Notes under the pieces: model-generated
The model's input: the letters and a program-made list of their open reading frames with translations, nothing else
What the model was told of the DNA's origin: nothing
Database searches by the model: none
Source of the DNA: a virus
IMG/VR virus record: IMGVR_UViG_3300017971_000207
Location: 1 to 64,000 of that record
Reading direction: 5' to 3' (one strand)
DNA: 64,000 bases
Translations under genes and position numbers: made by a program
Shown here: positions 1 to 64,000 of the stretch, piece after piece
How positions within the stretch are numbered: position 1 is the stretch's first letter
How the letters are laid out: every line of letters begins with the position of its first letter

Positions 1-3000
1 CCTTATCCGCCGCGGCCTTGAGATTCTCCATGACGATCACCAACGGCCCCATCGCCTTACCGATCTTATCCGCGATCTCCTGAAGAACCTTCTTCAGCGA
101 ATCACGGATGGTCTCGAACATCTCCTTGAAGTACGTCTTCGCGCCCTCCCACGTAGTCTTGATCAGCTTCCACGCATCTATCAGCGGGTCCGTTATGAAC
201 TTGATCGCCTTCTTAACCAGAGGCTTCAGCTCCTTCTCCCACTTAGTGGGGTCAAACATCGTCGTAAAGAAGCCGACCAGCTTATCCCACAGCGTCTTCT
301 TACCCTCCTTCGGCACCAGGAAGTCGAAGGCCCCTAAGATCGTCTTCTTAACCTTCTTAAAGACGTTCTCCACGGCGGTTTGAACAGTCTTAAACGCATC
401 CTCAAGCCCCTTCTTCGAGTCGGTCCAGATCCTCTTGACGCCGTCGAGCGCCTGTTGCGCCTTAGTCTCCGCGGCCTTCCACATCCCAACCGCCGCCTTC
501 TTGAGTAACCCCCACTGCGTCCCAAACCACTTAAAGAGCTTGCCTGCCGTGGCCTTGATGGCCTTCCAGGTGTCCGCGAAGAACCCCACAGCCTTGTCGA
601 GGTCAGCCTTGATATCAGTGCTGATCGAGTTACCGAACAGGTTATCGACCCATGTCTCGATGGTATCGAATACCTCGTCGACCTTCGTATTGAAGTTGTC
701 GAAGTAGCCGATAATGTCCGAGATCACGGTGTCAACGGTGGACCCCACGTCGCCAAACACACCCTTAAAGAACTTCTTGACCCCGTCCCAGATAGGCTTG
801 ACGTGCACGTTCCAGGTGTCGATGAGCGCCTTCTCTATCGGGTCCCAGTAGGGCTTGATGACGCCCCACAGAGCCGCGAAGATGGCCTGGAAGGCTCCCT
901 TGATACCCTCCCAAACCGGCTTGATATGCTTCTCCCAGACCGCAATCGCCTTGTCCTGGATGAATACCCAGGCCGCGGCCGCCTCGGCTACGAGATCTGC
1001 CCAGATGACCTTAAAGAAGGTCTTGAGGTCGTTCCAAGCGCTCTCTATCTCGCGCCAGGCGGCCGTAGCGGCGCCCGCGAGGAGCTTCCAGCCGATGATG
1101 AGCACACGGTGGATAATATTGCCTATCGACTCCAGCACCTTCCAGACCGCTACGGCGCCGATCTTGATAACGCCCCAGATGGGCTCGACCACCACCCACA
1201 GCGCCTTGAAGCCCACCACCAGGCCGTCCCAGATAACCCCCGCAACGAACTTGAGAACAGTCCACCACACCTTGATACCCTCCCAGAAGACCGAGAGGAT
1301 TGGCTCGGTAATGGCCCACCACACCTTGAAGCCGAGCACTAGGAGGTCCACGACCGGCTTGGCGGCCTTCCAGACCTTATCAAAGGCAACGCCAAGACGA
1401 TCCATGATGCCCGGCCCCTCCTGCATCTTGGCCCACGCCTTCTTGACGTTCTCCCACATCTTGGTCAGCACTGGCCCGACAACAGCCCACATAGCCTGGA
1501 AGCCCTTGACCAGGTGCGTGCCCACCCAGATGACCACGTCCCAGAGGACGCCAAGGACAAACTTGAACCCCTTCCACCAGAGCGAAAGGATGGGCTTAGC
1601 TATCGTCCAGAACGTGTTCCAGCCGAGGATGAGACCATCAAAGATAAGGTCGACAACGACCCCAAGAACCTTCTGAACCGTCTGCAGAGCACTGACGATC
1701 CCGTCAAAGATAGGCAACGCCTCGGGCAGGTGCTTAGCTATCAGCTCCCGAATCTTCCCCAGCATACCCATGAGAAGGCTGCCCACCATCTCGCCCAAGG
1801 CACCAACCGCCTTGCGGAGCGCAGCCAGCAACATGGGGACACCCTTGATGATTAGGTCCGGGACCGTGGTAACAAACCAGTTCCAGATCTTCGGCCCCCA
1901 TTCCGCGAGCTTATCAACAATCCAGGCCCCAAGACCCGCTAACCACTTCTTAGCCTTCTCTACAAACGCCTCGGTCTTCGCAGGCGCCAGCATAAAGCCA
2001 GCAGTCAACGCCGCCAGCGCCGCCACCAACGCAATAATCGCGCCCTTCACCGAGAAGATGGTGCTAATCACCGTGCTCAGCGCGCCCCCCACCGCCTTGG
2101 CGATGACCACCACGGTGCCCCAGTTGGCTACGAGGGAGACAGCCGCCGAGACTAACCCCCCGATCGCACTGATGACCCCCCCGATAATCTTCCCGATAGG
2201 AAGAAAGGCCGACAGGGCAAAAGCACCAATAATGCCACTAGACGCCCCCTTGAACGTCCCGGCAGCCTTCTCCTTAAAGGACTTGCTCGGGTCCGCCCAT
2301 AGGTCCGTCATCCCCTTCCACCACTCGGCAAAATAGTTCTTGGCTGCCTCCTTAGCCATCCCCAGGCCCGCCTTGATAGCGTTGCCAATCGCGCCGCCGA
2401 TCTTCTTAGCCGCTGACGCCCCCTCAGCAGACGACGGGTCAAAGCCCTTGGTCAGCCCCGCAAAGACGCCCTTAGCTAGGTCAACAAGCGCCGGCAAGAG
2501 CTTGGTGGTAACGAGCCCACGGAGCTTCTTAACAGCCGCTACGATGGCTCCACCGAGCGCCGCAGCAACCCGCGACGTAGCCTTAAGCCCCTCCGGGCCC
2601 TTCGGATCAAACTGGCCTGTGAGGCCCAACCAAAAAGCCTCGGCGACCCTAACGAAGCCGGCTCCCAGCTTCAGAACAGACTTCTTGAGGGACTTGAGCA
2701 CGCTCCCCCACGTCTTGCTCCACTTGACGCCCTTGAAAGCCTCCTCCATCTCGCCGGCGAATCCCTCAATACTCTTTGCCGCCTTGTCTATCTCGCCGGG
2801 GAGCTTCTTTGCGAACTTCTCTACATCCTCACCTATCGCGTTGAAGGCGTCCCCCCACGTCTTACCCTTACCCAGACTCTTCTTGACCTTGTACAGATAG
2901 CTGAGGAAAACCGTCAGCGCGACAGCCGCGGCACCTATCACCGCTCCTAGAGGTCCGAAGGCTACCGCCAGCACCCCGATGCCTGCACCTACCGGAGCCA

Positions 3001-4969
3001 GCGTCTTCAGCAGCATGCCGAGGATGTGCACGAAGGGCTGCAGGAACTCAGGCAGCAGCCCCTTGGCGCCAAGCGCATGCATGTCCGCAAACATACCCAG
3101 GAGCACCTTGGTGGGCCCCTGAGCACCCTTCATCGCCTTCTGCATCTGCCCCATGGTCTTGGTGGTGTTCTTGACGAAGGCTTGGCGCCCCTTCCCCATC
3201 GCGCGGAACGCTGTCTCAAACTGTTGCTCCGCCATCTCGAACGCCTCTTGCAGCGTCCGCCCCGCGCTAAAACCCTCCTTCTGCAGCTGCCCGAGAGATG
3301 CAGTCGAGTTCATCGTCGACGCCATCATCTTCATCGTGCCTTCATCTGCCTCCTGTAAGAAGCGGATGAAGGCGCTGGAGTCAAAACCCTCAACGCCTTC
3401 CAGACGCCCACGGATGAACTCCAAAGCCTGCCCTACATCCCCTCCGCTCTCCTTAGTAGCCTTGAGCAGCTGATAGAGGCCCTGCACCATCCCTGCTGGC
3501 CCGTGCTGCATGAGATCAAAGGTGTCGCCCATGTTAATACCCATATGGGCGAACCTCTGCATAAGCTCGGGGATGTCCTCAGCAGCAGCCACGCGCAGAT
3601 TCTGGAATTGCTTCTGGGCCGAAACCATCGACTTGGCCAAGCCCATTGCAACCTCTGGAGCCTCCTCCATCCTCCCCGTAGCCTTCGCCATCGCGGCGCC
3701 TAATGCTGCCGTCTGCTTTGCGAACGACGCCAACTGCTTCGGCTGCAGGTTCATCCCCATCAGCGCCGCCTTATCCGAGAGAGTCGTGATCATCTCGGGC
3801 AGCTTACCCAAGGACTCCCCCACATTACCCGATACACGCCCCATCTCAATAAAGGTGGCGGTCACCCCCTTTATGTCCTCCCCCGACATATGAAGCTTGT
3901 GCATCTGCTCCATCATGTGGGCGTATTGCTTAGCACTCAGCCCTGTAACATCCGCAAGCGCTGCTAGGTCCTTCGCTGACTTGATATTTGTGTGCCGAAG
4001 CATCTCCGCGCTCTTGCGCCAGCCGACGATCGCCTCGGTAGCCTCCCCGGCCCCGATATTCAAAGCGATCGCCATCCCCCCAGCCTGCTTGGTTACCGCG
4101 CGCAGCTCCTTTCCCGTGAGCCCTAGATTGACCGCCGTCTTCTTTGACTCCTTGGCCATCGCGACGCCCTGAGCCTCAAGACTGTTGGTCAGGTTGAGCG
4201 CATCGCCCTGCAGCGCCTGCAGCGATGATCGAAACTTGTCGAGGGTCCGAGAGGACAGGCCGCTGATAAACTCCCTTAGCTTGTTAACGTTGAGCGACTC
4301 CCCCATCTTGCGGATAGAGTCTCGGACAAAACCAAAGCCCCCCTGGATAGTGGTCAGCGTCTTCTCGATCTTCTCTCCGATCTGCTTAAAACGCTCAGCA
4401 TACTGGGAAAGCTTATCCGTCGACTCGTTCTGCTTCTCCGCGACATCCTCCGCCGCCTTCCCGACATCATCCAAAGCCTTCGTGGCAGGCTCGACCGACT
4501 TAACATACTTATCCCACAAGCTAGTCAGCCGCGAGGTAACAGGCTGTGCCGCCTCAAGGATCCCGCGAAAGCTCTCCCCCACCCCAGCTATGCGCCCTTT
4601 AACCGACTCGACCGCCGGCCCCAACGTCGCATCCCAGGCCATCGACACAGCCTTCATGCCGCTCTCGAACGTGTCCTCCAACGGCTTGAAGTGCTCACGC
4701 AGGCTATCCACACTAGCCGCAGCGTTCTCGTATTGGGCAGCAAACGAGCGGCTCCAGCGATCAACCGTGGCAGCCGTTCGGTCCATCTCCCCAATCACAC
4801 CATCCAACGCTTTATTGACACCAGCTGCAGCAGGCTGAGCAACCTTGTTGACCTCACCGATGCCCCGGACGATGCCCGTGAAGCCAGAGGTGACCGACTT
4901 CTGCATCTTCTCTAGCCCCATATCCTTGGCGCCGAAGGAAAATCCAAGCCCGAGGAAATTCAAACCCAT
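1..4969 (-). CDS. tail tape measure protein (C-terminus cut by window edge)
   Basis: Tape measure proteins set tail length, lie inside the tail tube and leave with the DNA. The reading frame opens at ATG 4969 after GAGGG and stays open to base 1, giving at least 1,656 residues with no stop seen. The first ~450 residues are helical and Ala/Lys/Glu-rich. Around residues 640-680 is a hydrophobic stretch (LLKTLAPVGAGIGVLAVAFG) of the kind that marks membrane-spanning segments in tape measures, and more Ala/Gly/Val-rich segments follow near residues 900-990. From about residue 1,100 to 1,450 there are Trp-rich near-repeats, for example WTIAKPILSLWWKGF and WAITEPILSVFWEGI. It lies just downstream of two chaperone-like genes, the standard position. 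It is the last minus-strand gene seen, and its true C-terminus is outside the window. Confidence 0.93.
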   Translation of the reverse strand, partial: MGLNFLGLGFSFGAKDMGLEKMQKSVTSGFTGIVRGIGEVNKVAQPAAAGVNKALDGVIGEMDRTAATVDRWSRSFAAQYENAAASVDSLREHFKPLEDTFESGMKAVSMAWDATLGPAVESVKGRIAGVGESFRGILEAAQPVTSRLTSLWDKYVKSVEPATKALDDVGKAAEDVAEKQNESTDKLSQYAERFKQIGEKIEKTLTTIQGGFGFVRDSIRKMGESLNVNKLREFISGLSSRTLDKFRSSLQALQGDALNLTNSLEAQGVAMAKESKKTAVNLGLTGKELRAVTKQAGGMAIALNIGAGEATEAIVGWRKSAEMLRHTNIKSAKDLAALADVTGLSAKQYAHMMEQMHKLHMSGEDIKGVTATFIEMGRVSGNVGESLGKLPEMITTLSDKAALMGMNLQPKQLASFAKQTAALGAAMAKATGRMEEAPEVAMGLAKSMVSAQKQFQNLRVAAAEDIPELMQRFAHMGINMGDTFDLMQHGPAGMVQGLYQLLKATKESGGDVGQALEFIRGRLEGVEGFDSSAFIRFLQEADEGTMKMMASTMNSTASLGQLQKEGFSAGRTLQEAFEMAEQQFETAFRAMGKGRQAFVKNTTKTMGQMQKAMKGAQGPTKVLLGMFADMHALGAKGLLPEFLQPFVHILGMLLKTLAPVGAGIGVLAVAFGPLGAVIGAAAVALTVFLSYLYKVKKSLGKGKTWGDAFNAIGEDVEKFAKKLPGEIDKAAKSIEGFAGEMEEAFKGVKWSKTWGSVLKSLKKSVLKLGAGFVRVAEAFWLGLTGQFDPKGPEGLKATSRVAAALGGAIVAAVKKLRGLVTTKLLPALVDLAKGVFAGLTKGFDPSSAEGASAAKKIGGAIGNAIKAGLGMAKEAAKNYFAEWWKGMTDLWADPSKSFKEKAAGTFKGASSGIIGAFALSAFLPIGKIIGGVISAIGGLVSAAVSLVANWGTVVVIAKAVGGALSTVISTIFSVKGAIIALVAALAALTAGFMLAPAKTEAFVEKAKKWLAGLGAWIVDKLAEWGPKIWNWFVTTVPDLIIKGVPMLLAALRKAVGALGEMVGSLLMGMLGKIRELIAKHLPEALPIFDGIVSALQTVQKVLGVVVDLIFDGLILGWNTFWTIAKPILSLWWKGFKFVLGVLWDVVIWVGTHLVKGFQAMWAVVGPVLTKMWENVKKAWAKMQEGPGIMDRLGVAFDKVWKAAKPVVDLLVLGFKVWWAITEPILSVFWEGIKVWWTVLKFVAGVIWDGLVVGFKALWVVVEPIWGVIKIGAVAVWKVLESIGNIIHRVLIIGWKLLAGAATAAWREIESAWNDLKTFFKVIWADLVAEAAAAWVFIQDKAIAVWEKHIKPVWEGIKGAFQAIFAALWGVIKPYWDPIEKALIDTWNVHVKPIWDGVKKFFKGVFGDVGSTVDTVISDIIGYFDNFNTKVDEVFDTIETWVDNLFGNSISTDIKADLDKAVGFFADTWKAIKATAGKLFKWFGTQWGLLKKAAVGMWKAAETKAQQALDGVKRIWTDSKKGLEDAFKTVQTAVENVFKKVKKTILGAFDFLVPKEGKKTLWDKLVGFFTTMFDPTKWEKELKPLVKKAIKFITDPLIDAWKLIKTTWEGAKTYFKEMFETIRDSLKKVLQEIADKIGKAMGPLVIVMENLKAAADK

Positions 4970-5004
4970 GACGCCCTCAAAGTTTCTGTGCTAGAGTTAG
5001 CTTT

Positions 5005-5787
5005 ATGCGGAAGTACCGTAGCACCCCCAAGCTTACAGAAAAACAAGTAGAAGAGATACGAAGAAGGGCCGCTGAAGGAGAGAAGGGTAAGGACCTTGCG
5101 GAGAAGTTTAGTATATCTCGTGGAGCCGTGTCCCTGATACTCCGAGGTCTCACCTGGCCAGACGTCCCTGGCCCGCTCAAGCGCGTCCGACCACGTACCC
5201 AAACCGACACGAAACGCGAACGTGTCGAGCTCTGGCGCCCTGTCCCTGGGTACGAAAACCTCTACAGTGCCTCGAACCTCGGCAACATCCGCATCGAGGT
5301 CACACGCCACAACATCCGCGCGGGTACACACCTCCGACAGACCCGCGACCGCGACGGCTACCTGACTGTCACCCTCACTGACACGAAGAGCCCCAGGGCA
5401 TGTCGCGTGTCGCTGCTGGTCCTCGCGGCCTTTGTCGGACCCCGCCCCGCGGGCCTGGAGACCAACCACAAGGACGGTGATCGTCAGAACAACGCGTTGA
5501 GCAACCTGGAATACGTAACCAAGGCTGAGAACATCAAACACGCTGTCGAGGTGCTCGGTAGTGACCGCAAGGGGATCAACAACCCTTCGGCGAAGCTTGG
5601 CGAGCCGGAGGTCTTGGAGCTGCGCCGCCGCGCGGCCACCGGCGAACCCTACACCACCCTTGGAAAAGCCTTCGGCATCACAAGCGTGATGGCCCGGAAG
5701 ATAGCCACCGGCGAGTGCTGGGAGCACGTGGGAGGCCCCCGGACAACCAAGCGCAAGCTGGGGCGGCCGCCCCAGAGGCACCCCTAA
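5005..5787 (+). CDS. free-standing HNH homing endonuclease with NUMOD4
   Basis: A 260-residue protein and the only convincing plus-strand gene in the window. Residues ~10-50 form a helix-turn-helix (KGKDLAEKFSISRGAVSLIL). Residues ~73-95 match NUMOD4 (ELWRPVPGYENLYSASNLGN). Residues ~150-180 hold the HNH core (LETNHKDGDRQNNALSNLEY). A C-terminal helix-turn-helix follows (PYTTLGKAFGITSVMARKIA). Such proteins cut DNA to copy their own gene into empty sites. It sits head-to-head with the tape measure gene (35 bases apart) and tail-to-tail with the small chaperone gene, so it breaks the usual chaperone-tape measure junction without damaging either. I see no strong ribosome site before the ATG. 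Confidence 0.93.
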   Translation: MRKYRSTPKLTEKQVEEIRRRAAEGEKGKDLAEKFSISRGAVSLILRGLTWPDVPGPLKRVRPRTQTDTKRERVELWRPVPGYENLYSASNLGNIRIEVTRHNIRAGTHLRQTRDRDGYLTVTLTDTKSPRACRVSLLVLAAFVGPRPAGLETNHKDGDRQNNALSNLEYVTKAENIKHAVEVLGSDRKGINNPSAKLGEPEVLELRRRAATGEPYTTLGKAFGITSVMARKIATGECWEHVGGPRTTKRKLGRPPQRHP

Positions 5788-5864
5788 GCATCCCAGGTTG
5801 TTTAAGGGCATTTTTCGCTCACCTCTTGTCTTATCACGAACCGTGTGGCCACGACAACGTAGCT

Positions 5865-5880
5865 GCGACCACGTGGTCGC
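5865..5880. repeat. perfect 16-base palindrome GCGACCACGTGGTCGC
   Basis: A perfect inverted repeat in the gap between the plus-strand HNH gene and the stop of the small minus-strand gene. Its 14-base core CGACCACGTGGTCG recurs exactly at 23119-23132 and 39312-39325, and with one change at 34211-34224. It could be a protein-binding site or part of a convergent terminator. No T-run follows on either strand, so a classical intrinsic terminator is unlikely. Confidence 0.6.
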
Positions 5881-5885
5881 GGCTG

Positions 5886-6035
5886 CTAGCGGCGCCGAGC
5901 GCGCATCTTAGCCGCCTCGGCCTCTTGCCGCCTTCGCCGTTTGTCCTCTAAGTCTAGCTTCTTACGAACAAGCCTCCTGCGTCTAGTAGTTGGGATGCTC
6001 ATGTAGTCCTGATAGGACCCATGCCACACCTCCAT
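5886..6035 (-). CDS. small basic protein, second tail assembly chaperone candidate
   Basis: A 49-residue frame starting with MEVWHGSYQDYMSIP and ending in a highly basic, probably helical tail (RRRRQEAEAAKMRARRR). Its ATG overlaps the stop of the upstream gene as TGATG, a sign of translational coupling. Position is the main clue: between a gp26-like chaperone and the tape measure, where tailed phages usually keep a pair of chaperones, often linked by frameshift or coupled start. An internal ATG at 6002 would give a 38-residue version. The function is inferred from position only; the sequence is too short to place in a family. Confidence 0.6.
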   Translation of the reverse strand: MEVWHGSYQDYMSIPTTRRRRLVRKKLDLEDKRRRRQEAEAAKMRARRR

Positions 6036-6853
6036 CAGGTAGAAGATCTCTTCTTCGAGGCCCTCAGCACCGAGGACGGGAAGAAAAAACCCGCCTGGCT
6101 AACGTCCAGCTCCTCCTCAAACTCTAACCCACACTCGGGGCAGACCATCTCCAGAGAGGTATCCACACCCCCCTCAATATCCTCAAAGGCATCCCGCAGG
6201 GCGTTGCGGTCGCGAAGCCCGAGAGCCTGGACCATAGGCAACGTCGGCGGAGCCTCGTTGAGCATCTCCAGGCGCTGCAGAATGCCGAGCGACATAGCCT
6301 GCTTGGTGTTAGCGGCCTCCGCCAGGACCTCCTCGTCACGCCCTAGCAACGGGCGGTACCGCGCCACCTTGCCCGATGGGAGAGTAATGTCGTAGATGCG
6401 CTTCTTGGGGTTTGGCATAGGCTTCACCTCAAGATCGGCTAGGTCCAACGTGAACAGCCCGCTGTACTTGCACTCCTCAGACGGACACTTCCCCCGGAAG
6501 GGGTAGGCATCTCCCAAGGATGTGCGACGAATCGCAAACATCAGGAAGATGCGGTCACCCACCGTCAGCTCGCCGGCAATGCCCGAGAGAGTCTTATTGT
6601 CCGTTATCGTGCCCAGCCGCGTCGTGCATGCTGAGATGAGCTTCCCTACCTTCTTGTGGCCCGGTACTGCCTTGGAGGCGAGCATGTCCTCCTCGTGCCC
6701 CGTAATCTCCCTTACATCCACATCAACGTGGAGTACCCCCTCGGGGTCCAGATACCCGCAGGGCAACGTAAACATCCCAACGGAGCTTTTAGGCTCCTCC
6801 TGCTGTGCCTGCTGGACCGCCTCCAGCACCTGGTCTCGTCCTTGATCTACCAT
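6035..6853 (-). CDS. T4 gp26-like tail/baseplate assembly chaperone
   Basis: A 272-residue protein. The N-terminal part is variable. The core holds YDITLPSGKVARYRPLLGRD followed by a C-terminal CPECGLEFEEELDVSQAGFF, a pattern typical of the T4 base plate protein family (gp26-like), where the C-terminus carries a zinc-ribbon-like Cys pair. A second Cys pair near residue 140 (CPSEEC) may help bind metal. In related phages this protein aids assembly of the baseplate hub and tape measure and is not a major virion part. It lies two genes upstream of the tape measure and overlaps the next small gene by one base. The family call rests on motif memory and gene order. Confidence 0.72.
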   Translation of the reverse strand: MVDQGRDQVLEAVQQAQQEEPKSSVGMFTLPCGYLDPEGVLHVDVDVREITGHEEDMLASKAVPGHKKVGKLISACTTRLGTITDNKTLSGIAGELTVGDRIFLMFAIRRTSLGDAYPFRGKCPSEECKYSGLFTLDLADLEVKPMPNPKKRIYDITLPSGKVARYRPLLGRDEEVLAEAANTKQAMSLGILQRLEMLNEAPPTLPMVQALGLRDRNALRDAFEDIEGGVDTSLEMVCPECGLEFEEELDVSQAGFFFPSSVLRASKKRSST

Positions 6854-6866
6854 CGTCCCTTCCTAT

Positions 6867-7490
6867 CTAGTGCGCCCCAGCGCGATCTTTCAGTAAGCTG
6901 TCAGCCTCCTCCTCGTACAGCCGGATAAGGGCCTTGAGGGAGTCTGTAACCGTAAGTCCTCGGGAGTTTACAAGCACCTTGAAGGTGGCATACGCCTGCC
7001 GGTCCACCCACACGTTGACCTTCACATCCGCACCCACGTCCTGCCAGCTGACAAGGTCATCAAAGCGCTCGGTGTCCCGCACGTACATCGACATGAGATA
7101 GCGCACCAGCGCCCCAGCGCTCCTGAAGCCGTTCAAGGCTTTGATCTTGTCGTACATCCGCCGGCTAACCCAGAAGTTCACCGGGCGCCGGGCCTCGCCG
7201 TTCGAGGTTGCCCGAGAGACCGCATCCCTCGCCATCTCGCACGCTCGGCACAGCACGCGGCCGTTGTCGATTGTGAGCTGGCCTCCGGCCTCCACCGGCA
7301 CCAGCATTATCACCCGCAGCTTATGCTTTCCGCCGCAGTTAGAGCAGCAGTCCCGAGTATTCACGAGCACCTGCTTCTCCCACTCGGCCCGCAGCTGTCC
7401 GGGGGTCATCTTCGCCGGGTCGAGCCCCTTCAGAAACTCGATGTGCTCCTCCACCCCTACCTGAACCTTCGGCTCCTCATCCTTAGACAT
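6867..7490 (-). CDS. degenerate HNH-like zinc protein with two ribbon-helix-helix domains
   Basis: A 207-residue protein. Residues ~45-90 keep the zinc scaffold of an HNH nuclease (CCSNCGGKHKLR then GRVLCRACEMARD), but where an active enzyme would have DH before the proline it reads VIMLVPVEAGG, so the catalytic His appears lost. Two later segments each look like a ribbon-helix-helix DNA-binding unit: PVNFWVSRRMYDKIKAL at ~103-140 and VKVNVWVDRQAYATFKVL at ~155-195. The simplest reading is a DNA-binding regulator made from a dead HNH fold. It overlaps the upstream gene as TAATG. It lies among tail genes with no obvious structural role. The domain calls are by eye. Confidence 0.5.
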   Translation of the reverse strand: MSKDEEPKVQVGVEEHIEFLKGLDPAKMTPGQLRAEWEKQVLVNTRDCCSNCGGKHKLRVIMLVPVEAGGQLTIDNGRVLCRACEMARDAVSRATSNGEARRPVNFWVSRRMYDKIKALNGFRSAGALVRYLMSMYVRDTERFDDLVSWQDVGADVKVNVWVDRQAYATFKVLVNSRGLTVTDSLKALIRLYEEEADSLLKDRAGAH

Positions 7491-7906
7491 TACCCTCTCC
7501 TTTGATCAAAAAGGCGGCGAAGCTCGGGTGGCTGCTCCTCAGCGGGCACGTCCCGCACCTTGCGAATATCCGTCCCCCGCAACCGCACCCACTCCCACGC
7601 AACCTCAGCCGAGCACGCATCCAGATCCAACGGCAGACTAAACACCTCATCAAACGCCGCGGTCACGCACCGCGCGCGGCCTGCGGGGGTGTACATCCAC
7701 ACGTCCACCACGGTGGCCTCGATCAGATACGACGCCAACGTCCGCACGTCCGCCTTGTGCGCGGCCCCAATCCAGATATCCCCGTCGAAGATGTCACTGA
7801 ACACCACCGACGCGCTAAACCACTCATCCACCGACTCGTCATAGCCGAGAGCGCAGAGCGCGAAGCGGTGGCTAAGATACACGTCGGTCACACGTGACCT
7901 TGCCAT
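7490..7906 (-). CDS. hypothetical protein
   Basis: A 138-residue protein that I do not recognise. It is mixed alpha/beta by appearance, with several aromatic residues (YLSHRFALCALGYDESVDEWF), no Cys cluster, no membrane segment and no signal peptide. Its stop codon overlaps the start of the degenerate HNH protein as TAATG, so the two are probably translated together. Its leader contains two TACCTC/GAGGTA hairpins at 7943-7995. By position it could be a tail-associated or regulatory protein. Confidence 0.6.
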   Translation of the reverse strand: MARSRVTDVYLSHRFALCALGYDESVDEWFSASVVFSDIFDGDIWIGAAHKADVRTLASYLIEATVVDVWMYTPAGRARCVTAAFDEVFSLPLDLDACSAEVAWEWVRLRGTDIRKVRDVPAEEQPPELRRLFDQRRG

Positions 7907-7942
7907 ACCCTTGGTCCTTTCCTGTAGTGTGTACCTGGAGGT

Positions 7943-7995
7943 TACCTCACCTTTGAGGTAGGGCCAAGCGCGAAAGCTACCTCAGCATCGAGGTA
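7943..7995. repeat. two inverted repeats TACCTC...GAGGTA
   Basis: TACCTCA-4-TGAGGTA at 7943-7960 (7-bp stem) and TACCTC-6-GAGGTA at 7978-7995. Both lie in the gap between the small gene ending at 7998 and the gene starting at 7906 on the minus strand. The same element precedes two other tail-region genes (10634-10648 and 11356-11375). A shared operator, or an RNA hairpin in the leader, are the two plausible roles. Confidence 0.55.
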
Positions 7996-7997
7996 AG

Positions 7998-8219
7998 CTA
8001 CCTGCGCCGTCGGCGCAGCCGCTGGAGCTGCTCCTCTACACGCCGAAGCAGCTCCTCATCCTCCTCGTCTCCATCGGCATCGGGGTAGGAGGGAAAGGTA
8101 CGACGGAGGGGCGTCCCCAACGGGACCGTATAACCTCCAGCGCTACCCGACGTGGTCTGCTCATCACTCCGCTTTCCGCGGCCCAGAAGGGACAGTAAGG
8201 CGGCTTTTGCAATAGCCAT
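7998..8219 (-). CDS. small hypothetical protein with charged C-terminus
   Basis: A 73-residue protein with a hydrophobic/basic N-terminus (MAIAKAALLSLLGRGKRSDE), a Gly/Ser/Pro-rich middle and an acidic then very basic coiled end (DEEDEELLRRVEEQLQRLRR). No family is recognised. It lies between the second tail-tube-like gene and a hairpin pair. Coding is supported by its place in the tight minus-strand series and a charge pattern seen in small phage structural or chaperone proteins, but not by homology. Confidence 0.5.
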   Translation of the reverse strand: MAIAKAALLSLLGRGKRSDEQTTSGSAGGYTVPLGTPLRRTFPSYPDADGDEEDEELLRRVEEQLQRLRRRRR

Positions 8220-8281
8220 AGGCTCAGGGTACCCCAGAGCAGTAAGGACGTCTAGGAGGCGCCTAGGCGCCGAGACGACGC

Positions 8282-8995
8282 CTACCCACCAAGGGTGATC
8301 TCCTCAAACATATCAACCGCGAGCTCTAGCTCCGCGACATGGACAGCGGATGAGTCGCCAGCCATGTCGGTACCTGCCTTGTACCGGACGGGTATAGCCC
8401 CCTGCAGCACATAGGCCCGCGCAGGGACGCGAATAGCAAACTGAAAAGGGCCGACGTTGGTAGTAAGGGCTGTTGCGGCCGCCAGGCCCACCGAGGCAGC
8501 TACCCCTGCTGCCAGCTGGATGGGGTTGACCCCTCCAACACCCGCGGCCATCACCGCCAGCCCGGCCACCCCGCCCAGCTCCGTCACCGCTACCAGGGGG
8601 TTGTCACTTATCCCCGAGCTAGCAAAGAACTGGATGAGCATCAGCGTGCGCCGAGGCGTAGGACCGGCATCCCCAAGCCCAATGGGCGCAAACGACGTGC
8701 TCGTCATATCCCCCGAGATTGAGGCTATGATCCAGCGCCAAAAGTCGTTGTCGTAGAAGAACACCCCGCGGCTAAGAGTGATGTTGCCGATGCTCCCCCG
8801 CCTCACCACCTTACGCGTAAAGTACCAGTTGCCCTCGTTTACGTCCTGGGTCTCCAGCGATATCTCGGGCGCCGTTATCGCCGAGAAACCAAACAGAGGC
8901 GTAAGTATGGGCATACCCATCGTGTCGCTCGGCCCGACATCCATAAGCCAGAAGCAGTGGCTCTGTAAAGGATCACCGAATTTAGTCCTAGGCAT
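8282..8995 (-). CDS. gp19-like tail tube protein, paralogue 2
   Basis: A 237-residue protein. The block DVNEGNWYFTRKVVRRG ... NITLSRGVFFYDNDFWRWI follows the pattern of T4 gp19-type tube proteins, in which a strand with TLSRGV is followed by an aromatic-rich W/F..W. It shares this layout with the protein at 10029-10610. An Ala/Gly/Val-rich stretch at residues ~140-185 may be an added loop or a hydrophobic segment. The start is unusual: the first 11 codons (MPRTKFGDPLQ) repeat, with different codons, the start of a short frame at 9886-9936 on the far side of an inserted endonuclease gene. The start codon and ribosome site (AGGGAGA) lie inside the 3' end of that endonuclease gene. It may be the main tube protein or a tail-end variant. 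Confidence 0.78.
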   Translation of the reverse strand: MPRTKFGDPLQSHCFWLMDVGPSDTMGMPILTPLFGFSAITAPEISLETQDVNEGNWYFTRKVVRRGSIGNITLSRGVFFYDNDFWRWIIASISGDMTSTSFAPIGLGDAGPTPRRTLMLIQFFASSGISDNPLVAVTELGGVAGLAVMAAGVGGVNPIQLAAGVAASVGLAAATALTTNVGPFQFAIRVPARAYVLQGAIPVRYKAGTDMAGDSSAVHVAELELAVDMFEEITLGG

Positions 8996-9869
8996 GTCTC
9001 TCCCTCAGCTCCACGAAACGCCAATACTTCCGACCTCCCCGGATGCTACTAGGAACACCACCCCATAGCCACCTACCCAAGCCCACCGCTTGTGACCCAT
9101 ACACCCCAACCACGTATACCGGAGGCCCTCCTGGGCGCCGCACGGCCTCTTGTAGATTCCCACGCGTCCCTGTCACCTCCCGAACCACTCGCAAAAGCTC
9201 CTCCATGAACAGCCTACTGGCCGATGTCGCACGAAGCGTCACCCTCCTCTGGCCATTTGCGGTGCTCTCACTCACACACCCATCCGCCTCCCAGAAACCC
9301 CGCACGAAGTGAGACCTCAGCCCAGAGGGGAGGCTTCCGGGCCACCGCATGTCGTGAGTCTTAGCAGGCCCCAACCCAAAAACCTCCAAAGACTGCGCGA
9401 AGCGCACATTGTGAAAACGCACGGCATGGCAGCCCCCCGTTAAACACCTAATGCGGTGGTCCGCACCAAGGACGGCACAGACCTTCTCACACACATCCAG
9501 GTCTCCCGCCAGCTCCACCCCGTAGACCCGCCCCTTACGTCGACACACACAACCGTCGCCGTAAAGAAGACCGAGAACCCAGGCCCCGGCTGGTGTAAGA
9601 GCCCCTCGGAAGTAGCCCTCGTTCATGTGGTAGCGCCGTCGCCGGTCCCCGTCCCGAGAGGCATTGCGAGCCCCCGTGCGATACGCACGCCGAAGCCCCG
9701 CACTCTTCGAAAGCTTTATCCCCGCTGCACGGGCCCACGACCGCACAGCCCCAGCCGACGCCCCCACGGAGGCCGCCACCTCCACGGGAAAGCCTCCCTC
9801 CTGCAGCAACCGCACCGCCTGCTCCCTAACCTCGACAGGATAGCCCATAGCCAACTGTAACGTGGCCAC
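8988..9869 (-). CDS. LAGLIDADG homing endonuclease with N-terminal HTH
   Basis: A protein of up to 293 residues. Residues ~8-50 form a transposase-like helix-turn-helix (GFPVEVAASVGASAGAVRSW). Two LAGLIDADG-type motifs follow, AWVLGLLYGDGC near residue 98 and HFVRGFWEADGC near residue 188, so it should act as a monomer with two half-sites. It begins at GTG 9869 or more likely ATG 9848 (MGYPVEVRE). It is inserted at the 5' end of a tail-tube-like gene; its last codons contain that gene's ribosome site and start codon. A remnant of the original start lies just upstream at 9886-9936. Confidence 0.9.
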   Translation of the reverse strand: MATLQLAMGYPVEVREQAVRLLQEGGFPVEVAASVGASAGAVRSWARAAGIKLSKSAGLRRAYRTGARNASRDGDRRRRYHMNEGYFRGALTPAGAWVLGLLYGDGCVCRRKGRVYGVELAGDLDVCEKVCAVLGADHRIRCLTGGCHAVRFHNVRFAQSLEVFGLGPAKTHDMRWPGSLPSGLRSHFVRGFWEADGCVSESTANGQRRVTLRATSASRLFMEELLRVVREVTGTRGNLQEAVRRPGGPPVYVVGVYGSQAVGLGRWLWGGVPSSIRGGRKYWRFVELRERHA

Positions 9870-9885
9870 TACCCTGTATCAACAT

Positions 9886-9936
9886 CTAAGGGCCAACATG
9901 AGCTTGTAACGGGTCCCCAAACTTCGTCCTGGGCAT
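9886..9936 (-). pseudogene. orphaned 5' end of the tail-tube-like gene
   Basis: A 16-codon frame, MPRTKFGDPLQAHVGP then TAG, with its own GAGGAG ribosome site. Its first 11 residues equal those of the tail gene starting at 8995, and the next residues are A-H against S-H. The DNA differs at most third positions (for example CCC/CCT, ACG/ACT, AAG/AAA, TTT/TTC, GGG/GGT, GAC/GAT). I infer that this is the pre-insertion start of the tail gene, cut off when the endonuclease gene entered, while the endonuclease allele supplied a replacement start. Confidence 0.75.
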
Positions 9937-10018
9937 AGCTCCTCGACGTTCAAACGCGTAAGAGGCCACCAGCGCGAGGCGCAGGTAGCCTCACGACCGG
10001 ACACACATTGACCCCGCT

Positions 10019-10043
10019 AACGCTGCGACTACGCCGCAGCGTT
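10019..10043 (-). terminator. 9-bp hairpin over the stop codon of the tail tube gene
   Basis: AACGCTGCG and CGCAGCGTT are separated by 7 bases and overlap the TAG at 10029-10031. No U-run follows, so this is either a weak or factor-dependent terminator or an mRNA end-protecting hairpin between two tail-tube-like genes. Confidence 0.4.
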
Positions 10044-10610
10044 ACCCCGCACCGTCATACGCTCGACGGTTATGGTCATCTCAGCAACTGCGATGTCGCT
10101 GGAGGTTGCATCCAGGTCAGAGGAGGGCTTGCAGGAGGACGGAAAGCAATTCCACAGCTGGTATTGCTTCGCCCCTACCAAGGAGTCCACGTCAACCACC
10201 GTCGTCCCCACAGACGGTAGGTAATCACTGCGGTGGTAGTGGTTGATAGTCACATCCCCGCGGTAATTAGCCCCCACCGCCGCCTCGGAGCCCTCAACGC
10301 ATGAGAGGGCCCAATCCCACATAGCCGTATCCAGCCGAACCACGCCCCGGCTGAGAGTGCAATCACCCACCGTGGGGTTGCCGGGGAACTTCATCGGGTA
10401 GATGTACGTGCCCTCCTTATACTCGACGGCCTCGATCGAGATATCCGGAATAGAGCAGGCTGTGAAGCCCGCCTGCGGACGTGCCTGGGTCCCTGCAGGC
10501 TCCTCGGGACCGCTCCGCGTGCCGGGGACAAGTGGGTCCACCTGCTCTGAGTTGGCCACGGTCACGTGGAACCGCATATTGTGTAGGAAGTCTGATGATG
10601 CTGGTCGCAT
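10029..10610 (-). CDS. gp19-like tail tube protein, paralogue 1
   Basis: A 193-residue protein whose length is near the usual size for contractile-tail tube subunits. VEYKEGTYIYPMKFPG followed by CTLSRGVVRLDTAMWDWAL matches the same pattern as the paralogue at 8282-8995. The C-terminal half (IAVAEMTITVERMTV) ends in a beta strand typical of these proteins. Tube subunits form stacked hexamers inside the sheath. The leader has GGAGAG and, 24 bases upstream, a CTACCTC/GAGGTAG hairpin. Being shorter and unbroken, this is the better candidate for the major tube protein. Confidence 0.78.
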   Translation of the reverse strand: MRPASSDFLHNMRFHVTVANSEQVDPLVPGTRSGPEEPAGTQARPQAGFTACSIPDISIEAVEYKEGTYIYPMKFPGNPTVGDCTLSRGVVRLDTAMWDWALSCVEGSEAAVGANYRGDVTINHYHRSDYLPSVGTTVVDVDSLVGAKQYQLWNCFPSSCKPSSDLDATSSDIAVAEMTITVERMTVRGNAAA

Positions 10611-10633
10611 GTGTTCTCTCCTATTTCCCGAGT

Positions 10634-10648
10634 CTACCTCAGAGGTAG
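10634..10648. repeat. inverted repeat CTACCTCAGAGGTAG
   Basis: A near-perfect palindrome 24 bases upstream of the tail tube gene start at 10610. It shares the TACCTC/GAGGTA arms with elements at 7943-7995 and 11356-11375, always in the leader of a tail-region gene. Probable operator or leader hairpin. Confidence 0.5.
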
Positions 10649-10698
10649 AGTAAGCGGTAGTCTAACCGGCCTCTGCGACCCGCACCAGATCTAAGACC

Positions 10699-11310
10699 CT
10701 ACAGCTCGGGACGGATGGTAAGCACAAGCTCACCCCCCACTCCGTCGTCGGAGCGGCGCACGAAAAGGCCCTTCGTAGGCCCCGGTGTAGCAATTGCTGT
10801 AGCTATCTCCACATTAGGTGAGCGCCCGATAGCGGCCGCTGTGGTCGAAGCTAGTAGAGTACCAGCACCGCCTGGCTCATCCCTTACCTCGACCGATGCT
10901 GCTCCCACGGCCACCGCAATGTACGCCACCATGTCCAGAACCCGCATCTTAAACGGAAGGGCCCCCACCGGGTAAACCTCCACATCGTCAGGAGCACCCC
11001 CACCACCCGCAGCAAAAGCCTTGTAGATCACCGCAAGACCCGCCACAGGCACCGCCGGGTCCACCGGCGCAAGGTCTCCTGCCTCCACCGAGGCAGGAGG
11101 TGCCTGCAGGCCCGACCCCACCTCATCAGCATCATAGGCGACCGAGAGCGTCACCTTGCCCGCAGCCATTGCGGCCTGAAGCGACCGCATCGCAGACAGC
11201 TCGGAGGCCGCTCGCTCGATCTCCTTCGATTCACCAACCGCAATAGAGGTGTACAGGTCCCGAAGATACACGTCCTCCGTGGACACGTTCGTGATGTTCA
11301 ACGTCGCCAT
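10699..11310 (-). CDS. virion decoration-type protein
   Basis: A 203-residue protein. The N-terminal ~60 residues (MATLNITNVSTEDVYLRDLYTSIAVGESKEI) form a small beta domain, in which a polar strand, a tip and a G-E-S turn precede a helix that selects residues (SELSAMRSLQAAMAAGKVTLSV). The same layout occurs at the N-termini of the proteins at 12306-12656 and, more weakly, 11386-12264. The C-terminal ~100 residues form a predicted beta-sandwich (DVEVYPVGALPFKMRVLDM). No enzyme motif is present. The position next to the tail tube genes suggests a tail- or head-surface accessory protein. Confidence 0.6.
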   Translation of the reverse strand: MATLNITNVSTEDVYLRDLYTSIAVGESKEIERAASELSAMRSLQAAMAAGKVTLSVAYDADEVGSGLQAPPASVEAGDLAPVDPAVPVAGLAVIYKAFAAGGGGAPDDVEVYPVGALPFKMRVLDMVAYIAVAVGAASVEVRDEPGGAGTLLASTTAAAIGRSPNVEIATAIATPGPTKGLFVRRSDDGVGGELVLTIRPEL

Positions 11311-11355
11311 GTTTGTCCCGTCGTCCTTTCTACAACCCTCGTCCTATCATAAACC

Positions 11356-11375
11356 CTACCTCACTGTCGAGGTAG
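11356..11375. promoter_or_regulatory. inverted repeat CTACCTC-6-GAGGTAG with TATGAT nearby
   Basis: A 7-bp stem lies 46 bases upstream of the gene starting at 11310. On the minus strand the repeat is followed within a few bases by TATGAT, a good -10 look-alike, but no -35 hexamer sits at the standard distance. The repeat could be an operator over a promoter for the tail tube block, or a transcript hairpin. Confidence 0.4.
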
Positions 11376-11385
11376 AGTACACCCA

Positions 11386-12264
11386 CTAGGACAGAGTATG
11401 CGAATGCGCTGTCTGCGTAGGCGTCATTGAATAGCGGTAAAAGAAGTCGTAGACATGCGCACCGTTAGGAGCCGTCGTGGGATTGATACTCTTAGCAGTA
11501 GTATCTACACCTGCGACTGTCTCATCCGCCGCATCTACCACGGTCTTTGCAACAGCAAATGATGCGGCGGCTAAGGGCACGGGCATACCTAACGCAGAGC
11601 CTACTCCCACACTAACCAGGTCGGCCCCAGTTGCACCAGCCAACCCAACAATGGTCGCCGATGTGATCGTCGCATAGGCATAGGTGGTATCCTTGGTAGC
11701 CGTTCCCCCAGTAAGGTCCACCGACTCATTGATGGCATCCCCACCAGCCCCCACTCCAACGATATCCAAAGTCCCTGCGGTTACGGAGGCATCTGCGTCA
11801 ACGATGTCCACCTGCAGCTTTCGAGGGTAGTCCGGCTGTCCCGCAAGTACCTGAGCCCCATCGGCCATTGCTACCTGCGCTACAATGCTCACCAGCTCAG
11901 CTGCTATAGGCGCATCAATGTGAGCCGGACTAGCCATCAACAACGGTTGGTTGACTGCCGTCTGGTTATCCACTGCGAGCGCATCAGAACCACCAGCCGC
12001 ATGCGTCGACTTGTGCAATCCGGGTGCAGGACCCTCAACAGTAAGGGTACCTACTGCATACTCGGGATCGCTAGTCCACTCATACACAAGCGTACCTGCA
12101 CGCTGGGCCTCCAACGCCGTGTAATCAGGCCCTGTGAGCCCTCTAAGCTCCGACGTCACGTCAACCCGAGTTGGCGGGGTAGTGCTCGCAGGAATTGTCC
12201 GAGCAGGATTACCAGCAGCAAGAACCACCGGCGCACCCGTTAAATTGTAAACATAAAGTGCCAT
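11386..12264 (-). CDS. virion surface protein with HAAGGSDAL motif
   Basis: A 292-residue protein. N-terminal residues 1-75 look like the small beta domain of the neighbours at 10699 and 12306. Residues ~85-100 read GLHKSTHAAGGSDALAVDN, a motif family often seen in phage fibre and collar proteins just before a new folded domain. The rest is Thr/Ala/Val-rich (DIVDADASVTAGTLDIVGVG), as in beta-rich decoration or fibre shafts, and ends with QTAHSHTLS. Probably a surface protein of tail or head. No enzyme motif is seen. Confidence 0.6.
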   Translation of the reverse strand: MALYVYNLTGAPVVLAAGNPARTIPASTTPPTRVDVTSELRGLTGPDYTALEAQRAGTLVYEWTSDPEYAVGTLTVEGPAPGLHKSTHAAGGSDALAVDNQTAVNQPLLMASPAHIDAPIAAELVSIVAQVAMADGAQVLAGQPDYPRKLQVDIVDADASVTAGTLDIVGVGAGGDAINESVDLTGGTATKDTTYAYATITSATIVGLAGATGADLVSVGVGSALGMPVPLAAASFAVAKTVVDAADETVAGVDTTAKSINPTTAPNGAHVYDFFYRYSMTPTQTAHSHTLS

Positions 12265-12305
12265 ATCGCCCCTTTGTTAGCTCTAGGTTAGAGTTAGACC
12301 CCAGC

Positions 12306-12656
12306 CTAAGTGATGACGCCTGCCGCGTCCCGCCAATTCGTGCCGTCAGTCCAGTTGAGGGCCTGGTCGTCAGTGTTCCAGATGGCCGAGTAGATCGGGA
12401 AGGCTGATGCAGCAGGGCGCCCTACGTTGCTATAGGCACCCACCACGTGCCCACCACCAAAGCCGCCATCGTCGCCCGTCTCCGTGGCAAAGGTCAAAGT
12501 GATGTCCCCTGCAATGATCTTCTTGTTTAGCTCCAGGTCTCCCCGAAGATCCTCTAACGTCCGCGAAGCCGTCACAGACTCCCCAGCATCCAGCTGCTTG
12601 TACAGCTGGCTGATGAAGGTCTGCGTGCTACCTGCGTTGGTGAAGGTTACTAGCAT
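12306..12656 (-). CDS. small virion-associated protein
   Basis: A 116-residue protein. Residues 1-60 (MLVTFTNAGSTQTFISQLYKQLDAGESVTASRTLEDLRGD) match in layout the N-terminal domain of the 203-residue protein at 10699, including the D-A-G-E-S turn and the following residue-selecting helix. A glycine-rich joint then leads to a short end containing IYSAIWNTDDQALNWTDGTNWRDAAG, the pattern of a short peptide repeat found in phage fibre proteins. Probable tail accessory or decoration protein. Confidence 0.6.
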   Translation of the reverse strand: MLVTFTNAGSTQTFISQLYKQLDAGESVTASRTLEDLRGDLELNKKIIAGDITLTFATETGDDGGFGGGHVVGAYSNVGRPAASAFPIYSAIWNTDDQALNWTDGTNWRDAAGVIT

Positions 12657-12671
12657 GTGTCACTCCAGCTT

Positions 12672-12693
12672 GTGTGTGATCGCACCCACACAC
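12672..12693. repeat. 7-bp hairpin GTGTGTG-8-CACACAC
   Basis: It lies 16 bases upstream of the start at 12656, directly before its GGAG ribosome site, within a 129-base gap that holds no gene I can support. It may influence translation of the small virion gene, or may be simple-sequence noise. Confidence 0.3.
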
Positions 12694-12785
12694 GCGGGCG
12701 CGTAGTCCGGCACTAATCTACCTCATCTCCAGCCTAGCACACCAGCTTTTGATCCCCCAAGCCTCCTGTAACCGCCCGAAAGACC

Positions 12786-13112
12786 CTACTCAACGCGTAT
12801 CAGGCTGCTGAAGCTCGACGTATGGTGTGGCTTGGCAATAATGGTATCCAGCCGCTCCGGCCACTGCTGGTTAATCCGGCCGTTCGCCTTCAGGTGCTTG
12901 GCTATCTTGGCCGCCTCCTCGGGCGAGAAAGGCTCATAGCGCGTGATATCCGCGTACTTCCGGTTGATGCGCTTGACACTCACGGAGCGATCACCCACCA
13001 GCTTGCGGATATCCTTCCGGAGCTGCGCCACGTCTGCCTTCGTCGCCCAGCTCAGCGCCTCACCCAGCTCCCGCCGAATATCCTCAAGCAGCCTGTTTAG
13101 CTCTCTGTTCAT
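12786..13112 (-). CDS. small helical protein, tandem paralogue B
   Basis: A 108-residue protein starting MNRELNRLLEDIRREL. It is a paralogue of the next gene upstream (13152-13529, MNRAINHLLEQVLAEL): both share the N-terminal amphipathic helix, a charged second helix (DVAQLRKDIRKLVGDRSVS against DLQEIEDEVKRLIRVAYGG) and a third segment around R-x-x-x-x-Y. Its leader also repeats about 22 bases found at the 3' end of the endonuclease gene at 13539, so the duplicated unit began inside that gene. The function is unknown. The position between tail decoration genes and sheath suggests a tail accessory or chaperone role. Confidence 0.6.
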   Translation of the reverse strand: MNRELNRLLEDIRRELGEALSWATKADVAQLRKDIRKLVGDRSVSVKRINRKYADITRYEPFSPEEAAKIAKHLKANGRINQQWPERLDTIIAKPHHTSSFSSLIRVE

Positions 13113-13151
13113 CGCTTCCTCACGCAGCCTTCAACGACGCCACCAGTCATC

Positions 13152-13529
13152 TCACCTAACAATACTAAATCCTGCAGCGCGCGATCGCGAACGCCGCGCA
13201 ACAGGCGTGAACGGTTTCACATAGTCTCCTCCCCCCCGCGCAGCCCGCGCCCCCTCAAACTCTAGACTCTTCCCACCAAACCACTCCGCAACCGTCCGCG
13301 GATAACGCTTGATAAGGCTACGTATGCGCGCCACTGGTAGGGGACAGCGAGACGCTATCCGCTTGTACTCCATCGAGGACGGCGCCTGACCACCATAAGC
13401 GACACGGATGAGGCGCTTAACCTCGTCCTCAATCTCCTGAAGGTCCTCAACGTCCGCAATTAGAACCTTCTCCGCTTCGCTAAGCTCCGCCAGCACCTGC
13501 TCCAAGAGATGGTTGATCGCTCTGTTCAT
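13152..13529 (-). CDS. small helical protein, tandem paralogue A
   Basis: A 125-residue protein starting MNRAINHLLEQVLAELSEAEK. It is a paralogue of the gene at 12786-13112 and has an extra basic C-terminal tail (VKPFTPVARRSRSRAAGFSIV). It begins nine bases after the stop of the multi-HTH endonuclease gene and has a clear GAGG ribosome site. No catalytic motif is present. Two copies in a row, one with a truncated tail, suggest recent duplication. Confidence 0.6.
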   Translation of the reverse strand: MNRAINHLLEQVLAELSEAEKVLIADVEDLQEIEDEVKRLIRVAYGGQAPSSMEYKRIASRCPLPVARIRSLIKRYPRTVAEWFGGKSLEFEGARAARGGGDYVKPFTPVARRSRSRAAGFSIVR

Positions 13530-13538
13530 CTTCCTACC

Positions 13539-14723
13539 TCACGCAGCCTTTAACGACGCCAGCTTATCACGGAACGCCGTCACTCGCTCCGCCTGGCGAT
13601 GATCAGCATACCACGGCTCTACGAGCCCCATACCCACCATCTCGCCCGGCCCTAGCACCTCCAGCGGCAGCTCGGGGTACTGCATCGCCAGCAGCTCCAG
13701 CCGCTCCTTCGTCGGATCGTCCAGCCACCCGTGCACCTCAACGAGCTCTAGGAGCTCCCCCTCGGGGCCCAGCACGAAGAAGTCAGGCGTGTACTTGCGC
13801 CGGCGCCCGAGAGGGTAGCTGTGCTGCTCATATTCCCAATCCTTCCCCTCCTCATCGAGCTTCTTGGCGTACGCCACCTCCCAGCTGCTCTTAAACAGCC
13901 ACCGGCGCCCCTTGCGGTCCACATGCGGGGTCACCCGGTACTTGCTCCAGCCCGTGCGTATGCGCGCGCCCGCGCGCTTGAGGGCATCACCTATACAAGC
14001 TGTCGACACACCGTAGAGCTTAGCGAGCGCCCGATAGTCCTCACCTCCCTCGTACAGCTTCACGGCCTCAACTACCTGCGCCTCACTAAGCTTCAACCGC
14101 TTAGACTTACGCTTCAACCCAAGCTCCTTGACAGCCGCGGAGATGTCCCTCGTCGACACCCTCAACAGCTTGGCCATGGCCCGAGAGGTTAGGTCCTGCT
14201 CATACAGCTCGGCCACCTTTGCCTGGAGCTGCGCCTTAGTCAACCCACTGCGATTGCCCTTACCCCTAACCTTCTTACCTGCGCGACGCACAAGCCCAAG
14301 AATCGTGTCGTTATCCACCCCCAGGGAAGACGCGATCTCGTAGGAGCCCTCACCCTTCACATAACGCGCGACAGCTTCGCGCTCTTGCGTGGCCGACAGC
14401 CCCGTAGCCTTTCCAGGCTTGCGCACAACAACCCCCTCCCGCCGCAGGAGACTGTTCACCGCGGTCTTGGACACCCCATAGGCGTGCCCTATCTCCTCAG
14501 TACTGTCCCCTCCTCGGTACAGCTCCACAATCTCACACCGCTGCTGCTCCGTAAGCGCCAGCTGACGTCCAACCCGCAGAGTGACCCCAGAAACGCGAAG
14601 GAGCTTGGCGATGGTGGGGTAGCTGACCCCATATAGCTCGCCAAGCTCCTTGCCTGTCTTACCGCCCTCATACAGGCGGACAATGTCCGCCTGCTGCTCC
14701 GCCGTCCATTCCTTTTTGCTCAT
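13539..14723 (-). CDS. endonuclease with five tandem HTH modules and a PD-(D/E)XK domain
   Basis: A 394-residue protein. About residues 5-245 are five successive helix-turn-helix units of about 48 residues, each built as E-x-x-x-x-Y-x-x-G/D followed by a recognition helix (ELGELYGVSYPTIAKLLR, EIGHAYGVSKTAVNSLLR, EIASSLGVDNDTILGLVR, AMAKLLRVSTRDISAAVK, ALAKLYGVSTACIGDALK). Residues ~265-350 carry a PD-(D/E)XK core: FKSSWEVAYAKKL, then YTPDFFV, then ELVEVHGW, with Asp and Glu placed as in Vsr/TnsA-like homing nucleases. It is likely a mobile endonuclease whose tandem modules read a long target. It lies directly downstream of the sheath gene. Two copies of a CTTGCAAGG element precede it. Confidence 0.78.
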   Translation of the reverse strand: MSKKEWTAEQQADIVRLYEGGKTGKELGELYGVSYPTIAKLLRVSGVTLRVGRQLALTEQQRCEIVELYRGGDSTEEIGHAYGVSKTAVNSLLRREGVVVRKPGKATGLSATQEREAVARYVKGEGSYEIASSLGVDNDTILGLVRRAGKKVRGKGNRSGLTKAQLQAKVAELYEQDLTSRAMAKLLRVSTRDISAAVKELGLKRKSKRLKLSEAQVVEAVKLYEGGEDYRALAKLYGVSTACIGDALKRAGARIRTGWSKYRVTPHVDRKGRRWLFKSSWEVAYAKKLDEEGKDWEYEQHSYPLGRRRKYTPDFFVLGPEGELLELVEVHGWLDDPTKERLELLAMQYPELPLEVLGPGEMVGMGLVEPWYADHRQAERVTAFRDKLASLKAA

Positions 14724-14761
14724 ACTTGCAAGGTAGCAGGCTAACCACCACCTTGCAAGGT
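14724..14761. repeat. two CTTGCAAGG palindromic elements
   Basis: ACTTGCAAGGT at 14724-14734 and ACCTTGCAAGGT at 14750-14761 lie in the short gap between the sheath stop and the multi-HTH endonuclease start. Paired palindromes just upstream of a helix-turn-helix protein suggest an autoregulatory operator. Together they can also form a long hairpin after the sheath gene. Confidence 0.45.
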
Positions 14762-14771
14762 TTTGATACCA

Positions 14772-17700
14772 TCAGGCCGCGAGGGTTGCTTGCTGGAAGC
14801 GGAATCGGACGAATTCTGCTGGTCTGTTTGGCGCGGCGCCGACATCGATGATGACCTGACCCGCCTCGATGGTGGAGGTGGTGTTGTTGGTATCATCTAC
14901 GATGACGAAGTAGGCTTCTGACGGGCTATTGCCGTAGAAGAGGCCACCGGTGTAGAGGCCATTCATAAAGCCGTCGATCTGCGCCTTGATACGAGACCAC
15001 AGGCCGGCGCCGTTGTTCTCGAAGACGATCCACGCCGTCGCGTTGTAGATGCTCTTCTCCATGAACATGAACAGGCGTCGCGCGTGGACGTAGCGCCACT
15101 CAGACTCCTGCGCGATGGTCCGACAGCCCCAAACGGCGAGGCCGGTCTGAGTCGAGCTGATGAGCGGGTTGATCTTGTTTGGATAGACGTAATCGCGCTC
15201 GCCCTGGGTTGAGATGTACTCCAGGCCGGTCAGCCAGTTAAGTGCCCCGTCGACGGTACCGGCTGGAGCCTTACCGACGCTCTTGCTAGAGTCGGTGCGG
15301 GCGTAGATACCTGCCACGTGACCCAGAGGCGGCATCGTGAGCGTGCGGCCATCAGCGAGGGGGTCGGCGATCTTAATCCACGGCCAGTACAGCGCGGCCC
15401 ACTTCGAAAAGCGGCCGAGGTCGTACCTGAACCAGTCGACGGCCTCCTGCGGGTCAGAGCCTACGGGCACCGTGATAATGATGAAGCGGTCGCCCCCGGA
15501 GGGGAGGTAGGAGCGAGACGCGGCATAGTCCAGCAGGTCACCGGTCACGGTCACATCACCGGCAAAGTCGGGGATGATAACCTGGAGCAGCTCATCGACC
15601 TCGTCGAGAGCGTAGAGCCCCTGCTTGGTCGATTGCAGCAGCGGATTGGTGAACTGCGACCGCGAATAGGTGCTCGTGGTGAAGGTCCCGTCGCTTCCGG
15701 CGAGATAGTGGACCACGGGTGTGGCCGCCATGTCGGTGAAGCGCTTGTTGGCGTCCCCAAACAGCTCCTCGCGCTCCGTCTCCTCGGGCTCGGCGTAGTA
15801 GGTAATCTTGATCAAGGACCCACCAGCTAAGTTGGCAGATGTCTTGAAGTTAGCATAGCCTGTGGAGTAACTGATGGTATTGGGGTCGAGGTCCTCACCG
15901 CCAGCGGTCACAATGGTGGCATAGGCCGGGTCCACATCACCCGTCAGGTTGCCCGAGCCGTCATCTGTGATCTCCAAAGCTGCCTGGTCCGCTCCACCCG
16001 ACATCCCCGAGGTCGCCCACAGGACTATAGTCGCGATGACCGAGGTAATGGTTTGGTTGCCCGCCGACGTCTCCTGGTCATGATAGAGGTCAACCTGTCC
16101 TGCCGTCAAAGCACCAGCGTAGATAAGCAACGTCGCGCCCACACCATTGATGCCTGCTGCTATCGAGTCGCGAACATCGTCCGCTGTAGTGTCCGCGGAG
16201 ATATCGATCTCCACGTTTCCTGGAGACGGGGTGTGCGTACCCGTGACATCGAACTCAAAGGTGGTCGGAGAGTTGATCCCATCGTTCAGAGTAAAGGTGT
16301 CGCCATCCGCAAAGTTGGTCTGAACGTCCGTGGTGATCGTCCCGGTAGCTACTGCGCCTGCCGCAGTAGCAGTGATAGTGACAGCGCGCGCACCGAGATC
16401 ATACAAGGCAACATAGGTAGGCCGAAGCAGCGTCCCGCCAAAGGTGCCGTTGTCCGTGGTCGTCTCATCGTCGCCGCCGCCGAAGTTGTACTCGACCTGG
16501 AGGCCGTCAAGGGAGCCGGGATAGACGTCGTTGCCAGGAGTGTTGACTGAGATCAGGTCCGAGAGCTCATTGACCACATCGGGGAAGTACTCGGTGGAGG
16601 TACTGTCGGTGAAGTCCAGAGCCTCGTAGGACTCGGTAACCTCATAGGCCCCAACAGCGTCGTTGTACTGCAGGACCGAGAAGTCGTGCCGGCTGTAGGA
16701 CTGCGTCGAGACGGTGTAGTAGTCGGCGTTGCCACTAACCTGCACCTTCATCTCGTTGGCCCAGGCCCCGTTGGAGATGGGGTCTAGGTTCCACGCCTGA
16801 TAGTAATAGGTTGCCAAGATGGGCGCCCCATCGTGCGGGGTAGATGCTGCAGTCGTGGTGAAGGAGTAATCCCCATCATTGTAGTCGATGGTCCCCGCGC
16901 TCGCGATTGAGCCGATGACCACATCGTTGAGAGCCCCAGCGCCATCGTCGCTGATCTGCCACGTGGTCGTGGTGGGCGTAAAGTCCCCCGTGAGATTGGT
17001 ACCATCACCAGCAAGAACAATCCGCTCCGAGCCCGCAAAGAGAACCGAGCCGAAGCCTGTGGCAAAGTCAAACACGCAGACAGACCCAGCTGTGCTGGTC
17101 ACCGTGCCCACAGTGCCCGAGGTAGGAGCAGGCACCGTCAGAGTGGACGGTGTAGACCCATCCGGATCAAAGTTGAGCACGAAGTCCGCGGACGGATCGA
17201 CCACGAACTGCTCCATATCCCCTTCGGTCAGAGCAGGCAGCGAGGCGGGGTTAACCCTAAATTCATACGCCTGAACGGGAGTGGTCCCATCCTGCGTGAC
17301 ATCGCCCGAGTCGTCCCGGTTGCGCAGATTCTCAGTGGTAACAGCCGTACCAGCCGCACGCCACCGGATATTGATGCCCACGTTGGTCCCTGTCGGGCCG
17401 TTGTAGGCAATGATGGTGGTGTTCAGCGCAGCGCCTCCGGCGGGCGTGAAAACTCCCGTGGACGAGACATAGGAGAACGTGGTCGAGCTGCCATCACCCT
17501 CATTCATCCAGCCGTTGTAGACCTTGCTCATAATGTCGGCGTCTGCCTCGACACTGTCCGAGGGGACGACGCGGACCACGAAGCAGCGCTTGCCGCCGTT
17601 GGCGAAGAAGGCCAAGACGGAGTGGCCGGTGAAGGTGTTAGCGTTCAGCTCGCCAAACTTGGAGTAGAACTGATCGACGCTGGTTACTAGGGTGGCCTCA

Positions 17701-17822
17701 TCAGTCGGACCCTTGGGGGTAAAGCCGACGATAGCCATGTTTGATGTTGAGACCGCCTGCACCACCTGGGTAGCTGACGGAACCTCCTCGATGAAGACTC
17801 CTGGACTTAGATACTCAGCCAT
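14772..17822 (-). CDS. contractile tail sheath protein (oversized)
   Basis: A 1,016-residue protein against 659 in T4 gp18. The N-terminus MAEYLSPGVFIEEVPSATQ is the classic sheath start, followed by VGFTPKGP. The C-terminal third (LPPLGHVAGIYARTDSSKSV-like region, GLAVWGCRTI, VHARRLFMFMEKSI, PAEFVRFRF) is the conserved core that packs around the tube. The extra length is two beta insert modules near residues ~285-345 and ~615-680 (DDGAG/DDGSG ... I-x-Y-x-x-G ... YYY/YYA) and a middle segment with DTFTLNDGIN and NVEIDISADTTADDVRDSIA. A similar module is present in the major capsid protein. The start has a strong GGAGGAGG site lying inside the 3' end of a LAGLIDADG gene. Confidence 0.95.
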   Translation of the reverse strand: MAEYLSPGVFIEEVPSATQVVQAVSTSNMAIVGFTPKGPTDEATLVTSVDQFYSKFGELNANTFTGHSVLAFFANGGKRCFVVRVVPSDSVEADADIMSKVYNGWMNEGDGSSTTFSYVSSTGVFTPAGGAALNTTIIAYNGPTGTNVGINIRWRAAGTAVTTENLRNRDDSGDVTQDGTTPVQAYEFRVNPASLPALTEGDMEQFVVDPSADFVLNFDPDGSTPSTLTVPAPTSGTVGTVTSTAGSVCVFDFATGFGSVLFAGSERIVLAGDGTNLTGDFTPTTTTWQISDDGAGALNDVVIGSIASAGTIDYNDGDYSFTTTAASTPHDGAPILATYYYQAWNLDPISNGAWANEMKVQVSGNADYYTVSTQSYSRHDFSVLQYNDAVGAYEVTESYEALDFTDSTSTEYFPDVVNELSDLISVNTPGNDVYPGSLDGLQVEYNFGGGDDETTTDNGTFGGTLLRPTYVALYDLGARAVTITATAAGAVATGTITTDVQTNFADGDTFTLNDGINSPTTFEFDVTGTHTPSPGNVEIDISADTTADDVRDSIAAGINGVGATLLIYAGALTAGQVDLYHDQETSAGNQTITSVIATIVLWATSGMSGGADQAALEITDDGSGNLTGDVDPAYATIVTAGGEDLDPNTISYSTGYANFKTSANLAGGSLIKITYYAEPEETEREELFGDANKRFTDMAATPVVHYLAGSDGTFTTSTYSRSQFTNPLLQSTKQGLYALDEVDELLQVIIPDFAGDVTVTGDLLDYAASRSYLPSGGDRFIIITVPVGSDPQEAVDWFRYDLGRFSKWAALYWPWIKIADPLADGRTLTMPPLGHVAGIYARTDSSKSVGKAPAGTVDGALNWLTGLEYISTQGERDYVYPNKINPLISSTQTGLAVWGCRTIAQESEWRYVHARRLFMFMEKSIYNATAWIVFENNGAGLWSRIKAQIDGFMNGLYTGGLFYGNSPSEAYFVIVDDTNNTTSTIEAGQVIIDVGAAPNRPAEFVRFRFQQATLAA

Positions 17823-18372
17823 TACTCACCTCCTCCAGCACCGCACGACCGGAGTCAAACTTCTTCACGTTACTCAACTTCGAGCACTGCTCACGCAGGT
17901 GCTCCACCTTGTCCGGGAAAAGCCTCAACCACCCTTTACGACCCAACAGCTCATCAGTCGCAAAGACCAGGATGGCGCGCCAAATCTCAAAATCCTCTAC
18001 CTTCTTGCTCTGTAGAGGGAACCTCTCGAAGTGGGGCACGACCGAAGCCACAAGCTCCCTTGGGTCTCGCACCTGAAAAAGGAACTGCGGGTTGACCTGC
18101 TTCCTCTTCCTATTGGAGGGGTACTTAGCAGTGTCTCGATAGGTTATCCGACCGCACCCAAAGTACTCCTTCAACTTTAAGAGAACCTCTGCGTCATCCG
18201 CTCGCAGCGCTACCGCGTAGCGGATGTCCAGCTCCACACAATCGACCAGGGAACCCTTCTTGGTGCGCTTGGGTCTGAAGTTCAGGCCCGCATAGAAAGT
18301 GGCCTCCCCATCGGAAAGACCCGTCACCCACCACCCATATATGGGCGGTGACCGCTCGGCTTTGTCTGCCAT
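17815..18372 (-). CDS. single-motif LAGLIDADG homing endonuclease
   Basis: A 185-residue protein with one LAGLIDADG-type motif at residues ~14-27 (WVTGLSDGEATF) and the downstream pattern of this family (ELDIRYAVALRADDAEVLLKL, YFGCGRITYRD, FEIWRAILVFATDE). One motif implies action as a homodimer on a near-palindromic site. A strong GGAGGT site precedes the ATG. The gene ends 8 bases into the sheath gene and so overlaps its start codon, the same type of placement as the endonuclease at 8988: the 3' end of the mobile gene supplies the leader of an essential tail gene. I found no clear remnant of the old sheath start upstream. Confidence 0.9.
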   Translation of the reverse strand: MADKAERSPPIYGWWVTGLSDGEATFYAGLNFRPKRTKKGSLVDCVELDIRYAVALRADDAEVLLKLKEYFGCGRITYRDTAKYPSNRKRKQVNPQFLFQVRDPRELVASVVPHFERFPLQSKKVEDFEIWRAILVFATDELLGRKGWLRLFPDKVEHLREQCSKLSNVKKFDSGRAVLEEVSNG

Positions 18373-18403
18373 GGTGTGTTACCTCCTACAGGTCGCGGCG
18401 CTG

Positions 18404-18823
18404 TTAGGTCGATTTACGCCTGCGACGGCTCTTTGTCTTTGTGGACGTGCCCGCTGTGGAAGGCTTCGGCTCAGGAGCTGCGGGTGCTGGCTCCGGGGCC
18501 TCATCCTTGGCGATCGCCATGGTCTTCGCCTCTTCTACCGTAAGCGCTGGAGGCGCTCCGGAAACCTCTTTTTTGGGTCGCGCTGGCGCCTTCTTGGGCG
18601 CAGGCGCCTTTTTAGGAGCCGGCTTAGGCTCCGGCAACGGTGCTTTAGGGACAGGCTCAGGCTGTCGGTATAGCTGCCCCTTCCGGACGGCCCGGACCAC
18701 ACTCGCACAGGTCTGCTGCTTGCCCGTCAGCTCGACCCACGAGTTGCCCGGCACCGAGACCGAAACCCCTCCCGGCAAGGTTAGAGGGAGATTGCCCCGT
18801 CCGCGGTTGTAATACTTGGCCAT
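18404..18823 (-). CDS. small beta domain protein with Ala/Pro/Lys-rich tail
   Basis: A 139-residue protein. Residues 1-55 form a compact beta domain (NLPLTLPGGVSVSVPGNSWVELTG) like those starting the decoration proteins at 10699-12656. Residues ~60-139 are low-complexity: Pro/Ala/Lys-rich (PKAPLPEPKPAPKKAPAPKK) and ending in SRRRRKST. A folded head with an unstructured basic tail suggests a virion protein that touches DNA or another protein. The function is not known. It lies between the connector genes and the sheath block. Confidence 0.6.
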   Translation of the reverse strand: MAKYYNRGRGNLPLTLPGGVSVSVPGNSWVELTGKQQTCASVVRAVRKGQLYRQPEPVPKAPLPEPKPAPKKAPAPKKAPARPKKEVSGAPPALTVEEAKTMAIAKDEAPEPAPAAPEPKPSTAGTSTKTKSRRRRKST

Positions 18824-18845
18824 GTGTGCTCTCTCCGCTGTAAGG

Positions 18846-19610
18846 TTACAGCTCCTTAAGGCTTACGGTCAATGTTGGAGGCTGGGTTACGGTACGGTGT
18901 ACCGCTGGGCTGAACAGATCAAGCTCCGCCTCCACACGAAGACTAAGAGCTAGCCCTATGATCCGGTCAGCGATCTCCGAGTGCTCGTCCAGCACTGAGG
19001 TCCCCTGCATAAAGGTATTGTAGTACCGCGGGTCGCCCAGGCTGTCATGGACCTCCACCTTACCATAGTGCCCGTAGGTTTTCAGGATCTCGTGGAAGAC
19101 GAGCTGAACCTGCCCCCGCTGCCCGATTGCACCCCGATAGTGCGCGACCGCAGAGATCGTATAGGAGATGTCGAAGGGAGTTGCTTGGAAGCCCACCTCC
19201 ATCCGGTCGTGGCCCTCGCGGCCCGAGAACACCGTATCATCTGTGGGCAGCTTAACCTTTAGGGCCTCCCGCGGAGGCGTTACATAGGTCTGCTTCGAGG
19301 GATGCCAGCGCTCCATCGCCTGCGCGATGTCATCACGACGAATAAGCACCATCGGGACCACATAGGACTTGTACTCGTCCTCCGGCCACGAGAAGGTCAC
19401 CAGCACCCCCGGACGGCCGGGAGGTGCGTCCACCCCGTCAACCGTTAGCCAATATCGTTGATCCTGGACGAAAGCCCCCAAGGTCTCCACGATACCCTGG
19501 TCGAAGTCCCGCAGACCCACCGTCCCGGTTTGATCTTCCCCCCACCTCCGGCGCTCGGCCGCCTCACGCTGTGCAGGCGGGAGAGGCTCCTCTAGAACTT
19601 TATCAGCCAC
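18846..19610 (-). CDS. head-tail connector/tail terminator-type protein
   Basis: A 254-residue protein. Its pattern (VDAPPGRPGVLVTFSWPEDEY, HDRMEVGFQATPFDISYTIS, RGQVQLVFHEILKTYGHYG) is that of phage proteins between the neck genes and sheath. The 'PFDISYTI' strand and hydrophobic helix resemble tail terminator or tail completion proteins, which cap the tube and bind the head. No catalytic motif is seen. Position (neck genes upstream, sheath downstream) is the main basis. In T4 this slot is filled by gp15, but I cannot show direct homology. Confidence 0.5.
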   Translation of the reverse strand: MADKVLEEPLPPAQREAAERRRWGEDQTGTVGLRDFDQGIVETLGAFVQDQRYWLTVDGVDAPPGRPGVLVTFSWPEDEYKSYVVPMVLIRRDDIAQAMERWHPSKQTYVTPPREALKVKLPTDDTVFSGREGHDRMEVGFQATPFDISYTISAVAHYRGAIGQRGQVQLVFHEILKTYGHYGKVEVHDSLGDPRYYNTFMQGTSVLDEHSEIADRIIGLALSLRVEAELDLFSPAVHRTVTQPPTLTVSLKEL

Positions 19611-19643
19611 GTGACCTCCTTACCCCACAGCATACCACCTTCC

Positions 19644-20474
19644 TCAAGGTTGCACCTTCACCCCAAGCTTGTCCTGGAAGGCCACCAGCTTAGTAGCCTC
19701 CCCCACCCCAATCGAGCGGGGCGCTGCGTCCGGCCAACCGCGCCATCCCCCGAAGGACGGATCTACCAGAGATCTCCTAAGCACCTCGTTCGATCTCAGA
19801 ATAGCCTTAACCCCCCCACGCTGGAGACTAGCAAGCATGGGGCGCCAGTGCGCCTTGCTGTCACCTCCTCCTAGACCAAACTCTAGACGCGCTGCATCCA
19901 AAGCCGCCGCCGGAAGAGCACGCAATCCCCGCGCCGGTGCTGTGTCGCGCTCCCGACGTATACGACGCTGCCCCGCCTTCCGAAGAAGCGGCTCCCACTC
20001 CGAACGATCCCGACGACGGTTGGCCTCCACCCGGCCCACAACCTTCTTCCCCACCCGTTGCGATATCATCTTAGCGTCGCGTCGGCTAGGGCGGTAGGGT
20101 AGCGTGCTGGCCGTCCACGGGCTAAAACGCTCCAGCACCAGAACCGCATCAGGCGTCCGGCGACTACCGCGACGGGGCCGCACATAAAGCAGCACCTCGA
20201 CTGCATCGACCTTACGCACACGAGCCTCCCGAGGGGAGATGTGGACCGCATAGGCCGCCTCACCGTCCGACAGACCAGAAACCTCTGAGACCTGCAGGCC
20301 CTCCCTATAAGCCTTGTAGGCCGCCTTGGTGGGGATCCGGCCTACAAGGTCCTCATAAGCCCACTGCGCAGCCAGACGCACAAACTGAGCTCGAACCTTC
20401 CGGGTACGGGCTGGCCACATCTTAAGAAGCTTTAGGATCTCCCTGGTACCCTGCGTAGCCTCAACCCTCAGCAT
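19644..20474 (-). CDS. neck/connector-region protein, function unassigned
   Basis: A 276-residue basic, helix-rich protein. The N-terminal part (LKMWPARTRKVRAQFVRLAAQWAYEDLVGRIP) resembles the helical start of head-tail joining proteins. The C-terminus ends SIGVGEATKLVAFQDKLGVKV. The segment SGLSDGEAAYAVHI looks superficially like the nearby LAGLIDADG motif but lacks the rest of that fold. It overlaps the zinc protein upstream by 14 bases. Likely a connector or tail-completion component by position. Confidence 0.5.
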   Translation of the reverse strand: MLRVEATQGTREILKLLKMWPARTRKVRAQFVRLAAQWAYEDLVGRIPTKAAYKAYREGLQVSEVSGLSDGEAAYAVHISPREARVRKVDAVEVLLYVRPRRGSRRTPDAVLVLERFSPWTASTLPYRPSRRDAKMISQRVGKKVVGRVEANRRRDRSEWEPLLRKAGQRRIRRERDTAPARGLRALPAAALDAARLEFGLGGGDSKAHWRPMLASLQRGGVKAILRSNEVLRRSLVDPSFGGWRGWPDAAPRSIGVGEATKLVAFQDKLGVKVQP

Positions 20475-20952
20475 CGTCGCCCTCGTCAGACGGCCTGCCT
20501 AGTATCTCCTCGGGCCTGAACTCGTAACCTAACCGATCTGCCCACTCCTTCTCAGTGCGCAGTATCTCCCCAGCCAACGTGCCCGCAGGCGGCAGCTGAA
20601 ACCCGTTCGTCTTGGGCTTCTCGCGCAGACGACGCCGCATCTCCGAGTCTTGCAGCCACCGAACATGCTCATCGCAGACTCCGATCGTCCGAGACCAGGC
20701 CGAGCTGCGCAGCCTGTTGGTGGCCGCGCCCCCACAGACGAAGCAGAAGCGCTGAAAAGCCTCGGCGGTAAGGATGCCCCGGTAGTCGCTGAAACAGTCG
20801 CCCGAGAGAGGCGAGCCACACGGCCGTGGCGCGAGGCACCGGTCCCCTGGGATACCCCTCTCGCGCGCCTCCCAGTAGCGCTCACAGGACGCGCAGACCG
20901 CCGACAGGCCGCTCGCGCTGGCGGCCTTCATCATCGCGACCGTGATCGGCAT
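20461..20952 (-). CDS. Cys-rich putative zinc-binding protein
   Basis: A 163-residue protein with multiple Cys pairs: CASCERYW near residue 20, CLAPRPC and CFSDY near 40-55, CFVCGG near 70, and CDEHVRW near 93. The mix of Cys and His suggests one or two zinc sites. No family is recognised. It starts at the stop codon of the following small gene (shared base 20952) and lies within the connector gene group. Confidence 0.55.
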   Translation of the reverse strand: MPITVAMMKAASASGLSAVCASCERYWEARERGIPGDRCLAPRPCGSPLSGDCFSDYRGILTAEAFQRFCFVCGGAATNRLRSSAWSRTIGVCDEHVRWLQDSEMRRRLREKPKTNGFQLPPAGTLAGEILRTEKEWADRLGYEFRPEEILGRPSDEGDDAEG

Positions 20953-21137
20953 TACGTAGGAGCCTCCACCTCAATGATGGTCTCCCCCTCCGACGATATC
21001 GGCAGGTGAACCTCCTCACCAGGATTGACAGGCTGCTGGGGATCCTCCTCTGTTGCACGGACCCATATCACGCGCTCCCCCTCGTTGCGCAGCCGGCTAC
21101 CGTTGAGCAGGCGGAACCTGTCAAAGTGGATAGGCAT
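20952..21137 (-). CDS. small beta-rich hypothetical protein
   Basis: A 61-residue protein beginning MPIHFDRFRLLNGSRL. The start at 21137 is chosen over an upstream ATG because a clear TAGGAGG site lies before it. The sequence (GERVIWVRATEEDPQQPV, EEVHLPISSEGETIIEVE) suggests a small beta domain. No family is recognised. It lies in the neck gene series. Confidence 0.6.
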   Translation of the reverse strand: MPIHFDRFRLLNGSRLRNEGERVIWVRATEEDPQQPVNPGEEVHLPISSEGETIIEVEAPT

Positions 21138-21147
21138 TGAAAACCTC

Positions 21148-21732
21148 CTACGTCTGATTGAATAGGCGCCGCTCCGGCGTGAACTCCGTCCGGCGCTTGA
21201 TGTCACATCGAAACCCTACAAACTCGGCGTTGTCGTTGACGTGGCCATCCTCTACGACCCCGATAATGTCGTAGTAGTAGCCAGCGTTGGGAATGCCGCC
21301 TTCCATCCCCTGTGCGAAGGCGTTGAAGTGCGGGAAGTCCCAGACCCGGACAACATCCCCTTCCTTGGGGGACTCGGGCATATCCGCATCCTCGACGCTC
21401 AGGCGGGCGATCCACACCTGTCCCGTCCAATAGACCCTGTTCCCCTCCTCTCGCACCTCGTAGGTTTGCTCCGGCCAGGTAAGAAAGGCCCTGAGCTCGA
21501 ACGGCCCGTGCCAGTCGCGCTCAATAGGCTCGTTGTAAAGGGGGTCCAGGTTAGCTCCGCTCAGATTCTGGCTCCAATACAGGATGGTGGTCCCCTCGGC
21601 CTCGGTCGACTCCTGCGCCCAGAGGGCGTCCAGCTCCATGTTCTCCTTCTCAAGGCTGAACTCGCCGGCTGGCTTAACATCGCAGCTAGCGTTCGGACGA
21701 TACGGCTCAACCTTGGCGCACTTGTCAACCAT
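21148..21732 (-). CDS. neck/connector protein candidate
   Basis: A 194-residue protein rich in aromatic residues and beta patterns (GPFELRAFLTWPEQTYEV, VYWTGQVWIARLSVED, GDVVRVWDFPHFNAFAQG, NAGYYYDIIGVVEDGHVND). The last block, where a conserved Y-Y-D-I-I precedes a G-x-x-N-D, is typical of neck or stopper proteins of long-tailed phages. It lies directly downstream of the gp13-like gene, the slot of T4 gp14. The assignment is by pattern and position. Confidence 0.5.
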   Translation of the reverse strand: MVDKCAKVEPYRPNASCDVKPAGEFSLEKENMELDALWAQESTEAEGTTILYWSQNLSGANLDPLYNEPIERDWHGPFELRAFLTWPEQTYEVREEGNRVYWTGQVWIARLSVEDADMPESPKEGDVVRVWDFPHFNAFAQGMEGGIPNAGYYYDIIGVVEDGHVNDNAEFVGFRCDIKRRTEFTPERRLFNQT

Positions 21733-21757
21733 GGGGACCCCTTCACATCATCGGCAG

Positions 21758-22504
21758 CTACGCCGTCATAAACATCATCGGCATACCCAGCTGAATGATG
21801 TCCTCCTCCAGCTTCTCCATCTCCTCGCGGGCCTCATCCAGCAGCTTGTCCCCATCCAGATTGCGGGAGCCCTGCGCTCCGTTGTAGCTGTCGTACTTCG
21901 ACCGAACGCGTCCGAGGTCCGCTTTAGCGAAGGCCAGCGCGCGGCGCTTTATCAGATCGTGGTCTATCTCCGGCAGCTGGTCGATGGCAAAAACCGAGGT
22001 CTTGAACATGTAGATGACACGCCGAGCATACTGCGGGGTGGGGGAGAAGTAGAGCTGGCGGTTGTACTGCCGCCAATCTAGATCAGCTCCCAGCACCCTC
22101 TTAGCCGTCTCGATGTACTGCAGCGTCTGGACATAGCTAGAGTACAGACCGACACTTTGCGGAGCCGCAAAGACGTCGTAAGGTATCTCCTCATTCATCA
22201 GCAGAAAAGGTGAGAAGATCGTCGTGATGTCCTGAGAGGGGGTCTCAAACGCCACGTCAATAACGAAGTCCACCTCATCCGGGAGCGGGTAGTCGGGCTG
22301 CCCCGAGACGATGTTAATGAGCCCTTGCTTAATCAGCCCCTTCTTCGCGGCAAACCAGCGCTTGGCGCTCGCGATGGCATCATCTAAGTTGCACTGCGTC
22401 AGCTCGACCTTCCACTGGGGAGCACCGAGACGGCGCAGGATCCACTTAGATAGCGCCTCCTCATCCATAAGCTGGGAGCGGAACGCTGGCGAGCTAGCAG
22501 TCAC
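21758..22504 (-). CDS. gp13-like neck/head completion protein
   Basis: A 248-residue protein beginning at GTG 22504 after AGAGGTGA. Residues ~17-60 (LSKWILRRLGAPQWKVELTQCNLDDAIASAKRWFAAKKG) form the helical start characteristic of T4 gp13-like proteins, followed by GQPDYPLPDEVDFVIDVAF and a C-terminal region with LPEIDHDLIKRRALAFAKADLG. Head completion proteins of this type close the portal after packaging and bind the tail. It lies between the capsid genes and the neck/tail genes as in T4-like phages. Confidence 0.65.
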   Translation of the reverse strand: MTASSPAFRSQLMDEEALSKWILRRLGAPQWKVELTQCNLDDAIASAKRWFAAKKGLIKQGLINIVSGQPDYPLPDEVDFVIDVAFETPSQDITTIFSPFLLMNEEIPYDVFAAPQSVGLYSSYVQTLQYIETAKRVLGADLDWRQYNRQLYFSPTPQYARRVIYMFKTSVFAIDQLPEIDHDLIKRRALAFAKADLGRVRSKYDSYNGAQGSRNLDGDKLLDEAREEMEKLEEDIIQLGMPMMFMTA

Positions 22505-22513
22505 GGCTCACCT

Positions 22514-22684
22514 CTAGCCCAGCAAAGGGGTGCCGGGAGGAGCTGGAACCTCGGTAAGCAGCCGACAGCCTCGCTGGTCCTGCACCTCGTTAAAACCACA
22601 TTCGGTGCACCGCACCTTCTTCGTCTTACCGTCAGGGCTCAGAGACTCCTGAATTAAGCGCTTACCGCACTTAGGGCACTTCAT
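22514..22684 (-). CDS. small zinc-ribbon protein
   Basis: A 56-residue frame, MKCPKCGKRLIQE ... VRCTECGFNEV, with two CxxC knuckles 23 residues apart, a four-Cys zinc ribbon. Its ATG overlaps the stop of the preceding gene as ATGA. It fills the space between that gene and the gp13-like gene exactly. The zinc ribbon type is common in small phage proteins of unknown function. Confidence 0.75.
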   Translation of the reverse strand: MKCPKCGKRLIQESLSPDGKTKKVRCTECGFNEVQDQRGCRLLTEVPAPPGTPLLG

Positions 22685-23004
22685 GTTTTCTTCCTCCTAC
22701 GTATATCGGCCCGTTTCTTAATCTTATCCGAATACGTCCCGGTGCCCAACGTCCCCGTTACGTTATCCTCCTCCTTCTCCAGTGCTGCCTCCTCTGGCGC
22801 CTCTGTCGAGGCGAGCTTCGGAGAGGCCCCCACAGTCTTAACCGGCGCCCTGTCATTCACCTTGCGCGGCTCGACGATCTCCAACAACGAGGGGTAATAG
22901 ACGAGATACTGCTCCCCCTCCAAGATCCGACCAGGCCCTACCCGACCCACACCGGGAATAAATACTATGTCCAGGTCAGCCCTCTTCTGAAACCTCGGCA
23001 TCAT
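22681..23004 (-). CDS. small head-region protein
   Basis: A 107-residue protein. The N-terminal ~50 residues (ADLDIVFIPGVGRVGPGRIL, YLVYYPSLLEIVEP) form a short beta domain. The rest is charged, flexible and ends in a basic KKRADIRRRKKT. It overlaps the acidic gene upstream by 29 bases and the zinc ribbon downstream by ATGA. No family is recognised. The position after the major capsid protein suggests a capsid accessory or connector part. Confidence 0.6.
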   Translation of the reverse strand: MMPRFQKRADLDIVFIPGVGRVGPGRILEGEQYLVYYPSLLEIVEPRKVNDRAPVKTVGASPKLASTEAPEEAALEKEEDNVTGTLGTGTYSDKIKKRADIRRRKKT

Positions 23005-23485
23005 CTACTGTCTCCTTGTCGTCCGTCTCTACCACAACCCCGTCGTCTCCACCCTCCAGCACATCGTCCTCGCTAGCTGCGGGGGCCTCCGCAGGCTCAA
23101 GGGCCTCCGCAGGCTCAGCGACCACGTGGTCGTCTGACTCCTCGGGACCCTCCACCTCTACCTCGACCTCGGTTGGCCCACCATCCTCCGTGAGCGTGCA
23201 ACAGAGCACCTCCGCCGCCTCAATAACCCCCTCGAACGAGTCCCGCAGAAGCTTCAACGCCCCCGCAAGCCGCTCTGCGGCTGCCCTCTGAGCCTCCGTA
23301 GTCCGTAAGGGGGGTAACACCTCCACAGGCTCTGCGGGCTCTTGTGGAGCGTCCTGGACCGCCTGCGGAGCATCGTCCTCCCCAAGCTCCGGCGCCTCCG
23401 CGTCGTCAATGTCCTGCGGAACCATCAAAGGTTCCTCCAGGCCCAGCCCTGCCAGCTCCTGGGCAATCTGCTCTGCCCTGTCCAT
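22976..23485 (-). CDS. acidic Ala/Glu/Asp-rich protein
   Basis: A 169-residue protein starting MDRAEQIAQELAGLGLEE after a GGAGGT site; this start is preferred to an upstream ATG without one. One helix (TTEAQRAAAERLAGALKLLRD) sits between two acidic low-complexity arms rich in Glu, Asp, Ala, Pro and Val. It is strongly negatively charged and may serve as a DNA mimic, scaffold-like or linker protein. One exact copy of the CGACCACGTGGTCG palindrome lies inside it, coding D-D-H-V-V. No family is recognised. Confidence 0.6.
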   Translation of the reverse strand: MDRAEQIAQELAGLGLEEPLMVPQDIDDAEAPELGEDDAPQAVQDAPQEPAEPVEVLPPLRTTEAQRAAAERLAGALKLLRDSFEGVIEAAEVLCCTLTEDGGPTEVEVEVEGPEESDDHVVAEPAEALEPAEAPAASEDDVLEGGDDGVVVETDDKETVDDAEVSEEG

Positions 23486-23560
23486 ACCGCACCTCCGTCC
23501 AATGAATAACCCCGCCGCACAGCGGCCGTCCACTAAAGCTTATGCTACCCCATAACACGC

Positions 23561-23596
23561 CAAGCCACCACACCGCGCAAACAGCATGGTGGCTTG
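23561..23596 (-). terminator. 10-bp hairpin downstream of the major capsid gene
   Basis: CAAGCCACCA and TGGTGGCTTG form a 10-bp stem with a 16-base loop in the 199-base gap between the capsid protein stop (23685) and the next start (23485). No T-run follows. It may be a processing or stability hairpin rather than an intrinsic terminator, and would help raise capsid mRNA over downstream genes. A smaller GGGTA/TACCC stem lies near 23634. Confidence 0.45.
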
Positions 23597-23684
23597 AAAG
23601 ACGAGCAACGAGGGCAACGTGCAGCAGGCCACGGGTAGAGCATACCCACGGCACTGCTAAGAGCCTACCTGTTTCCGCAGAGGC

Positions 23685-25193
23685 TTACAGGTTAAGGATA
23701 CGGATGCTCCCGTAGTACTCCGGACGAAGCAGCTTGCTCGCGTAGCGGGTCCGAAGGCCCTTGCGGAAGCTGAAGTCGTTCGGGTCGAGGAAGGTGGGCG
23801 TCACCTGCAACGGGATGTACGGGGCCCAGACAAAGCCGCTGTCCAGGTAGCTGTCACCCTTGAGGCCGACGAGCATCTGGTCAGAGGTAAAGAAGGGATC
23901 CTCGTAGACCCACCATTTATTCATGAGGGTTCCGACCTTATAGATCGAGAACTGCCCATGCTGGGTGAGCGGTCGGGGAAGGTCCTCGGGATCAGTCGGG
24001 CTCATACCGCGCGCCCACAGAGGCCGGAAGTCGCCGTGCGTGGTCAGCTGGGTGAGCAGCGCTGAGATCTCAGGGCTGGTGACAATCCAGTTGGCCGGTG
24101 CGCGGAGGGTCCGCTTGTGGATGAGGTTACTAACCGTACTGATCGTGGTGATGAGCGCCCGCAGGTGGTCCAGCTCACTGATGCCTGCCGGCGGGACGCG
24201 GTCGAAGGTGCCCGTGGTCGTGGTAGCCGACTGGAAGAGCGCCTGGATAATCTCCCTATCGATCTCAAGAGCAATCTCCTGAGCGATAGCCGACACCATC
24301 TCGGTCTCTGCGTCGATACCATGAAATGCCCGCAGGTCCTCAGCAGCCTCGGCGGACCACAGCGCCTTAAGGCGTCGCGGCACAGCCTCCACAGGAGCCT
24401 TTTTCACATCCAGGTTGATCTGCGGGATCTTGGTGTTCAGCTCACCGTCGTAGTAGTAGAACGCCTTGACCTGGTTCCCCGTGGCCGGGATGTTCTGGAA
24501 CTTGAACGCCGTGATAGCGCCGTTCGAGTAGTTGATAGAGCCACCTACCGAGCCACCAGTAGGCACGAAGGTGAAGCCTCCAGCCCCATCATCCGTCGCC
24601 TCCTGGACCGTCGCACCGGTGGTGGCGTTGATCTCACGAATGATTACACTGTAACCCTTCGAGGCATCCAGCGGCCGCACAGGATTGAAGGCCAAGGTGC
24701 AGGTCATGACGGCGCCGCCTCCACCGTAGTTGATGCCGTCACCCGTGACGCAGATCTCGCCGTTGATGTACTCCGAGGAGTAATCACGGTCGAAGTCTCG
24801 GGGGAACACCGCCCCGGCTGTGGTCGCCCCCTTGGTGGTGCCGTACACATAGTCGAGGAAGAAGACTGCCCCGACGGGTGCCGTCATCGGCTGAACAGAG
24901 ACGATCTCGTTGGCAATAAGATTCGGGAATACCCGGCGCAAAACAGGAAAGATAAACTTGGTGAACGACCCGACGTTCACCGTGCGAGTCTCCTCGTTTA
25001 GACCCTTAAGGTAATCCGCCTGGTTCTCCATAAGGATGGCAGTTACCCCGAGCGTGTAACGCTCCTGGTCAGTCCTGTCTGGCATTCCCTCCAGGAACTC
25101 TCGCCACTTCCGGACCAGCGCGCCAACGTACGATTTGTCGGCGATCGTCCGACGAGAATCCTCGCTAAGGATTTGTCGAGCTTCAGTGCCCAT
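23685..25193 (-). CDS. major capsid protein (T4 gp23-like)
   Basis: A 502-residue protein, close to the 521 of T4 gp23. The block VGSFTKFIFPVLRRVFPNLI, then IVSVQPMTAPVGAVFFLDY, is the signature N-terminal region of gp23-type HK97-fold capsid proteins. LNE at residues 65-67 fits the (L/I)xE site that gp21-type proteases cut, which would remove a 67-residue propeptide. Residues ~165-250 hold an inserted beta module (TDDGAGG ... GSINYSNG ... AFYYYDG) that resembles the sheath inserts. The C-terminal part (LIHKRTLRAPANWIVTSPEI) is also family-typical. It comes after the protease-scaffold gene as in T4. Confidence 0.93.
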   Translation of the reverse strand: MGTEARQILSEDSRRTIADKSYVGALVRKWREFLEGMPDRTDQERYTLGVTAILMENQADYLKGLNEETRTVNVGSFTKFIFPVLRRVFPNLIANEIVSVQPMTAPVGAVFFLDYVYGTTKGATTAGAVFPRDFDRDYSSEYINGEICVTGDGINYGGGGAVMTCTLAFNPVRPLDASKGYSVIIREINATTGATVQEATDDGAGGFTFVPTGGSVGGSINYSNGAITAFKFQNIPATGNQVKAFYYYDGELNTKIPQINLDVKKAPVEAVPRRLKALWSAEAAEDLRAFHGIDAETEMVSAIAQEIALEIDREIIQALFQSATTTTGTFDRVPPAGISELDHLRALITTISTVSNLIHKRTLRAPANWIVTSPEISALLTQLTTHGDFRPLWARGMSPTDPEDLPRPLTQHGQFSIYKVGTLMNKWWVYEDPFFTSDQMLVGLKGDSYLDSGFVWAPYIPLQVTPTFLDPNDFSFRKGLRTRYASKLLRPEYYGSIRILNL

Positions 25194-25241
25194 GTGTTAT
25201 CTCTCCTTGATTGTTCTCTCGTTACTCGCTTGTTAACGCGC

Positions 25242-26843
25242 CTACCCAGTCCGTCGCGCGCCGCCCATGCCCGACAGCGCCCGCAAGGTGCTTAGGTTCA
25301 CACCCAGACCGTTGTAGTCATCCTCAGTCCGCCTCTTGCGGCGCGGCGCCTCCTCCTCTAACGGAGTGCTACCGCGGCCGCCTTCTGTCAGCCGTCGAAC
25401 ACGTGCCCTCACGTCCTCAAGATCGTGCGTGTCCTTGGCCGGGGCGTCCTGGCCGTGCTCCTCGATAATGTCGTCCACCTCCTCCTTGGAGGTTGCCTTG
25501 GACGCCTCGATGAGCCTCCTAATCTGCTTCTTGTGGGGGTGGCCTTCGGTTCGCTGCTCAGCGTACAGCTGCACCCCCAAAAGGCTGTTGGCCTCCAGAG
25601 CCTTCTCCAACGCCTCGGTGAGCTTGTCGATATCCGAGGTTAGCTCCTTCTCGATACGCTCGGCCCGTTGGCGCTCCGTCGCAGCAACAGCTTCAATCTC
25701 TGCCTGCCGCTTCCGCAGCTCCTCCTTCCGAGCCTCCTCAGCAGCCTCTCGCGCCGCCATCTCATCCAGGATAGCGCCCAGCTTGGCCTTGAGGTCCTCC
25801 GCCGCCTCGTACTGAGTAAGATCGCCTAGCAGCTTCAGAATAGCCTGCTTGTCTGGATTGCCCGACAGAGAGCGCTCCAGATAGAACTTGTAGCCGGCCT
25901 CCTTGGCCAGCTTTGCCAGGCGCTCTACCTGTCGCTCGCTCTCCTGAAGCTTTGCCTCGGTCTCCCGAAGCTTCAGCTCCAACGCGGCTGCGCGCTCATC
26001 TGGTGTAGGCACCGTAATAAACGGCTGAATGACCGACACAATCTGCTCAAGCGCCGAGCGTGCCCCAGCAACAGCTGGATCGGCCTCCAGCTCAGCACGA
26101 ATACGCTCCCTAGCGGCGGCCGACATCTCCCCTAGATTCGAGATAATGTCCTGCTCAAAGCGCTTCTTCAGCTCGCGCTCATCCTCATCCGCCTGGGCCT
26201 CCTGCCTCACCCGCTCAGCAAAGCGCTTGGCCTTCTCGCGGTCCTCCGCTTGCTGGATCTCTTTTCTGCTCCTCAGCTCTTTATCCACGTCCTCACCAAC
26301 CACCTTCGGATATGCCGACGTATCTGCAGGCTCCGCCACAAAGTCGAACGTCACGAGATTATAGTCCTCTTGAACTATCTCCTCACCCTTTTGATTCGTC
26401 TTAGTTGATCCGTAGCCTCGCGAGGACACCCCAACCTGGCAGCCTGAGCGCAGCAACGCCTGCAGGTCCTTCCCGCGCCCGGTGTCCAAGGCCATCGCCT
26501 CACCAATCACCTTGCCGTTGGAGTCGATCGAAAGCGAGGTAATGATATGAGAGGTCCGCGAGAGGCTGGTGCGCCCATCGGTGGGGTGGTCCAGCTCCCC
26601 ATACAGACGCCGCTCATCCATAGCCGAGGCAAGCTTCTTGATCTCACGCTCCCAGAGGGTCTTAGGGTAGACGCGCTTATTCTCCGTAGCCGCGCCACTC
26701 CGTGCAAACTCCCCTCGGACAACAACCTGACCGCCCGCCGAGCCGTCCTCAATCAGCTGTAGTCGGATCGGTAGGGTATCCTTTAACCACTGCTGGCCGG
26801 GACCTAGCTTGACGGTGTCCTCCGATAGCTGCCCAGTATTCAT
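25242..26843 (-). CDS. prohead protease fused to a coiled-coil scaffold
   Basis: A 533-residue protein starting MNTGQLSED, with a start that overlaps the preceding stop as TGATG. Residues ~25-185 are a gp21-like serine protease: GELDHP with His near 86, and VSSRGYG with Ser near 140-141. Residues ~195-490 are a long charged coiled coil (FEQDIISNLGEMSAAARERI, KLRETEAKLQESERQVERLA, RKEELRKRQAEIEAVAATER), as expected of a gp22-like core scaffold, followed by a short tail (LGVNLSTLRALSGMG). In T4 protease and scaffold are separate genes (21 and 22). The fused form should cut itself free during head maturation. It lies directly before the capsid gene. Confidence 0.9.
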   Translation of the reverse strand: MNTGQLSEDTVKLGPGQQWLKDTLPIRLQLIEDGSAGGQVVVRGEFARSGAATENKRVYPKTLWEREIKKLASAMDERRLYGELDHPTDGRTSLSRTSHIITSLSIDSNGKVIGEAMALDTGRGKDLQALLRSGCQVGVSSRGYGSTKTNQKGEEIVQEDYNLVTFDFVAEPADTSAYPKVVGEDVDKELRSRKEIQQAEDREKAKRFAERVRQEAQADEDERELKKRFEQDIISNLGEMSAAARERIRAELEADPAVAGARSALEQIVSVIQPFITVPTPDERAAALELKLRETEAKLQESERQVERLAKLAKEAGYKFYLERSLSGNPDKQAILKLLGDLTQYEAAEDLKAKLGAILDEMAAREAAEEARKEELRKRQAEIEAVAATERQRAERIEKELTSDIDKLTEALEKALEANSLLGVQLYAEQRTEGHPHKKQIRRLIEASKATSKEEVDDIIEEHGQDAPAKDTHDLEDVRARVRRLTEGGRGSTPLEEEAPRRKRRTEDDYNGLGVNLSTLRALSGMGGARRTG

Positions 26844-27025
26844 CAATGCACCTTCCACCTAAACTTACCCTTAAAGGGAGTTGCCCATATCTCTGAGGGG
26901 AACCTCTTCTTCCTGACCTTGCGTTTCTTCCTCTTGTTGGGTGGGTTCTTTACATCCTTCTCAAAGCCTACCAGCTCTAGCCGTCCAGATCGATAGGCAG
27001 TGCGACGATGACGCCACGCCTCCAT
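26843..27025 (-). CDS. small basic head protein candidate
   Basis: A 60-residue, highly basic protein (NPPNKRKKRKVRKKRFPSEI) whose stop overlaps the protease start as TGATG. It sits between the core proteins and the protease, the slot of small core genes 67/68 in T4, though those are not this basic. The ribosome site is weak, so the start is uncertain. No family is recognised. Confidence 0.5.
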   Translation of the reverse strand: MEAWRHRRTAYRSGRLELVGFEKDVKNPPNKRKKRKVRKKRFPSEIWATPFKGKFRWKVH

Positions 27026-27042
27026 CTGGGCCGCTAGCCGCC

Positions 27043-27807
27043 CTAGCTCTTCCTCCCACGCCGACGGAGAGCACTTAGCGGCCTCTGAGCTTTTCCCGAC
27101 TTGCGCCTCTCGGCCACACGTTGCCGCACCGCCTCCAGACGCTCCTGGGCGCGCAAAACTCCCTCGTCTACCTCCAGCCCCTCGACCTCAAACTCGTCGT
27201 CGTCCTCATCGTCCATCTCCCCAAGCTCGTCCTCATCATCGTCGAACTCGGTCACGGGAGCTTTCATCTCGACGTCTAGCTCGTCGTCGTCCTCATCGTC
27301 CATCTCCTCCAGCTCCACGCCGGTTATATCGCTATAGAGCTGCAGCGCATCCAGGAGGTCCGACATGTAGCTTTCAAAGGTGCGCTTCACCTTGCGCTCA
27401 GGCACCGGGCCGCGGTTCTTCTCCAGCCAGAGCGTCCGATCAGCAGCCTTCTCGGCAAGCTGCTCCATCAGGTGGCCCGCCTCCACCAGCGTGTCCTCGT
27501 CGAGCGTGGCCCCCATCTGCGCAAAACGCTCGGACAGGGTGGACGCGATCACAGCCACGTTGGCAAAGCCCTTGATACGCTCCCGCTCGGCCGGAGGCCG
27601 CACCTTGTCGACAACGTCTGCGACATCCTCCAACAGACGGCTGGCACGACGCTCTACCGAAGGCGTAGTAGGCCGCTGCCCGCGCTTGCGGCGCAGCGCC
27701 CCAGACCTCTCCGGCGATGCGTCCTCGACGCAAACCTCCTCCTTTCGGATAAGGCCAATCGCCTGCAGGTCCTCCTCCAACGATGTAATCACTACTGGCT
27801 TTCGCAT
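27043..27807 (-). CDS. capsid core protein, paralogue 2 (acidic C-terminus)
   Basis: A 254-residue protein. The start at 27807 is supported by GGAGAGGTAGG and by homology to the next gene. Both start MRKPVVITSLEEDLQ-IGL and share KGFANVAVIA-TLSERF and LLDALQLY-DITG. This copy adds a long acidic region (EEMDDEDDDELDVEM, GEMDDEDDDEFEVEG) and a basic C-terminal end. The location between portal and protease genes corresponds to T4 genes 67-68, which encode internal prohead core proteins. The core role is inferred from this position and from the acidic composition. Confidence 0.6.
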   Translation of the reverse strand: MRKPVVITSLEEDLQAIGLIRKEEVCVEDASPERSGALRRKRGQRPTTPSVERRASRLLEDVADVVDKVRPPAERERIKGFANVAVIASTLSERFAQMGATLDEDTLVEAGHLMEQLAEKAADRTLWLEKNRGPVPERKVKRTFESYMSDLLDALQLYSDITGVELEEMDDEDDDELDVEMKAPVTEFDDDEDELGEMDDEDDDEFEVEGLEVDEGVLRAQERLEAVRQRVAERRKSGKAQRPLSALRRRGRKS

Positions 27808-27841
27808 GATCCTACCTCTCCTACAAGCCCCTAGCCCTACT

Positions 27842-28300
27842 CTAGTCCTCGTCCCAATCCACCCCACCAACATCACCCGCATCTGGCCCGGCGGTGATGT
27901 CGTTGTATAGCTGCAGCGCGTCGAGAAGCTTGGCCATGAACATCTTGAATAGCTGGTTGATCTCCTCGTCGTCCGTCGGTCCCTGCTCCTGCAACGATAG
28001 CGCCTGCGTAGACGCCTCATCAGCCAGGTCCTCTAGAACAGCGCTAACCTGGCATAGCGCCTCCTCACCAAGCTCGCGGCAAAAACCTCCGAAACGCTCG
28101 GATAGAGTGCCCGCGATCACAGCCACGTTGGCGAAGCCCTTAACCACCTCATCATCCCGACTAAGCGACTTGCCCATTGCGTCAGGGTAGCTACTCTCCC
28201 CCAAAACCTCTCGCGCCTCCACCTTCGGGTCCTTCCGCGGCAGAAGACCGATAATCTGGAGGTCCTCCTCAAGCGAGGTGATTACAACTGGTTTTCTCAT
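27842..28300 (-). CDS. capsid core protein, paralogue 1
   Basis: A 152-residue protein starting MRKPVVITSLEEDLQIIGLLPRK after AGGAGAG. It shares the helical core (KGFANVAVIAGTLSERF ... MAKLLDALQLYNDITAG) with its neighbour at 27043-27807 but lacks the long acidic extension. Tandem duplication within the head module suggests two related parts of the same shell or core structure. No enzyme motif is present. Confidence 0.6.
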   Translation of the reverse strand: MRKPVVITSLEEDLQIIGLLPRKDPKVEAREVLGESSYPDAMGKSLSRDDEVVKGFANVAVIAGTLSERFGGFCRELGEEALCQVSAVLEDLADEASTQALSLQEQGPTDDEEINQLFKMFMAKLLDALQLYNDITAGPDAGDVGGVDWDED

Positions 28301-28313
28301 GAGCTGTACTCTC

Positions 28314-29270
28314 CTAAGCGTTTAGCCCTTCGCGCAGGCGCTGAGCCATCGTCACCGCAAAACGGCCCGCTAGCTCATAATCTTGTAACCCTTCGGCTAT
28401 CGTATCGTGGAACCGCCCCAGGCAGTCAACCCCGGACAGCGTGGTGGTTGCCCTCACGATCGACTCGTGAAGGTTGCAGAGGTCTCCTACAAGGTCCTCG
28501 GTGAAAAGCTTCAAGGTGGACAGCGCAGCACCGCCACCATTAAAACCATCGAACTCTATCACAGTTTGAAGCTCAGCGTTACTAAGCTCAACAAGATCTC
28601 GGAGGGACTCCACCCGGTCACCTAGCGCCCGCAAGCCCCGGCGAACCAGCTCCGCAAAGCGTGGGTGATCCTCTACAGCCACCGGCGCGCGACCGCTGTA
28701 CAGCCTCTCGAACCTCGGCTGCAGCTGTGCCGACTCCAGCTCCCGAACAGCCTCGGCCCCTAGCTCCGCACGAATAGCATCCCGACGCGCCCCCAATAGA
28801 TCACGCCAAGGACTGTCCGACACGATGCTGCTAAGGAGCGCTCTAACCTCCCCCCAATCGTCCTTTTGCTCTCCCTCTCCAACGTACGGGGCCACGTCCG
28901 CGATTATCTCTGCCGCCTCCGCGCGACGCCCGGCCCGCCAAGCCTCCACCGCAGTGCTCACCTGCTCCCGAACGTACTCGCGCACACGATCGCCGCGATA
29001 GATAGGAACCGCCGCGGGAGCAGTACCCGTCAACCTGACAGAGCCCTCACCATCCGGCTCGAAGCTCGCCCGAGCAACCCGACCGTCCTCCGAGAGCACC
29101 AGGACCTCACCAGGAAAGGTGCCCACCACACGAACGCCAACAGGCGATCCGAATATCTTCTCAGACTGCTCTTGAACCATAGCCTCAACCACAGCAACGA
29201 CATGCTCGTAGCTGCCACGGGCAAGCGCTCGAAGAGCTTTGATCGGAATGAAGCAACGTTCTGCCGGCAC
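28314..29270 (-). CDS. head-module protein downstream of portal
   Basis: A 318-residue protein. The N-terminal part is alpha/beta (FIPIKALRALARGSYEHVVAVVEAM then a beta block GVRVVGTFPGEVLVLSEDG). The middle is helical, with AAEIIADVAPYVG and the segment LRDLVELSNAELQTVIEFDG. The C-terminal third (TTLSGVDCLGRFHDTIAEGL) is helical. A related phrase, DELVGLSNDELRRFKGF, occurs in the small protein at 33873, so the two may share a helical module. It may be an internal core or capsid accessory protein. The function is unknown. Confidence 0.55.
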   Translation of the reverse strand: MPAERCFIPIKALRALARGSYEHVVAVVEAMVQEQSEKIFGSPVGVRVVGTFPGEVLVLSEDGRVARASFEPDGEGSVRLTGTAPAAVPIYRGDRVREYVREQVSTAVEAWRAGRRAEAAEIIADVAPYVGEGEQKDDWGEVRALLSSIVSDSPWRDLLGARRDAIRAELGAEAVRELESAQLQPRFERLYSGRAPVAVEDHPRFAELVRRGLRALGDRVESLRDLVELSNAELQTVIEFDGFNGGGAALSTLKLFTEDLVGDLCNLHESIVRATTTLSGVDCLGRFHDTIAEGLQDYELAGRFAVTMAQRLREGLNA

Positions 29271-29328
29271 GATGACTGCCTCCCAAACTACCTGTACCTT
29301 ACAATTCCTGTCAACACTACGGCCACCC

Positions 29329-32300
29329 CTAGCCCTGAGAAGATCTAGTCAGCTCTTGAACGAGCCCTCTTAACTGCTTTAGCGAACGCCGTAGCACCTC
29401 ATCACCCTGAAGCAAACGATCCAGCTTATCTCCTGCCCGACGCTCTGCCGCCCGACCCCCACCCGCCAGAAGCTGCTGCTCCAACGAGGGGGTCCGAGAG
29501 CTGTGCAAACTACGGCCGGCTCGCCGGTGCTTACCGTTACCGTTAGAGGGGGCCTTAAGCGCCGGTTGATCGGCTCCCTCCATAGGAGCTTCCAACGCCG
29601 CCGCAGCGGCATCTGCCTTAGCGGACCACACGGTCTCGTCCCTAACGTCTGACTCGCGCTGCTGGTAGATGAGCTTGATAGCGTCGTCGCTGAGGTCGAA
29701 GACCTCCTTGTAGATCCACTCTAGCGAGACGAACTCCCTCATCCGCGAAGCGAGGTCTGCCTGAGCGTTCCGGACCTCCAGCTGCGCTAGCTCATAGATC
29801 GAGCTAGGCACCGTCATGTGCACCTCGTAGTCGTACGCTTGAGGGTCCATCCCCAGCGCCGCCATGTGCACCCGACAGACCTTCCCGAGCCCATTGCGCA
29901 GCTCGCGCTGGATACGAAGGACCGTCCGAGCAAACCTAACGTCCTCGCTGCTCAGCACCGCTCGGGCCGTGTTATCGTCCTGCTGCAGATACGCTTTCGG
30001 GATCTTGATGGCCGAGAACATCTTCCCCTGGAAGTACTCAATGTCATCCATATGCTGCCACTGAGGGCCCGAGAGAACATCGATCCGGGTCCCCTCCTGC
30101 CCCTGCCGCGTAGGCAAGAAGAAGTCCTCATCCTGGCTCAAAGCGTCAAAGCTGAAGTCCAGCTTGCCCGTGGTCGGATTGACAAAGCGGCGCTTCTTGT
30201 ACTGCTGACGGACCCGGTTCACATAGGCCAGCGCCTCGGCCGGCGGGAGGTTGCCTACGTCGACGTAAAAGGCGAAACGCTCCGGCGCCCGCGTAAGCCG
30301 GTACAGCAACGCCGAATCCTCCAGCAGCATAAGCCGCTTCCATATCCAGCGAGCCGCCTCCAACACAGAATTGTGCACCACCAACCCATCAGCAACGAAG
30401 TTGTGCTCTCTGTCAGCCACCTCGATGTCGTAGACGAGCTCTTCTCCATCGGGCTCGATACTGACCACCTCCTCGGACGCAAAGTCCCCAGCAGCAAGCG
30501 GTGCCTCACGAAAGTAGAGCTGGTAGGACGGCCCCGTGTTTATCTCACGCCCTCCAATAACTGGGCGCTCCTCCCGTTTACGAGATCGAATGTTACCAGA
30601 GGTCCACCCTAGCCCATCTACCAGATTCTTCAGGTCTCTGAGCAACGCCTCATTGCACAGCTCTATGTGAAAGTAGGGTTCCGGTCCTTGATGCGTCTCC
30701 CAGCCATCCGCATCGACGAATCCCCTCACGAACTCCGCGCGCAGCTCCTCCGGTAGCACAAACACCCACGAAGGCACACGCTTGTGGTGAGCCCCTCCAA
30801 CCCAACCGAAGCGCTGAAACACCTCAGCAAGAACGCGGCTGTGAACCGTACAGCTGCCTCCGGACCGAGAGGAACCAAGACCCATCTCGTCGAACATACG
30901 CTCGTAACGCGCATTGATGGCATCGTGCTCGCCAAGAGCAAAGCCGACCTCGTTATCCCTAACCCAGCCATCCCCCAACATGAACCCGAACAGTCGGCAG
31001 AACGAGGCATCTACAAAGTCCGACAGCCTAGGGATCTTGTGAGCACCGTCATAGGACCTAACCGTGTAGGACCCATCAAAAAGAGGGAGACCCAGCGATG
31101 AAAAAAGATCGCGCAACAACGACTTAGGTACAGAGGACCTACCTTCTAACAGATCCTCTAGAGTACCCCTAGACACCCCAACCGACGATGCCTTGGCGCG
31201 CAAACCCTCATCACGAGGTCCGTAGGCAGAACGCCGTACAAATGAACGCAGCGCCGCTGCCCCCCGAGGCGTCAGCGTTACCCGACACGTCTCAGTGTCC
31301 TCACTCAGGAGAATACCCAACGGCTGCGCCCCCGACAGGTAGGGCTGACGCGCTGCGGCAACAAGCCTATCTCCCGGCTTCACCTCGGACACGGGCAACC
31401 AAGCGTTCTGATTACCCTTCCGAGCCCCCTCCACCAACACCGGATGATTCGCAGTCAACCGCAACGACCTGTGCTTCGTCGAGAGACGGTACACCGGCTT
31501 AGACCCATTACACACGTGATCTAGAACCTTAGTAGTCCGCAGCATTCCAGCATGCCGCGAAAACACTCGATCTCCGGGAACGACATCTCGTATCTCGACT
31601 AGACCCCTTGTCGTCCAGACCCTGGATTCCCCTGTTAAACAGCTCCCATACACGCTGCGGCGATGCTTACCACGCAGACGGAAGTGCACCACCTCCCAAT
31701 CCTCTAGAGCAGCTAGCTGCTCATCCTGATTGCCCCCGTCCATCTGATGCTGCTTCGAATACTCCTGCGCAATCAGCGCGGTACGGGTGGCCAAGATCTG
31801 CCGAAAATCCTCGGGTGAGTTGTGAACAACCACCCCATCTGCCACGAAGTTATGAGCATCGTCCTCAACCTCCAGATCAAAAACCTCCTCGTCACCATGG
31901 TAGGACACCTCTAGCACCGTCTCAGCCACCAAAGGCTCCGCGAAGCGCTCGTCGGTAAAGGATACCGTATAGCAAGGCTGCTGCGTCTGAATGACCTTCC
32001 CTTTGACCACCGTGCCCGGCTCGCGCGTGCGTGAGGAGATGTTCCCACAGACGTAGCCCAAACCGTCGATCAAGTTCTTGAGGTCCCGCGCAAGGTCGTA
32101 GTTGGCTATCTCAAAGAAGTGCCGAAGCTTCCGACGGGGTTGCTTGTTGACCCACCCATCCGCGTCCAAGAACCCTCGCAAAAACGCCTCTCGGTGGTCT
32201 TCAGGCAGCGTGTAGACCCACGCGGGTACTCGCTTCTTATCAAACCCATCAATCCACCCTAAAGCCGGCAGCAGGCGCCAGAGCTGGACGGAGCACACAA

Positions 32301-33492
32301 CGGTCTCCTCGCCCACCACCGCACCATCGGACCGAACCTGCTTTACCCTAGGGTCGAGCCCCAAAGCTGCTAGAAGATTGTCGTACAGCTCGTTCTGCTC
32401 CGGGTATTCTCCACGAGCATAGGCCACTCGGCCCTCCGCCTCTGACTTCGACCGCCACCCATCTCCCAGCAGAAACCCTAGTAGACGGCAGAAGCCCGCT
32501 GACGGCCTCTCAGGGAGCTGTAGCTGACGCGGGGTGCCCTGGTCCCCCCAAGGCACCTCAAACGGGCTCTCGGCCCACAGGGACGACCACTCAGGAATCT
32601 CTCCCGCAGGCATCCGCGTACTCACAACAATCTTTGATGTCCGAGAGTAATCAATGTTCCGCTTCTTGCCGCGGTACCTAACAATCCGCAGGTCCTTCAC
32701 CCGAACCCACTCCCGCGACCCGTCGAGCCTCTGGGCCAACACCGGGTGATCTTCCGTCAGAAAGACCTCGCGGTGTCTTGTGCGGACCTTGTAAACCTTC
32801 TTGGTGCCGTTGACGTGAAGCTGTTTGACAGGCAGAAGAGCAGGCTTACCGTCGCTGCACCCCAGCACGGAGCCGCGCTCGAAGGCTTGAATCTCCGTCA
32901 GACCACGGTCGGTCCAAACGCGTGAGCCGTGTGCGAGGCAATACCCAAAACGCCCTTTGAAGTCCTGGATGAACCCGTAAAGCTCCCCACGCGGCCCCTC
33001 AATACGCCGCACAGTCGGAGGAGGTAGGTAGTTAAAACCCACCACGCCGTCAGCCGTCACCAGCAGCTCCTCGAAGTCATTACCGTACTTGATCAGCGTC
33101 CGAGCTATCTCCCATATCTCCTCATCCAAGCGCAGTTGCTTGTTGAGCAGATCGTTGAGCATGTTGGCGATGTTCTGGTTTGACGACGTGACCCACACCG
33201 TACGATTCAGCTGCGTGTCGGGCTGCGTGCTATCATCCGCAAAGACGTCGATGGCCGCCGACAGCTCAGGATAATCATCCATCTCCTCATAGTCGGCATA
33301 GCGAGACAGCAGATCTTGCTCCAGGCGCAGGTAGTCCGCGAGGACCTCGTAGCCATACGCTTGCAGAATGTCATAGCCGCTGCCGGGGTAGCCCGCCGCC
33401 GTGGCACCTTTCGCGAGCTGGACCGCAACCTGCTCCTTGTCCTTGGTCCACGCCTGGCGAATGCGATTGGCTATGTTGCTAAAGAACCCCAC
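29329..33492 (-). CDS. portal protein (T4 gp20-like) carrying two inteins
   Basis: A 1,387-residue precursor that splices to about 589 residues, close to T4 gp20 (524). The N-extein (GYEVLADYLRLEQDLLSRYADYEEMDDYPELSAAIDVFAD) and the C-extein (SVLEAARWIWKRLMLLEDSA, then LTRAPERFAFYVDVGNLPP, YFQGKMFSAIKIPKAYLQQD) are family-typical. Portals form the dodecameric ring through which DNA enters the head. The first intein separates RFGY from SPEDFRQ, the second separates VYGS from SVLEAAR. The gene begins at GTG 33492 with a modest AGGTG site. The C-terminal ~80 residues are helical and charged. Splicing of both inteins is needed for a working portal. Confidence 0.93.
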   Translation of the reverse strand: MGFFSNIANRIRQAWTKDKEQVAVQLAKGATAAGYPGSGYDILQAYGYEVLADYLRLEQDLLSRYADYEEMDDYPELSAAIDVFADDSTQPDTQLNRTVWVTSSNQNIANMLNDLLNKQLRLDEEIWEIARTLIKYGNDFEELLVTADGVVGFNYLPPPTVRRIEGPRGELYGFIQDFKGRFGYCLAHGSRVWTDRGLTEIQAFERGSVLGCSDGKPALLPVKQLHVNGTKKVYKVRTRHREVFLTEDHPVLAQRLDGSREWVRVKDLRIVRYRGKKRNIDYSRTSKIVVSTRMPAGEIPEWSSLWAESPFEVPWGDQGTPRQLQLPERPSAGFCRLLGFLLGDGWRSKSEAEGRVAYARGEYPEQNELYDNLLAALGLDPRVKQVRSDGAVVGEETVVCSVQLWRLLPALGWIDGFDKKRVPAWVYTLPEDHREAFLRGFLDADGWVNKQPRRKLRHFFEIANYDLARDLKNLIDGLGYVCGNISSRTREPGTVVKGKVIQTQQPCYTVSFTDERFAEPLVAETVLEVSYHGDEEVFDLEVEDDAHNFVADGVVVHNSPEDFRQILATRTALIAQEYSKQHQMDGGNQDEQLAALEDWEVVHFRLRGKHRRSVYGSCLTGESRVWTTRGLVEIRDVVPGDRVFSRHAGMLRTTKVLDHVCNGSKPVYRLSTKHRSLRLTANHPVLVEGARKGNQNAWLPVSEVKPGDRLVAAARQPYLSGAQPLGILLSEDTETCRVTLTPRGAAALRSFVRRSAYGPRDEGLRAKASSVGVSRGTLEDLLEGRSSVPKSLLRDLFSSLGLPLFDGSYTVRSYDGAHKIPRLSDFVDASFCRLFGFMLGDGWVRDNEVGFALGEHDAINARYERMFDEMGLGSSRSGGSCTVHSRVLAEVFQRFGWVGGAHHKRVPSWVFVLPEELRAEFVRGFVDADGWETHQGPEPYFHIELCNEALLRDLKNLVDGLGWTSGNIRSRKREERPVIGGREINTGPSYQLYFREAPLAAGDFASEEVVSIEPDGEELVYDIEVADREHNFVADGLVVHNSVLEAARWIWKRLMLLEDSALLYRLTRAPERFAFYVDVGNLPPAEALAYVNRVRQQYKKRRFVNPTTGKLDFSFDALSQDEDFFLPTRQGQEGTRIDVLSGPQWQHMDDIEYFQGKMFSAIKIPKAYLQQDDNTARAVLSSEDVRFARTVLRIQRELRNGLGKVCRVHMAALGMDPQAYDYEVHMTVPSSIYELAQLEVRNAQADLASRMREFVSLEWIYKEVFDLSDDAIKLIYQQRESDVRDETVWSAKADAAAAALEAPMEGADQPALKAPSNGNGKHRRAGRSLHSSRTPSLEQQLLAGGGRAAERRAGDKLDRLLQGDEVLRRSLKQLRGLVQELTRSSQG
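30370..31641 (-). mobile_element. portal intein B (LAGLIDADG)
   Basis: 424 residues, first Cys in CLTGESRVWTTRGLVEI (31641) and last residues VVHN before Ser (30370). TANHPVLVEG is splicing block B. RLFGFMLGDGW and FVRGFVDADGW are two LAGLIDADG motifs, so the homing function looks intact. DREHNFVADGLVVHN is blocks F and G. Between the N-terminal block and the first motif is an extra ~110-residue segment with a helix-turn-helix-like stretch (LRAKASSVGVSRGTLEDLLE). Insertion is between VYGS and SVLEAAR of the portal. Confidence 0.95.
31819..32940 (-). mobile_element. portal intein A (LAGLIDADG)
   Basis: 374 residues from CLAHGSRVWTDRGLTEI (32940) to VVVHN (31819) before Ser. TEDHPVLAQR is block B. 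RLLGFLLGDGW and FLRGFLDADGW are two LAGLIDADG motifs. DDAHNFVADGVVVHN is blocks F/G. The C-terminal half is closely similar to intein B of the same gene (RDLKNLIDGLGYVCGNI against RDLKNLVDGLGWTSGNI), so the two probably come from one lineage that spread to a second site. Confidence 0.95.
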
Positions 33493-33872
33493 GGGCTACA
33501 CCTACGCTTCTACCGTTCCGCCAAGCTTACCAAAACCAGAGGCTTCGTGTTGGCTTCCTACCCAAGCAGCAGTTTCACCTGGTCCGCACGGACCAAGCCA
33601 GCGCTTCCGCGGCGATAGGCTATCCCCCTCGAACTGAGGGTTCACTTTAACCTGATAGGTGAAAGACTTTGCCGACCTAGCTTGGTTCTCGCTACCAACG
33701 GTCAGACTACCTCTTCCCTCTCTAAAGGTTTTACTCCGCCCAAGATTCAGGGCAGAAACCGTGGAACCTTCACTTCTCAAAGAGTTGCCCACAGAAAACC
33801 ACACTCTCCTTAGATCGTCAAGCCTACCTTCTACCCTACGGCAACACCGACCAGATTCCTAGCACGTAACAC
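33493..33872 (-). ncRNA. hairpin-rich 380-base gap, candidate structured RNA
   Basis: The longest gap in the head module. On the minus strand it holds many short stems, including GGTCCG-TG-CGGACC (33581-33594), CCCTC-AGTTC-GAGGG (near 33628-33642), GATAGCCTATC and TTTCACC...GGTGAAA arms. It looks less G+C-rich than its neighbours. It lies just upstream of the portal start and could be a packaging RNA-like element, a leader structure or another phage RNA. A 100-codon frame from GTG 33804 (33502-33804) also runs through it, but its product is Ser/Gly/Arg-rich without an obvious fold, so I favour RNA. I cannot assign a known RNA family. Confidence 0.4.
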
Positions 33873-34196
33873 CTACCCCACCCAGCCATCGCCTATCATC
33901 CGATCGACAACCGCCTGAGCCTTCGGCCCGATAGACAGCTTTAGCACCGCCTGGCGCGCGGCGCGCCAGTGCGCCGCAACGTGCTTGAGCAGCGTGTCAG
34001 GCTCCATAGGCACCGCACGGTGGAGCGTTAGCCGAAAGCCCTTGAAACGGCGGAGCTCGTCATTGGACAACCCCACTAGCTCGTCCGTCTCGTCCACGCC
34101 GTCAACCAACGTAATAAGGCTCTGAAGGTCCGCATGCTCGGGACCCGTCAGCGCCTCCCTCATCTCCGTAATAAGCCTCTGAAGCCTTGTAGACAC
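33873..34196 (-). CDS. small helical protein between terminase and portal
   Basis: A 107-residue protein. The start GTG 34196 follows a clear AGGAGG. Helices are predicted throughout (TRLQRLITEMREALTG, ADLQSLITLVDGVDETDELVGLSNDELRRFKGF, HWRAARQAVLKLS). The phrase VGLSNDELRRFKGF resembles VELSNAELQTVIEFDG in the protein at 28314. No family is recognised. It lies between the terminase and portal genes, where packaging accessory or portal-associated proteins are often found. Confidence 0.6.
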   Translation of the reverse strand: MSTRLQRLITEMREALTGPEHADLQSLITLVDGVDETDELVGLSNDELRRFKGFRLTLHRAVPMEPDTLLKHVAAHWRAARQAVLKLSIGPKAQAVVDRMIGDGWVG

Positions 34197-34210
34197 CTTA
34201 ACCTCCTGAA

Positions 34211-34224
34211 CGACCGCGTGGTCG
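34211..34224. repeat. near-copy of the 14-base palindrome (CGACCGCGTGGTCG)
   Basis: One base differs from CGACCACGTGGTCG seen at 5865-5880, 23119-23132 and 39312-39325. It lies between the TerL stop and the AGGAGG of the next gene, where a bound protein or a hairpin could affect expression of that gene. Confidence 0.4.
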
Positions 34225-34231
34225 CATCCTA

Positions 34232-37200
34232 TCAGAAAACGCCGTCTGAGCCCCAGCCTGAGCCACCACGGCCCCATCCAGGCGAGCCCATACCGCCACC
34301 CAAGATCGGTGGGAGCACGTTCGGCTGCTGCCCGACCGGAAGCTGGGCCGCCGGTGGATAAAAGCGACCACTGTCGACGTGCCGGCCCGATAGACGACGC
34401 GCCGCGGCTGCGTGCTGCTGCTCCTCCATCCAGACGTCGGCCGAGGCCATCGCGCCGCGGAGCACAGGGAGCGGCTGCGTGGCCTGATGCTGCGACAGAG
34501 TGTAGATACAGCCCGCCAGGGCATCGCTCGTATCCTTAGAGCCCTTCTTGGGATGATCGACGCGCTGGCGCTTTGCGTCCAGCTCCAGCTCCCGCAGCTC
34601 TTTGAACACCGTAGGGTAACGATAGATGTTAATCCGATCCTCATAAAAAGCCGTCTTGAGCGCCTCGTACGGGTCCATCTTCGTGTCGACCGAGAGATGC
34701 TCCGCCGCATACCCCTTCTGCTTCAGCTGCTGTAACGCGTCGATCGACTGCCATGTATCCTGAGTAACCAGGGTGATAATGAAACCGTGAGCACTAAGCT
34801 CATAGACGAGGCGCCGCAGGTCGCCGAGCACAATCTCGTCCCCCACTGGAGGGACGATGCGCAGAATAACATCGACAAAGTAGATCGGCTGCCGCTCCTG
34901 GAATACCTCCCCGTCCTCCGCACGGCGCAGTACGTCCTTCCAGCCGCTGATATGAGCCATACAGAAGCCCACCGAATCCTTACGATAGGCAGGGTCGATG
35001 TGGATGTGCCGCGCCGCCTTGGGGTTGACAATCGGCGTCAGGGACTCGTGAGTGTAGCCCGAGAAGTCCCGCATCTGCGTCTTACGTACGAGGTTTTCCC
35101 AGATGAACGTCCCCGGCTTGGAGGGGTCGTATACCTCCACGCTGAAGGGATGCTGCCGCGTGTCGTCAAAGACAAGCTTCTCGCGACGCTGAACAAAGGG
35201 GCTAACTGCAACGGTCGACACCCCCGCGATATCTCTTATGCTGCCTTCAAGGTCACGCTCGAAGTCCGACTTGAAGTCGACGGGGACCGCTACCAACGTG
35301 ACGCCGTCAGGCACCCCGTCCCGCTCCAACCTGCTCTCCTCCCCCTCGTCCAGGATACGCGAGGGTATCTGCTCATTACCGCACAGCACATAGAAGCGCT
35401 CGGGGCTAAAGTGGTCCGCGGGCTTTGAATCCCACAGCGCGTAATCTCGGACCATCACCCGCGGGTCCTCCTTAGCTTCCCGAATGCGCCGCGCCGTGAA
35501 GTCATCCGCGGTCTTCTTTGACGAAACGAGGAAGATCTTCCCGAGCACACGGCCGCCCCGGCCGAAGCGGGATTTCATGCGGCGCTTGAGACCGTTGTAG
35601 ATCATCTCCGCGTGGTCCACAGCCCCCATCCGTGGGTCTATCTTGCGCCCCTTGCTAAGGAAGTTGCTGTTGTGAACGAGCACCCCGTCCCCTATGAAGA
35701 CCTCACATCCTGGGACGCAAATGTCGTAGGTAGGGAGCATTCCCAGCCCTCTCTTGGACACGACGCGGGCCACAGTAAACGCTCGTCCCATACCTCGTAT
35801 ACCCACCCCTGACGAGCGCAATACGCCCGTACCGCTCCCATCTTCGCCTTCTCCTTGGGGTTGGATATGTAGCCTCTGGGCTTCACCTCGACGACCAGCG
35901 TGCGGCCGTCGCTCAGCTCGACCACGTAATCCGGCACAGTGTTGCGTCGCTTGTCCTCCCAAAGGTACGGCACCGACAGCTTCTCGTAACGGTAAGCGGC
36001 TACATCCGAACGCCCCTCCAATATCTCCACCGCTCGAAGCTCCCACAGCGAACGAAAGCCCAGCAAACCCGCCTTCGTCGTCTCGACACGGCCTAGATAC
36101 CTCCAATCTCCCTTCTTCAGGCGCCAGACGCTTGACGCCGATATCTTGGCCCGTGTCTCCTCCGAATGCGTGTAGTCCCGAGTGCGGTTGTATTCGATCA
36201 AACGCCGCTTGAACGCTTCCGTATGCATAGGTTTGCCCCGCCGCGCCTCTGACATTTTGCGTCGCGCCTCCGCCGAGGGGCGCCTCCCAGTCGCAGCCTC
36301 TCGCAACCGCTGCTTGTGCTCCTCTGACAGAGGCTTGCCGTAGTTGGGGTTGTCCTCCCCCACCATTGGCGGCGGTGGTCGCAAGTTGCTGTCTCCAGCG
36401 GCCCAACGCTCCTTCATCGCCCGCGACACTTTGGAACGCGCCTCGTCCGACATCACCTTCCCTCGGTTTCCCTCTCCTATCTTGCGCTTGGTCTCCTCCG
36501 TGTGCTTCCAACCAGTCCTCTTCCTCCGCGCCTCCGCCATCTTGCGCTTTGCTTCCGCCGTATGCTTGCGCCCATGAAACGGGTTCTTTGAGCCCGTCCG
36601 CTGCTTGGCTATCTCCGATAAGCGTCTCTTTTGATCCTCCGAAAGCTTCTGACCTTTCCTCGGCATATGTGACAACCTCCTCACCCGGAAGTATATCACG
36701 CATTAACTTGAAGCCTAGAACCCCGTCACGGCCTAGCACAGCCACCGGATGCCTCCACGACGCGCGCAGACGTTGCCCCCCGTCAAGCTCTACCTCAAAG
36801 CACTCCTGGACCGTCGAACGCTTGATATACGCATCAGCCTCCACTGGGCAGCCCCCCTCTACCGACAGCAACCTAAAGGGCAACCGCAGCGGCCCACAAG
36901 ACTCATAAAGAGCCTCCGCAGTGGCCACCCGACCCCCTGGAAGCGACACCAAGGTATCAGCGCACACGCACTCATCCACTAAGGCCCCGAGGGTGTTCAA
37001 ACCCAATGCGGAGGTGTCCGTGGTGGCCCGAGCTGCCAGCCACACGTTGTTGGGGAACCTGAACTCCTTCCGCGTAGCCTTGTACGGGAAGTGCTCCGCA
37101 AAGTAAGGGCTAGCTTTGAGCTTCGTCGCAATGTTCTCAAAGGCGACCTTCATCGCCAGGCCCTCATTGACGCTCAAGCACACGATCGAGATGTCGGTGT

Positions 37201-37642
37201 CCGGCGCCAGCCCAAGAGAGGCGTGAGGGTCGCGGAGGCAGGATAGCTCGTAGAGCATACGGCAGACTGCTACGGACGCTGAAAAGGTCTTTCCCCCTCC
37301 GATCGCCCCCGTAAAGATGACCTCTTCGTAGTCGCCCCCCTCAAAGAGCTCCTCCATGTCCGAGAGCCATCTGGGATACAGCACGCTGCAGGTGTTGCCG
37401 AGGTAGTAGTCATCCTTGACGAAGGTCGCGATATCCACGGGAGGATGCTTGAACTCGGCCTCGCTCACGATATCGATTAGGGGGCGGTCGCCCTCGCTAC
37501 GCTCCTCCTCGACCTCCGTCAACAGCACCATCAAGGCTGCGCGCTCATCCGGGCTTAGCGCTGCTAGCTCCTGCCGTAGGTCGGCCTCGTCCTCCTCAGC
37601 CGTACGCTTGCTGAAGATCCGACCACCGCGGTTTACGAGCAC
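34232..37642 (-). CDS. large terminase subunit with intein
   Basis: A 1,136-residue precursor; without its 434-residue intein it is about 702 residues. TerL is the DNA packaging motor. Walker A is GAIGGGKT near residue 120. Walker B is TLGALVDE, and the intein is inserted directly after this Glu. The C-extein continues SNFLSKGRKIDPRMG, then a nuclease domain (HIHIDPAYRKDSVGFCMAH, HLSVDTKMDPYEALKTAFYE, KDTSDALAGCIYTL) with the acidic residues of the RNase H-like terminase nuclease. The start is GTG 37642 after GGAGG, overlapping TerS by 10 bases. The C-terminal ~60 residues are Gly/Pro-rich. A second nuclease gene lies inside the intein in another frame. Confidence 0.95.
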   Translation of the reverse strand: MLVNRGGRIFSKRTAEEDEADLRQELAALSPDERAALMVLLTEVEEERSEGDRPLIDIVSEAEFKHPPVDIATFVKDDYYLGNTCSVLYPRWLSDMEELFEGGDYEEVIFTGAIGGGKTFSASVAVCRMLYELSCLRDPHASLGLAPDTDISIVCLSVNEGLAMKVAFENIATKLKASPYFAEHFPYKATRKEFRFPNNVWLAARATTDTSALGLNTLGALVDECVCADTLVSLPGGRVATAEALYESCGPLRLPFRLLSVEGGCPVEADAYIKRSTVQECFEVELDGGQRLRASWRHPVAVLGRDGVLGFKLMRDILPGEEVVTYAEERSEAFGGSKETLIGDSQAADGLKEPVSWAQAYGGSKAQDGGGAEEEDWLEAHGGDQAQDRRGKPREGDVGRGAFQSVAGDEGALGRWRQQLATTAANGGGGQPQLRQASVRGAQAAVARGCDWEAPLGGGATQNVRGAAGQTYAYGSVQAAFDRIQPHSGLHAFGGDTGQDIGVKRLAPEEGRLEVSRPCRDDEGGFAGLSFAVGASSGGDIGGAFGCSRLPLREAVGAVPLGGQATQHCAGLRGRAERRPHAGRRGEAQRLHIQPQGEGEDGSGTGVLRSSGVGIRGMGRAFTVARVVSKRGLGMLPTYDICVPGCEVFIGDGVLVHNSNFLSKGRKIDPRMGAVDHAEMIYNGLKRRMKSRFGRGGRVLGKIFLVSSKKTADDFTARRIREAKEDPRVMVRDYALWDSKPADHFSPERFYVLCGNEQIPSRILDEGEESRLERDGVPDGVTLVAVPVDFKSDFERDLEGSIRDIAGVSTVAVSPFVQRREKLVFDDTRQHPFSVEVYDPSKPGTFIWENLVRKTQMRDFSGYTHESLTPIVNPKAARHIHIDPAYRKDSVGFCMAHISGWKDVLRRAEDGEVFQERQPIYFVDVILRIVPPVGDEIVLGDLRRLVYELSAHGFIITLVTQDTWQSIDALQQLKQKGYAAEHLSVDTKMDPYEALKTAFYEDRINIYRYPTVFKELRELELDAKRQRVDHPKKGSKDTSDALAGCIYTLSQHQATQPLPVLRGAMASADVWMEEQQHAAAARRLSGRHVDSGRFYPPAAQLPVGQQPNVLPPILGGGMGSPGWGRGGSGWGSDGVF
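35669..36970 (-). mobile_element. TerL intein with an out-of-frame nuclease gene inside
   Basis: 434 residues from CVCADTLVSLPGGRVATAEA (36970) to IGDGVLVHN (35669) before Ser. N-terminal splicing region: RLRASWRHPVAVL is block B. C-terminal region: TYDICVPGCEVFIGDGVLVHN is blocks F/G. Between them the intein frame reads a ~330-residue Gly/Ala/Gln/Glu-rich stretch with no recognisable fold (for example AHGGDQAQDRRGKPREGD), because this DNA is read in a different frame by the nuclease gene 35692-36666. The intein frame nevertheless has no stop. The insertion point is the Walker B Glu of the ATPase, a highly conserved site. Confidence 0.9.
35692..36666 (-). CDS. NUMOD3/PD-(D/E)XK homing endonuclease nested out of frame in the TerL intein
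   Basis: A 324-residue protein, MPRKGQKLSEDQKRRLSEIA..., with a strong GAGGAGG site nine bases before ATG 36666. The N-terminal half has repeated NUMOD3-type units (GSKNPFHGRKHTAEAKRKMA, GRRPSAEARRKMSEARRGKP, YTHSEETRAKISAS). The C-terminal ~120 residues carry a PD-(D/E)XK core: FRSLWELRAVEIL, then TVPDYVVELSDGRTLVVEVK. Its coding DNA lies entirely inside the TerL intein and overlaps the intein's block F region near the end. So one DNA stretch encodes both proteins in two frames. Likely it provides the mobility of an intein that has lost its own endonuclease domain. Confidence 0.9.
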   Translation of the reverse strand: MPRKGQKLSEDQKRRLSEIAKQRTGSKNPFHGRKHTAEAKRKMAEARRKRTGWKHTEETKRKIGEGNRGKVMSDEARSKVSRAMKERWAAGDSNLRPPPPMVGEDNPNYGKPLSEEHKQRLREAATGRRPSAEARRKMSEARRGKPMHTEAFKRRLIEYNRTRDYTHSEETRAKISASSVWRLKKGDWRYLGRVETTKAGLLGFRSLWELRAVEILEGRSDVAAYRYEKLSVPYLWEDKRRNTVPDYVVELSDGRTLVVEVKPRGYISNPKEKAKMGAVRAYCARQGWVYEVWDERLLWPASCPREGWECSLPTTFASQDVRSS

Positions 37643-38346
37643 GACGCCTCCGAAGGCTCCGAGTCCACAACCTCGGCCTTGGCCTCAATAACCTCGGGCT
37701 CATCCGCTACACGGGCGAGCTTGCTCGCAAGCCCCAACAGCTTGCGGCGCTTCTCCGGGTTGGCGAGCACCTTAGCTACCTTGGGATCCCCTAGCCGGTC
37801 CTCCACGTGGGCAGTGATGTGGGCCTCGACATCAATCTTCCCCAGCTGCCGCTCATTGAGCCCCAGGTCCATCTTAAGCTGCGCGATGCTTGTCAGGATC
37901 TCGCGGGCCGCCCGTATCTCCTGCGTCATCGACGGGAATAGCTTGTTGATGGTCTTCTCGTTCTCGTACTCAATGCCTATCCGCTCCATCTGGACGGCAT
38001 AAAGCAACCAAAGCTCGTCGAGCTCATCTAGCCCCTCCGCGACACGCAGCGCTGCCTGCTCAAAGCAGAGCGGCATACGCCCCTTGATGAGCTGCGCAGA
38101 GGGAATCGTCGTCCGATAGCGACGCAGCATCGACACCAACCCCTCGCGGCTGGCGTCGGTGTATTCGTGGCGCTCCTCCTGAATGAACTCCGCTATCTTC
38201 CGGTCGCTCCACCCATCAAGGAACAGCTGATGCATCTCATCAAAGCACTTGAGCGCACGGAGCTTCGGGAAGTTGGTAGCGCGCCTGGTCGGCTTAATCT
38301 GAAAAGCCGCTGGCCGACGCTTGCGGCCGTTCTTCTTAGCAGTCAC
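37633..38346 (-). CDS. small terminase subunit
   Basis: A 237-residue protein directly upstream of TerL and overlapping it by 10 bases. The N-terminal part is basic and contains a helix-turn-helix-like segment (MHQLFLDGWSDRKIAEFIQEE) that would bind the packaging start site. The middle has long helices for ring assembly (LDELDELWLLYAVQMERIGI, MTQEIRAAREILTSIAQLKMD). The C-terminus is charged (KRRKLLGLASKLARV ... EVIEAKAEVV). TerS recognises viral DNA and loads TerL. The call rests on position, HTH and helical layout. Confidence 0.8.
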   Translation of the reverse strand: MTAKKNGRKRRPAAFQIKPTRRATNFPKLRALKCFDEMHQLFLDGWSDRKIAEFIQEERHEYTDASREGLVSMLRRYRTTIPSAQLIKGRMPLCFEQAALRVAEGLDELDELWLLYAVQMERIGIEYENEKTINKLFPSMTQEIRAAREILTSIAQLKMDLGLNERQLGKIDVEAHITAHVEDRLGDPKVAKVLANPEKRRKLLGLASKLARVADEPEVIEAKAEVVDSEPSEASCS

Positions 38347-38400
38347 GCCTCCAGCTTATCACGTTCAAACGCGATAGCCTAACCGCGCGAGATCGTTAGG

Positions 38401-38430
38401 TGCCTCGGGCGGGAGTCGAACCCACACCCG
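38401..38430 (-). tRNA. 3' half of a broken tRNA
   Basis: Minus-strand GTGGG-TTCGACT-CCCGC T-arm followed by CCGAGGC and A73. The 3' acceptor strand CCGAGGC pairs perfectly with GCCTCGG at 39026-39020, 590 bases upstream, where a tRNA 5' half ends in the anticodon loop. The anticodon 3' strand and variable loop expected before the T-arm are not recognisable here. A complete tRNA-Leu and an HNH gene lie between the halves. Confidence 0.7.
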
Positions 38431-38439
38431 ACCAATCAG

Positions 38440-38524
38440 TGCCCAAGCTGGGAATCGAACCCAGACGCCTCTACGAGACAACGGGTTTTAAACCCGTCCC
38501 GACTACCAATTACGGCACTTGGGC
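38440..38524 (-). tRNA. tRNA-Leu (anticodon TAA)
   Basis: Acceptor GCCCAAG/CTTGGGC plus A73. Anticodon stem ACGGG/CCCGT around loop TTTAAAA gives anticodon TAA (reads UUA/UUG). There is a long variable arm (TGTCTCGTAGAGGCG), proper for class II leucine tRNAs, and a T-arm CTGGG-TTCGATT-CCCAG. The last codons and stop of the HNH gene overlap its 5' end by 15 bases. Confidence 0.92.
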
Positions 38525-38953
38525 TAGAAACTGCGCGCGAGGACGAGCCCCGCAAGAATAAACCTGCCTTCTCCTACTCCACTTACCAGAGCAAGACTTG
38601 CTACAAAATGGCCCCGCCTTACCCTGCTTCCTATTCGAGCGGACCACACGTGCCGGTTTAGTTCCTTGTCCCCCACACTCAGGACAAGCAAAAACCACAA
38701 GCTCCTCGGACCTCGCATGCTCTCGCGCGTGGTCCCCACGAGAGATAACCTCCAGATTACCCAACGCATTGTTGGCTCTGTTTCCATCCCTGTGATGAAC
38801 ACACTCCCAACTCTCCAGCTTACGGCCCAGATGCGCCTCCATAACCTCCCGATGCTCTAGAACACTACGCTTAGTACCATCCGACAATCTCTCGACCCTC
38901 ATTCGGTACCCCTTCATGTTATACCAACCAGACCTCCACGCAACTTCAACCAT
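38510..38953 (-). CDS. HNH endonuclease gene inside the tRNA cluster
   Basis: A 147-residue protein. HNH core is LEHREVMEAHLGRKLESWE then CVHHRDGNRANNALGNLEVI (HNH_3 type), followed by a Cys-rich zinc region (FACPECGGQG ... FCSKSCSGKWSRR). It lies between the 5' half of one tRNA and an intact tRNA-Leu, and its stop codon falls in the D-loop of that tRNA-Leu. It has probably inserted at a tRNA. No strong ribosome site is seen. Confidence 0.88.
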   Translation of the reverse strand: MVEVAWRSGWYNMKGYRMRVERLSDGTKRSVLEHREVMEAHLGRKLESWECVHHRDGNRANNALGNLEVISRGDHAREHARSEELVVFACPECGGQGTKPARVVRSNRKQGKAGPFCSKSCSGKWSRRRQVYSCGARPRAQFLAQVP

Positions 38954-38989
38954 AACGATGGTTTAACACTGTCTCTACCCACAGACCAC

Positions 38990-39026
38990 TAGAACCTGCC
39001 GCCTCTACCAGCTGGGCTACCGAGGC
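38990..39026 (-). tRNA. 5' half of a broken tRNA
   Basis: Minus-strand GCCTCGG, TA, D-arm (GCCCAGCTGGTAGAGGC), G26, GCAGG and loop TTCTA, which would put CTA in anticodon position if the frame of the loop is right. The expected 3' anticodon strand CCTGC does not follow; the sequence runs on toward the HNH gene. Its acceptor strand matches the 3' half at 38401-38430. Confidence 0.7.
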
Positions 39027-39033
39027 TCACAGG

Positions 39034-39108
39034 TGCCCGAGAGAGGATTCGAACCTCCAACCTCGTCGTCCTAAGCGACGCGCCTCTACCTGGTTGGGCT
39101 ACTCGGGC
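39034..39108 (-). tRNA. tRNA with anticodon TAG (Leu), short variable loop
   Basis: Acceptor GCCCGAG/CTCGGGC plus A73. Anticodon stem CGTCG/CGACG around loop CTTAGGA gives TAG, which reads CUA/CUG Leu. T-arm GGAGG-TTCGAAT-CCTCT. The variable loop is only AGGTT, whereas bacterial leucine tRNAs normally have a long arm. Purine G37 fits a leucine UAG tRNA. Confidence 0.9.
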
Positions 39109-39111
39109 TAG

Positions 39112-39186
39112 TGGTCAGAGGGGGATTCGAACCCCCAACCTTCGGCCCCTCAAGCCGACGCCTCTGCCTAGTTGGGCTACCTGACC
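39112..39186 (-). tRNA. tRNA with anticodon GAG (Leu), short variable loop
   Basis: Acceptor GGTCAGG/CTCTGACC region plus A73. Anticodon stem TCGGC/GCCGA around loop TTGAGGG gives GAG, reading CUC/CUU Leu. T-arm GGGGG-TTCGAAT-CCCCC. Again the variable loop is short (AGGTT), like its neighbour three bases away and unlike the class II tRNA-Leu at 38440. Confidence 0.9.
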
Positions 39187-39201
39187 GATACACATGTCTG
39201 C

Positions 39202-39231
39202 GCCCGTCCACCACCTCCCGGCGGGACGGGC
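39202..39231. terminator. 8-bp hairpin upstream of the tRNA cluster
   Basis: GCCCGTCC and GGACGGGC with a 14-base loop in the 113-base gap between the tRNA cluster and the next gene (39301). On the minus strand TTTGACG lies just before it. It may end upstream mRNA before the tRNAs or be part of the tRNA leader. No T-run. The gap contains no gene I can support. Confidence 0.35.
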
Positions 39232-39300
39232 CGTCAAAGCAACAGGTGTAGTCGGCGAGACATCACCGCCTAGACTGCCACAGAAGCCCATCTATGACAA

Positions 39301-39540
39301 CTACTCAGGAACGACCACGTGGTCGCCGCCCCCAACCTCTGGGAAGTACGCTTCATAGCCAGTCGGAGTAGGTGCAGATCTAACCACGTAAGGCATCCCA
39401 CAGCCACCGCAATGAGACAGCTCGCGCGTCTGCCCACAGCCAGGCACCGCCACACGCCCTCGGCAATGAGGACAGTAGATGTCGATCTTAGCACAGCAGC
39501 CCATCCGCTCAACCGCCAGCACCTCGACAACCCGGCCCAT
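39301..39540 (-). CDS. small zinc-ribbon protein
   Basis: A 79-residue protein with CPHCRG, C-G-Q-T-R, and SHCGGCGMPYVV: four or more Cys arranged as a zinc ribbon. The C-terminal end GGGDHVVVPE is encoded over one copy of the CGACCACGTGGTCG palindrome. It begins right at the stop of the next upstream gene. The function is unknown. Small zinc ribbons of this type are frequent in phage accessory regions. Confidence 0.65.
   Translation of the reverse strand: MGRVVEVLAVERMGCCAKIDIYCPHCRGRVAVPGCGQTRELSHCGGCGMPYVVRSAPTPTGYEAYFPEVGGGDHVVVPE
39312..39325. repeat. exact copy of the palindrome CGACCACGTGGTCG
   Basis: It lies at the 3' end of the zinc-ribbon gene, just before the gap leading to the tRNA cluster. 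Same core as 5865-5880 and 23119-23132. Confidence 0.5.
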
Positions 39541-39747
39541 CTAACCGTCCTCCAGATCACGACGCCGCCCATCATCCAGCTTGCGGGCCTCCGCAAGGAG
39601 AAAGCGCTTGCGGTCCTCCTTGCTCATGCTCCGGGTCAGACCAAACAGGTCCGTCACCACCCCCAAGCACCACTGATAGCTCGGCTTGCCCGGCAGGTTG
39701 CGCTGCACATGCCTGGCGTACGCCTTCAAAGGATGACCCTTACTCAT
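39541..39747 (-). CDS. small hypothetical protein
   Basis: A 68-residue basic, helical protein (HPLKAYARHVQRNLPGKPSY, SMSKEDRKRFLLAEARKLDDG). No family is recognised. Tight packing with both neighbours supports coding. Confidence 0.55.
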   Translation of the reverse strand: MSKGHPLKAYARHVQRNLPGKPSYQWCLGVVTDLFGLTRSMSKEDRKRFLLAEARKLDDGRRRDLEDG

Positions 39748-39774
39748 CTCACCTCCCCAACAAAGCTCCAGCAG

Positions 39775-39966
39775 TCACCGTCTGCGCCCCTTACGGCGCA
39801 GCTCCTGGCTCCTCGGACTAGTAACCCTCCCCTCCCACTCGTGAGCACACCCCAAACACCGCAGGTTAGCCCTAGCGTTCATGTCGTAGGTGTCTGGGTT
39901 AAGCACCTCTATCACCTCCACACGCCAACTACCGCACTTCTCGCACACTGTCCTACGCTCTGCCAT
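39775..39966 (-). CDS. small zinc-ribbon protein
   Basis: A 63-residue protein starting MAERRTVCEKCGSWRVEV, with CEKC near the start and CLGCAHEW near residue 41, a four-Cys zinc ribbon. The C-terminus is basic (SQELRRKGRRR). The start at 39966 lies just after the stop of the upstream gene. The function is unknown. Confidence 0.65.
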   Translation of the reverse strand: MAERRTVCEKCGSWRVEVIEVLNPDTYDMNARANLRCLGCAHEWEGRVTSPRSQELRRKGRRR

Positions 39967-39967
39967 C

Positions 39968-40717
39968 TCACCACCCCAGCAACGTGCGCGCCGCAACCGC
40001 CTCACCGATACGGCGATCCACCTCCCTCAGCGGCTCGTCCAGCTCCTCCCACGGGACCAACCAATGCGACTTGGGGGTGGGCTGCTCCTTGGCCCACGCA
40101 ACCCACGTCTCTCGGACCAACCGACCCAGCTCCTCGCGGTCGCCCAAGCCCGAGATGATGTTCCGGGTAAGCAGCCCTCTGGATAGCAGCCTGATATCCT
40201 TCTCCGGTGGCGCTGTGTGGTCCCCGTTATCCCAGAAGACGATGACGTCCCCAGATAGAAAATGCTTCGTCAGATTCTCCCCCACCATCAAGGCTACCCC
40301 CCGCCGCCCGTCATGCCCAACAACCACCGCCTGCGACAGCTCCCCCGAAAGAAGCTCCTCCAGCTGCGCCCCGTTGACGAGACGCCCGGACTCCGCCCGC
40401 GCCTCACCCTGCAAGCGCTCCCGCGTCCGCTGGACAAGCTCCATAGCCTCCTGCGGGGATAGGTCCCCAACGTCCACGTACTGCACACACGGAGCAGCCC
40501 GTAAAGGCGCGTCTTCGCCCGAGGACGGCTCCTCCGCCGCTTTCTCCAGCTCAAAGCGGTGCCAGTCCCTAAGCCGGCACAAGGCCGCCAGAGGCGAATC
40601 TGCGTCTGGACGCTCCGGCCTCAGCTCCCCCAGATACCCCACATCGCCGACCCGCTCCACCTCCTCCAGCAAATCCAACGCCGCTCTTATGAAACCTCGC
40701 ACAACCTTGCTAGCCAT
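39968..40717 (-). CDS. hypothetical protein
   Basis: A 249-residue protein that I do not recognise. It is helical at both ends (GFIRAALDLLEEVERVGDVG; EPLREVDRRIGEAVAARTLLG), with an alpha/beta middle (GHDGRRGVALMVGENLTKHF, DVIVFWDNGDHTAPPEKDIR). No Cys cluster or known catalytic motif is visible. It is the longest gene of the small-gene block between the tRNAs and polymerase and may be an early accessory protein. Confidence 0.6.
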   Translation of the reverse strand: MASKVVRGFIRAALDLLEEVERVGDVGYLGELRPERPDADSPLAALCRLRDWHRFELEKAAEEPSSGEDAPLRAAPCVQYVDVGDLSPQEAMELVQRTRERLQGEARAESGRLVNGAQLEELLSGELSQAVVVGHDGRRGVALMVGENLTKHFLSGDVIVFWDNGDHTAPPEKDIRLLSRGLLTRNIISGLGDREELGRLVRETWVAWAKEQPTPKSHWLVPWEELDEPLREVDRRIGEAVAARTLLGW

Positions 40718-40729
40718 AACACGACGGTA

Positions 40730-40939
40730 CTATATAGCTGGAGGATTGTCAAGAACCTGGGTCGGGGAGAGAGGCACCAAACGAACGACCGCACATACCC
40801 GCTCGGGGACGACGGACACTGTCACTGACCGCACCAGGTAGCTAGTGCCCTTGTGCTCCACCGCCGTCCCTGTATGGGGGGGCTCCCGCGTGAATATTCG
40901 AGCGAGCCGCTCGCTGCCCAGATAGTAGCAGGTCTCCAC
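40730..40939 (-). CDS. small hypothetical protein
   Basis: A 69-residue protein, mostly beta by appearance (GTAVEHKGTSYLVRSVTVSVV, RVCAVVRLVPLSPTQV). No family is recognised. It is separated from its upstream neighbour by three bases, so it belongs to the same operon. Confidence 0.55.
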   Translation of the reverse strand: METCYYLGSERLARIFTREPPHTGTAVEHKGTSYLVRSVTVSVVPERVCAVVRLVPLSPTQVLDNPPAI

Positions 40940-40942
40940 AGC

Positions 40943-41164
40943 CTAACCTCCCGACGCGGGCTCAAGAGTGCCGGTCCACCCGTTCTTGGCGGTCCAGCGG
41001 AAGCCCGACTCCTCCCCATCCACCAGCACGACGCGCGCGAAGCTCGCCACCCCGTCCTCGCCCTCACGGAGGCGCACCTCCGACAACGACAAGCGGTCTC
41101 GGTGTATGTCCGCGACCACTGCCAGCTCGTCCAACGCCTTCTCCGTCGTCAAGCTTTTAACCAT
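40943..41164 (-). CDS. small hypothetical protein
   Basis: A 73-residue protein starting MVKSLTTEKALDELAVVADI. The start at 41164 is preferred over an upstream in-frame ATG because GGAGGTGG precedes it and the upstream part is an out-of-frame copy of the zinc gene. It is alpha/beta (RLREGEDGVASFARVVLVDG, SGFRWTAKNGWTGTL). No family is recognised. Confidence 0.55.
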   Translation of the reverse strand: MVKSLTTEKALDELAVVADIHRDRLSLSEVRLREGEDGVASFARVVLVDGEESGFRWTAKNGWTGTLEPASGG

Positions 41165-41354
41165 CTCCACCTCCGTCCTCAGATGCACACAAAGGGCACC
41201 CTGGTGAGCCGCAGCACTCTCGCACCGCAAGACTCTCGGGGTCCTCCTCGTACCAGCTGTCACCACAATCCAAGCAGCGCCACTCAAAGCGCAGCGGGGC
41301 AACGTACTGCACGCCGCCGGTCTTCTCTCGACGCTTGTGCTCACAACTCACCAC
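41157..41354 (-). CDS. small Cys-rich protein
   Basis: A 65-residue protein starting at GTG 41354 (or 41351), overlapping the stop of the terminase paralogue. CEHKRR, CLDCGDSW, and CCGSPGCPLC give seven or more Cys, so one or two zinc sites are likely. The middle FEWRCLDCGDSWYEED is a typical zinc-ribbon knuckle. The function is unknown. Confidence 0.6.
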   Translation of the reverse strand: MVSCEHKRREKTGGVQYVAPLRFEWRCLDCGDSWYEEDPESLAVRECCGSPGCPLCASEDGGGDG

Positions 41355-42262
41355 ACCACTCCAGCAAGGTCCCGAAGGCTCCCCTCCAGGTCCCGCTCAA
41401 ACTCGCCCCTAAGCTCAGCAGGAACATCCACCCAACCAGCTCGAACGTCGTCCACCCTCAACGAGAGCACCTCGTCCTCCTTCACGATCTTAGGGGGCTC
41501 TTCCCCAGACCCCCGTCGCACAAAGAAGCGCGCTGAGCCAAAGCGCTCCAGCTGAGAATCCCACAAGGCATAGTCCCGGACAAGCACAGCAGGATCATCT
41601 ACAACCTCGCGCAGACGCTGAGTCAGAAAGGCGCCCCCATCCCGCTTTGACGAGGTAAGAAACACCTTCCCGCGACCGGCCGCTCCAAAGCGCGACCTAA
41701 CACGGCGGCGCAGACCCAAGTAGACCTTTCTAAGATCCTTGGCCGTAAACTTCGAGGTGACGGGAGCCTCCACTAGCACTCCCAACAAGTTGCGCCCTAG
41801 ACTAGTCCCCGAGGACAGCGCGCCGGCCGTTACACAGATGTCCGAGGGGAATCGCAGCTCGCCTGGTCGCTCCTCGTGAGGAAACGTCTCACAGAAGTAG
41901 GGGCTGCTCCGGAGCATGCGCGCAACACCCCCGAGGATGACATCAGACGCAAACGCCGGGCTAACGCTAAGACACCCCAGCGAAACGACTGACCCCGACC
42001 CAAGCCCGAGAGACGCCTGCGGGTCTCGGAGGCGCGACAGCTCGTAGAGCATACGGCAAAGAGCCGCCGACGCGGCAAACGTCTTCCCCGAGCCCAGTCC
42101 CCCCGTGAATATCACCTCGTCGAACGGCCCGCGGAAAACCTCCTGGAGGTCCGACAGCCACTGAGGATACAAACCCACACCGCCTAAGTAACGCTCGTCC
42201 CTAAAGAACGTTTCAACGTCCACCAGCTCCTGCTTGTAGGTACCTTCGCTGTCAGCCCTCAC
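41348..42262 (-). CDS. truncated TerL-like ATPase paralogue
   Basis: A 304-residue protein clearly related to the ATPase part of TerL: VETFFRDERYLGGVGLYPQWLSDL, DEVIFTGGLGSGKTFAASAALCRMLYELSRLRDPQASLGLG, KVFLTSSKRDGG, VLVRDYALWDSQLERF, ELRGEFERDLEGSLRDLAGV all align with TerL residues ~75-400. Walker A GGLGSGKT is intact. The Walker B region reads LLGVLVEAPVT where TerL has TLGALVDE-SNF, so the Asp-Glu pair is altered. No nuclease domain, no intein. It starts at GTG 42262 after a GGAGGAGG site with GTGA overlap. It may be a regulator or decoy of packaging, or an ATPase with a new job. Confidence 0.88.
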   Translation of the reverse strand: MRADSEGTYKQELVDVETFFRDERYLGGVGLYPQWLSDLQEVFRGPFDEVIFTGGLGSGKTFAASAALCRMLYELSRLRDPQASLGLGSGSVVSLGCLSVSPAFASDVILGGVARMLRSSPYFCETFPHEERPGELRFPSDICVTAGALSSGTSLGRNLLGVLVEAPVTSKFTAKDLRKVYLGLRRRVRSRFGAAGRGKVFLTSSKRDGGAFLTQRLREVVDDPAVLVRDYALWDSQLERFGSARFFVRRGSGEEPPKIVKEDEVLSLRVDDVRAGWVDVPAELRGEFERDLEGSLRDLAGVVW

Positions 42263-42666
42263 TCGACCTCCTCCTGAACCCCCTTAGCAAAGTTGGCATC
42301 GTCCACCACACACCCCAGAGTCGGATGGCCCCGCAAAGGCGCCGCGGCGCCTCCATCCTGGCGAGCATACTCAACCCGGAAAGCGCGATCACGCGCAGCC
42401 AGATGCCCCGCAAAGCCCTCGTGAGTCCGAGAGCGCACAACGTCCGAGGGTATCTTGTAGGGCGACGGCGTGGCCGGGACAGTGATTGTCCAACCGTCGG
42501 GGTCCAGCCGAGCCTCTACCCACTGCGGGTCCTGATAACCGGGCGGTACCAACTGCCCGGTGTCCAGAACAGCCTCGTCCCCGTTCTCAAAGCGACACCT
42601 AAGCTTGTCCGCCTCCACCGCCACCGCAGTCATCGTTAAAAAGCTGCAATCAAAGTTGTGGTTCAT
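42259..42666 (-). CDS. hypothetical protein
   Basis: A 135-residue protein from ATG 42666 (MNHNFDCSFLTMTAV). An in-frame ATG at 42747 would add 27 residues and overlap the next gene; neither start has a strong ribosome site. The first half is beta-rich (VEADKLRCRFENGDEAVLD). The second half is helical (SDVVRSRTHEGFAGHLAARDRAFRVEYARQ). It overlaps the ATPase paralogue start by GTGA, so the two are probably co-translated. No family is recognised. Confidence 0.55.
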   Translation of the reverse strand: MNHNFDCSFLTMTAVAVEADKLRCRFENGDEAVLDTGQLVPPGYQDPQWVEARLDPDGWTITVPATPSPYKIPSDVVRSRTHEGFAGHLAARDRAFRVEYARQDGGAAAPLRGHPTLGCVVDDANFAKGVQEEVE

Positions 42667-42715
42667 CCCAGATATCCCGCGTACAGCTGCTCCCTGCTCA
42701 ATACACAGCCAAGGG

Positions 42716-43042
42716 CTACGAGCACCACCCCCCAAAGAACTCCCCATCCAGCGTCATCATGATGCCCGTCCCTTCCTCATCCCCGTCCTTTAGAAGGTCT
42801 CTCATAGCCAAGATGCTGCCATCCTCATACCGGTAAAGGCGAACCGCAGAAAGCGTGAGGCGATGACGCAGCTCCGCAGGGAGACCCCAATCATCCGAGT
42901 GGTGCAACGCCCACCAAACCATATCCGAAAGATCCAGATTAGCGCGGGCCTTGATGCCCACACGCTCCAGCGCGTCCAACAGCTCCTCGCGAATCGCCTC
43001 GTCCAACCTGGTGTTACCCTTACCATCGTCCGTATAAAACAC
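42716..43042 (-). CDS. small hypothetical protein
   Basis: A 108-residue acidic helical protein (LDEAIREELLDALERVGIKA, MVWWALHHSDDWGLPAELRH) with a C-terminal segment ILAMRDLLKDGDEEGTGIMM. No motif is recognised. It follows the DNA polymerase gene after a 34-base gap. Confidence 0.55.
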   Translation of the reverse strand: MFYTDDGKGNTRLDEAIREELLDALERVGIKARANLDLSDMVWWALHHSDDWGLPAELRHRLTLSAVRLYRYEDGSILAMRDLLKDGDEEGTGIMMTLDGEFFGGWCS

Positions 43043-43076
43043 TGTCGTCTCCTTCTAGAAGCTTAGTGAGGCGCCC

Positions 43077-46000
43077 TCAATGAGCTGCCCATGACCTGCC
43101 AGTATCTCCCTCAGCGACGCACGGAACTGATCGCATCATCGGCTGAATGCCCTCAATCATCGCCTGCTCCACCTCCAGCTTCACCTGCGCCACGAGCTCC
43201 TCGTCATCGTCACACTCGACCACGATCTCGTCGTGCACCATGTGAACCATCTTGGCCCGAGAGCCGAAGCGCTTCAGGCGGAAGTACACGTTGCGTAGGG
43301 AGCGCTTGAGGCCGTCGGCCCCCGAGCCTTGGATCGGGGTGTTCCCTGTTATGAACACATGCCCACTACGCCGAGCCACGAAGAAGGTATTAGGAACAAT
43401 TGGGCACCATATCCCGAAAACACCCTTGAGCTGCCTCACATGCTTCTTAAGCACCTGCGCCTTGTCGCGGTTGAGCACAGTAACCTGCCAGTGCTCCGTC
43501 CCCTTGGGAACATTCTTAAGCTTGGGCGACCTCGGCCTGTACTTCCGCATATCGCGCTTCTTGATGGAGCCCACGTAACCGCAAAGCGTGCAGAGAATCT
43601 GGAAAACTTCTGCTCCCTCTCGGGAACGGCTGACAAAGGCCGTCTTATCGCTACGCCACCCATCCCCACCGATCATGGTTTGGAGCAGTAGACGACACTG
43701 CCGAGCCGTAAGCAGATTAAGAAGGTCCATGGTCAAAACACGGCCGGGGCAGAGCTGCACCAAAACCTCATTCAGAGGGTGCCGAAAGTACCACATACGC
43801 CCCCCCGCTTCCCCATTCTCGCTCTTCGAGTACCTCATCCCCAATCTACCCAGAAGCGCCTCAATACAAGCCACCTTATAAGGGTTAGCCCGCACACTCT
43901 GATAGAGCTTCAAGGACACCCCACTAGGCTTAGGACCACGCTTTCCGGGACGGTCGTAGACCCTACGGGTCTTCTGAATACCGCCGTCCGTCAACCACCA
44001 ACCAGCAAGCTCCACAAAGTCGTCCGACAGGAGGCTACTCTCGGGCCCTTCGTACCGACCGGTGCGATGGATGCGATCGTCACCATGACGCGAGAGTGTT
44101 GATGTCCGTCGCTCCATGTCCTTTCGGGCGCCCTTGTTGTAGACAAGCCAACGATGGTCCGCTGTGGACACCGCATGAAACGACTTTGACTTGAACTCCG
44201 TAAGCTCCCTCTCCACAGGCTCAAACACCCTTAAGTCCGTAGGAGCCTGCCACTCTAAGGCACCTGTTTTTGGGTTCTTGGTCAGAATCTCGTCGCCCAG
44301 AGCAAGATCCGGCCCTCTGACCCACCCCCGGCGTGTGAGCGCCTCCGTTTCAAAGTCTAGGCAGTTGAAGTACTCATTGCGCGCCGTCTCGGGGTCGAGG
44401 TAGCGCCGACGGCCCCACAGGGTGCGGGCATAGGGGACACGCTTCGCATCACGCAGAGAGCGCTCCTGCCACGCGCGCACGCGCGGGTAGCCGTCAAAGT
44501 AACGCTTGATGAACTTGTTGGCCTGCGCCTCTGTGATCGTCACCCCGTAGTTAGCCTGGGAGTACACGACCAGCTTCGCAGCTCCTAGCCCGTAGATGAG
44601 CCCGAAGTTGACCGGCTTCGCCGCCTGGCGCTGCGCCTTGGTCACCTCATCGTAGGGAACTCCCGCGACGATGCTAGCCGTCCGACGGTGCGCATCCTCC
44701 CCCCGAAGGTAGATACCAATAAGCACAGGGTCCTGCGTCACCTCCGCAGCAAGACGGAGCTCTATCTGTGAGTTATGACTAACAAAGCCGTCGCTGATAT
44801 AGGTCACGGGACCAGGGACCGACAGGTCATAGACATCCTCCTCACCATCAAGCTCTATCGAGTCCACCGCATCGAAGAACGTCCCGTCCTCCACCGTCCG
44901 GCTCAACCCCAGCTCCCGATAAACCTCCGGGTGCTCCTCGCGCAGCTTCACAGCCACCAGAAAGCTGACAGACCGCCCCAGAGACGCCGTGTTGTTGAGC
45001 AATCTCCGTACCTCCCCCTCCAGCCTCAGCTCCCTAACACGCTCCTGCATATTAGGCACAGAGCCCACCGTCGGAGATACGGGACCACGCCCTATCAAGC
45101 CCGACAGCTTCCCCTGCTTGCGCCACGAGAAGAACCCCACAGTCTCCACAAACCTAGAGAGGAACAACCGGGGGACACGCAGCGACCAGCCCACATAACG
45201 ACGCCCCTCCCCATGCCGCTCCTTGCGCCGAGTAGACAACACCCCCAGAGCCAGGAGCAGCTGTTGGACCTCAACAATAAGACGCCTGCGGGAGGAGACC
45301 AGCTTCACGTGGTCCCCCCCAGCACTACCGTCCGCCTCAAAGAGGCCCCGCAAAAAGGCGCCCACCACACGCGGCGGAGAGGACCAAAGAAACCCAGGCA
45401 CAGCCCCCTTTGAAACGCCTAAAGCTACAAACCAGTCGCGAAGCTGCTTGCGATTGACGTGCGTCTCAATGACGCCACGATACTCCTTGACATGTAGATC
45501 ACGAAGCCCGAACAGCTCCTCACACAGCCCCAGCAGACGCTCATGGACCGCCGGGTCCTTAGCGTTTACCACCCACCGAAGATAGTTGGACCCTAGATTC
45601 CCGTCCCCCACAAAGTAACCAACAAAGAAAGCCAAGTCCTCAGAGACCTCCCCAGGAACACGAACCTCCTTGCTGTTGACGCCACCAGAAGGCTTAGGCG
45701 GCAGCACAACCTTCGACGAAGCCTCCGACAAACCCCGGCCGGATTGCACAGCCACGTAGTCCGACGGCCCTATCTCATGTAGACGCTTCCAAACATAGGC
45801 TCCCTCACGGTCAAGGACTCTAATACGGTGAAGAGACGTAGCACGCAGCTCGTAGCCAAGCTTCGTCCGAATCCGATAGACAGACTGGACCCCTTTAGAG
45901 ATACGGTCGCTCACTCGATGCTTCGTCCCGTCCTCCACCAAGACCTCAGCACCTACGGCAACATTCTCCACCGGCACCAAACCCTCCGATGTCGCCACGC

Positions 46001-47951
46001 GCGTCCCCCCCACGACGCAATAGTCGGTAACGATTAGTATTCGGCCATCGCCCGGTCTGAAGCAATCACGGTACTCAAAAGCGCGAGGAATCTGCTGCAG
46101 GTTTGGCGATCGGCTATTATGAGAGAAGACCCCACAAGCCTCATAGCTCTCATCTACGGCGACGGTAATGTCATAGACCTCACGACTTCCGCAAGCGTAG
46201 ACTTCCTCAATTGTAACGTCTTGCTGTCCTTCAGCTGCCTGTAGTGAATAGCCTTGTGGCCTGAGTGAGTCACCAGCGCGAGGTTGTGCAGATCGTTGTT
46301 CTTCGGATCCCCGTCTATGTGATGGACCGTCAAGTGCTCGGGAATCTCCCCCAAGCCCAACGCTTCGGCCATCACCACGCGATGAACGAATCGCCTCTTG
46401 CCATTGTGCAGGCAAGTCAGATACCCATAGCCGTCGTCGCACAACCCCTTCCAGTTGTGGTGTTGCTCCCCCTTCTTGCCCCACATAGGATTCTGCTCCC
46501 CCGTCTTTGATGCCGAGTAACGCAGAGCTGCTAACGCCTTGCGCTCGGCCTCCGGCATACACGATCGTACCACATGCGACACGTTGTGAAACGTAGTCCC
46601 CAGCCTCTCGGCAACCTCTGTAAGCTTCAACATCTCCGGGCTCCGGTACAGTTCCAGAACATCCCGACGATTCTTCGCGTCCCCTGTCCAAGTCTTTGAT
46701 ACACTCATCTACCATACTCCGAACAGACTTCCACTCACCAGTAGAGAGTAGCAATCTGTGGGAGCCCGTGCACTTCAAAACCTCCCCGTTACTAAAACGT
46801 ACCGAATATATCCTCTCGGGTTTAAGCCTCCAATGGTTGATGACGGGCTGCCAACGCTCCTTGTGGGTCCATACCTGGTCACCGACAGAGACATCCTCCA
46901 TCCGCTTCATACCCTCAGTGGTCCGGATAAGTGTCTCCCCCACTACGCAGCTGTATCGGCCAGCTCCAGTTAGCGGCCAGAAGTCCGTATGGATACGACC
47001 CGTCTTCGGATTGATGTTCTCCAGGTAGTCAGGACCGAAGGAGTCGACACGCTTCGATATCTTGCGGTACTCGATGAAGAGCGGGAAGACCTTATGCTTT
47101 GTCGCGATCATCGCAATGAGGTCTGACGCCGTGCTCGTCAGACCAAGATTAAGCGGCTTACCGTTCGGCTTGGTCAGCGAGTTAAAGCTCGCGAGCACCT
47201 GCTGCGGCGAGCGGTAGTTGAAGCCCGAGGGAATGCCCGGCAGGCTCAGCAGCCCCTTCGGATGCGGCAGCATCACATCCAGCTTATTGCGCAGCTCCTC
47301 TAGCTTACGCTTGTTGGCCTCCGCTACCTTGAGCCACATCTCGCTATCCAACCGAAAGCCGTTCAGCTCTATCTCCGCCTCGGCGAGAGGGGCCCCGAAC
47401 TCGATCAAGGCTATACGGTTGAGCCCTGCCTTGGCCAGCTTCGGCTTGAGCGCGTCCCGCAGCTCTAGGAGGTACGTCACATCCTCCGCCGCATAGTCTA
47501 GCTGCTCTTCCCCAAGCTCGGCCGCCGACCAGTCCGACCCTCCCATGTCCCCTGTCCCTGGCTCTACCTTGAGCTCTCGGGCATACAGGTCATAAAGGTT
47601 GTTCCCCAAAAAGCGGCCATTGTGGATAATCGCAGAGGCCCGAAAGGTATCGAACACAGGCCACAATTCAATACCGTGGTGAAAGAGTAGCCACTTCTGC
47701 TCAAACTTCGCGTTCTGGATCACCTTAATGGCGGAGCCCTTCAGCGCCTCCACCAACGGCCCCATAGTGCACGTCTTGAACAGGTCAATGACGTAGATAC
47801 CCTGCCCTGTGTTGAGCTGCAGCAGCCGTATCTTCCCGTCGCGCGGGTCCAAGGAGGTGGTCTCAATGTCGAGACCCACCACCTTGGCGTTGTCGACCTC
47901 GTTGGCTATGGCCCCTAACCGCTCCGCAGAGGTGACGTATTCATAGCTCAT
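43077..47951 (-). CDS. family A DNA polymerase with three inteins
   Basis: A 1,624-residue precursor; the spliced product is about 589 residues, the size of phage PolA-type replicative enzymes lacking the 5' nuclease. Residues ~25-190 are a 3'-5' exonuclease (GLDIETTSLD, NAKFEQKW, DYAAEDVTYLLELRD), so proofreading looks intact. Polymerase motifs: TGAGRYS-SRSPNLQQIP (A region, broken by intein 1), TDY-SQIELRLAAE (motif A, broken by intein 2), KPVNFGLIYGLG (motif B), FN-TPIQGSGADGLK (broken by intein 3), MVHMVHDEIVVEC (motif C). All three inteins interrupt strongly conserved active-site motifs. It is the replicative polymerase and lies with SSB, RecA and RuvC genes upstream. Confidence 0.96.
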   Translation of the reverse strand: MSYEYVTSAERLGAIANEVDNAKVVGLDIETTSLDPRDGKIRLLQLNTGQGIYVIDLFKTCTMGPLVEALKGSAIKVIQNAKFEQKWLLFHHGIELWPVFDTFRASAIIHNGRFLGNNLYDLYARELKVEPGTGDMGGSDWSAAELGEEQLDYAAEDVTYLLELRDALKPKLAKAGLNRIALIEFGAPLAEAEIELNGFRLDSEMWLKVAEANKRKLEELRNKLDVMLPHPKGLLSLPGIPSGFNYRSPQQVLASFNSLTKPNGKPLNLGLTSTASDLIAMIATKHKVFPLFIEYRKISKRVDSFGPDYLENINPKTGRIHTDFWPLTGAGRYSCVVGETLIRTTEGMKRMEDVSVGDQVWTHKERWQPVINHWRLKPERIYSVRFSNGEVLKCTGSHRLLLSTGEWKSVRSMVDECIKDLDRGREESSGCSGTVPEPGDVEAYRGCREAGDYVSQRVACGTIVYAGGRAQGVSSSALLGIKDGGAESYVGQEGGATPQLEGVVRRRLWVSDLPAQWQEAIRSSRGDGRSVGLGGDSRALDGPSHRRGSEEQRSAQPRAGDSLRPQGYSLQAAEGQQDVTIEEVYACGSREVYDITVAVDESYEACGVFSHNSRSPNLQQIPRAFEYRDCFRPGDGRILIVTDYCVVGGTRVATSEGLVPVENVAVGAEVLVEDGTKHRVSDRISKGVQSVYRIRTKLGYELRATSLHRIRVLDREGAYVWKRLHEIGPSDYVAVQSGRGLSEASSKVVLPPKPSGGVNSKEVRVPGEVSEDLAFFVGYFVGDGNLGSNYLRWVVNAKDPAVHERLLGLCEELFGLRDLHVKEYRGVIETHVNRKQLRDWFVALGVSKGAVPGFLWSSPPRVVGAFLRGLFEADGSAGGDHVKLVSSRRRLIVEVQQLLLALGVLSTRRKERHGEGRRYVGWSLRVPRLFLSRFVETVGFFSWRKQGKLSGLIGRGPVSPTVGSVPNMQERVRELRLEGEVRRLLNNTASLGRSVSFLVAVKLREEHPEVYRELGLSRTVEDGTFFDAVDSIELDGEEDVYDLSVPGPVTYISDGFVSHNSQIELRLAAEVTQDPVLIGIYLRGEDAHRRTASIVAGVPYDEVTKAQRQAAKPVNFGLIYGLGAAKLVVYSQANYGVTITEAQANKFIKRYFDGYPRVRAWQERSLRDAKRVPYARTLWGRRRYLDPETARNEYFNCLDFETEALTRRGWVRGPDLALGDEILTKNPKTGALEWQAPTDLRVFEPVERELTEFKSKSFHAVSTADHRWLVYNKGARKDMERRTSTLSRHGDDRIHRTGRYEGPESSLLSDDFVELAGWWLTDGGIQKTRRVYDRPGKRGPKPSGVSLKLYQSVRANPYKVACIEALLGRLGMRYSKSENGEAGGRMWYFRHPLNEVLVQLCPGRVLTMDLLNLLTARQCRLLLQTMIGGDGWRSDKTAFVSRSREGAEVFQILCTLCGYVGSIKKRDMRKYRPRSPKLKNVPKGTEHWQVTVLNRDKAQVLKKHVRQLKGVFGIWCPIVPNTFFVARRSGHVFITGNTPIQGSGADGLKRSLRNVYFRLKRFGSRAKMVHMVHDEIVVECDDDEELVAQVKLEVEQAMIEGIQPMMRSVPCVAEGDTGRSWAAH
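43341..44363 (-). mobile_element. polymerase intein 3
   Basis: 341 residues from CLDFETEALTRRGWVRGPDL (44363) to VFITGN (43341) before Thr in FN-TPIQGS. It lacks the usual penultimate His (TGN instead of HN) and is followed by Thr. STADHRWLV is block B. LAGWWLTDGGI and LLQTMIGGDGW look like the two endonuclease motifs, the second diverged. HVFITGN is block G. It sits in the loop after motif B, another conserved polymerase region. Confidence 0.92.
44772..46019 (-). mobile_element. polymerase intein 2 (LAGLIDADG)
   Basis: 416 residues from CVVGGTRVATSEGLVPVENV (46019) to ISDGFVSHN (44772) before Ser of SQIELR. ATSLHRIRVLD is block B. FFVGYFVGDGNL and FLRGLFEADGS are two LAGLIDADG motifs, so homing looks possible. 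YDLSVPGPVTYISDGFVSHN is blocks F/G. It divides the motif A aspartate of DY from SQIE, so splicing is essential for polymerase function. Confidence 0.95.
46116..46949 (-). mobile_element. polymerase intein 1 with an out-of-frame HNH gene inside
   Basis: 278 residues from CVVGETLIRTTEGMKRMEDV (46949) to ACGVFSHN (46116) before Ser of SRSPNLQQ. CTGSHRLLLST is block B; REVYDITVAVDESYEACGVF is block F. Between them the intein frame reads about 150 residues of Gly/Ser/Arg/Gln-rich sequence with no fold, because the same DNA encodes an HNH nuclease in another frame. The intein frame remains open. It is the same design as the TerL intein, with a different class of nuclease. Confidence 0.9.
46154..46708 (-). 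CDS. HNH endonuclease nested out of frame in polymerase intein 1
   Basis: A 184-residue protein starting MSVSKTWTGDAKNRRDVLEL; CGGAG lies eight bases before the ATG. An N-terminal helix-turn-helix (LTEVAERLGTTFHNVSHVVR) precedes a short basic link (NPMWGKKGEQHHNWKG) and an HNH core (RFVHRVVMAEALGLGEIPEH then LTVHHIDGDPKNNDLHNLAL). Its stop at 46154 falls inside the intein's block F coding region. The gene is contained in the intein and read one frame away from the polymerase. It probably mobilises the intein. Confidence 0.9.
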   Translation of the reverse strand: MSVSKTWTGDAKNRRDVLELYRSPEMLKLTEVAERLGTTFHNVSHVVRSCMPEAERKALAALRYSASKTGEQNPMWGKKGEQHHNWKGLCDDGYGYLTCLHNGKRRFVHRVVMAEALGLGEIPEHLTVHHIDGDPKNNDLHNLALVTHSGHKAIHYRQLKDSKTLQLRKSTLAEVVRSMTLPSP

Positions 47952-48877
47952 CCTACCGGCTCACTGCTGACGGCTTCTTTGCCCCCGTCCGTCGCCCGAT
48001 AGGTCCCCTTCCCTACCTTCTCGACCAGCGAGCCTCGCACCAGACGCCGCAGAGCGTTTCGCACCCAGCTGTTCGCCTGCCGGCTCGGAACACCCTCAAA
48101 CACCTCCGCCATCGCCTTCAGAGTCCGCGGATCGCCCCCGGACAAGGTGCCCAGCACGATCACCTCCTTGGGGTTGAGGTCCGCCGCCTCCAGCTGAAGC
48201 GGCTTACCGCTCTGCCCCGAGGCCGCCTTCTTACCGTTACCCTTTCGAGATGTCTTCTTTGCCTTCGCCTTGGCAGCCTTCGCCTTAGCCGCCTTCGCCT
48301 TGGCCTTTGCACGCAGACGCCCTCTAGGGCGTGCCTTCCCATTCCCCTTGGCACGTCGGCGCGGCCTAGGCTGCGGGGGCCCCTCTACCTCCTCCACCAC
48401 AGGCTGTGCACCATCCGCAACAGTGGCCGCAGCGGGCCCTGGTGCGGCTGCTGGCGCGGCAGGCGGCTCGGGCTCGGGTGCGGCCACCTTCGGCGCGGCT
48501 GCTGGCGCGGCAGGCGGCTCGGGCTCGGGTGCGGCCACCTTCGGCGCGGCTGCTGGCGTGGCAGGCGGCTCGGGCTCGGGTGCGGACACCTTCGGCTCAG
48601 CCGTAGGCGTTGGGGGGGGCACCTCCTTCTCGGGGAGTGCCGTTGCAGCCTCAACAAGCATCACCACATCAAAGGTCTGCGCATCAACCAGCTGGATGGT
48701 GGCCTTCTCCCCCTCCTTGACCACTCGACAAAGACGCCCCTCCTCGCGCCCAACCTCCTTAGCCTTAACCAGCTTTCTCGTCGTGGGGTGGAACTCCTGC
48801 ACCATCTTCACAGTGACCTCGCGGTAGAGTCCCTCACCACACTGTACCGCTACGCGGCGCGTGGTCTCTCGTTCCAT
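47948..48877 (-). CDS. H1-like basic protein with PEP repeats and C-terminal winged-helix
   Basis: A 309-residue protein starting MERETTRRVAVQCGEGLY. The N-terminal ~80 residues form a small alpha/beta domain. Next is a Pro/Ala/Glu region containing three 17-residue repeats (APEPEPPA-A-PAAAPKV). Then comes a Lys/Ala stretch like histone H1 (RAKAKAKAAKAKAAKAKAKK). The C-terminal ~70 residues resemble a winged helix (LNPKEVIVLGTLSGGDPRTL, NSWVRNALRRLVRGSLVEKV). It overlaps the polymerase start by four bases. It probably binds DNA, perhaps organising viral DNA or joining replication. Confidence 0.7.
   Translation of the reverse strand: MERETTRRVAVQCGEGLYREVTVKMVQEFHPTTRKLVKAKEVGREEGRLCRVVKEGEKATIQLVDAQTFDVVMLVEAATALPEKEVPPPTPTAEPKVSAPEPEPPATPAAAPKVAAPEPEPPAAPAAAPKVAAPEPEPPAAPAAAPGPAAATVADGAQPVVEEVEGPPQPRPRRRAKGNGKARPRGRLRAKAKAKAAKAKAAKAKAKKTSRKGNGKKAASGQSGKPLQLEAADLNPKEVIVLGTLSGGDPRTLKAMAEVFEGVPSRQANSWVRNALRRLVRGSLVEKVGKGTYRATDGGKEAVSSEPVG
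48444..48596. repeat. three tandem 51-base repeats
   Basis: Three copies of a 51-base unit beginning GCGGCTGCTGGCGCGGC on the plus strand, starting at 48444, 48495 and 48546. They encode 17-residue Pro/Ala/Glu repeats of the H1-like protein. The third copy has two or more point changes, so copies are recent but diverging. Confidence 0.9.
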
Positions 48878-48970
48878 AGATCCTCCTGTCGACTCGCCGT
48901 GGTTGTGCGGCAAGTCTACCCATTAGCACAGGAGATCGTAACAGGCCGAGAGCTTATTGTCAAGGGGCGA

Positions 48971-49411
48971 TCACCGGCTAGCAGCAGCAATTATCTCTGC
49001 AGCCTCCTCACGCCAGCTCTGAGTGACGATGTCCAGGTTCATCGCGGTCTGCAAGGTGCCCGTGTCCGAATACGCCTCGCCTTGCACCTTGCTTATCTCA
49101 CCAGCCGCCATCTTCTGGCGCCAGATATTGATGGTGAGTGGCGAGAAGGTGAAAAATATTGGTGGTGTGGTGTCAGTCGGCCTCTCAGCGGACTCCACCA
49201 CAATCGTACCGTCGGGGCGCTCCTCCACGATATCCCCTACCACCGAGGAACCTCCCATCCCCGCGCCCGACAGATTCAGATACCTGTACCGGGCCTGACG
49301 GCCTCCAGGGTAGACGTCGAAGCCCTCCACCACACCCGCGACGACCTCCCCTTCGTAGGGCTCGATGCCCGTGTAGGAGAGCACATAAACCTTCTCCAGA
49401 TCAAATCCCAT
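48971..49411 (-). CDS. hypothetical protein
   Basis: A 146-residue protein, beta-rich at the start (GFDLEKVYVLSYTGIEPYEG, EVVAGVVEGFDVYPGG) with a C-terminal helix (DIVTQSWREEAAEIIAAASR). I do not recognise a family. It is four bases downstream of the giant protein and may be a partner for it. Confidence 0.6.
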   Translation of the reverse strand: MGFDLEKVYVLSYTGIEPYEGEVVAGVVEGFDVYPGGRQARYRYLNLSGAGMGGSSVVGDIVEERPDGTIVVESAERPTDTTPPIFFTFSPLTINIWRQKMAAGEISKVQGEAYSDTGTLQTAMNLDIVTQSWREEAAEIIAAASR

Positions 49412-49415
49412 CGTC

Positions 49416-52400
49416 CTACTCCATCAGAAGGGGCTCGACATACTTCCTGTACATCTCCCCAAGGTTGCGCTCCTCAACCACAAAGTCCTCAATCGGTACC
49501 CCGTTGCAAACATTGATGCCCGCTGCGCGGCACTTCTCAATAATGACCTGCCTGTACGTCTTCCCGTGGTAGGGGTCGGATATGTCAGTGACCGTACCAG
49601 AGCAGGTTATCCGGAGAATGCTCCGAACCGGGATACCGTAGCGGACCGCAGACTCCGTGGTCTTGTTCTGCGCCGACGTCTCAAGGTCGTTTATCGCGCC
49701 CTCGATGTTCAAACGCTCCCGCCAATACATACCATCCTTCGGACCCGACCGTTGCGGCGCCGTTATCCCAAAGTCGTCGCCGATCAGAAAGTAATAATCT
49801 AAGCGGCCGATCTCCCGCGGGTGGATGAGCGCCTGAGCACCTCCTCTCGATGCCCAAGGCATACCCGCGCCGGACCCCGCATTAGACGAAAGCTTCTTCT
49901 TCGTGACGATGTAGTTGAGCGCCTGGTCCGCTCCCCCCGTCTTCGTATCATCGTTCTCAGACGTCGCCCCAACGCGCCCAATACCCTGCGTAGCCCGCTG
50001 ATTCGCGCTGATAATCCCAGCAGTCAGAATCGAGTGCACAAACTCGTAGTTGATGCCCTGCACGGCAAAGCGATAGCCCTGCTCATATAGGCGCTTATAG
50101 CGTCCCTTGTCGACGAAGCAGGTGTAGCCGGGAAACACCTCCTCCTCGACAACCTCGTTCAAGTTAACATCCACGCCCGATGCCGCAATGAACTCCTTGA
50201 TCTTCGCAGGCGTCTTCAGCTCCTTCGGCATCGTCGCCCCGTAATAGCTGTCCGACAGCGCATCTGCCGTCTGAGGTGCGACAGACCAGAGCACCTGCAT
50301 CAGCTTGCGATACTCCTTCTCCTCTGGCGTAGCATTGCGCAGCAGCTCCCCAGACAGACCAGGCTTTACCGCCTCCAGAAGACGCTTCAGCGCCTCGTGA
50401 GGCGTCTCGCCCGCCTTCGGGCGCACGCGTGCCCACACACCACCCTGCCACGCATAGCAACCCTGCTTCATCCAGTAGCCTGGGACCTTAAGCTTGTCGC
50501 CGACCTCTAGGTCCCCTGTGGGCCTGTTGTTCCGTAGGCGTAGCGCCTGCTCCGTCGTGTTGTGCTGGCGCGCAACATACTGCCAAGCAGTAAGCGACAC
50601 CTTGGGGGCGCCCCAGACACCCGCGTTGATAATGTCGGTACCCTCCCGCCCAAAGTCCGACGCCTTAACCTTGTGGTTCTTCTCTTTGATCCGGTCTGCC
50701 TTCGCGATATGAAGCTCCGAGCCCTGGTCCGACCAGTACACAGTAGTGATTGGTTGGCTATGATGCTGTCCAGTCGCCACAAAGGCATCCAAGCTGTCGT
50801 CAAAGTTGTTCGGAGGCGTTGGGGCGGCTGACAGGCGGAAGCTGCCGTCCGTGCCGCCATGCCCCGTAAGCAGCTCTCCCCACACGTTAGGCCGCAGCTT
50901 GAGAGCAAACTCGTAGTAGAGCCCCTGAGTATCTTTCCACTTCCTAACGGTAAGATTGTTGCCCTCGACCGCTGCACCATCCGACTCGAAGCGCACACCA
51001 GAACGCCCGAGGTTCATCTTGTGCACCTCCGCGAGGTCTGCCGCGTTAGCCCTGGCGGGCGGATGGGCAATATCGTCCGGGAAGTACAAAGGTACCGGCG
51101 GGGTCGGACCTACCGGAGACGTCACATTGAACGGCTCGACCGGAACATCCATCTTCACGGAGGCTCCCTCAAAGGCCGCCTTGTCGATTAGAACGTGCGT
51201 GTAGTAGCTGCCCGTTACAAGGCCGTGCGCCGTATCGTACGAGATACCCAGCTCCGTACAGATATCCTTGAGCCGCTGCTTCGGGTCCGGCGCATCATTA
51301 GTGATGCACAGCAGCAGCTTCGACGGCTCGGTGTTGTGCTGCTTGGTCTTGACAGTAACGCCGAGATCACTCCCTTGCTTGGTCAGATACTCGGAGGATG
51401 AGAAGGTCTTCTCAATAACAGAGGGGCCCTCGACGGGCTCGTCAGGCACCTGCCAGCCGCCTGCAAAGGTGAATTGCCCTGTGTCCTTCTTCCCCGTCCG
51501 CTCGCGGTACATGAGCGTGATGAAGGTCTCAAAGTCCCTCCGCAGATCAAGCTTTCGGCGGCGCGCCCGCTGGAGGAACTTGCGCTGCTCCGCCGGCTTG
51601 CCGGGCCAATACGACTCCGCATAGGGGCGCAGCATCTTGATAAACTTCGCCGTGGGGATGGCCTGCAGCTTCATAACGGTTTTCTCGATCCTACTTAGAT
51701 CGAGATCGAAGTCATTATTCCGCCACCCTACCCACAGCTTGTTGTAGACACTCCCAACGTTGTTGGGGTCGTACTTCCCAGTTAGCTCATCCTTACCCAG
51801 GAACAGGTAGCATTGCTCCTTATCGACACCCTGCACCGTGCCGTCCGCCAGACGGATAAACTGCCCCCCATGATTGTCGTTCTGCGACATCAGCCAATCG
51901 ACCACCTGCTCCTGAACGAGGTAAGAGCGGTCTGCCGCCGATAGCTCCGTAGCCGGGTGCTTGTATTGCTGCTCCAAGGTGGGGTTGGTGCTGTCCAGCT
52001 CTACTAGCGGCTGCAGCGTGCCCACGTGGCCGCGAAGCTTGATCACCCCGACGGGGATAGCATCTGGGTTGACCGTCTTGGCCACCTCGTAGAATATCTG
52101 CTGAGCTGCTGCCGCGAAGGGTTTGATCTCCTTGTTCCAACCCTTTGTGATGGCCGGCTTGAACATCCACCGCTTACCGGTCTTCTTATCGGTGTAGATG
52201 TATTTCTCGCCCGCGCCGCCGAGGATGCTCTTGGCGCTCTTCCCCTCGTCTAGGTCCTTCTTCTTAGGCAGCTGCGGCAGCTTCGGCATCGCCAGGACGA
52301 CCTCCTCAGCTGACAGGGAGACCGGCGGCAATGCCGTGGAAGGCCCAGGCTCAGGGAGAACCTCGGGCAGCGGGTAGGTAGCTGTGGGTCCTGGAGGCGG

Positions 52401-55400
52401 CGCAGAGACTGGTACCTCTTCCCCGGCCTCATCCGTCACATCCTTGTAGTTGCCCGTGCTGACAATGTGCAGCTTAACCTTCGCCGGCTTGGTCGGGTCC
52501 GCCGTGTCGTAGATGGCCCCATCGTTGGAGTCGACATATTGCGTCGGCCCTAGACCGATAACCTGAAACACCTCGCTCGTGAGCGGGTGGACGAACTCGT
52601 TTACGGCTAGGCCCTGAGCAGCTTGGTCTGCCTCCGTGTTCGACTTGGAGGGGACCGGCTTGCTCTTCGGAGGCTTCGGAGTCCAAGGCATCACGAACAG
52701 CCCCTTTGCCTCCATCTCCTCCACGGTGGGCGTCGCCGGTGCCGGCGCGGGCTCGGGAGCCGCTGCCGGAGGCGACGGTGCTGGAGCCAGCGCCCCGGTC
52801 ACCTTGGCCTTCATGACCTCGTTGGCCTTCCCGGACCAGGCGTGCGCTAACGTCTTGTCCTCCTCAGCATGTATGGCATAAGCAGCATAAACTTGAGCAG
52901 CTACACTAGCCGGTCCCCACTTGGCTAGGCCCTTCAGCACATCATACGCCGCCTTGACCTTGTCGGCCTGGTCCGCTGTGAGCTTGGAGGCCCCAAGGAG
53001 CAGCCCAGCATAGCTCTCCGAGGCTATCGCCGCCTCAACGTCCTCGTCCGACACAGGCTCCCCAGAGGTACCCACTATCCCAAGTATCTCTGCCTGACGC
53101 ATGCACCAATCCGACGCCGTCTTATCCTCCCCATTCATCTCATAGGCGAAGTAGATCGCCCCAGCCGCTGCTAATGCATCCCCTATCTTGGTGTTCACCA
53201 TCGAGGTGTGAAAGTTCATCATCAGAGTGGCAAGCTCTGAGCCGTGAACAGCCGCTGGGTAGCAATTATAAGCCTCGTTGAGATACCACTGCACGTTGGT
53301 ATCCGCGCCCTTCTCCTTCGAGCCGCCGGGCTCCACCGCACGCCAGTGCAGATAGAGTAGGTAGCTAAGAAGCGCACGCTCGTTCATAGCCTCTGCGGAC
53401 GAAGCTAAGAGCGCCGCGTCTATCTGAGCTGCCTGGCCGCCCTCTAAGGATCCCGCCTTGCACTGCTCCGACACCTTGGTGTAAAGCGGCCCGAGATTGA
53501 TGTCCGCAAGAAGCTTGTCAATGTCGCTCTGTGGAGCTGGAGCGGGAGCGGGGGCCACAGGGTCGAGAGGCTCAGGCTCTGGCGGGTCCGTCAGCTCCGC
53601 ACCCGTGGTGAGCATACCTAGCTTGGTCTGAACGTCCGCGAGGTCGTCCTCATACATGGTCGTCGCCGCAGCATTCCCCTGAGCCTTATACGACGCGATG
53701 ATAACCTTCAGCAGGCCGGCATACTTGAGCCAGCTCTCCTCATCCTCCGCAACCACCAACGCATCCTTGATGTCCGCCCAGTTAGAGGCGCTGAGGTAAG
53801 GCGCGAGGGGAAGCAGGTCCTCGGGATTGGCCTCCGAGTACGTTAGCACCGTCTTGAGTGCTGCGTTTACCTCCTCCTGCTGCTGGCTCTTCCAGTCGGC
53901 CGCATCAGGCGAGCCAATCTGATCGTGATACTTAGCCACCACGGCCAAAGCCTGCGCTGCCTTGACGTGCTGCTTGTCCTTCTTTAGCTGCGTCAGCGCC
54001 GTGGTTAGACCGCCAAGCTCGAACGCATTAAGATTGCCCGCGCTGGCCTTAGCATATAGGCCCTCGGTATCTCCCTTCTGCGTAGCCTCCATGGCCACGT
54101 TGAAAAGATCCCCCGCCGCTAACGCCTGCTCCGCGTTGTTCTTTGCCTGCTGCCAATACTCCTCGTGAGCATCGTTGCCCTTGGCCTTGTGGTAAGCCTC
54201 CGCGACAGCTGCCAGCTTGACCATGTCCGCCCACCCTGTGGATGCCTTAGCCTCATAATACGCTTGTGTAACCGCAATACACGACTCGTCTAGAAGACCG
54301 CCGCTCGTAGCAGCCTCCTGCAACACATCGAGCTTACCGCCCGCCAGTGCTGCCGATGCCTCGTCCACACTAAGCACCTTGGGAGCGGGCATCGCCGCTA
54401 CAGCGGCCGCGTTGTTGGCATCAAACTGAAGCTTGTCCGACTCGGCCTGCCAAACCGCTGCCGTCGCCTTTGCACCCTGCGCCTCGCACGCGTCCGCAAT
54501 CGCCTGAGCCTTCTGGGCCGCTGCTGCCTTGTCGGCAGTCAGCTGCAGCTCATCAAACTCTGCAATAAGCCCAAGAACATCTGCGTCCGACGGCACAGCA
54601 GCCTTCGCAGCCTCCTCAGCCTTCTCCTGCTCCACGGCCGCCACAGCCTGCCAGTTCAGCGCTGAGAAAGACTGACCCTGCGACGCCCACCCCTTCGCTA
54701 TCTCGCTAGCGATCTCCGCCTTCTGCGCGGGCGTTAACGCCTCGGTGAAGTCCTGTACAAGGTCGTTGATCTCCTCCTTCGTATAGGCTTCCCCTCCAGG
54801 CTCCTCAAGCGCTGCCGCCTTCACCTGTGCCGTAGCCTTAATATCTTCGGCAACCTCCTTCCACATCCCACAAGCCTCGTCGCCGATAGCGCCGAAACCA
54901 TCTGAGATTTTCAGAGCCAGATCCAGAGCCTTTGCGAGATCACCTCCCTGGAGCGCCGCCGCAAACGCGCTCTGCTCAGCCTGCAGCTCCTGGAAAGCGG
55001 GGGCGGACATGTCCGCCTTAGCTGCATAGACGTCCGCCTCCTTAAACCAGGCCGCGGACTTCTTCCCATCATCGACCACCTGCGCGTAGTAACCAGCAAT
55101 GAGGTGCGCCAGCTTAGAGCACTGCTCCCACTCCCCCTTGCTATCCGAGGCAACCAGGAGGTCCATCAGCTTGTTGAACTGGTCCGAGGTTACCTTACCC
55201 GCATCGATGTCCTCGGGCTTGCCCGCGGCTAAAGCTCCCGTGAAAGCCGCCTCCTGCTGCTCAATCGCAGCTTTCTCCGCCGCCTTCTCGATGGCCTTCT
55301 TGTGCATCATGATCTTGAAGCCGAAGGCCCCCACCCACTGCTGACCAGGCTGCGTTGCGTAGTAGTCTTTCAGGAGCTGAAGAACCTGAATGGCTCCTTC

Positions 55401-56987
55401 ATAGTCCTCCTTCCCCGTCAGCTCGTTCTGGTCCTTGTGCAGCTGCGTCAGAAAGTCCTTACCCGCCTTCGACATATTGGCGGCGACCGTCGCAAAGTCC
55501 TTCGCCTCATACGCCGACTGAAGCTCCGCCTCGACCTTCCATGCCGTCGCCTGAGCCAAGCTGTCCGACCAGGCAGACTTGAACGGAGTCTCAATCCCAC
55601 TGAGGAGCGCCATCAGCTCGGAGCCCTGCTCCACCGCCTTAGCCCAATCCCCCGCACTCAGAGCGTTTCGGAACGCTAACGCCTTCTCCTGGACCTCCGC
55701 CGGGAGCTCGTCAAACGCTGCCTTCTTCTCCTTGACCAACGACAACCGCTGCTGCGCGGTTTCGATCTTCTCCGAGTCCCCCATCAGCACCCTATACTTG
55801 AGAAGAAGATCAAATAGCCGGACAGCCTTGTCGAAGTTCAAGGCTCGCTCCGCCCGCGCAGCCACCTTAAACACGTTCCCAGCCATGGCCCCCGTCCAGC
55901 CGACCAACGTATTGCTAAGAAGAGTATAGTCGTCGGAGCTGAGCGCCTTCTTAATCGCTTGTACTGATATGGGGACGTGACCAGCCGCAGAGGCCGCCTT
56001 AGCCTTCAGCCCCCACTCCTCACCCTTGTCGGGCTCCCCTCGGATGTTGTAGATGCCCTGGAGAATCGTGGCCAGGAACGCGGCCTTCCCCCACTGGTTG
56101 AGCCCGGTAAAAGTCTCGTAGTCGGCCTCTAGGGAGGCCAACATGGTAGCTGTGAGCGCTGCCGCCTGCGCCTTGATGGCCAGATAGTCCCCGGCGGCCT
56201 GAGCCGAGAAGAAGTCGTCCGGGTCCATCATAGGCGGCACATCAGACTCATCCACCACCTTCTGCCACTTAGCGGCTTGGTCCCCCTGACCGCGCGCATT
56301 GTAGATGTCCGCCAATATCGCAGCGATGTAAATGGCCTGCGGCATCTTGCTGGCCAGCAGCTTGTCGTTGTAGTCCGCCTCGATGCCTTGCAAGATCGCT
56401 GGGACCAGCTCCGAGGCCATTGCGACCAGCGCCTTGTAGTCCTTGTTGGCCAGGGCCTCGGCCTGCGCCTCGGGAGGCTCCGGCTCGGGGGGCTCCGGCT
56501 TCTTAGGAAGACCCACAATACCGACCGGCTCGGGGAAGGTGGTGGGCAACGGCTCGCCAGCGGCGAGCGCCTTGGAGAAAGTGTCCTGCGGTACGACCCC
56601 CGCAGCCTTAGCCTGCTTCACCTTCCAGGCCAGATAACCCTTTTTCATCCACTGGGTCATCTGAGGAACCTCCTCGGCTCCCTCCACAGGCTTGATGTCC
56701 GCCACGGCGCCCGAGAACGCCGCAGGGTCTCCGATATCGCCGACCGGTGGGAACTCCTCAGCTCCTGGTGGAGGATCAATGAGGTGTGGTGCGTGCTGCT
56801 TCTTGGATAGGTGCTGTGCCTTAATCGTGGCTACGAAGGGGTCCTTACCTGGCGGCTGCTTCCAGACGTAAACCTTTTCTCCCTTGACACCGATGACCTT
56901 CACCTCCTGCACAATGCTGGAGGTATCAAGCAACGCTCCCTGCTGCTCCCAAAGGGCAGCACCCGCTGGACGACCCTGACGAGACAT
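49416..56987 (-). CDS. giant multidomain protein with helical repeats, kinase-like domain and LysM-like segment
   Basis: A 2,523-residue protein. Residues ~170-1,410 are Ala-rich helical repeats of about 90-110 residues, TPR-like (IYIAAILADIYNARGQGDQA, AFLATILQGIYNIRGEPDKG, HLIAGYYAQVVDDGKKSAAW). Pro/Ala linkers lie near 1,150 and 1,415. Residues ~1,590-1,850 look like a HipA/PI3-4 kinase-type fold: GGAGEKYIYTDKKTGKRWMF, then LMSQNDNHGGQFI and VQGVDKEQCYLF, with the D-N-H and D-K-E residues where a catalytic loop and metal site would lie. Residues ~2,130-2,168 resemble LysM (WQYVARQHNTTEQALRL). Residues ~2,290-2,440 (EFVHSILTAGIISANQR, GATSENDDTKTGGADQAL) recall ADP-ribosyltransferase-like folds, low confidence. 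No signal peptide. Possibly a virion protein injected with the DNA. Confidence 0.75.
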   Translation of the reverse strand: MSRQGRPAGAALWEQQGALLDTSSIVQEVKVIGVKGEKVYVWKQPPGKDPFVATIKAQHLSKKQHAPHLIDPPPGAEEFPPVGDIGDPAAFSGAVADIKPVEGAEEVPQMTQWMKKGYLAWKVKQAKAAGVVPQDTFSKALAAGEPLPTTFPEPVGIVGLPKKPEPPEPEPPEAQAEALANKDYKALVAMASELVPAILQGIEADYNDKLLASKMPQAIYIAAILADIYNARGQGDQAAKWQKVVDESDVPPMMDPDDFFSAQAAGDYLAIKAQAAALTATMLASLEADYETFTGLNQWGKAAFLATILQGIYNIRGEPDKGEEWGLKAKAASAAGHVPISVQAIKKALSSDDYTLLSNTLVGWTGAMAGNVFKVAARAERALNFDKAVRLFDLLLKYRVLMGDSEKIETAQQRLSLVKEKKAAFDELPAEVQEKALAFRNALSAGDWAKAVEQGSELMALLSGIETPFKSAWSDSLAQATAWKVEAELQSAYEAKDFATVAANMSKAGKDFLTQLHKDQNELTGKEDYEGAIQVLQLLKDYYATQPGQQWVGAFGFKIMMHKKAIEKAAEKAAIEQQEAAFTGALAAGKPEDIDAGKVTSDQFNKLMDLLVASDSKGEWEQCSKLAHLIAGYYAQVVDDGKKSAAWFKEADVYAAKADMSAPAFQELQAEQSAFAAALQGGDLAKALDLALKISDGFGAIGDEACGMWKEVAEDIKATAQVKAAALEEPGGEAYTKEEINDLVQDFTEALTPAQKAEIASEIAKGWASQGQSFSALNWQAVAAVEQEKAEEAAKAAVPSDADVLGLIAEFDELQLTADKAAAAQKAQAIADACEAQGAKATAAVWQAESDKLQFDANNAAAVAAMPAPKVLSVDEASAALAGGKLDVLQEAATSGGLLDESCIAVTQAYYEAKASTGWADMVKLAAVAEAYHKAKGNDAHEEYWQQAKNNAEQALAAGDLFNVAMEATQKGDTEGLYAKASAGNLNAFELGGLTTALTQLKKDKQHVKAAQALAVVAKYHDQIGSPDAADWKSQQQEEVNAALKTVLTYSEANPEDLLPLAPYLSASNWADIKDALVVAEDEESWLKYAGLLKVIIASYKAQGNAAATTMYEDDLADVQTKLGMLTTGAELTDPPEPEPLDPVAPAPAPAPQSDIDKLLADINLGPLYTKVSEQCKAGSLEGGQAAQIDAALLASSAEAMNERALLSYLLYLHWRAVEPGGSKEKGADTNVQWYLNEAYNCYPAAVHGSELATLMMNFHTSMVNTKIGDALAAAGAIYFAYEMNGEDKTASDWCMRQAEILGIVGTSGEPVSDEDVEAAIASESYAGLLLGASKLTADQADKVKAAYDVLKGLAKWGPASVAAQVYAAYAIHAEEDKTLAHAWSGKANEVMKAKVTGALAPAPSPPAAAPEPAPAPATPTVEEMEAKGLFVMPWTPKPPKSKPVPSKSNTEADQAAQGLAVNEFVHPLTSEVFQVIGLGPTQYVDSNDGAIYDTADPTKPAKVKLHIVSTGNYKDVTDEAGEEVPVSAPPPGPTATYPLPEVLPEPGPSTALPPVSLSAEEVVLAMPKLPQLPKKKDLDEGKSAKSILGGAGEKYIYTDKKTGKRWMFKPAITKGWNKEIKPFAAAAQQIFYEVAKTVNPDAIPVGVIKLRGHVGTLQPLVELDSTNPTLEQQYKHPATELSAADRSYLVQEQVVDWLMSQNDNHGGQFIRLADGTVQGVDKEQCYLFLGKDELTGKYDPNNVGSVYNKLWVGWRNNDFDLDLSRIEKTVMKLQAIPTAKFIKMLRPYAESYWPGKPAEQRKFLQRARRRKLDLRRDFETFITLMYRERTGKKDTGQFTFAGGWQVPDEPVEGPSVIEKTFSSSEYLTKQGSDLGVTVKTKQHNTEPSKLLLCITNDAPDPKQRLKDICTELGISYDTAHGLVTGSYYTHVLIDKAAFEGASVKMDVPVEPFNVTSPVGPTPPVPLYFPDDIAHPPARANAADLAEVHKMNLGRSGVRFESDGAAVEGNNLTVRKWKDTQGLYYEFALKLRPNVWGELLTGHGGTDGSFRLSAAPTPPNNFDDSLDAFVATGQHHSQPITTVYWSDQGSELHIAKADRIKEKNHKVKASDFGREGTDIINAGVWGAPKVSLTAWQYVARQHNTTEQALRLRNNRPTGDLEVGDKLKVPGYWMKQGCYAWQGGVWARVRPKAGETPHEALKRLLEAVKPGLSGELLRNATPEEKEYRKLMQVLWSVAPQTADALSDSYYGATMPKELKTPAKIKEFIAASGVDVNLNEVVEEEVFPGYTCFVDKGRYKRLYEQGYRFAVQGINYEFVHSILTAGIISANQRATQGIGRVGATSENDDTKTGGADQALNYIVTKKKLSSNAGSGAGMPWASRGGAQALIHPREIGRLDYYFLIGDDFGITAPQRSGPKDGMYWRERLNIEGAINDLETSAQNKTTESAVRYGIPVRSILRITCSGTVTDISDPYHGKTYRQVIIEKCRAAGINVCNGVPIEDFVVEERNLGEMYRKYVEPLLME

Positions 56988-57071
56988 ATGCTGGCTCTTA
57001 TCCTTCTGGTGGCGTTAATCTGCGCTCCCCCTGGCGGCGGGGGTGCCCTCCTACTTCTACCATAGATCTAG

Positions 57072-57872
57072 CTAAAGCGCGTCCCTCTCCGCCTCTAGCT
57101 CCTCCTGATCAACACGCTCCGCAGCCTCCAGCCACTGCTCCGTCACCTCTGCAATGACCTCGTTGACGTCACGACCCCAGCTACGGCAAACCTCCAACAC
57201 ACGGTTAACCACCTTTTTGGTACGCTTGCTCATGGCTATATAGACGTGCTCCTTGCCGCCAAAATCGAAGACCATGAACGAGTATTCTAAGGTGTCGCCG
57301 TATTGATTGAACAGGTGGTTGAGCACGCGCCCAAGGTCACTAACCGACTTGGCCTCCTTGGTGGCATTCTGGAGCTTGTCCTGGGCCTCCTTGGGCATCC
57401 CTGCCGCCTTCATACCCTTCTGCACCTGCTTGATCATCTTCTGCCAGCCGGCCTTGTCCGCAAAGGCGAACATTCGCCGCATAGCTTTCTCCCCGTACTT
57501 TGCGGCCATCTCCCGGTGGAGCGCGACCATCTTCTCGGGATTAAGGCGACCGTGAAGCGCGTTCAGACGCACCGTCACGAACTTTTGAAGATCCGGCTCC
57601 TGCCACTTCTCGTCCGAGAGGACCACACACGGTACACGCTCCATCCCAAGCGTCTTAGCCGCCTGCCACCGATGGGCTCCACCGATGATACGATAGGACC
57701 CATCCACCAGCGGGACCACCTGCAAAGGAGCGATGAAGCCTACCTCCGTGATCTCGTTAAGGAGCATCTCGAACTCCTCAGAGTTCATCTCATTCGGGTT
57801 AAATGCCGTCGGCTCAATGTCATCGACCCGTATCTGCTTCACCTCCGGAACACTGACCCCACCTTCAATCAT
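57072..57872 (-). CDS. ParB-like nuclease-fold protein
   Basis: A 266-residue protein starting MIEGGVSVPEVKQIRVDDI; the start at 57872 overlaps the upstream stop as ATGA and is preferred to GTG 57911. Residues ~10-105 are the ParB/Srx fold (FNPNEMNSEEFEMLLNEITE, GFIAPLQVVPL, YRIIGGAHRWQAAKTLG) with the GGAHRW motif. The rest is helical (KAGWQKMIKQVQKGMKAAGM). ParB-fold proteins bind or hydrolyse CTP, and phage members may act as nucleases or regulators. A partition system is not evident: no ParA is present. Confidence 0.8.
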   Translation of the reverse strand: MIEGGVSVPEVKQIRVDDIEPTAFNPNEMNSEEFEMLLNEITEVGFIAPLQVVPLVDGSYRIIGGAHRWQAAKTLGMERVPCVVLSDEKWQEPDLQKFVTVRLNALHGRLNPEKMVALHREMAAKYGEKAMRRMFAFADKAGWQKMIKQVQKGMKAAGMPKEAQDKLQNATKEAKSVSDLGRVLNHLFNQYGDTLEYSFMVFDFGGKEHVYIAMSKRTKKVVNRVLEVCRSWGRDVNEVIAEVTEQWLEAAERVDQEELEAERDAL

Positions 57873-58090
57873 GACAGCCCCGAGGTTAAGGTCTCCGATA
57901 GCGTGTCGCACTTACCCGCGACCACCCGCAGCTCCCCAATCAGCTGCACCAAAAACAGGTTCAAAGCCTGCGGGTCTGTTGCCGGAATCGTTACCCCCGG
58001 CACCTCGTCCATCTTCTTCTGCCACTTCTGGAGCACCGCAACAGCGGTCTCCAGCTCGTTATGGATCACCTCTGGTGAGACTGGTAGCAT
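57869..58090 (-). CDS. small helical protein
   Basis: A 73-residue protein, MLPVSPEVIHNELETAVAVLQKW..., with two predicted helices. It starts at the last base of the stop of the gene upstream (58090) and ends by ATGA at the ParB-like gene, so it sits in a translationally coupled set. No family is recognised. Confidence 0.6.
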   Translation of the reverse strand: MLPVSPEVIHNELETAVAVLQKWQKKMDEVPGVTIPATDPQALNLFLVQLIGELRVVAGKCDTLSETLTSGLS

Positions 58091-59016
58091 CAGCCCTTCT
58101 CCCCTTCTGATAGCAGCTTCAGAGCCCTAAAGCCGTACACGACCTTGTTCCTCTTCGGGTCGATTGCAACCAAACGCATGTTTAGCAACCTCTCCAGCTT
58201 GTTCAGGTAGGAGACCTTGGCTTTGGGGTCTCCCGCCTTCCCCCAATCGTTGCACGCTATGAAGTCCATGCAGATAAGCCCGAGCCGCGACGACTTACTG
58301 CGCTCCATCCCCCCGAGCTCTCCAGCCCGCTCCAAAGCCGCCAGCACGAGGTCGATGTTCTCGTCCATGCAGGTGAACGTGAACACCTTCGTACGCTCAG
58401 GCTTAGGTAGCGCGGCCGCTGCATCCGTCACCTTGATCGTACCACACCCTAGAAACTTCTCCCGCTCCGCCTCGTTGGCCTCGGCATCCTCGTCCTGCAC
58501 TACATCCTCCCCAACATCATCCACGACCTCGCCGTCTGCCTCACCCATGCGGTCAAGTGCCCGCCCGACAGCGCGCTCCACCAGCAGGTGGTTGTGGGTC
58601 TCCGAGTAATCGACCCACTCCTCTACGGTTCGACGATCATGCTTGTTAGCAAATATTCGGGCCAGCTCCCTGACCTTGGTCCAGCCGAGATTGATGAGGC
58701 GGTCCCGAAGGTCTACGTCCAGCCCGGCCAGCTCTACCTCTAGCATACGTCCGATAACGCGCAGACGCTGCGCTCGCCGGACATGCATCCCAAGGTCGAT
58801 GGTCACGAAGTCGTTGAAGCTGGTATAGCCCCAACGCGTGTACGTAGGGGCGCGCCGCGGGTCGTCGTTGACGGGTATCTGATCAAACCAATACAGCAGC
58901 CGCGCCATCTCCACGTAGCCAGTATCCAGCTGCCGCGCGAGATGCTTGGCCCGCTTCCGCTTACCTTCTGCCCAGTGTAACGACCCTACCGCAATGCTCT
59001 CTGCTGCCTCTGCCAT
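58090..59016 (-). CDS. hypothetical helical protein
   Basis: A 308-residue protein starting MAEAAESIAVGSLHWAEGKR after AAAGGAG; an upstream ATG at 59148 would run through the SSB gene and is rejected. Residues ~15-110 (YVEMARLLYWFDQIPVNDDP, YTSFNDFVTIDLGMHVRRAQ) are helical and recall phage proteins with a helix-turn-helix-like recognition of DNA. The middle is acidic (DGEVVDDVGEDVVQDEDAEA). The C-terminal part is alpha/beta (TKVFTFTCMDENIDLVLAAL). It lies between SSB and the ParB-like gene and may be a replication accessory protein. Confidence 0.6.
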   Translation of the reverse strand: MAEAAESIAVGSLHWAEGKRKRAKHLARQLDTGYVEMARLLYWFDQIPVNDDPRRAPTYTRWGYTSFNDFVTIDLGMHVRRAQRLRVIGRMLEVELAGLDVDLRDRLINLGWTKVRELARIFANKHDRRTVEEWVDYSETHNHLLVERAVGRALDRMGEADGEVVDDVGEDVVQDEDAEANEAEREKFLGCGTIKVTDAAAALPKPERTKVFTFTCMDENIDLVLAALERAGELGGMERSKSSRLGLICMDFIACNDWGKAGDPKAKVSYLNKLERLLNMRLVAIDPKRNKVVYGFRALKLLSEGEKG

Positions 59017-59027
59017 AGCTCGCTCCT

Positions 59028-59321
59028 TTACTTGGGAAAGTCCAGGCGTCTGGCCCGGACCTCCGTCAGCTCCCCCATCTGTCCGTCCCGATTCATAAGC
59101 TCCCCCTCCACCATCACCGTCACCCCGCGCCCGAGACGCTGACGACAAAGGTCGACCAGCCCCTGGCCATACGCGTTAACCTTCACCCAGACAGTGATGG
59201 TCCGATCGCGCGCGACGCGGTCCGCCGCCATCTGAAAGGTGCAGACCGGAGCCCCGTTCCCGGTCTGAGCGTACTCGATCTTTGAGCTTGCGTTGCCGCT
59301 GAGAAAAACGAAGTTAGCCAC
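59028..59321 (-). CDS. ssb: single-stranded DNA-binding protein
   Basis: A 97-residue OB-fold protein: MANFVFLSGNASSKIEYAQT, then VCTFQMAADRVARDRTITVW, VKVNAYGQGLVDLCRQRLGR, VTVMVEGELMNRDGQMGELT. It follows the bacterial SSB order (L-x-G-N, then W-x-x-V/A-x-G/Y, then G-x-x-V-x-V-x-G-x-L) but lacks the acidic tail that recruits partner proteins. It would coat single-stranded DNA during replication. It abuts RuvC with no gap. Confidence 0.88.
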   Translation of the reverse strand: MANFVFLSGNASSKIEYAQTGNGAPVCTFQMAADRVARDRTITVWVKVNAYGQGLVDLCRQRLGRGVTVMVEGELMNRDGQMGELTEVRARRLDFPK

Positions 59322-59867
59322 TTACATCCTCCGAGCCATGTGCAGCACCTCGCTACCGAGGCACGCGACCACGGCCCCCACCGCATCATAGGCATGCTCG
59401 TGGAAGGTACGTGGCACCCCTCGTTTTATCAGCTCCGCCGCAAAATCGCGACCAAAGCGCCGGTCCAGGGCCGCCGCTACATCCCCCTTACTGGCGCTAG
59501 AGCGCCCGCTAACGGCCTTTTTCAGCTCTTGGGGGGTCACCATAACCGTCGGGGTCCGGGCGGCCTCTACGATGCTCACCAAGGCTCCGTAGGCCAGCCC
59601 CATCTTGAAGGTGGTCGAGGCATTGCGCGGCAGGCTCGGAGCCTCAACACAGACAACCTGGACGCCGTCCACAAGCGGGAGCAGGGCGCCCGAAAGCTCT
59701 CGGGCGCGTCGCCAGCTGTCATCTGTCGCACGTACCCCCCGCTTGGCCGCAGATGCCTGCGTCCGAAGAACCCCGAGCGTGTGGACCGTCTCGCCGTCCA
59801 GAGCTATATCAACGACCGCATAGCCGAAGGACGCAAAGCCGGGGTCAAGCCCTAGAACCCGTGCCAT
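59322..59867 (-). CDS. ruvC: RuvC-like Holliday junction resolvase
   Basis: A 181-residue protein, near the 173 of E. coli RuvC. MARVLGLDPGFASFGYAVVD carries the first Asp; VVCVEAPSLPRN the Glu near 70; TPQELKKAVSGRSSASKGDV the Q-x-x-K region; and FHEHAYDAVGAVVACL the final His/Asp pair. It would cut four-way junctions and clear branched DNA before packaging. It overlaps the upstream gene by 23 bases. Confidence 0.93.
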   Translation of the reverse strand: MARVLGLDPGFASFGYAVVDIALDGETVHTLGVLRTQASAAKRGVRATDDSWRRARELSGALLPLVDGVQVVCVEAPSLPRNASTTFKMGLAYGALVSIVEAARTPTVMVTPQELKKAVSGRSSASKGDVAAALDRRFGRDFAAELIKRGVPRTFHEHAYDAVGAVVACLGSEVLHMARRM

Positions 59868-60378
59868 CGTCCGGGCCTTCGGTGTCTGGGCGAGCCGCCT
59901 GGCTTACCGCCTCGATCGTATCGTGGACCTGAAACATACGCGACGTTAGAGCTATCGCCCCCAAGATGTCGTTTGCATCCTTGCAAGATAATAGGCGATC
60001 GTCTGGCGTTCGAAGGAAGCGCTCGCCCTTCTCCGCCTCGATGTCGTGTATCAGGAAGGGGAGCTGGTCCCGACGCTTCTGCCCCCACTGCGACTCATAG
60101 AGAAAGCATAGGGAGCAGACGAAAACACACTCATCAGACCCTTGCGGGCCCATCTCCCAGCGCGACTGCATACGGTCACAGTTGACACACGAGGAGTCCC
60201 AGAGGGGCTCCGGCAACGGCCGAAGCATCCGCGTATCGAGCACCATTGGCGCAAGATGCTGCCGCTCATAGCCGGGCGGCGGCTCACTGTAAGGACCACC
60301 CTCCGCAGCATCCGGCGAATCCGCGGCGGAGACCCCAGGCAACGGCACTACATTCGATTCCTCTTTACCCTTACTCAC
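59845..60378 (-). CDS. zinc-binding protein of unknown role
   Basis: A 177-residue protein. The N-terminal ~55 residues are flexible (GVSAADSPDAAEGGPYSEPP). SSCVNCDRMQSRWEMG and CVFVCSLCFLYESQWG hold four Cys in a zinc-ribbon spacing. The C-terminal half is helical (DANDILGAIALTSRMFQVHD). It lies between RuvC and the small Cys-rich gene. No family is recognised. Confidence 0.6.
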   Translation of the reverse strand: MSKGKEESNVVPLPGVSAADSPDAAEGGPYSEPPPGYERQHLAPMVLDTRMLRPLPEPLWDSSCVNCDRMQSRWEMGPQGSDECVFVCSLCFLYESQWGQKRRDQLPFLIHDIEAEKGERFLRTPDDRLLSCKDANDILGAIALTSRMFQVHDTIEAVSQAARPDTEGPDDGTGSRA

Positions 60379-60387
60379 ATCGTCCTC

Positions 60388-60702
60388 CTACTCATCCAGC
60401 AGACGGTCGAGGAGGCGCCTAAGCCAGCCTCGCCTCTTACCCTGCTTTCTCCACACGTCCTCGCGAATCAAGCGAAGCCTCCGGATCGCCAAGTTTAGCA
60501 GACCTCGCGCCTCTGCGGTGGTCATCTCATACCCACACGAGTCACAGCGCCACCAGCTCTTGTCCTCCTGCCACAACAGCAGCTCCTCACAGGCATCACA
60601 CTCAAACAGCGGGACGCGGCTTTCACCCTCAAAAACAACCCGCACCTGCGCGTCGGCGCACAGGCGCAGCTGCGGCCGTATCTGCTCTAGCGCCGGTGTC
60701 AC
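60388..60702 (-). CDS. small Cys-rich protein
   Basis: A 104-residue protein beginning at GTG 60702, which overlaps the orotate phosphoribosyltransferase stop as GTGA. FECDACEELLLW and WWRCDSCGYEM give a four-Cys zinc ribbon, followed by a basic helical tail (LAIRRLRLIREDVWRKQGKR). A longer frame upstream is only a shadow of the transferase gene. Similar in layout to the other small zinc-ribbon genes of this phage. Confidence 0.65.
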   Translation of the reverse strand: MTPALEQIRPQLRLCADAQVRVVFEGESRVPLFECDACEELLLWQEDKSWWRCDSCGYEMTTAEARGLLNLAIRRLRLIREDVWRKQGKRRGWLRRLLDRLLDE

Positions 60703-61508
60703 CGCCGACTCGTCGTCGGGATGAAGTCCTCCCGCGTAAAGATGCTCCGCAGAGGTATGTCCAGCTCCGCCGTGATGCGCGCAAAGCCTCCCTCCTGCCG
60801 ATCTACCAGCACCACAACGCCAACCACCTCCAGCCCCACACCCTCCAAAGCTTTGACGGCCGCAATCGTGGTGGCCCCGGTGGTGACCACGTCCTCCAGC
60901 AGCACTACGGCCGCCGGCGGCCGTACGTCCCCCTCTACTAGCCTCTTCGTGCCATGATCTTTCGTCTGCCGCCGAACGTACAGGATATCGAGCCGTACGG
61001 GCTCCGCCACCAACGACACTGCCCCCGCCAAGGGACACCCACCCAAAGCCGCCCCCGCCACATAGGGAACCATCCCAAAGCTCCGTACCTCGGGCCACAG
61101 GACCCGGCCCGCAAGATAATGGCCGTCGCCCGAGAGCACCGTGCGCGTGCAGTCGATAAAGAAGTCACTCTTGCGCCCCGACGACAGCGTAAACTCCCCT
61201 TTCTTAAACGAGCGCTCACGGAGCAGGCGAAGCAACGCCTCGCGATCTTTCTCCAGGGAGCGCTCCTGGTCACTCACGCGCTGCAAAAGCGCCGCGTGGT
61301 CCACGATGAGCTGCTCAATCACAAATAGCCACTGCTTAGGCACAGTCACGGGGTTCAGCGTGCACCACTGCTGCACCCCCATCGCGTTGCGGCCGTCCTG
61401 CGCCTCCAGAACCAACCCCTCCTTACCCTTCTTACCCGGCACGCTAACCAAGCGTGCCGTGGGCGCCGCCTCCGGCCCTACCGTCCACACGATCTTCGGT
61501 TCGTCCAT
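60699..61508 (-). CDS. pyrE: orotate phosphoribosyltransferase-like enzyme
   Basis: A 269-residue protein. Residues ~1-95 are an extra N-terminal region with no clear fold. Residues ~98-250 follow OPRTase: LLRERSFKKGEFTLSSGRKS, DFFIDCTRTVLS, YVAGAALGGCPLAGAVSLVA, LDILYVRRQTKDHGTKRLVE and the PRPP loop VVLLEDVVTTGATTIAAVKA. It would make OMP from orotate and PRPP, for pyrimidine supply. The long N-terminus is not usual (bacterial PyrE is ~210 residues). Related phosphoribosyltransferases with salvage roles are possible. Confidence 0.88.
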   Translation of the reverse strand: MDEPKIVWTVGPEAAPTARLVSVPGKKGKEGLVLEAQDGRNAMGVQQWCTLNPVTVPKQWLFVIEQLIVDHAALLQRVSDQERSLEKDREALLRLLRERSFKKGEFTLSSGRKSDFFIDCTRTVLSGDGHYLAGRVLWPEVRSFGMVPYVAGAALGGCPLAGAVSLVAEPVRLDILYVRRQTKDHGTKRLVEGDVRPPAAVVLLEDVVTTGATTIAAVKALEGVGLEVVGVVVLVDRQEGGFARITAELDIPLRSIFTREDFIPTTSRR

Positions 61509-61509
61509 T

Positions 61510-62220
61510 CTACTCGTCCTCCAGCCTACCGCTACCGCGCAGCAGCCTCACAAACACGTCCATCGGGAGCACCACCAGCTCCACATCGTCCTCCCCACCG
61601 GGGGTCCGAAAGGTGAGTGCCAACGCCGGGGCTACCCCAGCACTCCTCGCCACGACCTCCTCAGCCCACTCCCGCTTTAGCCCGCGAGACCGGTGCCTGG
61701 TCTCCTCGCGGATAGCTGCGGCGCAGTCGCCCAGGCACCCCCCCGCAGCCAGCAGTACGCGCTCATACACATCCTGCGGGAGCACCACCAGCTCCACATC
61801 CTGCTCCCCGACCTTGGCCAGGAAGCGAACCACTACGGCCGGCTGAACCCAACGCGCGCTAGCGCCCTCAACCACCTTCTCGACCCAGGCCCGCTTGAAC
61901 CTGATCGACTGCGCCTCTGTCTCCTTCAGCTCAACCAAAAAGCCTGGGATGCTCACATCTCCGCGAGCTGTTGGGCCCTCTCCCACCAAGCGACGCTGCC
62001 CCGGCGCGAGGCTCACCTGCCGAAGAGACCACGGGCGTCCCCCCGAGGCGGGAAGGCGCCGCCCCCCCAAACGCGCTCCGAGCTCGTGCTCATTCTTGCG
62101 CGAGCGTCGCGTGCGAGCTGCCCGATCACCCCCCGGCCGAACCCATGCAGGCTCAGGACGACAGGGGGCCTCGGCCTCGTCGTCCAACCAAGCTGGAGAA
62201 GGCTTGCGGTGAGAACTCAC
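61510..62220 (-). CDS. Holliday-junction-resolvase-like PD-(D/E)XK protein
   Basis: A 236-residue protein. Residues ~40-110 show the archaeal-type resolvase pattern: KNEHELGARLGGRRLPASGG, then RGDVSIPGFLVELKETEAQS, with E, D and E-x-K placed as in a PD-(D/E)XK active site. The end of this domain (RWVQPAVVVRFLAKVGEQDV, ELVVLPQDVYERVLL) is repeated in the C-terminal part (GVAPALALTFRTPGGEDDVE, LVVLPMDVFVRLL), so part of the fold has been duplicated without its catalytic residues. It overlaps RecA by four bases. A structure-specific nuclease that works with RecA is likely. RuvC is also present. Confidence 0.72.
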   Translation of the reverse strand: MSSHRKPSPAWLDDEAEAPCRPEPAWVRPGGDRAARTRRSRKNEHELGARLGGRRLPASGGRPWSLRQVSLAPGQRRLVGEGPTARGDVSIPGFLVELKETEAQSIRFKRAWVEKVVEGASARWVQPAVVVRFLAKVGEQDVELVVLPQDVYERVLLAAGGCLGDCAAAIREETRHRSRGLKREWAEEVVARSAGVAPALALTFRTPGGEDDVELVVLPMDVFVRLLRGSGRLEDE

Positions 62221-64000
62221 AGCCCGTCGTCCTGTAGCAGTACATGCATGACAGCGTCGCGAACTCGCGCACCAAGCTCAACATCCGTCTCCAGCGCCGC
62301 CTGCAGTGCCTTCTTTGAGCCGAACTTCTGATCGAGCACCTGCCACGAGGAACCACGGCCCTTCACTAGACCCACCATCTCCCCCATGCTCACAATCTCG
62401 GGAACATCTATCGAGTCCCCCACCCGGTACCTCTCTGTATCCATCAACGCAAGCTGAAACTCGCCCTCAATGCGAGGGTAGAAGGATTTGTTTTTCTCCA
62501 CCCGGAAGGCAAACTTCCCCGCTAATGGGCGCCCGAGAACCTCGTCCATCTCGTAGCCCGCCGAGCGTAGCTTCGTCTCTGTAACCGCCGCAAAGCCTGG
62601 GGCTAGGCCCCCCGGCTGGATCTCCGGACTATTATGGACGACCACACCACGCCCGTCGCCGCCAACAAGGTAGAAGCAGTCCCCCTCTATCTGGAGGTCG
62701 TACTTGACGCGAGACCTGTGTTTCTTCTGAGACTTTCGAACGCTGTGAACCTCCACAGGTATCGGTCGGCGGCGCATCACCGACTCCGGCAGCTCTAGCT
62801 CACCCGTGGCCTGCTCCCGATGCTCCGGCAGAAGCTTGTAAGCCATATCCGGAGGGAGATAGCGAGCGACGGCCTCCGAGAACTGCGTGAATGTGCTAGC
62901 GGGAAACACTATCGCACGTTGAGTTTGACGATAGCGCGTGCCAGGGAAGCGCTCGGCGAGCACCGCGGCCACGCGCACGGCGTGATCGTCTCGAAGGCGT
63001 TTGACCGAGATAGACGCCGACCGATGCGATTCCCGATAGGTGCCGTCGTCCGCATACCAGACAGCAAGGGTTAGGGGGCCAGCTTCGCGCAGAACATCCA
63101 GAGGGATGGTCCGATAGTCCTTGCCCTCCAACGTGTCGCCTGTCCCATAGAATTGCGCCCGTAGCTGCCGAAGCTCAAAGCTGTTCTCTGTCTTCCACGT
63201 GTCGCGCCCGCACGCGCTCACGAGGCTGAAGCCATAAGATCGAATGAGACGCTTCTTCCAGCACAGGTAAGCCTTCTGCTCCCCATTTGTTAGGCAAAAA
63301 GACCCCCATCGCGTGATGTGACCGTCTCCCAATAGCGAGCCTAAGACAACCTCACGCTCCACACTCGTGAGGCGCTCCTCGTACCAAGACAAGAGCTTCA
63401 TGCCTGGGCGCACTCGCCCAGCACGAATCTCGTTGCCGTCCCCATCGACGAGCAAGTGGTTCGGGGTACAGGTGAAGCCCTGAGCACCGCGCCGGCCTCC
63501 GGCCCCTGCCACACGGAACGTCAGCCAACTCTCACCCGGCGCCAAGACGCCGTTCTGATACCAGTTGACGATCCTACGCGCGACAATACGCCCGCGGTCT
63601 TTATCCCAGGAGAGCACCGGACCCTCCATACGCTCCTTAACCACCCGGTGGATGGGCACCTGCGACCCGTCCGCGAACATCACAGGCGTCTTCGCGTGAA
63701 AGCACCCAAACATCACTCCCACCTGCATACGCACCTGGTTGGTGAACAGCAAGGTAGGGGCAACACCTCGGGCGTTCGCAACCGTATTTAAGGCCACGAT
63801 AAACTTCCGTATCCCCTTGCCCAGCTGCCTCGCCTGCACCGCAGGGTTGTCGTCCATCGTGGAGCCTACAATCTCCTTCGCCGGCGCAAGAAACGCAATA
63901 CTGTCAATAACCACAATATCGAAGCCCTTCCGCAATAGAGCCTCGGTCATATCCATCGACTGCTCCTGATACTCCGGCGCAGATACGAATAGGTTGTCCA
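62217..64000 (-). CDS. recA: RecA recombinase with intein (N-terminus outside the window)
   Basis: Open to the right edge; the frame upstream of Met 63956 reads DNLFVSAPEYQEQS, matching RecA (DNLLISQPDTGEQ), so Walker A lies outside. VVIDSIAFLAP is Walker B. TLLFTNQVRMQVGVMFG begins the L2 region, where a 358-residue intein enters before SPEIQPGG. The C-extein FAAVTETKLRSAGYEMDEVL continues with GRPLAGKFAFRVEKNK and ends with a C-terminal domain (GSSWQVLDQKFGSKKALQAA). It would form the strand-exchange filament. The L2 site matches the position of known RecA inteins by memory only. Confidence 0.94.
   Translation of the reverse strand, partial: DNLFVSAPEYQEQSMDMTEALLRKGFDIVVIDSIAFLAPAKEIVGSTMDDNPAVQARQLGKGIRKFIVALNTVANARGVAPTLLFTNQVRMQVGVMFGCFHAKTPVMFADGSQVPIHRVVKERMEGPVLSWDKDRGRIVARRIVNWYQNGVLAPGESWLTFRVAGAGGRRGAQGFTCTPNHLLVDGDGNEIRAGRVRPGMKLLSWYEERLTSVEREVVLGSLLGDGHITRWGSFCLTNGEQKAYLCWKKRLIRSYGFSLVSACGRDTWKTENSFELRQLRAQFYGTGDTLEGKDYRTIPLDVLREAGPLTLAVWYADDGTYRESHRSASISVKRLRDDHAVRVAAVLAERFPGTRYRQTQRAIVFPASTFTQFSEAVARYLPPDMAYKLLPEHREQATGELELPESVMRRRPIPVEVHSVRKSQKKHRSRVKYDLQIEGDCFYLVGGDGRGVVVHNSPEIQPGGLAPGFAAVTETKLRSAGYEMDEVLGRPLAGKFAFRVEKNKSFYPRIEGEFQLALMDTERYRVGDSIDVPEIVSMGEMVGLVKGRGSSWQVLDQKFGSKKALQAALETDVELGARVRDAVMHVLLQDDGL
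62631..63704 (-). mobile_element. RecA intein (LAGLIDADG)
   Basis: 358 residues from CFHAKTPVMFADGSQVPIHR (63704) to GVVVHN (62631) before Ser of SPEIQ. FTCTPNHLLVDG is block B. VVLGSLLGDGHI and LAVWYADDGTY are the two LAGLIDADG motifs. YDLQIEGDCFYLVGGDGRGV then VVHN is blocks F/G. The site is between FG and SPE in loop L2, which contacts DNA, so unspliced RecA should be inactive. Confidence 0.95.

Follow-up and report, generated by a model that had tools for sequence, protein, structure and literature searches.

We consider it very likely that the virus sequence analysed here contains, in its large terminase (TerL) gene, a mobile intein whose homing endonuclease is encoded as a separate gene, overprinted on the intein linker with its reading frame shifted by one base; that the intein splices, that the nuclease is made and cuts DNA, and that the element homes are inferences. 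The analysed window comprises bases 1-64000 of a 145,433-base virus record; its own copy of the locus is referred to as W, and L-numbers denote loci from other viral contigs. According to the mechanism that we propose, a TerL precursor would be translated through a probably unstructured spacer of about 290 residues, whose flanking Hint halves would fold together and splice TerL. Other ribosomes would initiate inside the intein at a Shine-Dalgarno (SD) site and produce the free nuclease, which in turn would cut intein-free TerL genes in the Walker B region or close to it; the subsequent repair would copy in the intein together with the nuclease. The features of the window that are involved are collected in Table 1.

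Table 1. Positions in the window of the TerL and DNA polymerase (PolA) inteins and of the endonucleases encoded within them
Feature	Position	Strand	Remarks
TerL (large terminase) host ORF	34232..37642	-	1136 aa, GTG start, stop-free through the intein
TerL intein, Cys1 to Asn434	35669..36970	-	TerL residues Cys225 (nt 36970) to Asn658 (nt 35669); between Walker B 'LVDE' and Ser+1
N-terminal splicing half (Cys1, block B SWRHP)	36660..36970	-	alignment; TIGR01445
C-terminal splicing half, ending VLVHN	35669..35791	-	alignment; TIGR01443
Hidden nuclease, 324 aa, own ATG	35692..36666	-	+1 frame relative to TerL; NUMOD3 repeats, then TnsA-like PD-(D/E)XK
Shine-Dalgarno GAGGAGG for the nuclease	36676..36682	-	inside intein codons for PGEEVV
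Doubly coding tail	35692..35778	-	nuclease residues 297-324 overlap the intein C-terminal half
DNA polymerase A ORF, 1624 aa	43077..47951	-	three inteins by motif
First PolA intein (GRYS / ... / SRSPNLQQ), 278 aa	46116..46949	-	no in-frame endonuclease found
Hidden HNH endonuclease, 184 aa	46154..46708	-	+1 frame in PolA intein; HNH_3 E=2.2e-12

An intein in the terminase gene

A class 1 intein begins with Cys or Ser, has a His in block B, ends in His-Asn followed by Cys, Ser or Thr, and contains a Hint domain. The insert in TerL lies directly after the Asp-Glu of Walker B, and intein-free TerL relatives align across its join. It possesses Cys1, the His-Pro of block B and a C-terminal Val-His-Asn followed by Ser+1, and the same signals recur in all seven lineages with this layout: C1 and H74 are invariant in W, L007, L002 and L073, C1 and H78 are invariant in L078-L080, and VHN followed by S or T is present in each of the seven. 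The requirement for a Hint domain, as judged by profile, is likewise met, for L078-L080 only through their halves (hhalign).

W, L007 and L002 each match the Pfam family Intein_splicing (PF14890; scanned singly, best E=3.9e-8) as well as NCBIfam intein models (C-terminal best 2e-5, N-terminal best 1.5e-4), and the L073 intein matches PF14890 with E=3.4e-6; the W intein remains under the curated Pfam and NCBIfam cut-offs (Pfam, 18.3 of 35.8 bits). A profile of the W, L007 and L002 inteins retrieved 30 PDB sequences at E<=10 (best 2.6e-5), including the named inteins Mxe GyrA, DnaB, Pho RadA, Pab PolC and Spl DnaX, and most of the other matches carry what we take to be the host-protein names of solved inteins. 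On its own, the L078 intein matched no intein model, and those of L079 and L080 reached only E ~0.07. Profiles of the N- and C-terminal halves of L078-L080 match the corresponding halves of W, L007 and L002 (hhalign 94.7 and 94.4%, E=6e-8 and 8.5e-8) and also PDB inteins (best 7.6e-4 and 0.003).

The two splicing halves account for about 103 and 41 of the 434 intein residues. In the original prediction they flanked some 330 residues without apparent meaning, and a stop-free, spacer-like stretch is indeed found between them; its length has to be corrected to about 290 residues, since the 324 codons are those of the nuclease, the tail of which overlaps the C-terminal half. AlphaFold models of the intein were poor (mean pLDDT 34, three sequences) and left residues 100-400 without predicted secondary structure, which we do not count as proof of disorder. 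The TerL intein meets neither the criterion of a fused-endonuclease intein, namely an endonuclease in frame between the halves, nor that of a fractured gene, in which the host gene is divided into two ORFs, as TerL is open throughout.

It is extremely unlikely that the insert is instead a self-splicing intron, removed at the RNA level, with merely coincidental intein-like motifs. Group I introns typically contain endonuclease ORFs that have starts of their own, which speaks for this possibility, but an Rfam scan detected no intron family at E<=1 in 34000-38500, nor in 45900-47200 around the polymerase intein discussed below, whereas RF00028 was matched at four of five intron loci in phage polymerase genes. 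In addition, an intron would not need selection for an open TerL frame, and each of the seven lineages has a match to an intein model or profile, if only via its halves.

A nuclease in the second reading frame

A complete NUMOD3/PD-(D/E)XK endonuclease had been predicted in another frame of the intein DNA, and this reading is supported by domain and structure searches. The ORF matches NUMOD3 (E=1e-21) and Tn7_TnsA-like_N (E=5.8e-9), and its structural model (mean pLDDT 63) matches TnsA in the PDB (1t0f, Foldseek E=9.4e-7). The signature of the PD-(D/E)XK fold, E...D...ExK, is provided by E209, D246, E260 and K262, which are invariant in the seven lineages. As had also been anticipated, the nuclease frame runs into the C-terminal blocks of the intein, and its stop codon lies within their DNA; in this region the nuclease model falls below pLDDT 50 (residues 300-324). 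Among prokaryotic genomes, 23 loci match the nuclease, none of them past residue 185, so that the TnsA-like domain is never reached. Among cultured phages, 9 records match the window nuclease and 43 the L079 nuclease, in neither case with any match over 80% of its length.

Viral contigs were scanned for relatives, one scan yielding the best 80 of 259 matches, and at least six further TerL lineages with the same layout were recovered (L007, L002, L073, L078, L079 and L080; L074 equals L073 but for 1 base). All seven share the TerL site, the order of the elements and the +1 frame of the nuclease, and nuclease identities between lineages range from 28% to 75%. The original prediction would have been refuted by relatives with a normal fused endonuclease, or by a sequencing error or a shift of one base joining the nuclease to the intein frame. 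The nuclease is fused in none of the seven carriers, and no single frame shift fuses it to both intein halves. Among the matches listed, 128 plus-strand matches are nuclease-like; 19 of these lie inside a long open frame and represent the seven lineages and their copies, and the more distant 109 do not and are outside the check for fusion.

Two compensating frame shifts, introduced by assembly or sequencing error, could in principle mask a normal intein with a fused endonuclease. The record that yields L001, L004 and L006 is 100% identical to the window over 15,408 bp and is not counted as independent support, a point in favour of such an error. Nevertheless, the explanation is regarded as excluded, because the site, the order and the relative frame recur in six further lineages, all diverged and found on other contigs, and because the stop avoidance described in the following section is a signal of selection that errors do not produce.

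Stop avoidance and conservation in the two frames

For each nuclease, the synonymous codons were shuffled 10,000 times and the stops arising in the intein frame were counted (Table 2). The absence of stops from the intein frame, initially noted for the window, extends to all seven lineages, and shuffled sequences as low as the observed ones are virtually lacking. The third frame, which served as the control, is not depleted in general; its oddest values are those of L078, whose count is high (matched or undercut by 9,879 of 10,000 shuffles), and L080, whose count is low (539 of 10,000 when the tail is included and 225 when it is left out). With a null based on the codons of contig genes, which was calculated for three lineages, P(open) was 0/5000 for W and L002 and 0.023 for L007. 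In four nuclease cores, a synonymous third-base T before AA, AG or GA was used in 0/64, 0/45, 0/56 and 0/50 instances, and a synonymous T elsewhere in the same cores in 36/137, 21/135, 23/104 and 19/117. As far as can be judged from the sequences, on which this conclusion rests, stops in the intein frame are thus demonstrably avoided by selection where synonymous choices exist.

Table 2. Stop codons in the intein frame and in the third (control) frame after synonymous shuffling of the nuclease
Lineage	Intein-frame stops	Shuffled mean	Shuffles as low as observed (of 10,000)	Third-frame stops	Third-frame shuffled mean
W	0	11.6	0	11	11.2
L007	0	6.2	1	6	7.1
L002	0	9.7	0	4	4.5
L073	0	7.4	1	8	6.2
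L078	0	9.7	0	11	7.8
L079	0	10.7	0	16	14.9
L080	0	9.4	0	10	13.8

Conservation was assessed for W, L007 and L002 by comparison with 60 simulations per pair, in which the nuclease was rearranged synonymously and free of stops. In the middle of the insert, intein-frame identity amounts to 0.29-0.32, compared with 0.295-0.304 simulated from nuclease coding, and the middle peptide of the intein frame therefore behaves as a spacer of no particular sequence. In the tail, i.e., 26 columns over the C-terminal half of the intein, the identity is 0.73-0.81 vs. 0.31-0.38 in the simulations. As the intein-frame tail is conserved and the nuclease tail is modelled with low confidence, the latter is probably carried along by the intein.

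A check for constraint at synonymous sites across relatives, which had been suggested at the outset, gave a corresponding picture: the intein frame is kept open, and codon position 3 of the nuclease varies most, both among W, L007 and L002 and between L079 and L080. The latter two differ at nuclease codon positions 1, 2 and 3 in 79, 73 and 138 of 444 cases, and in 112 of 444 residues of the nuclease vs. 171 of 440 residues of the intein frame. A stop-free frame, a neutral middle and a conserved C-terminal block together indicate a translatable, sequence-neutral spacer, with the nuclease as the second gene. Both tests fit the initial proposal of a nuclease made separately while the intein frame is kept open, although splicing and nuclease production remain inferences.

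In a survey of nested ORFs, which covered the collected loci and the window, 117 distinct nested pairs were obtained, 26 of them with P<=0.01; 8 of these 26 are nucleases, and 18 look by eye like chance ORFs in real genes. The shuffle test is symmetric, and domain matches and conservation are therefore needed to tell which of two frames is the gene. The possibility that the nuclease frame is a relic or a chance ORF, and that only TerL and its intein matter, draws support from these 18 cases, which passed the test without being nuclease-like, and from the long chance ORFs that DNA of high G+C content yields. For the TerL insert it is nonetheless very unlikely, given two Pfam domains, catalytic residues that are invariant across the whole range of identities and variation that is concentrated at nuclease codon position 3.

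Translation start of the nuclease

The predicted GAGGAGG was found 9 nt before the ATG of the nuclease, within codons that are also read as intein. W, L007, L002 and L073 all have a purine-rich SD stretch where the intein frame encodes G(E/D/Q)EVV, and the start codons ATG, ATG, TTG and ATG, respectively, follow at equal distance; only 0.4%, 0.1%, 2.8% and 6.0% of random 22-mers pair as strongly with the anti-SD. In L078, L079 and L080 the SD is weak, with 14%, 20% and 20% of random 22-mers as strong.

Alternatively, ribosomes could undergo a programmed shift to the +1 frame within the N-terminal half and yield an intein-nuclease fusion besides the full TerL, in which case the internal start would be unused. 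This would agree with the nuclease frame being +1 in all seven lineages and open for 9-67 codons before the start, and with the weak SD in three of the seven; in W, L073 and L078, however, this open stretch comprises only 9-12 codons, and in four lineages SD and start codon are found at the same place. We regard frameshifting as unlikely and retain internal initiation as the preferred reading. A promoter for the nuclease was considered and rejected: an extended -10-like string lies upstream of the SD (about 36690-36698, minus strand; by eye, TGATATACT in W and L002 and TGGTATTAT in L007), but a consensus scan gave 0 promoter-like sites in 35500-37700.

Distribution, mobility and control inteins

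The +1 residue is Ser or Thr in 7/7 carriers vs. 8/25 distinct empty sites (Fisher p=0.002, uncorrected for relatedness). Together with the open TerL frame, this residue bears only indirectly on splicing, which is inferred. The distribution of the intein was mapped on a TerL extein tree of 32 sequences with columns 196-230 masked; L023, L027 and L041 were left out (coverage <50%), and six near-copies were removed. A grouping of the carriers L002, L007 and L073 was discarded, as it was due to about 22 columns of intein letters and dissolved after masking. The carriers need five gains or losses on the masked tree (three without masking), two of which are forced by well-supported branches, and since 41 of 500 label shuffles need as few changes, they are hardly clustered on this tree. 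The site is empty in L008, the sister of W and the nearest TerL found (66% identical; support 100/100). As regards cleavage of the intein-free allele, which is inferred, only this patchy distribution was observed.

Twelve in-frame insertions at other TerL sites of the relatives, one of them in a near-copy, served as controls. The longest open stretches in their other frames measure 63-176 aa, vs. 313-352 aa in three hidden cases that were measured likewise. All ten of the twelve that were scanned match an intein splicing domain (one under the Pfam cut-off), and in-frame endonuclease domains were found as LAGLIDADG_3 in five and as HNH_3 in four (two HNH_3 under the cut-off). The TerL gene of L002 (2768-8137) has three complete inteins and, where the contig ends, what by eye looks like the beginning of a fourth, and combines an in-frame LAGLIDADG, an out-of-frame TnsA-like and an in-frame HNH endonuclease.

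The window holds further features of this kind or in this neighbourhood. A T4-like portal gene at 29329-33492 (minus strand) shows matches to inteins and, in frame, to LAGLIDADG, and three tRNA-Leu genes (anticodons taa, tag and gag) are clustered at 38439-39186 (minus strand), upstream of TerL and its neighbour ORF. A 304-aa TerL paralogue without intein, 49% identical in two blocks, lies at 41348-42262 (minus strand); it terminates shortly behind the ATPase half, and at the intein site it reads, by eye, LVEAP, without the usual Walker B Asp-Glu. The ORF beside it (39968-40717, minus strand) contains a short portal-like stretch (24 aa, E=2e-4) and may represent what is left of a second packaging module.

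A further hidden endonuclease, in the polymerase gene

The first of the PolA inteins, which matches Intein_splicing (E=7.7e-8, under the cut-off) and TIGR01445 (26.1 bits, cut-off 24.5), likewise contains an endonuclease out of frame. Its frame has 0 stops vs. a shuffled mean of 8.0 (P=1e-4), and the third frame has 11 vs. 10.1. The start of the HNH ORF has no notable SD, 32% of random 22-mers being as strong. Among the 20 records behind the loci, the full HNH protein is found only in the record identical to the window, with partial matches in six others.

The HNH protein matches 45 phage records, 33 of them over >=80%, and in the five records that were opened the HNH lies in or between pieces of DNA polymerase genes. 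The group I intron matches at four of these five loci have E-values of 2e-6 to 5e-3, under the Rfam gathering score. One of the five is the HNH ORF of the Pf-WMP3 intron (36% over 148 aa, E=3e-20). The phage introns, whose borders were judged from reading frames, interrupt the same polymerase motif, 4 (Pf-WMP3, PhAPEC7) to 6 codons downstream of the intein site. That a relative of an intron-homing endonuclease for this motif is also encoded in another frame of an intein suggests overprinting of inteins by intron-type ORFs.

Several other candidates were rejected. Overlaps of the type 'DNA polymerase / HNH', as in PhAPEC7, Pf-WMP3 and Providencia PS3, do not represent hidden frames, as the genes are joined from two pieces around an HNH ORF, and for H9 (head closure), H6, H66 and H68 the annotation indicates separate or slightly overlapping genes.

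Origin and implications

Most likely, such an arrangement would originate from an endonuclease ORF, either free-standing or of the intron type, that landed in an intein together with its own start signal. The frame of landing would be indifferent for the nuclease, and selection would then have removed the stops from the TerL frame. With moderate confidence, we extend this to the proposal that hidden-frame inteins are a third and recurrent intein architecture beside fused and split ones, in which inteins are repeatedly overprinted, in another frame, by endonuclease ORFs that have their own starts and some of which also occur in group I introns. In this view, the intein G(D/E)EVV can supply the SD, and the host frame becomes a spacer kept free of stops by selection. 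If so, two nuclease families in two genes of one phage would link intron and intein mobility via a shared pool of nucleases, and a route for intron nucleases into inteins would be offered.

This departs from the usual picture, in which the endonuclease of an intein is fused in frame, absent, or located between split halves. The dose of the nuclease would be independent of TerL translation, and the insert would constitute a long natural dual-coded region with a division of labour, one frame providing a protein and the other mere openness. Gene callers that avoid long overlaps on the same strand may miss such nucleases, from which we infer that the respective inteins may be filed as lacking an endonuclease.

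Comparison with known systems

In the literature, no report of an intein with an out-of-frame endonuclease was found, most subscription papers and all bioRxiv preprints being outside this search. The fractured genes of Dassa and colleagues (2009) reportedly consist of split inteins with a free-standing endonuclease between the halves, the host gene being in two and the product formed by trans-splicing. The hidden TerL nuclease would similarly be made separately from the intein halves, production being inferred, whereas the TerL host frame is unbroken and would splice in cis. With TnsA of Tn7, the TerL nuclease has the fold of the nuclease domain in common; unlike TnsA, it has NUMOD3 repeats and sits in an intein.

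Phage TerL inteins with a fused LAGLIDADG endonuclease are also located in the TerL ATPase domain; there the endonuclease is in frame, whereas the nuclease here is a separate gene one base over (PMC5050341). I-PfoP3I, the HNH protein of Pf-WMP3, is a nicking homing endonuclease encoded in a group I intron of a cyanophage DNA polymerase gene, and in polymerase genes without the intron it introduces a nick 4 nt ahead of the insertion site (PMC3428280). It is a relative of the PolA-intein HNH, with its intron in the same polymerase motif, about 4 codons downstream; its setting is an RNA-level intron, whereas the PolA HNH is out of frame in an intein.

The closest precedent found for an out-of-frame intein nuclease is the ShiLan domain (2025) together with the Pacc40 gp60 insertion, which have an out-of-frame HNH endonuclease in phage DNA methylase genes (PMC11855218). 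Its authors report that neither an intron nor intein splicing motifs are present, expect the insert to remain in the protein, see no ribosome-binding site and take the patchy distribution as homing; one further genome note describes an insertion of this kind (PMC12613952). The TerL case resembles ShiLan in its stop-free insert, its endonuclease in another frame and its patchy distribution. It differs in that splicing halves flank the nuclease, the 'no splicing domain' criterion of ShiLan not being met, in that the host is TerL, in that the nuclease is of the TnsA type and is preceded by an SD in four lineages or more, and in that seven lineages could be compared.
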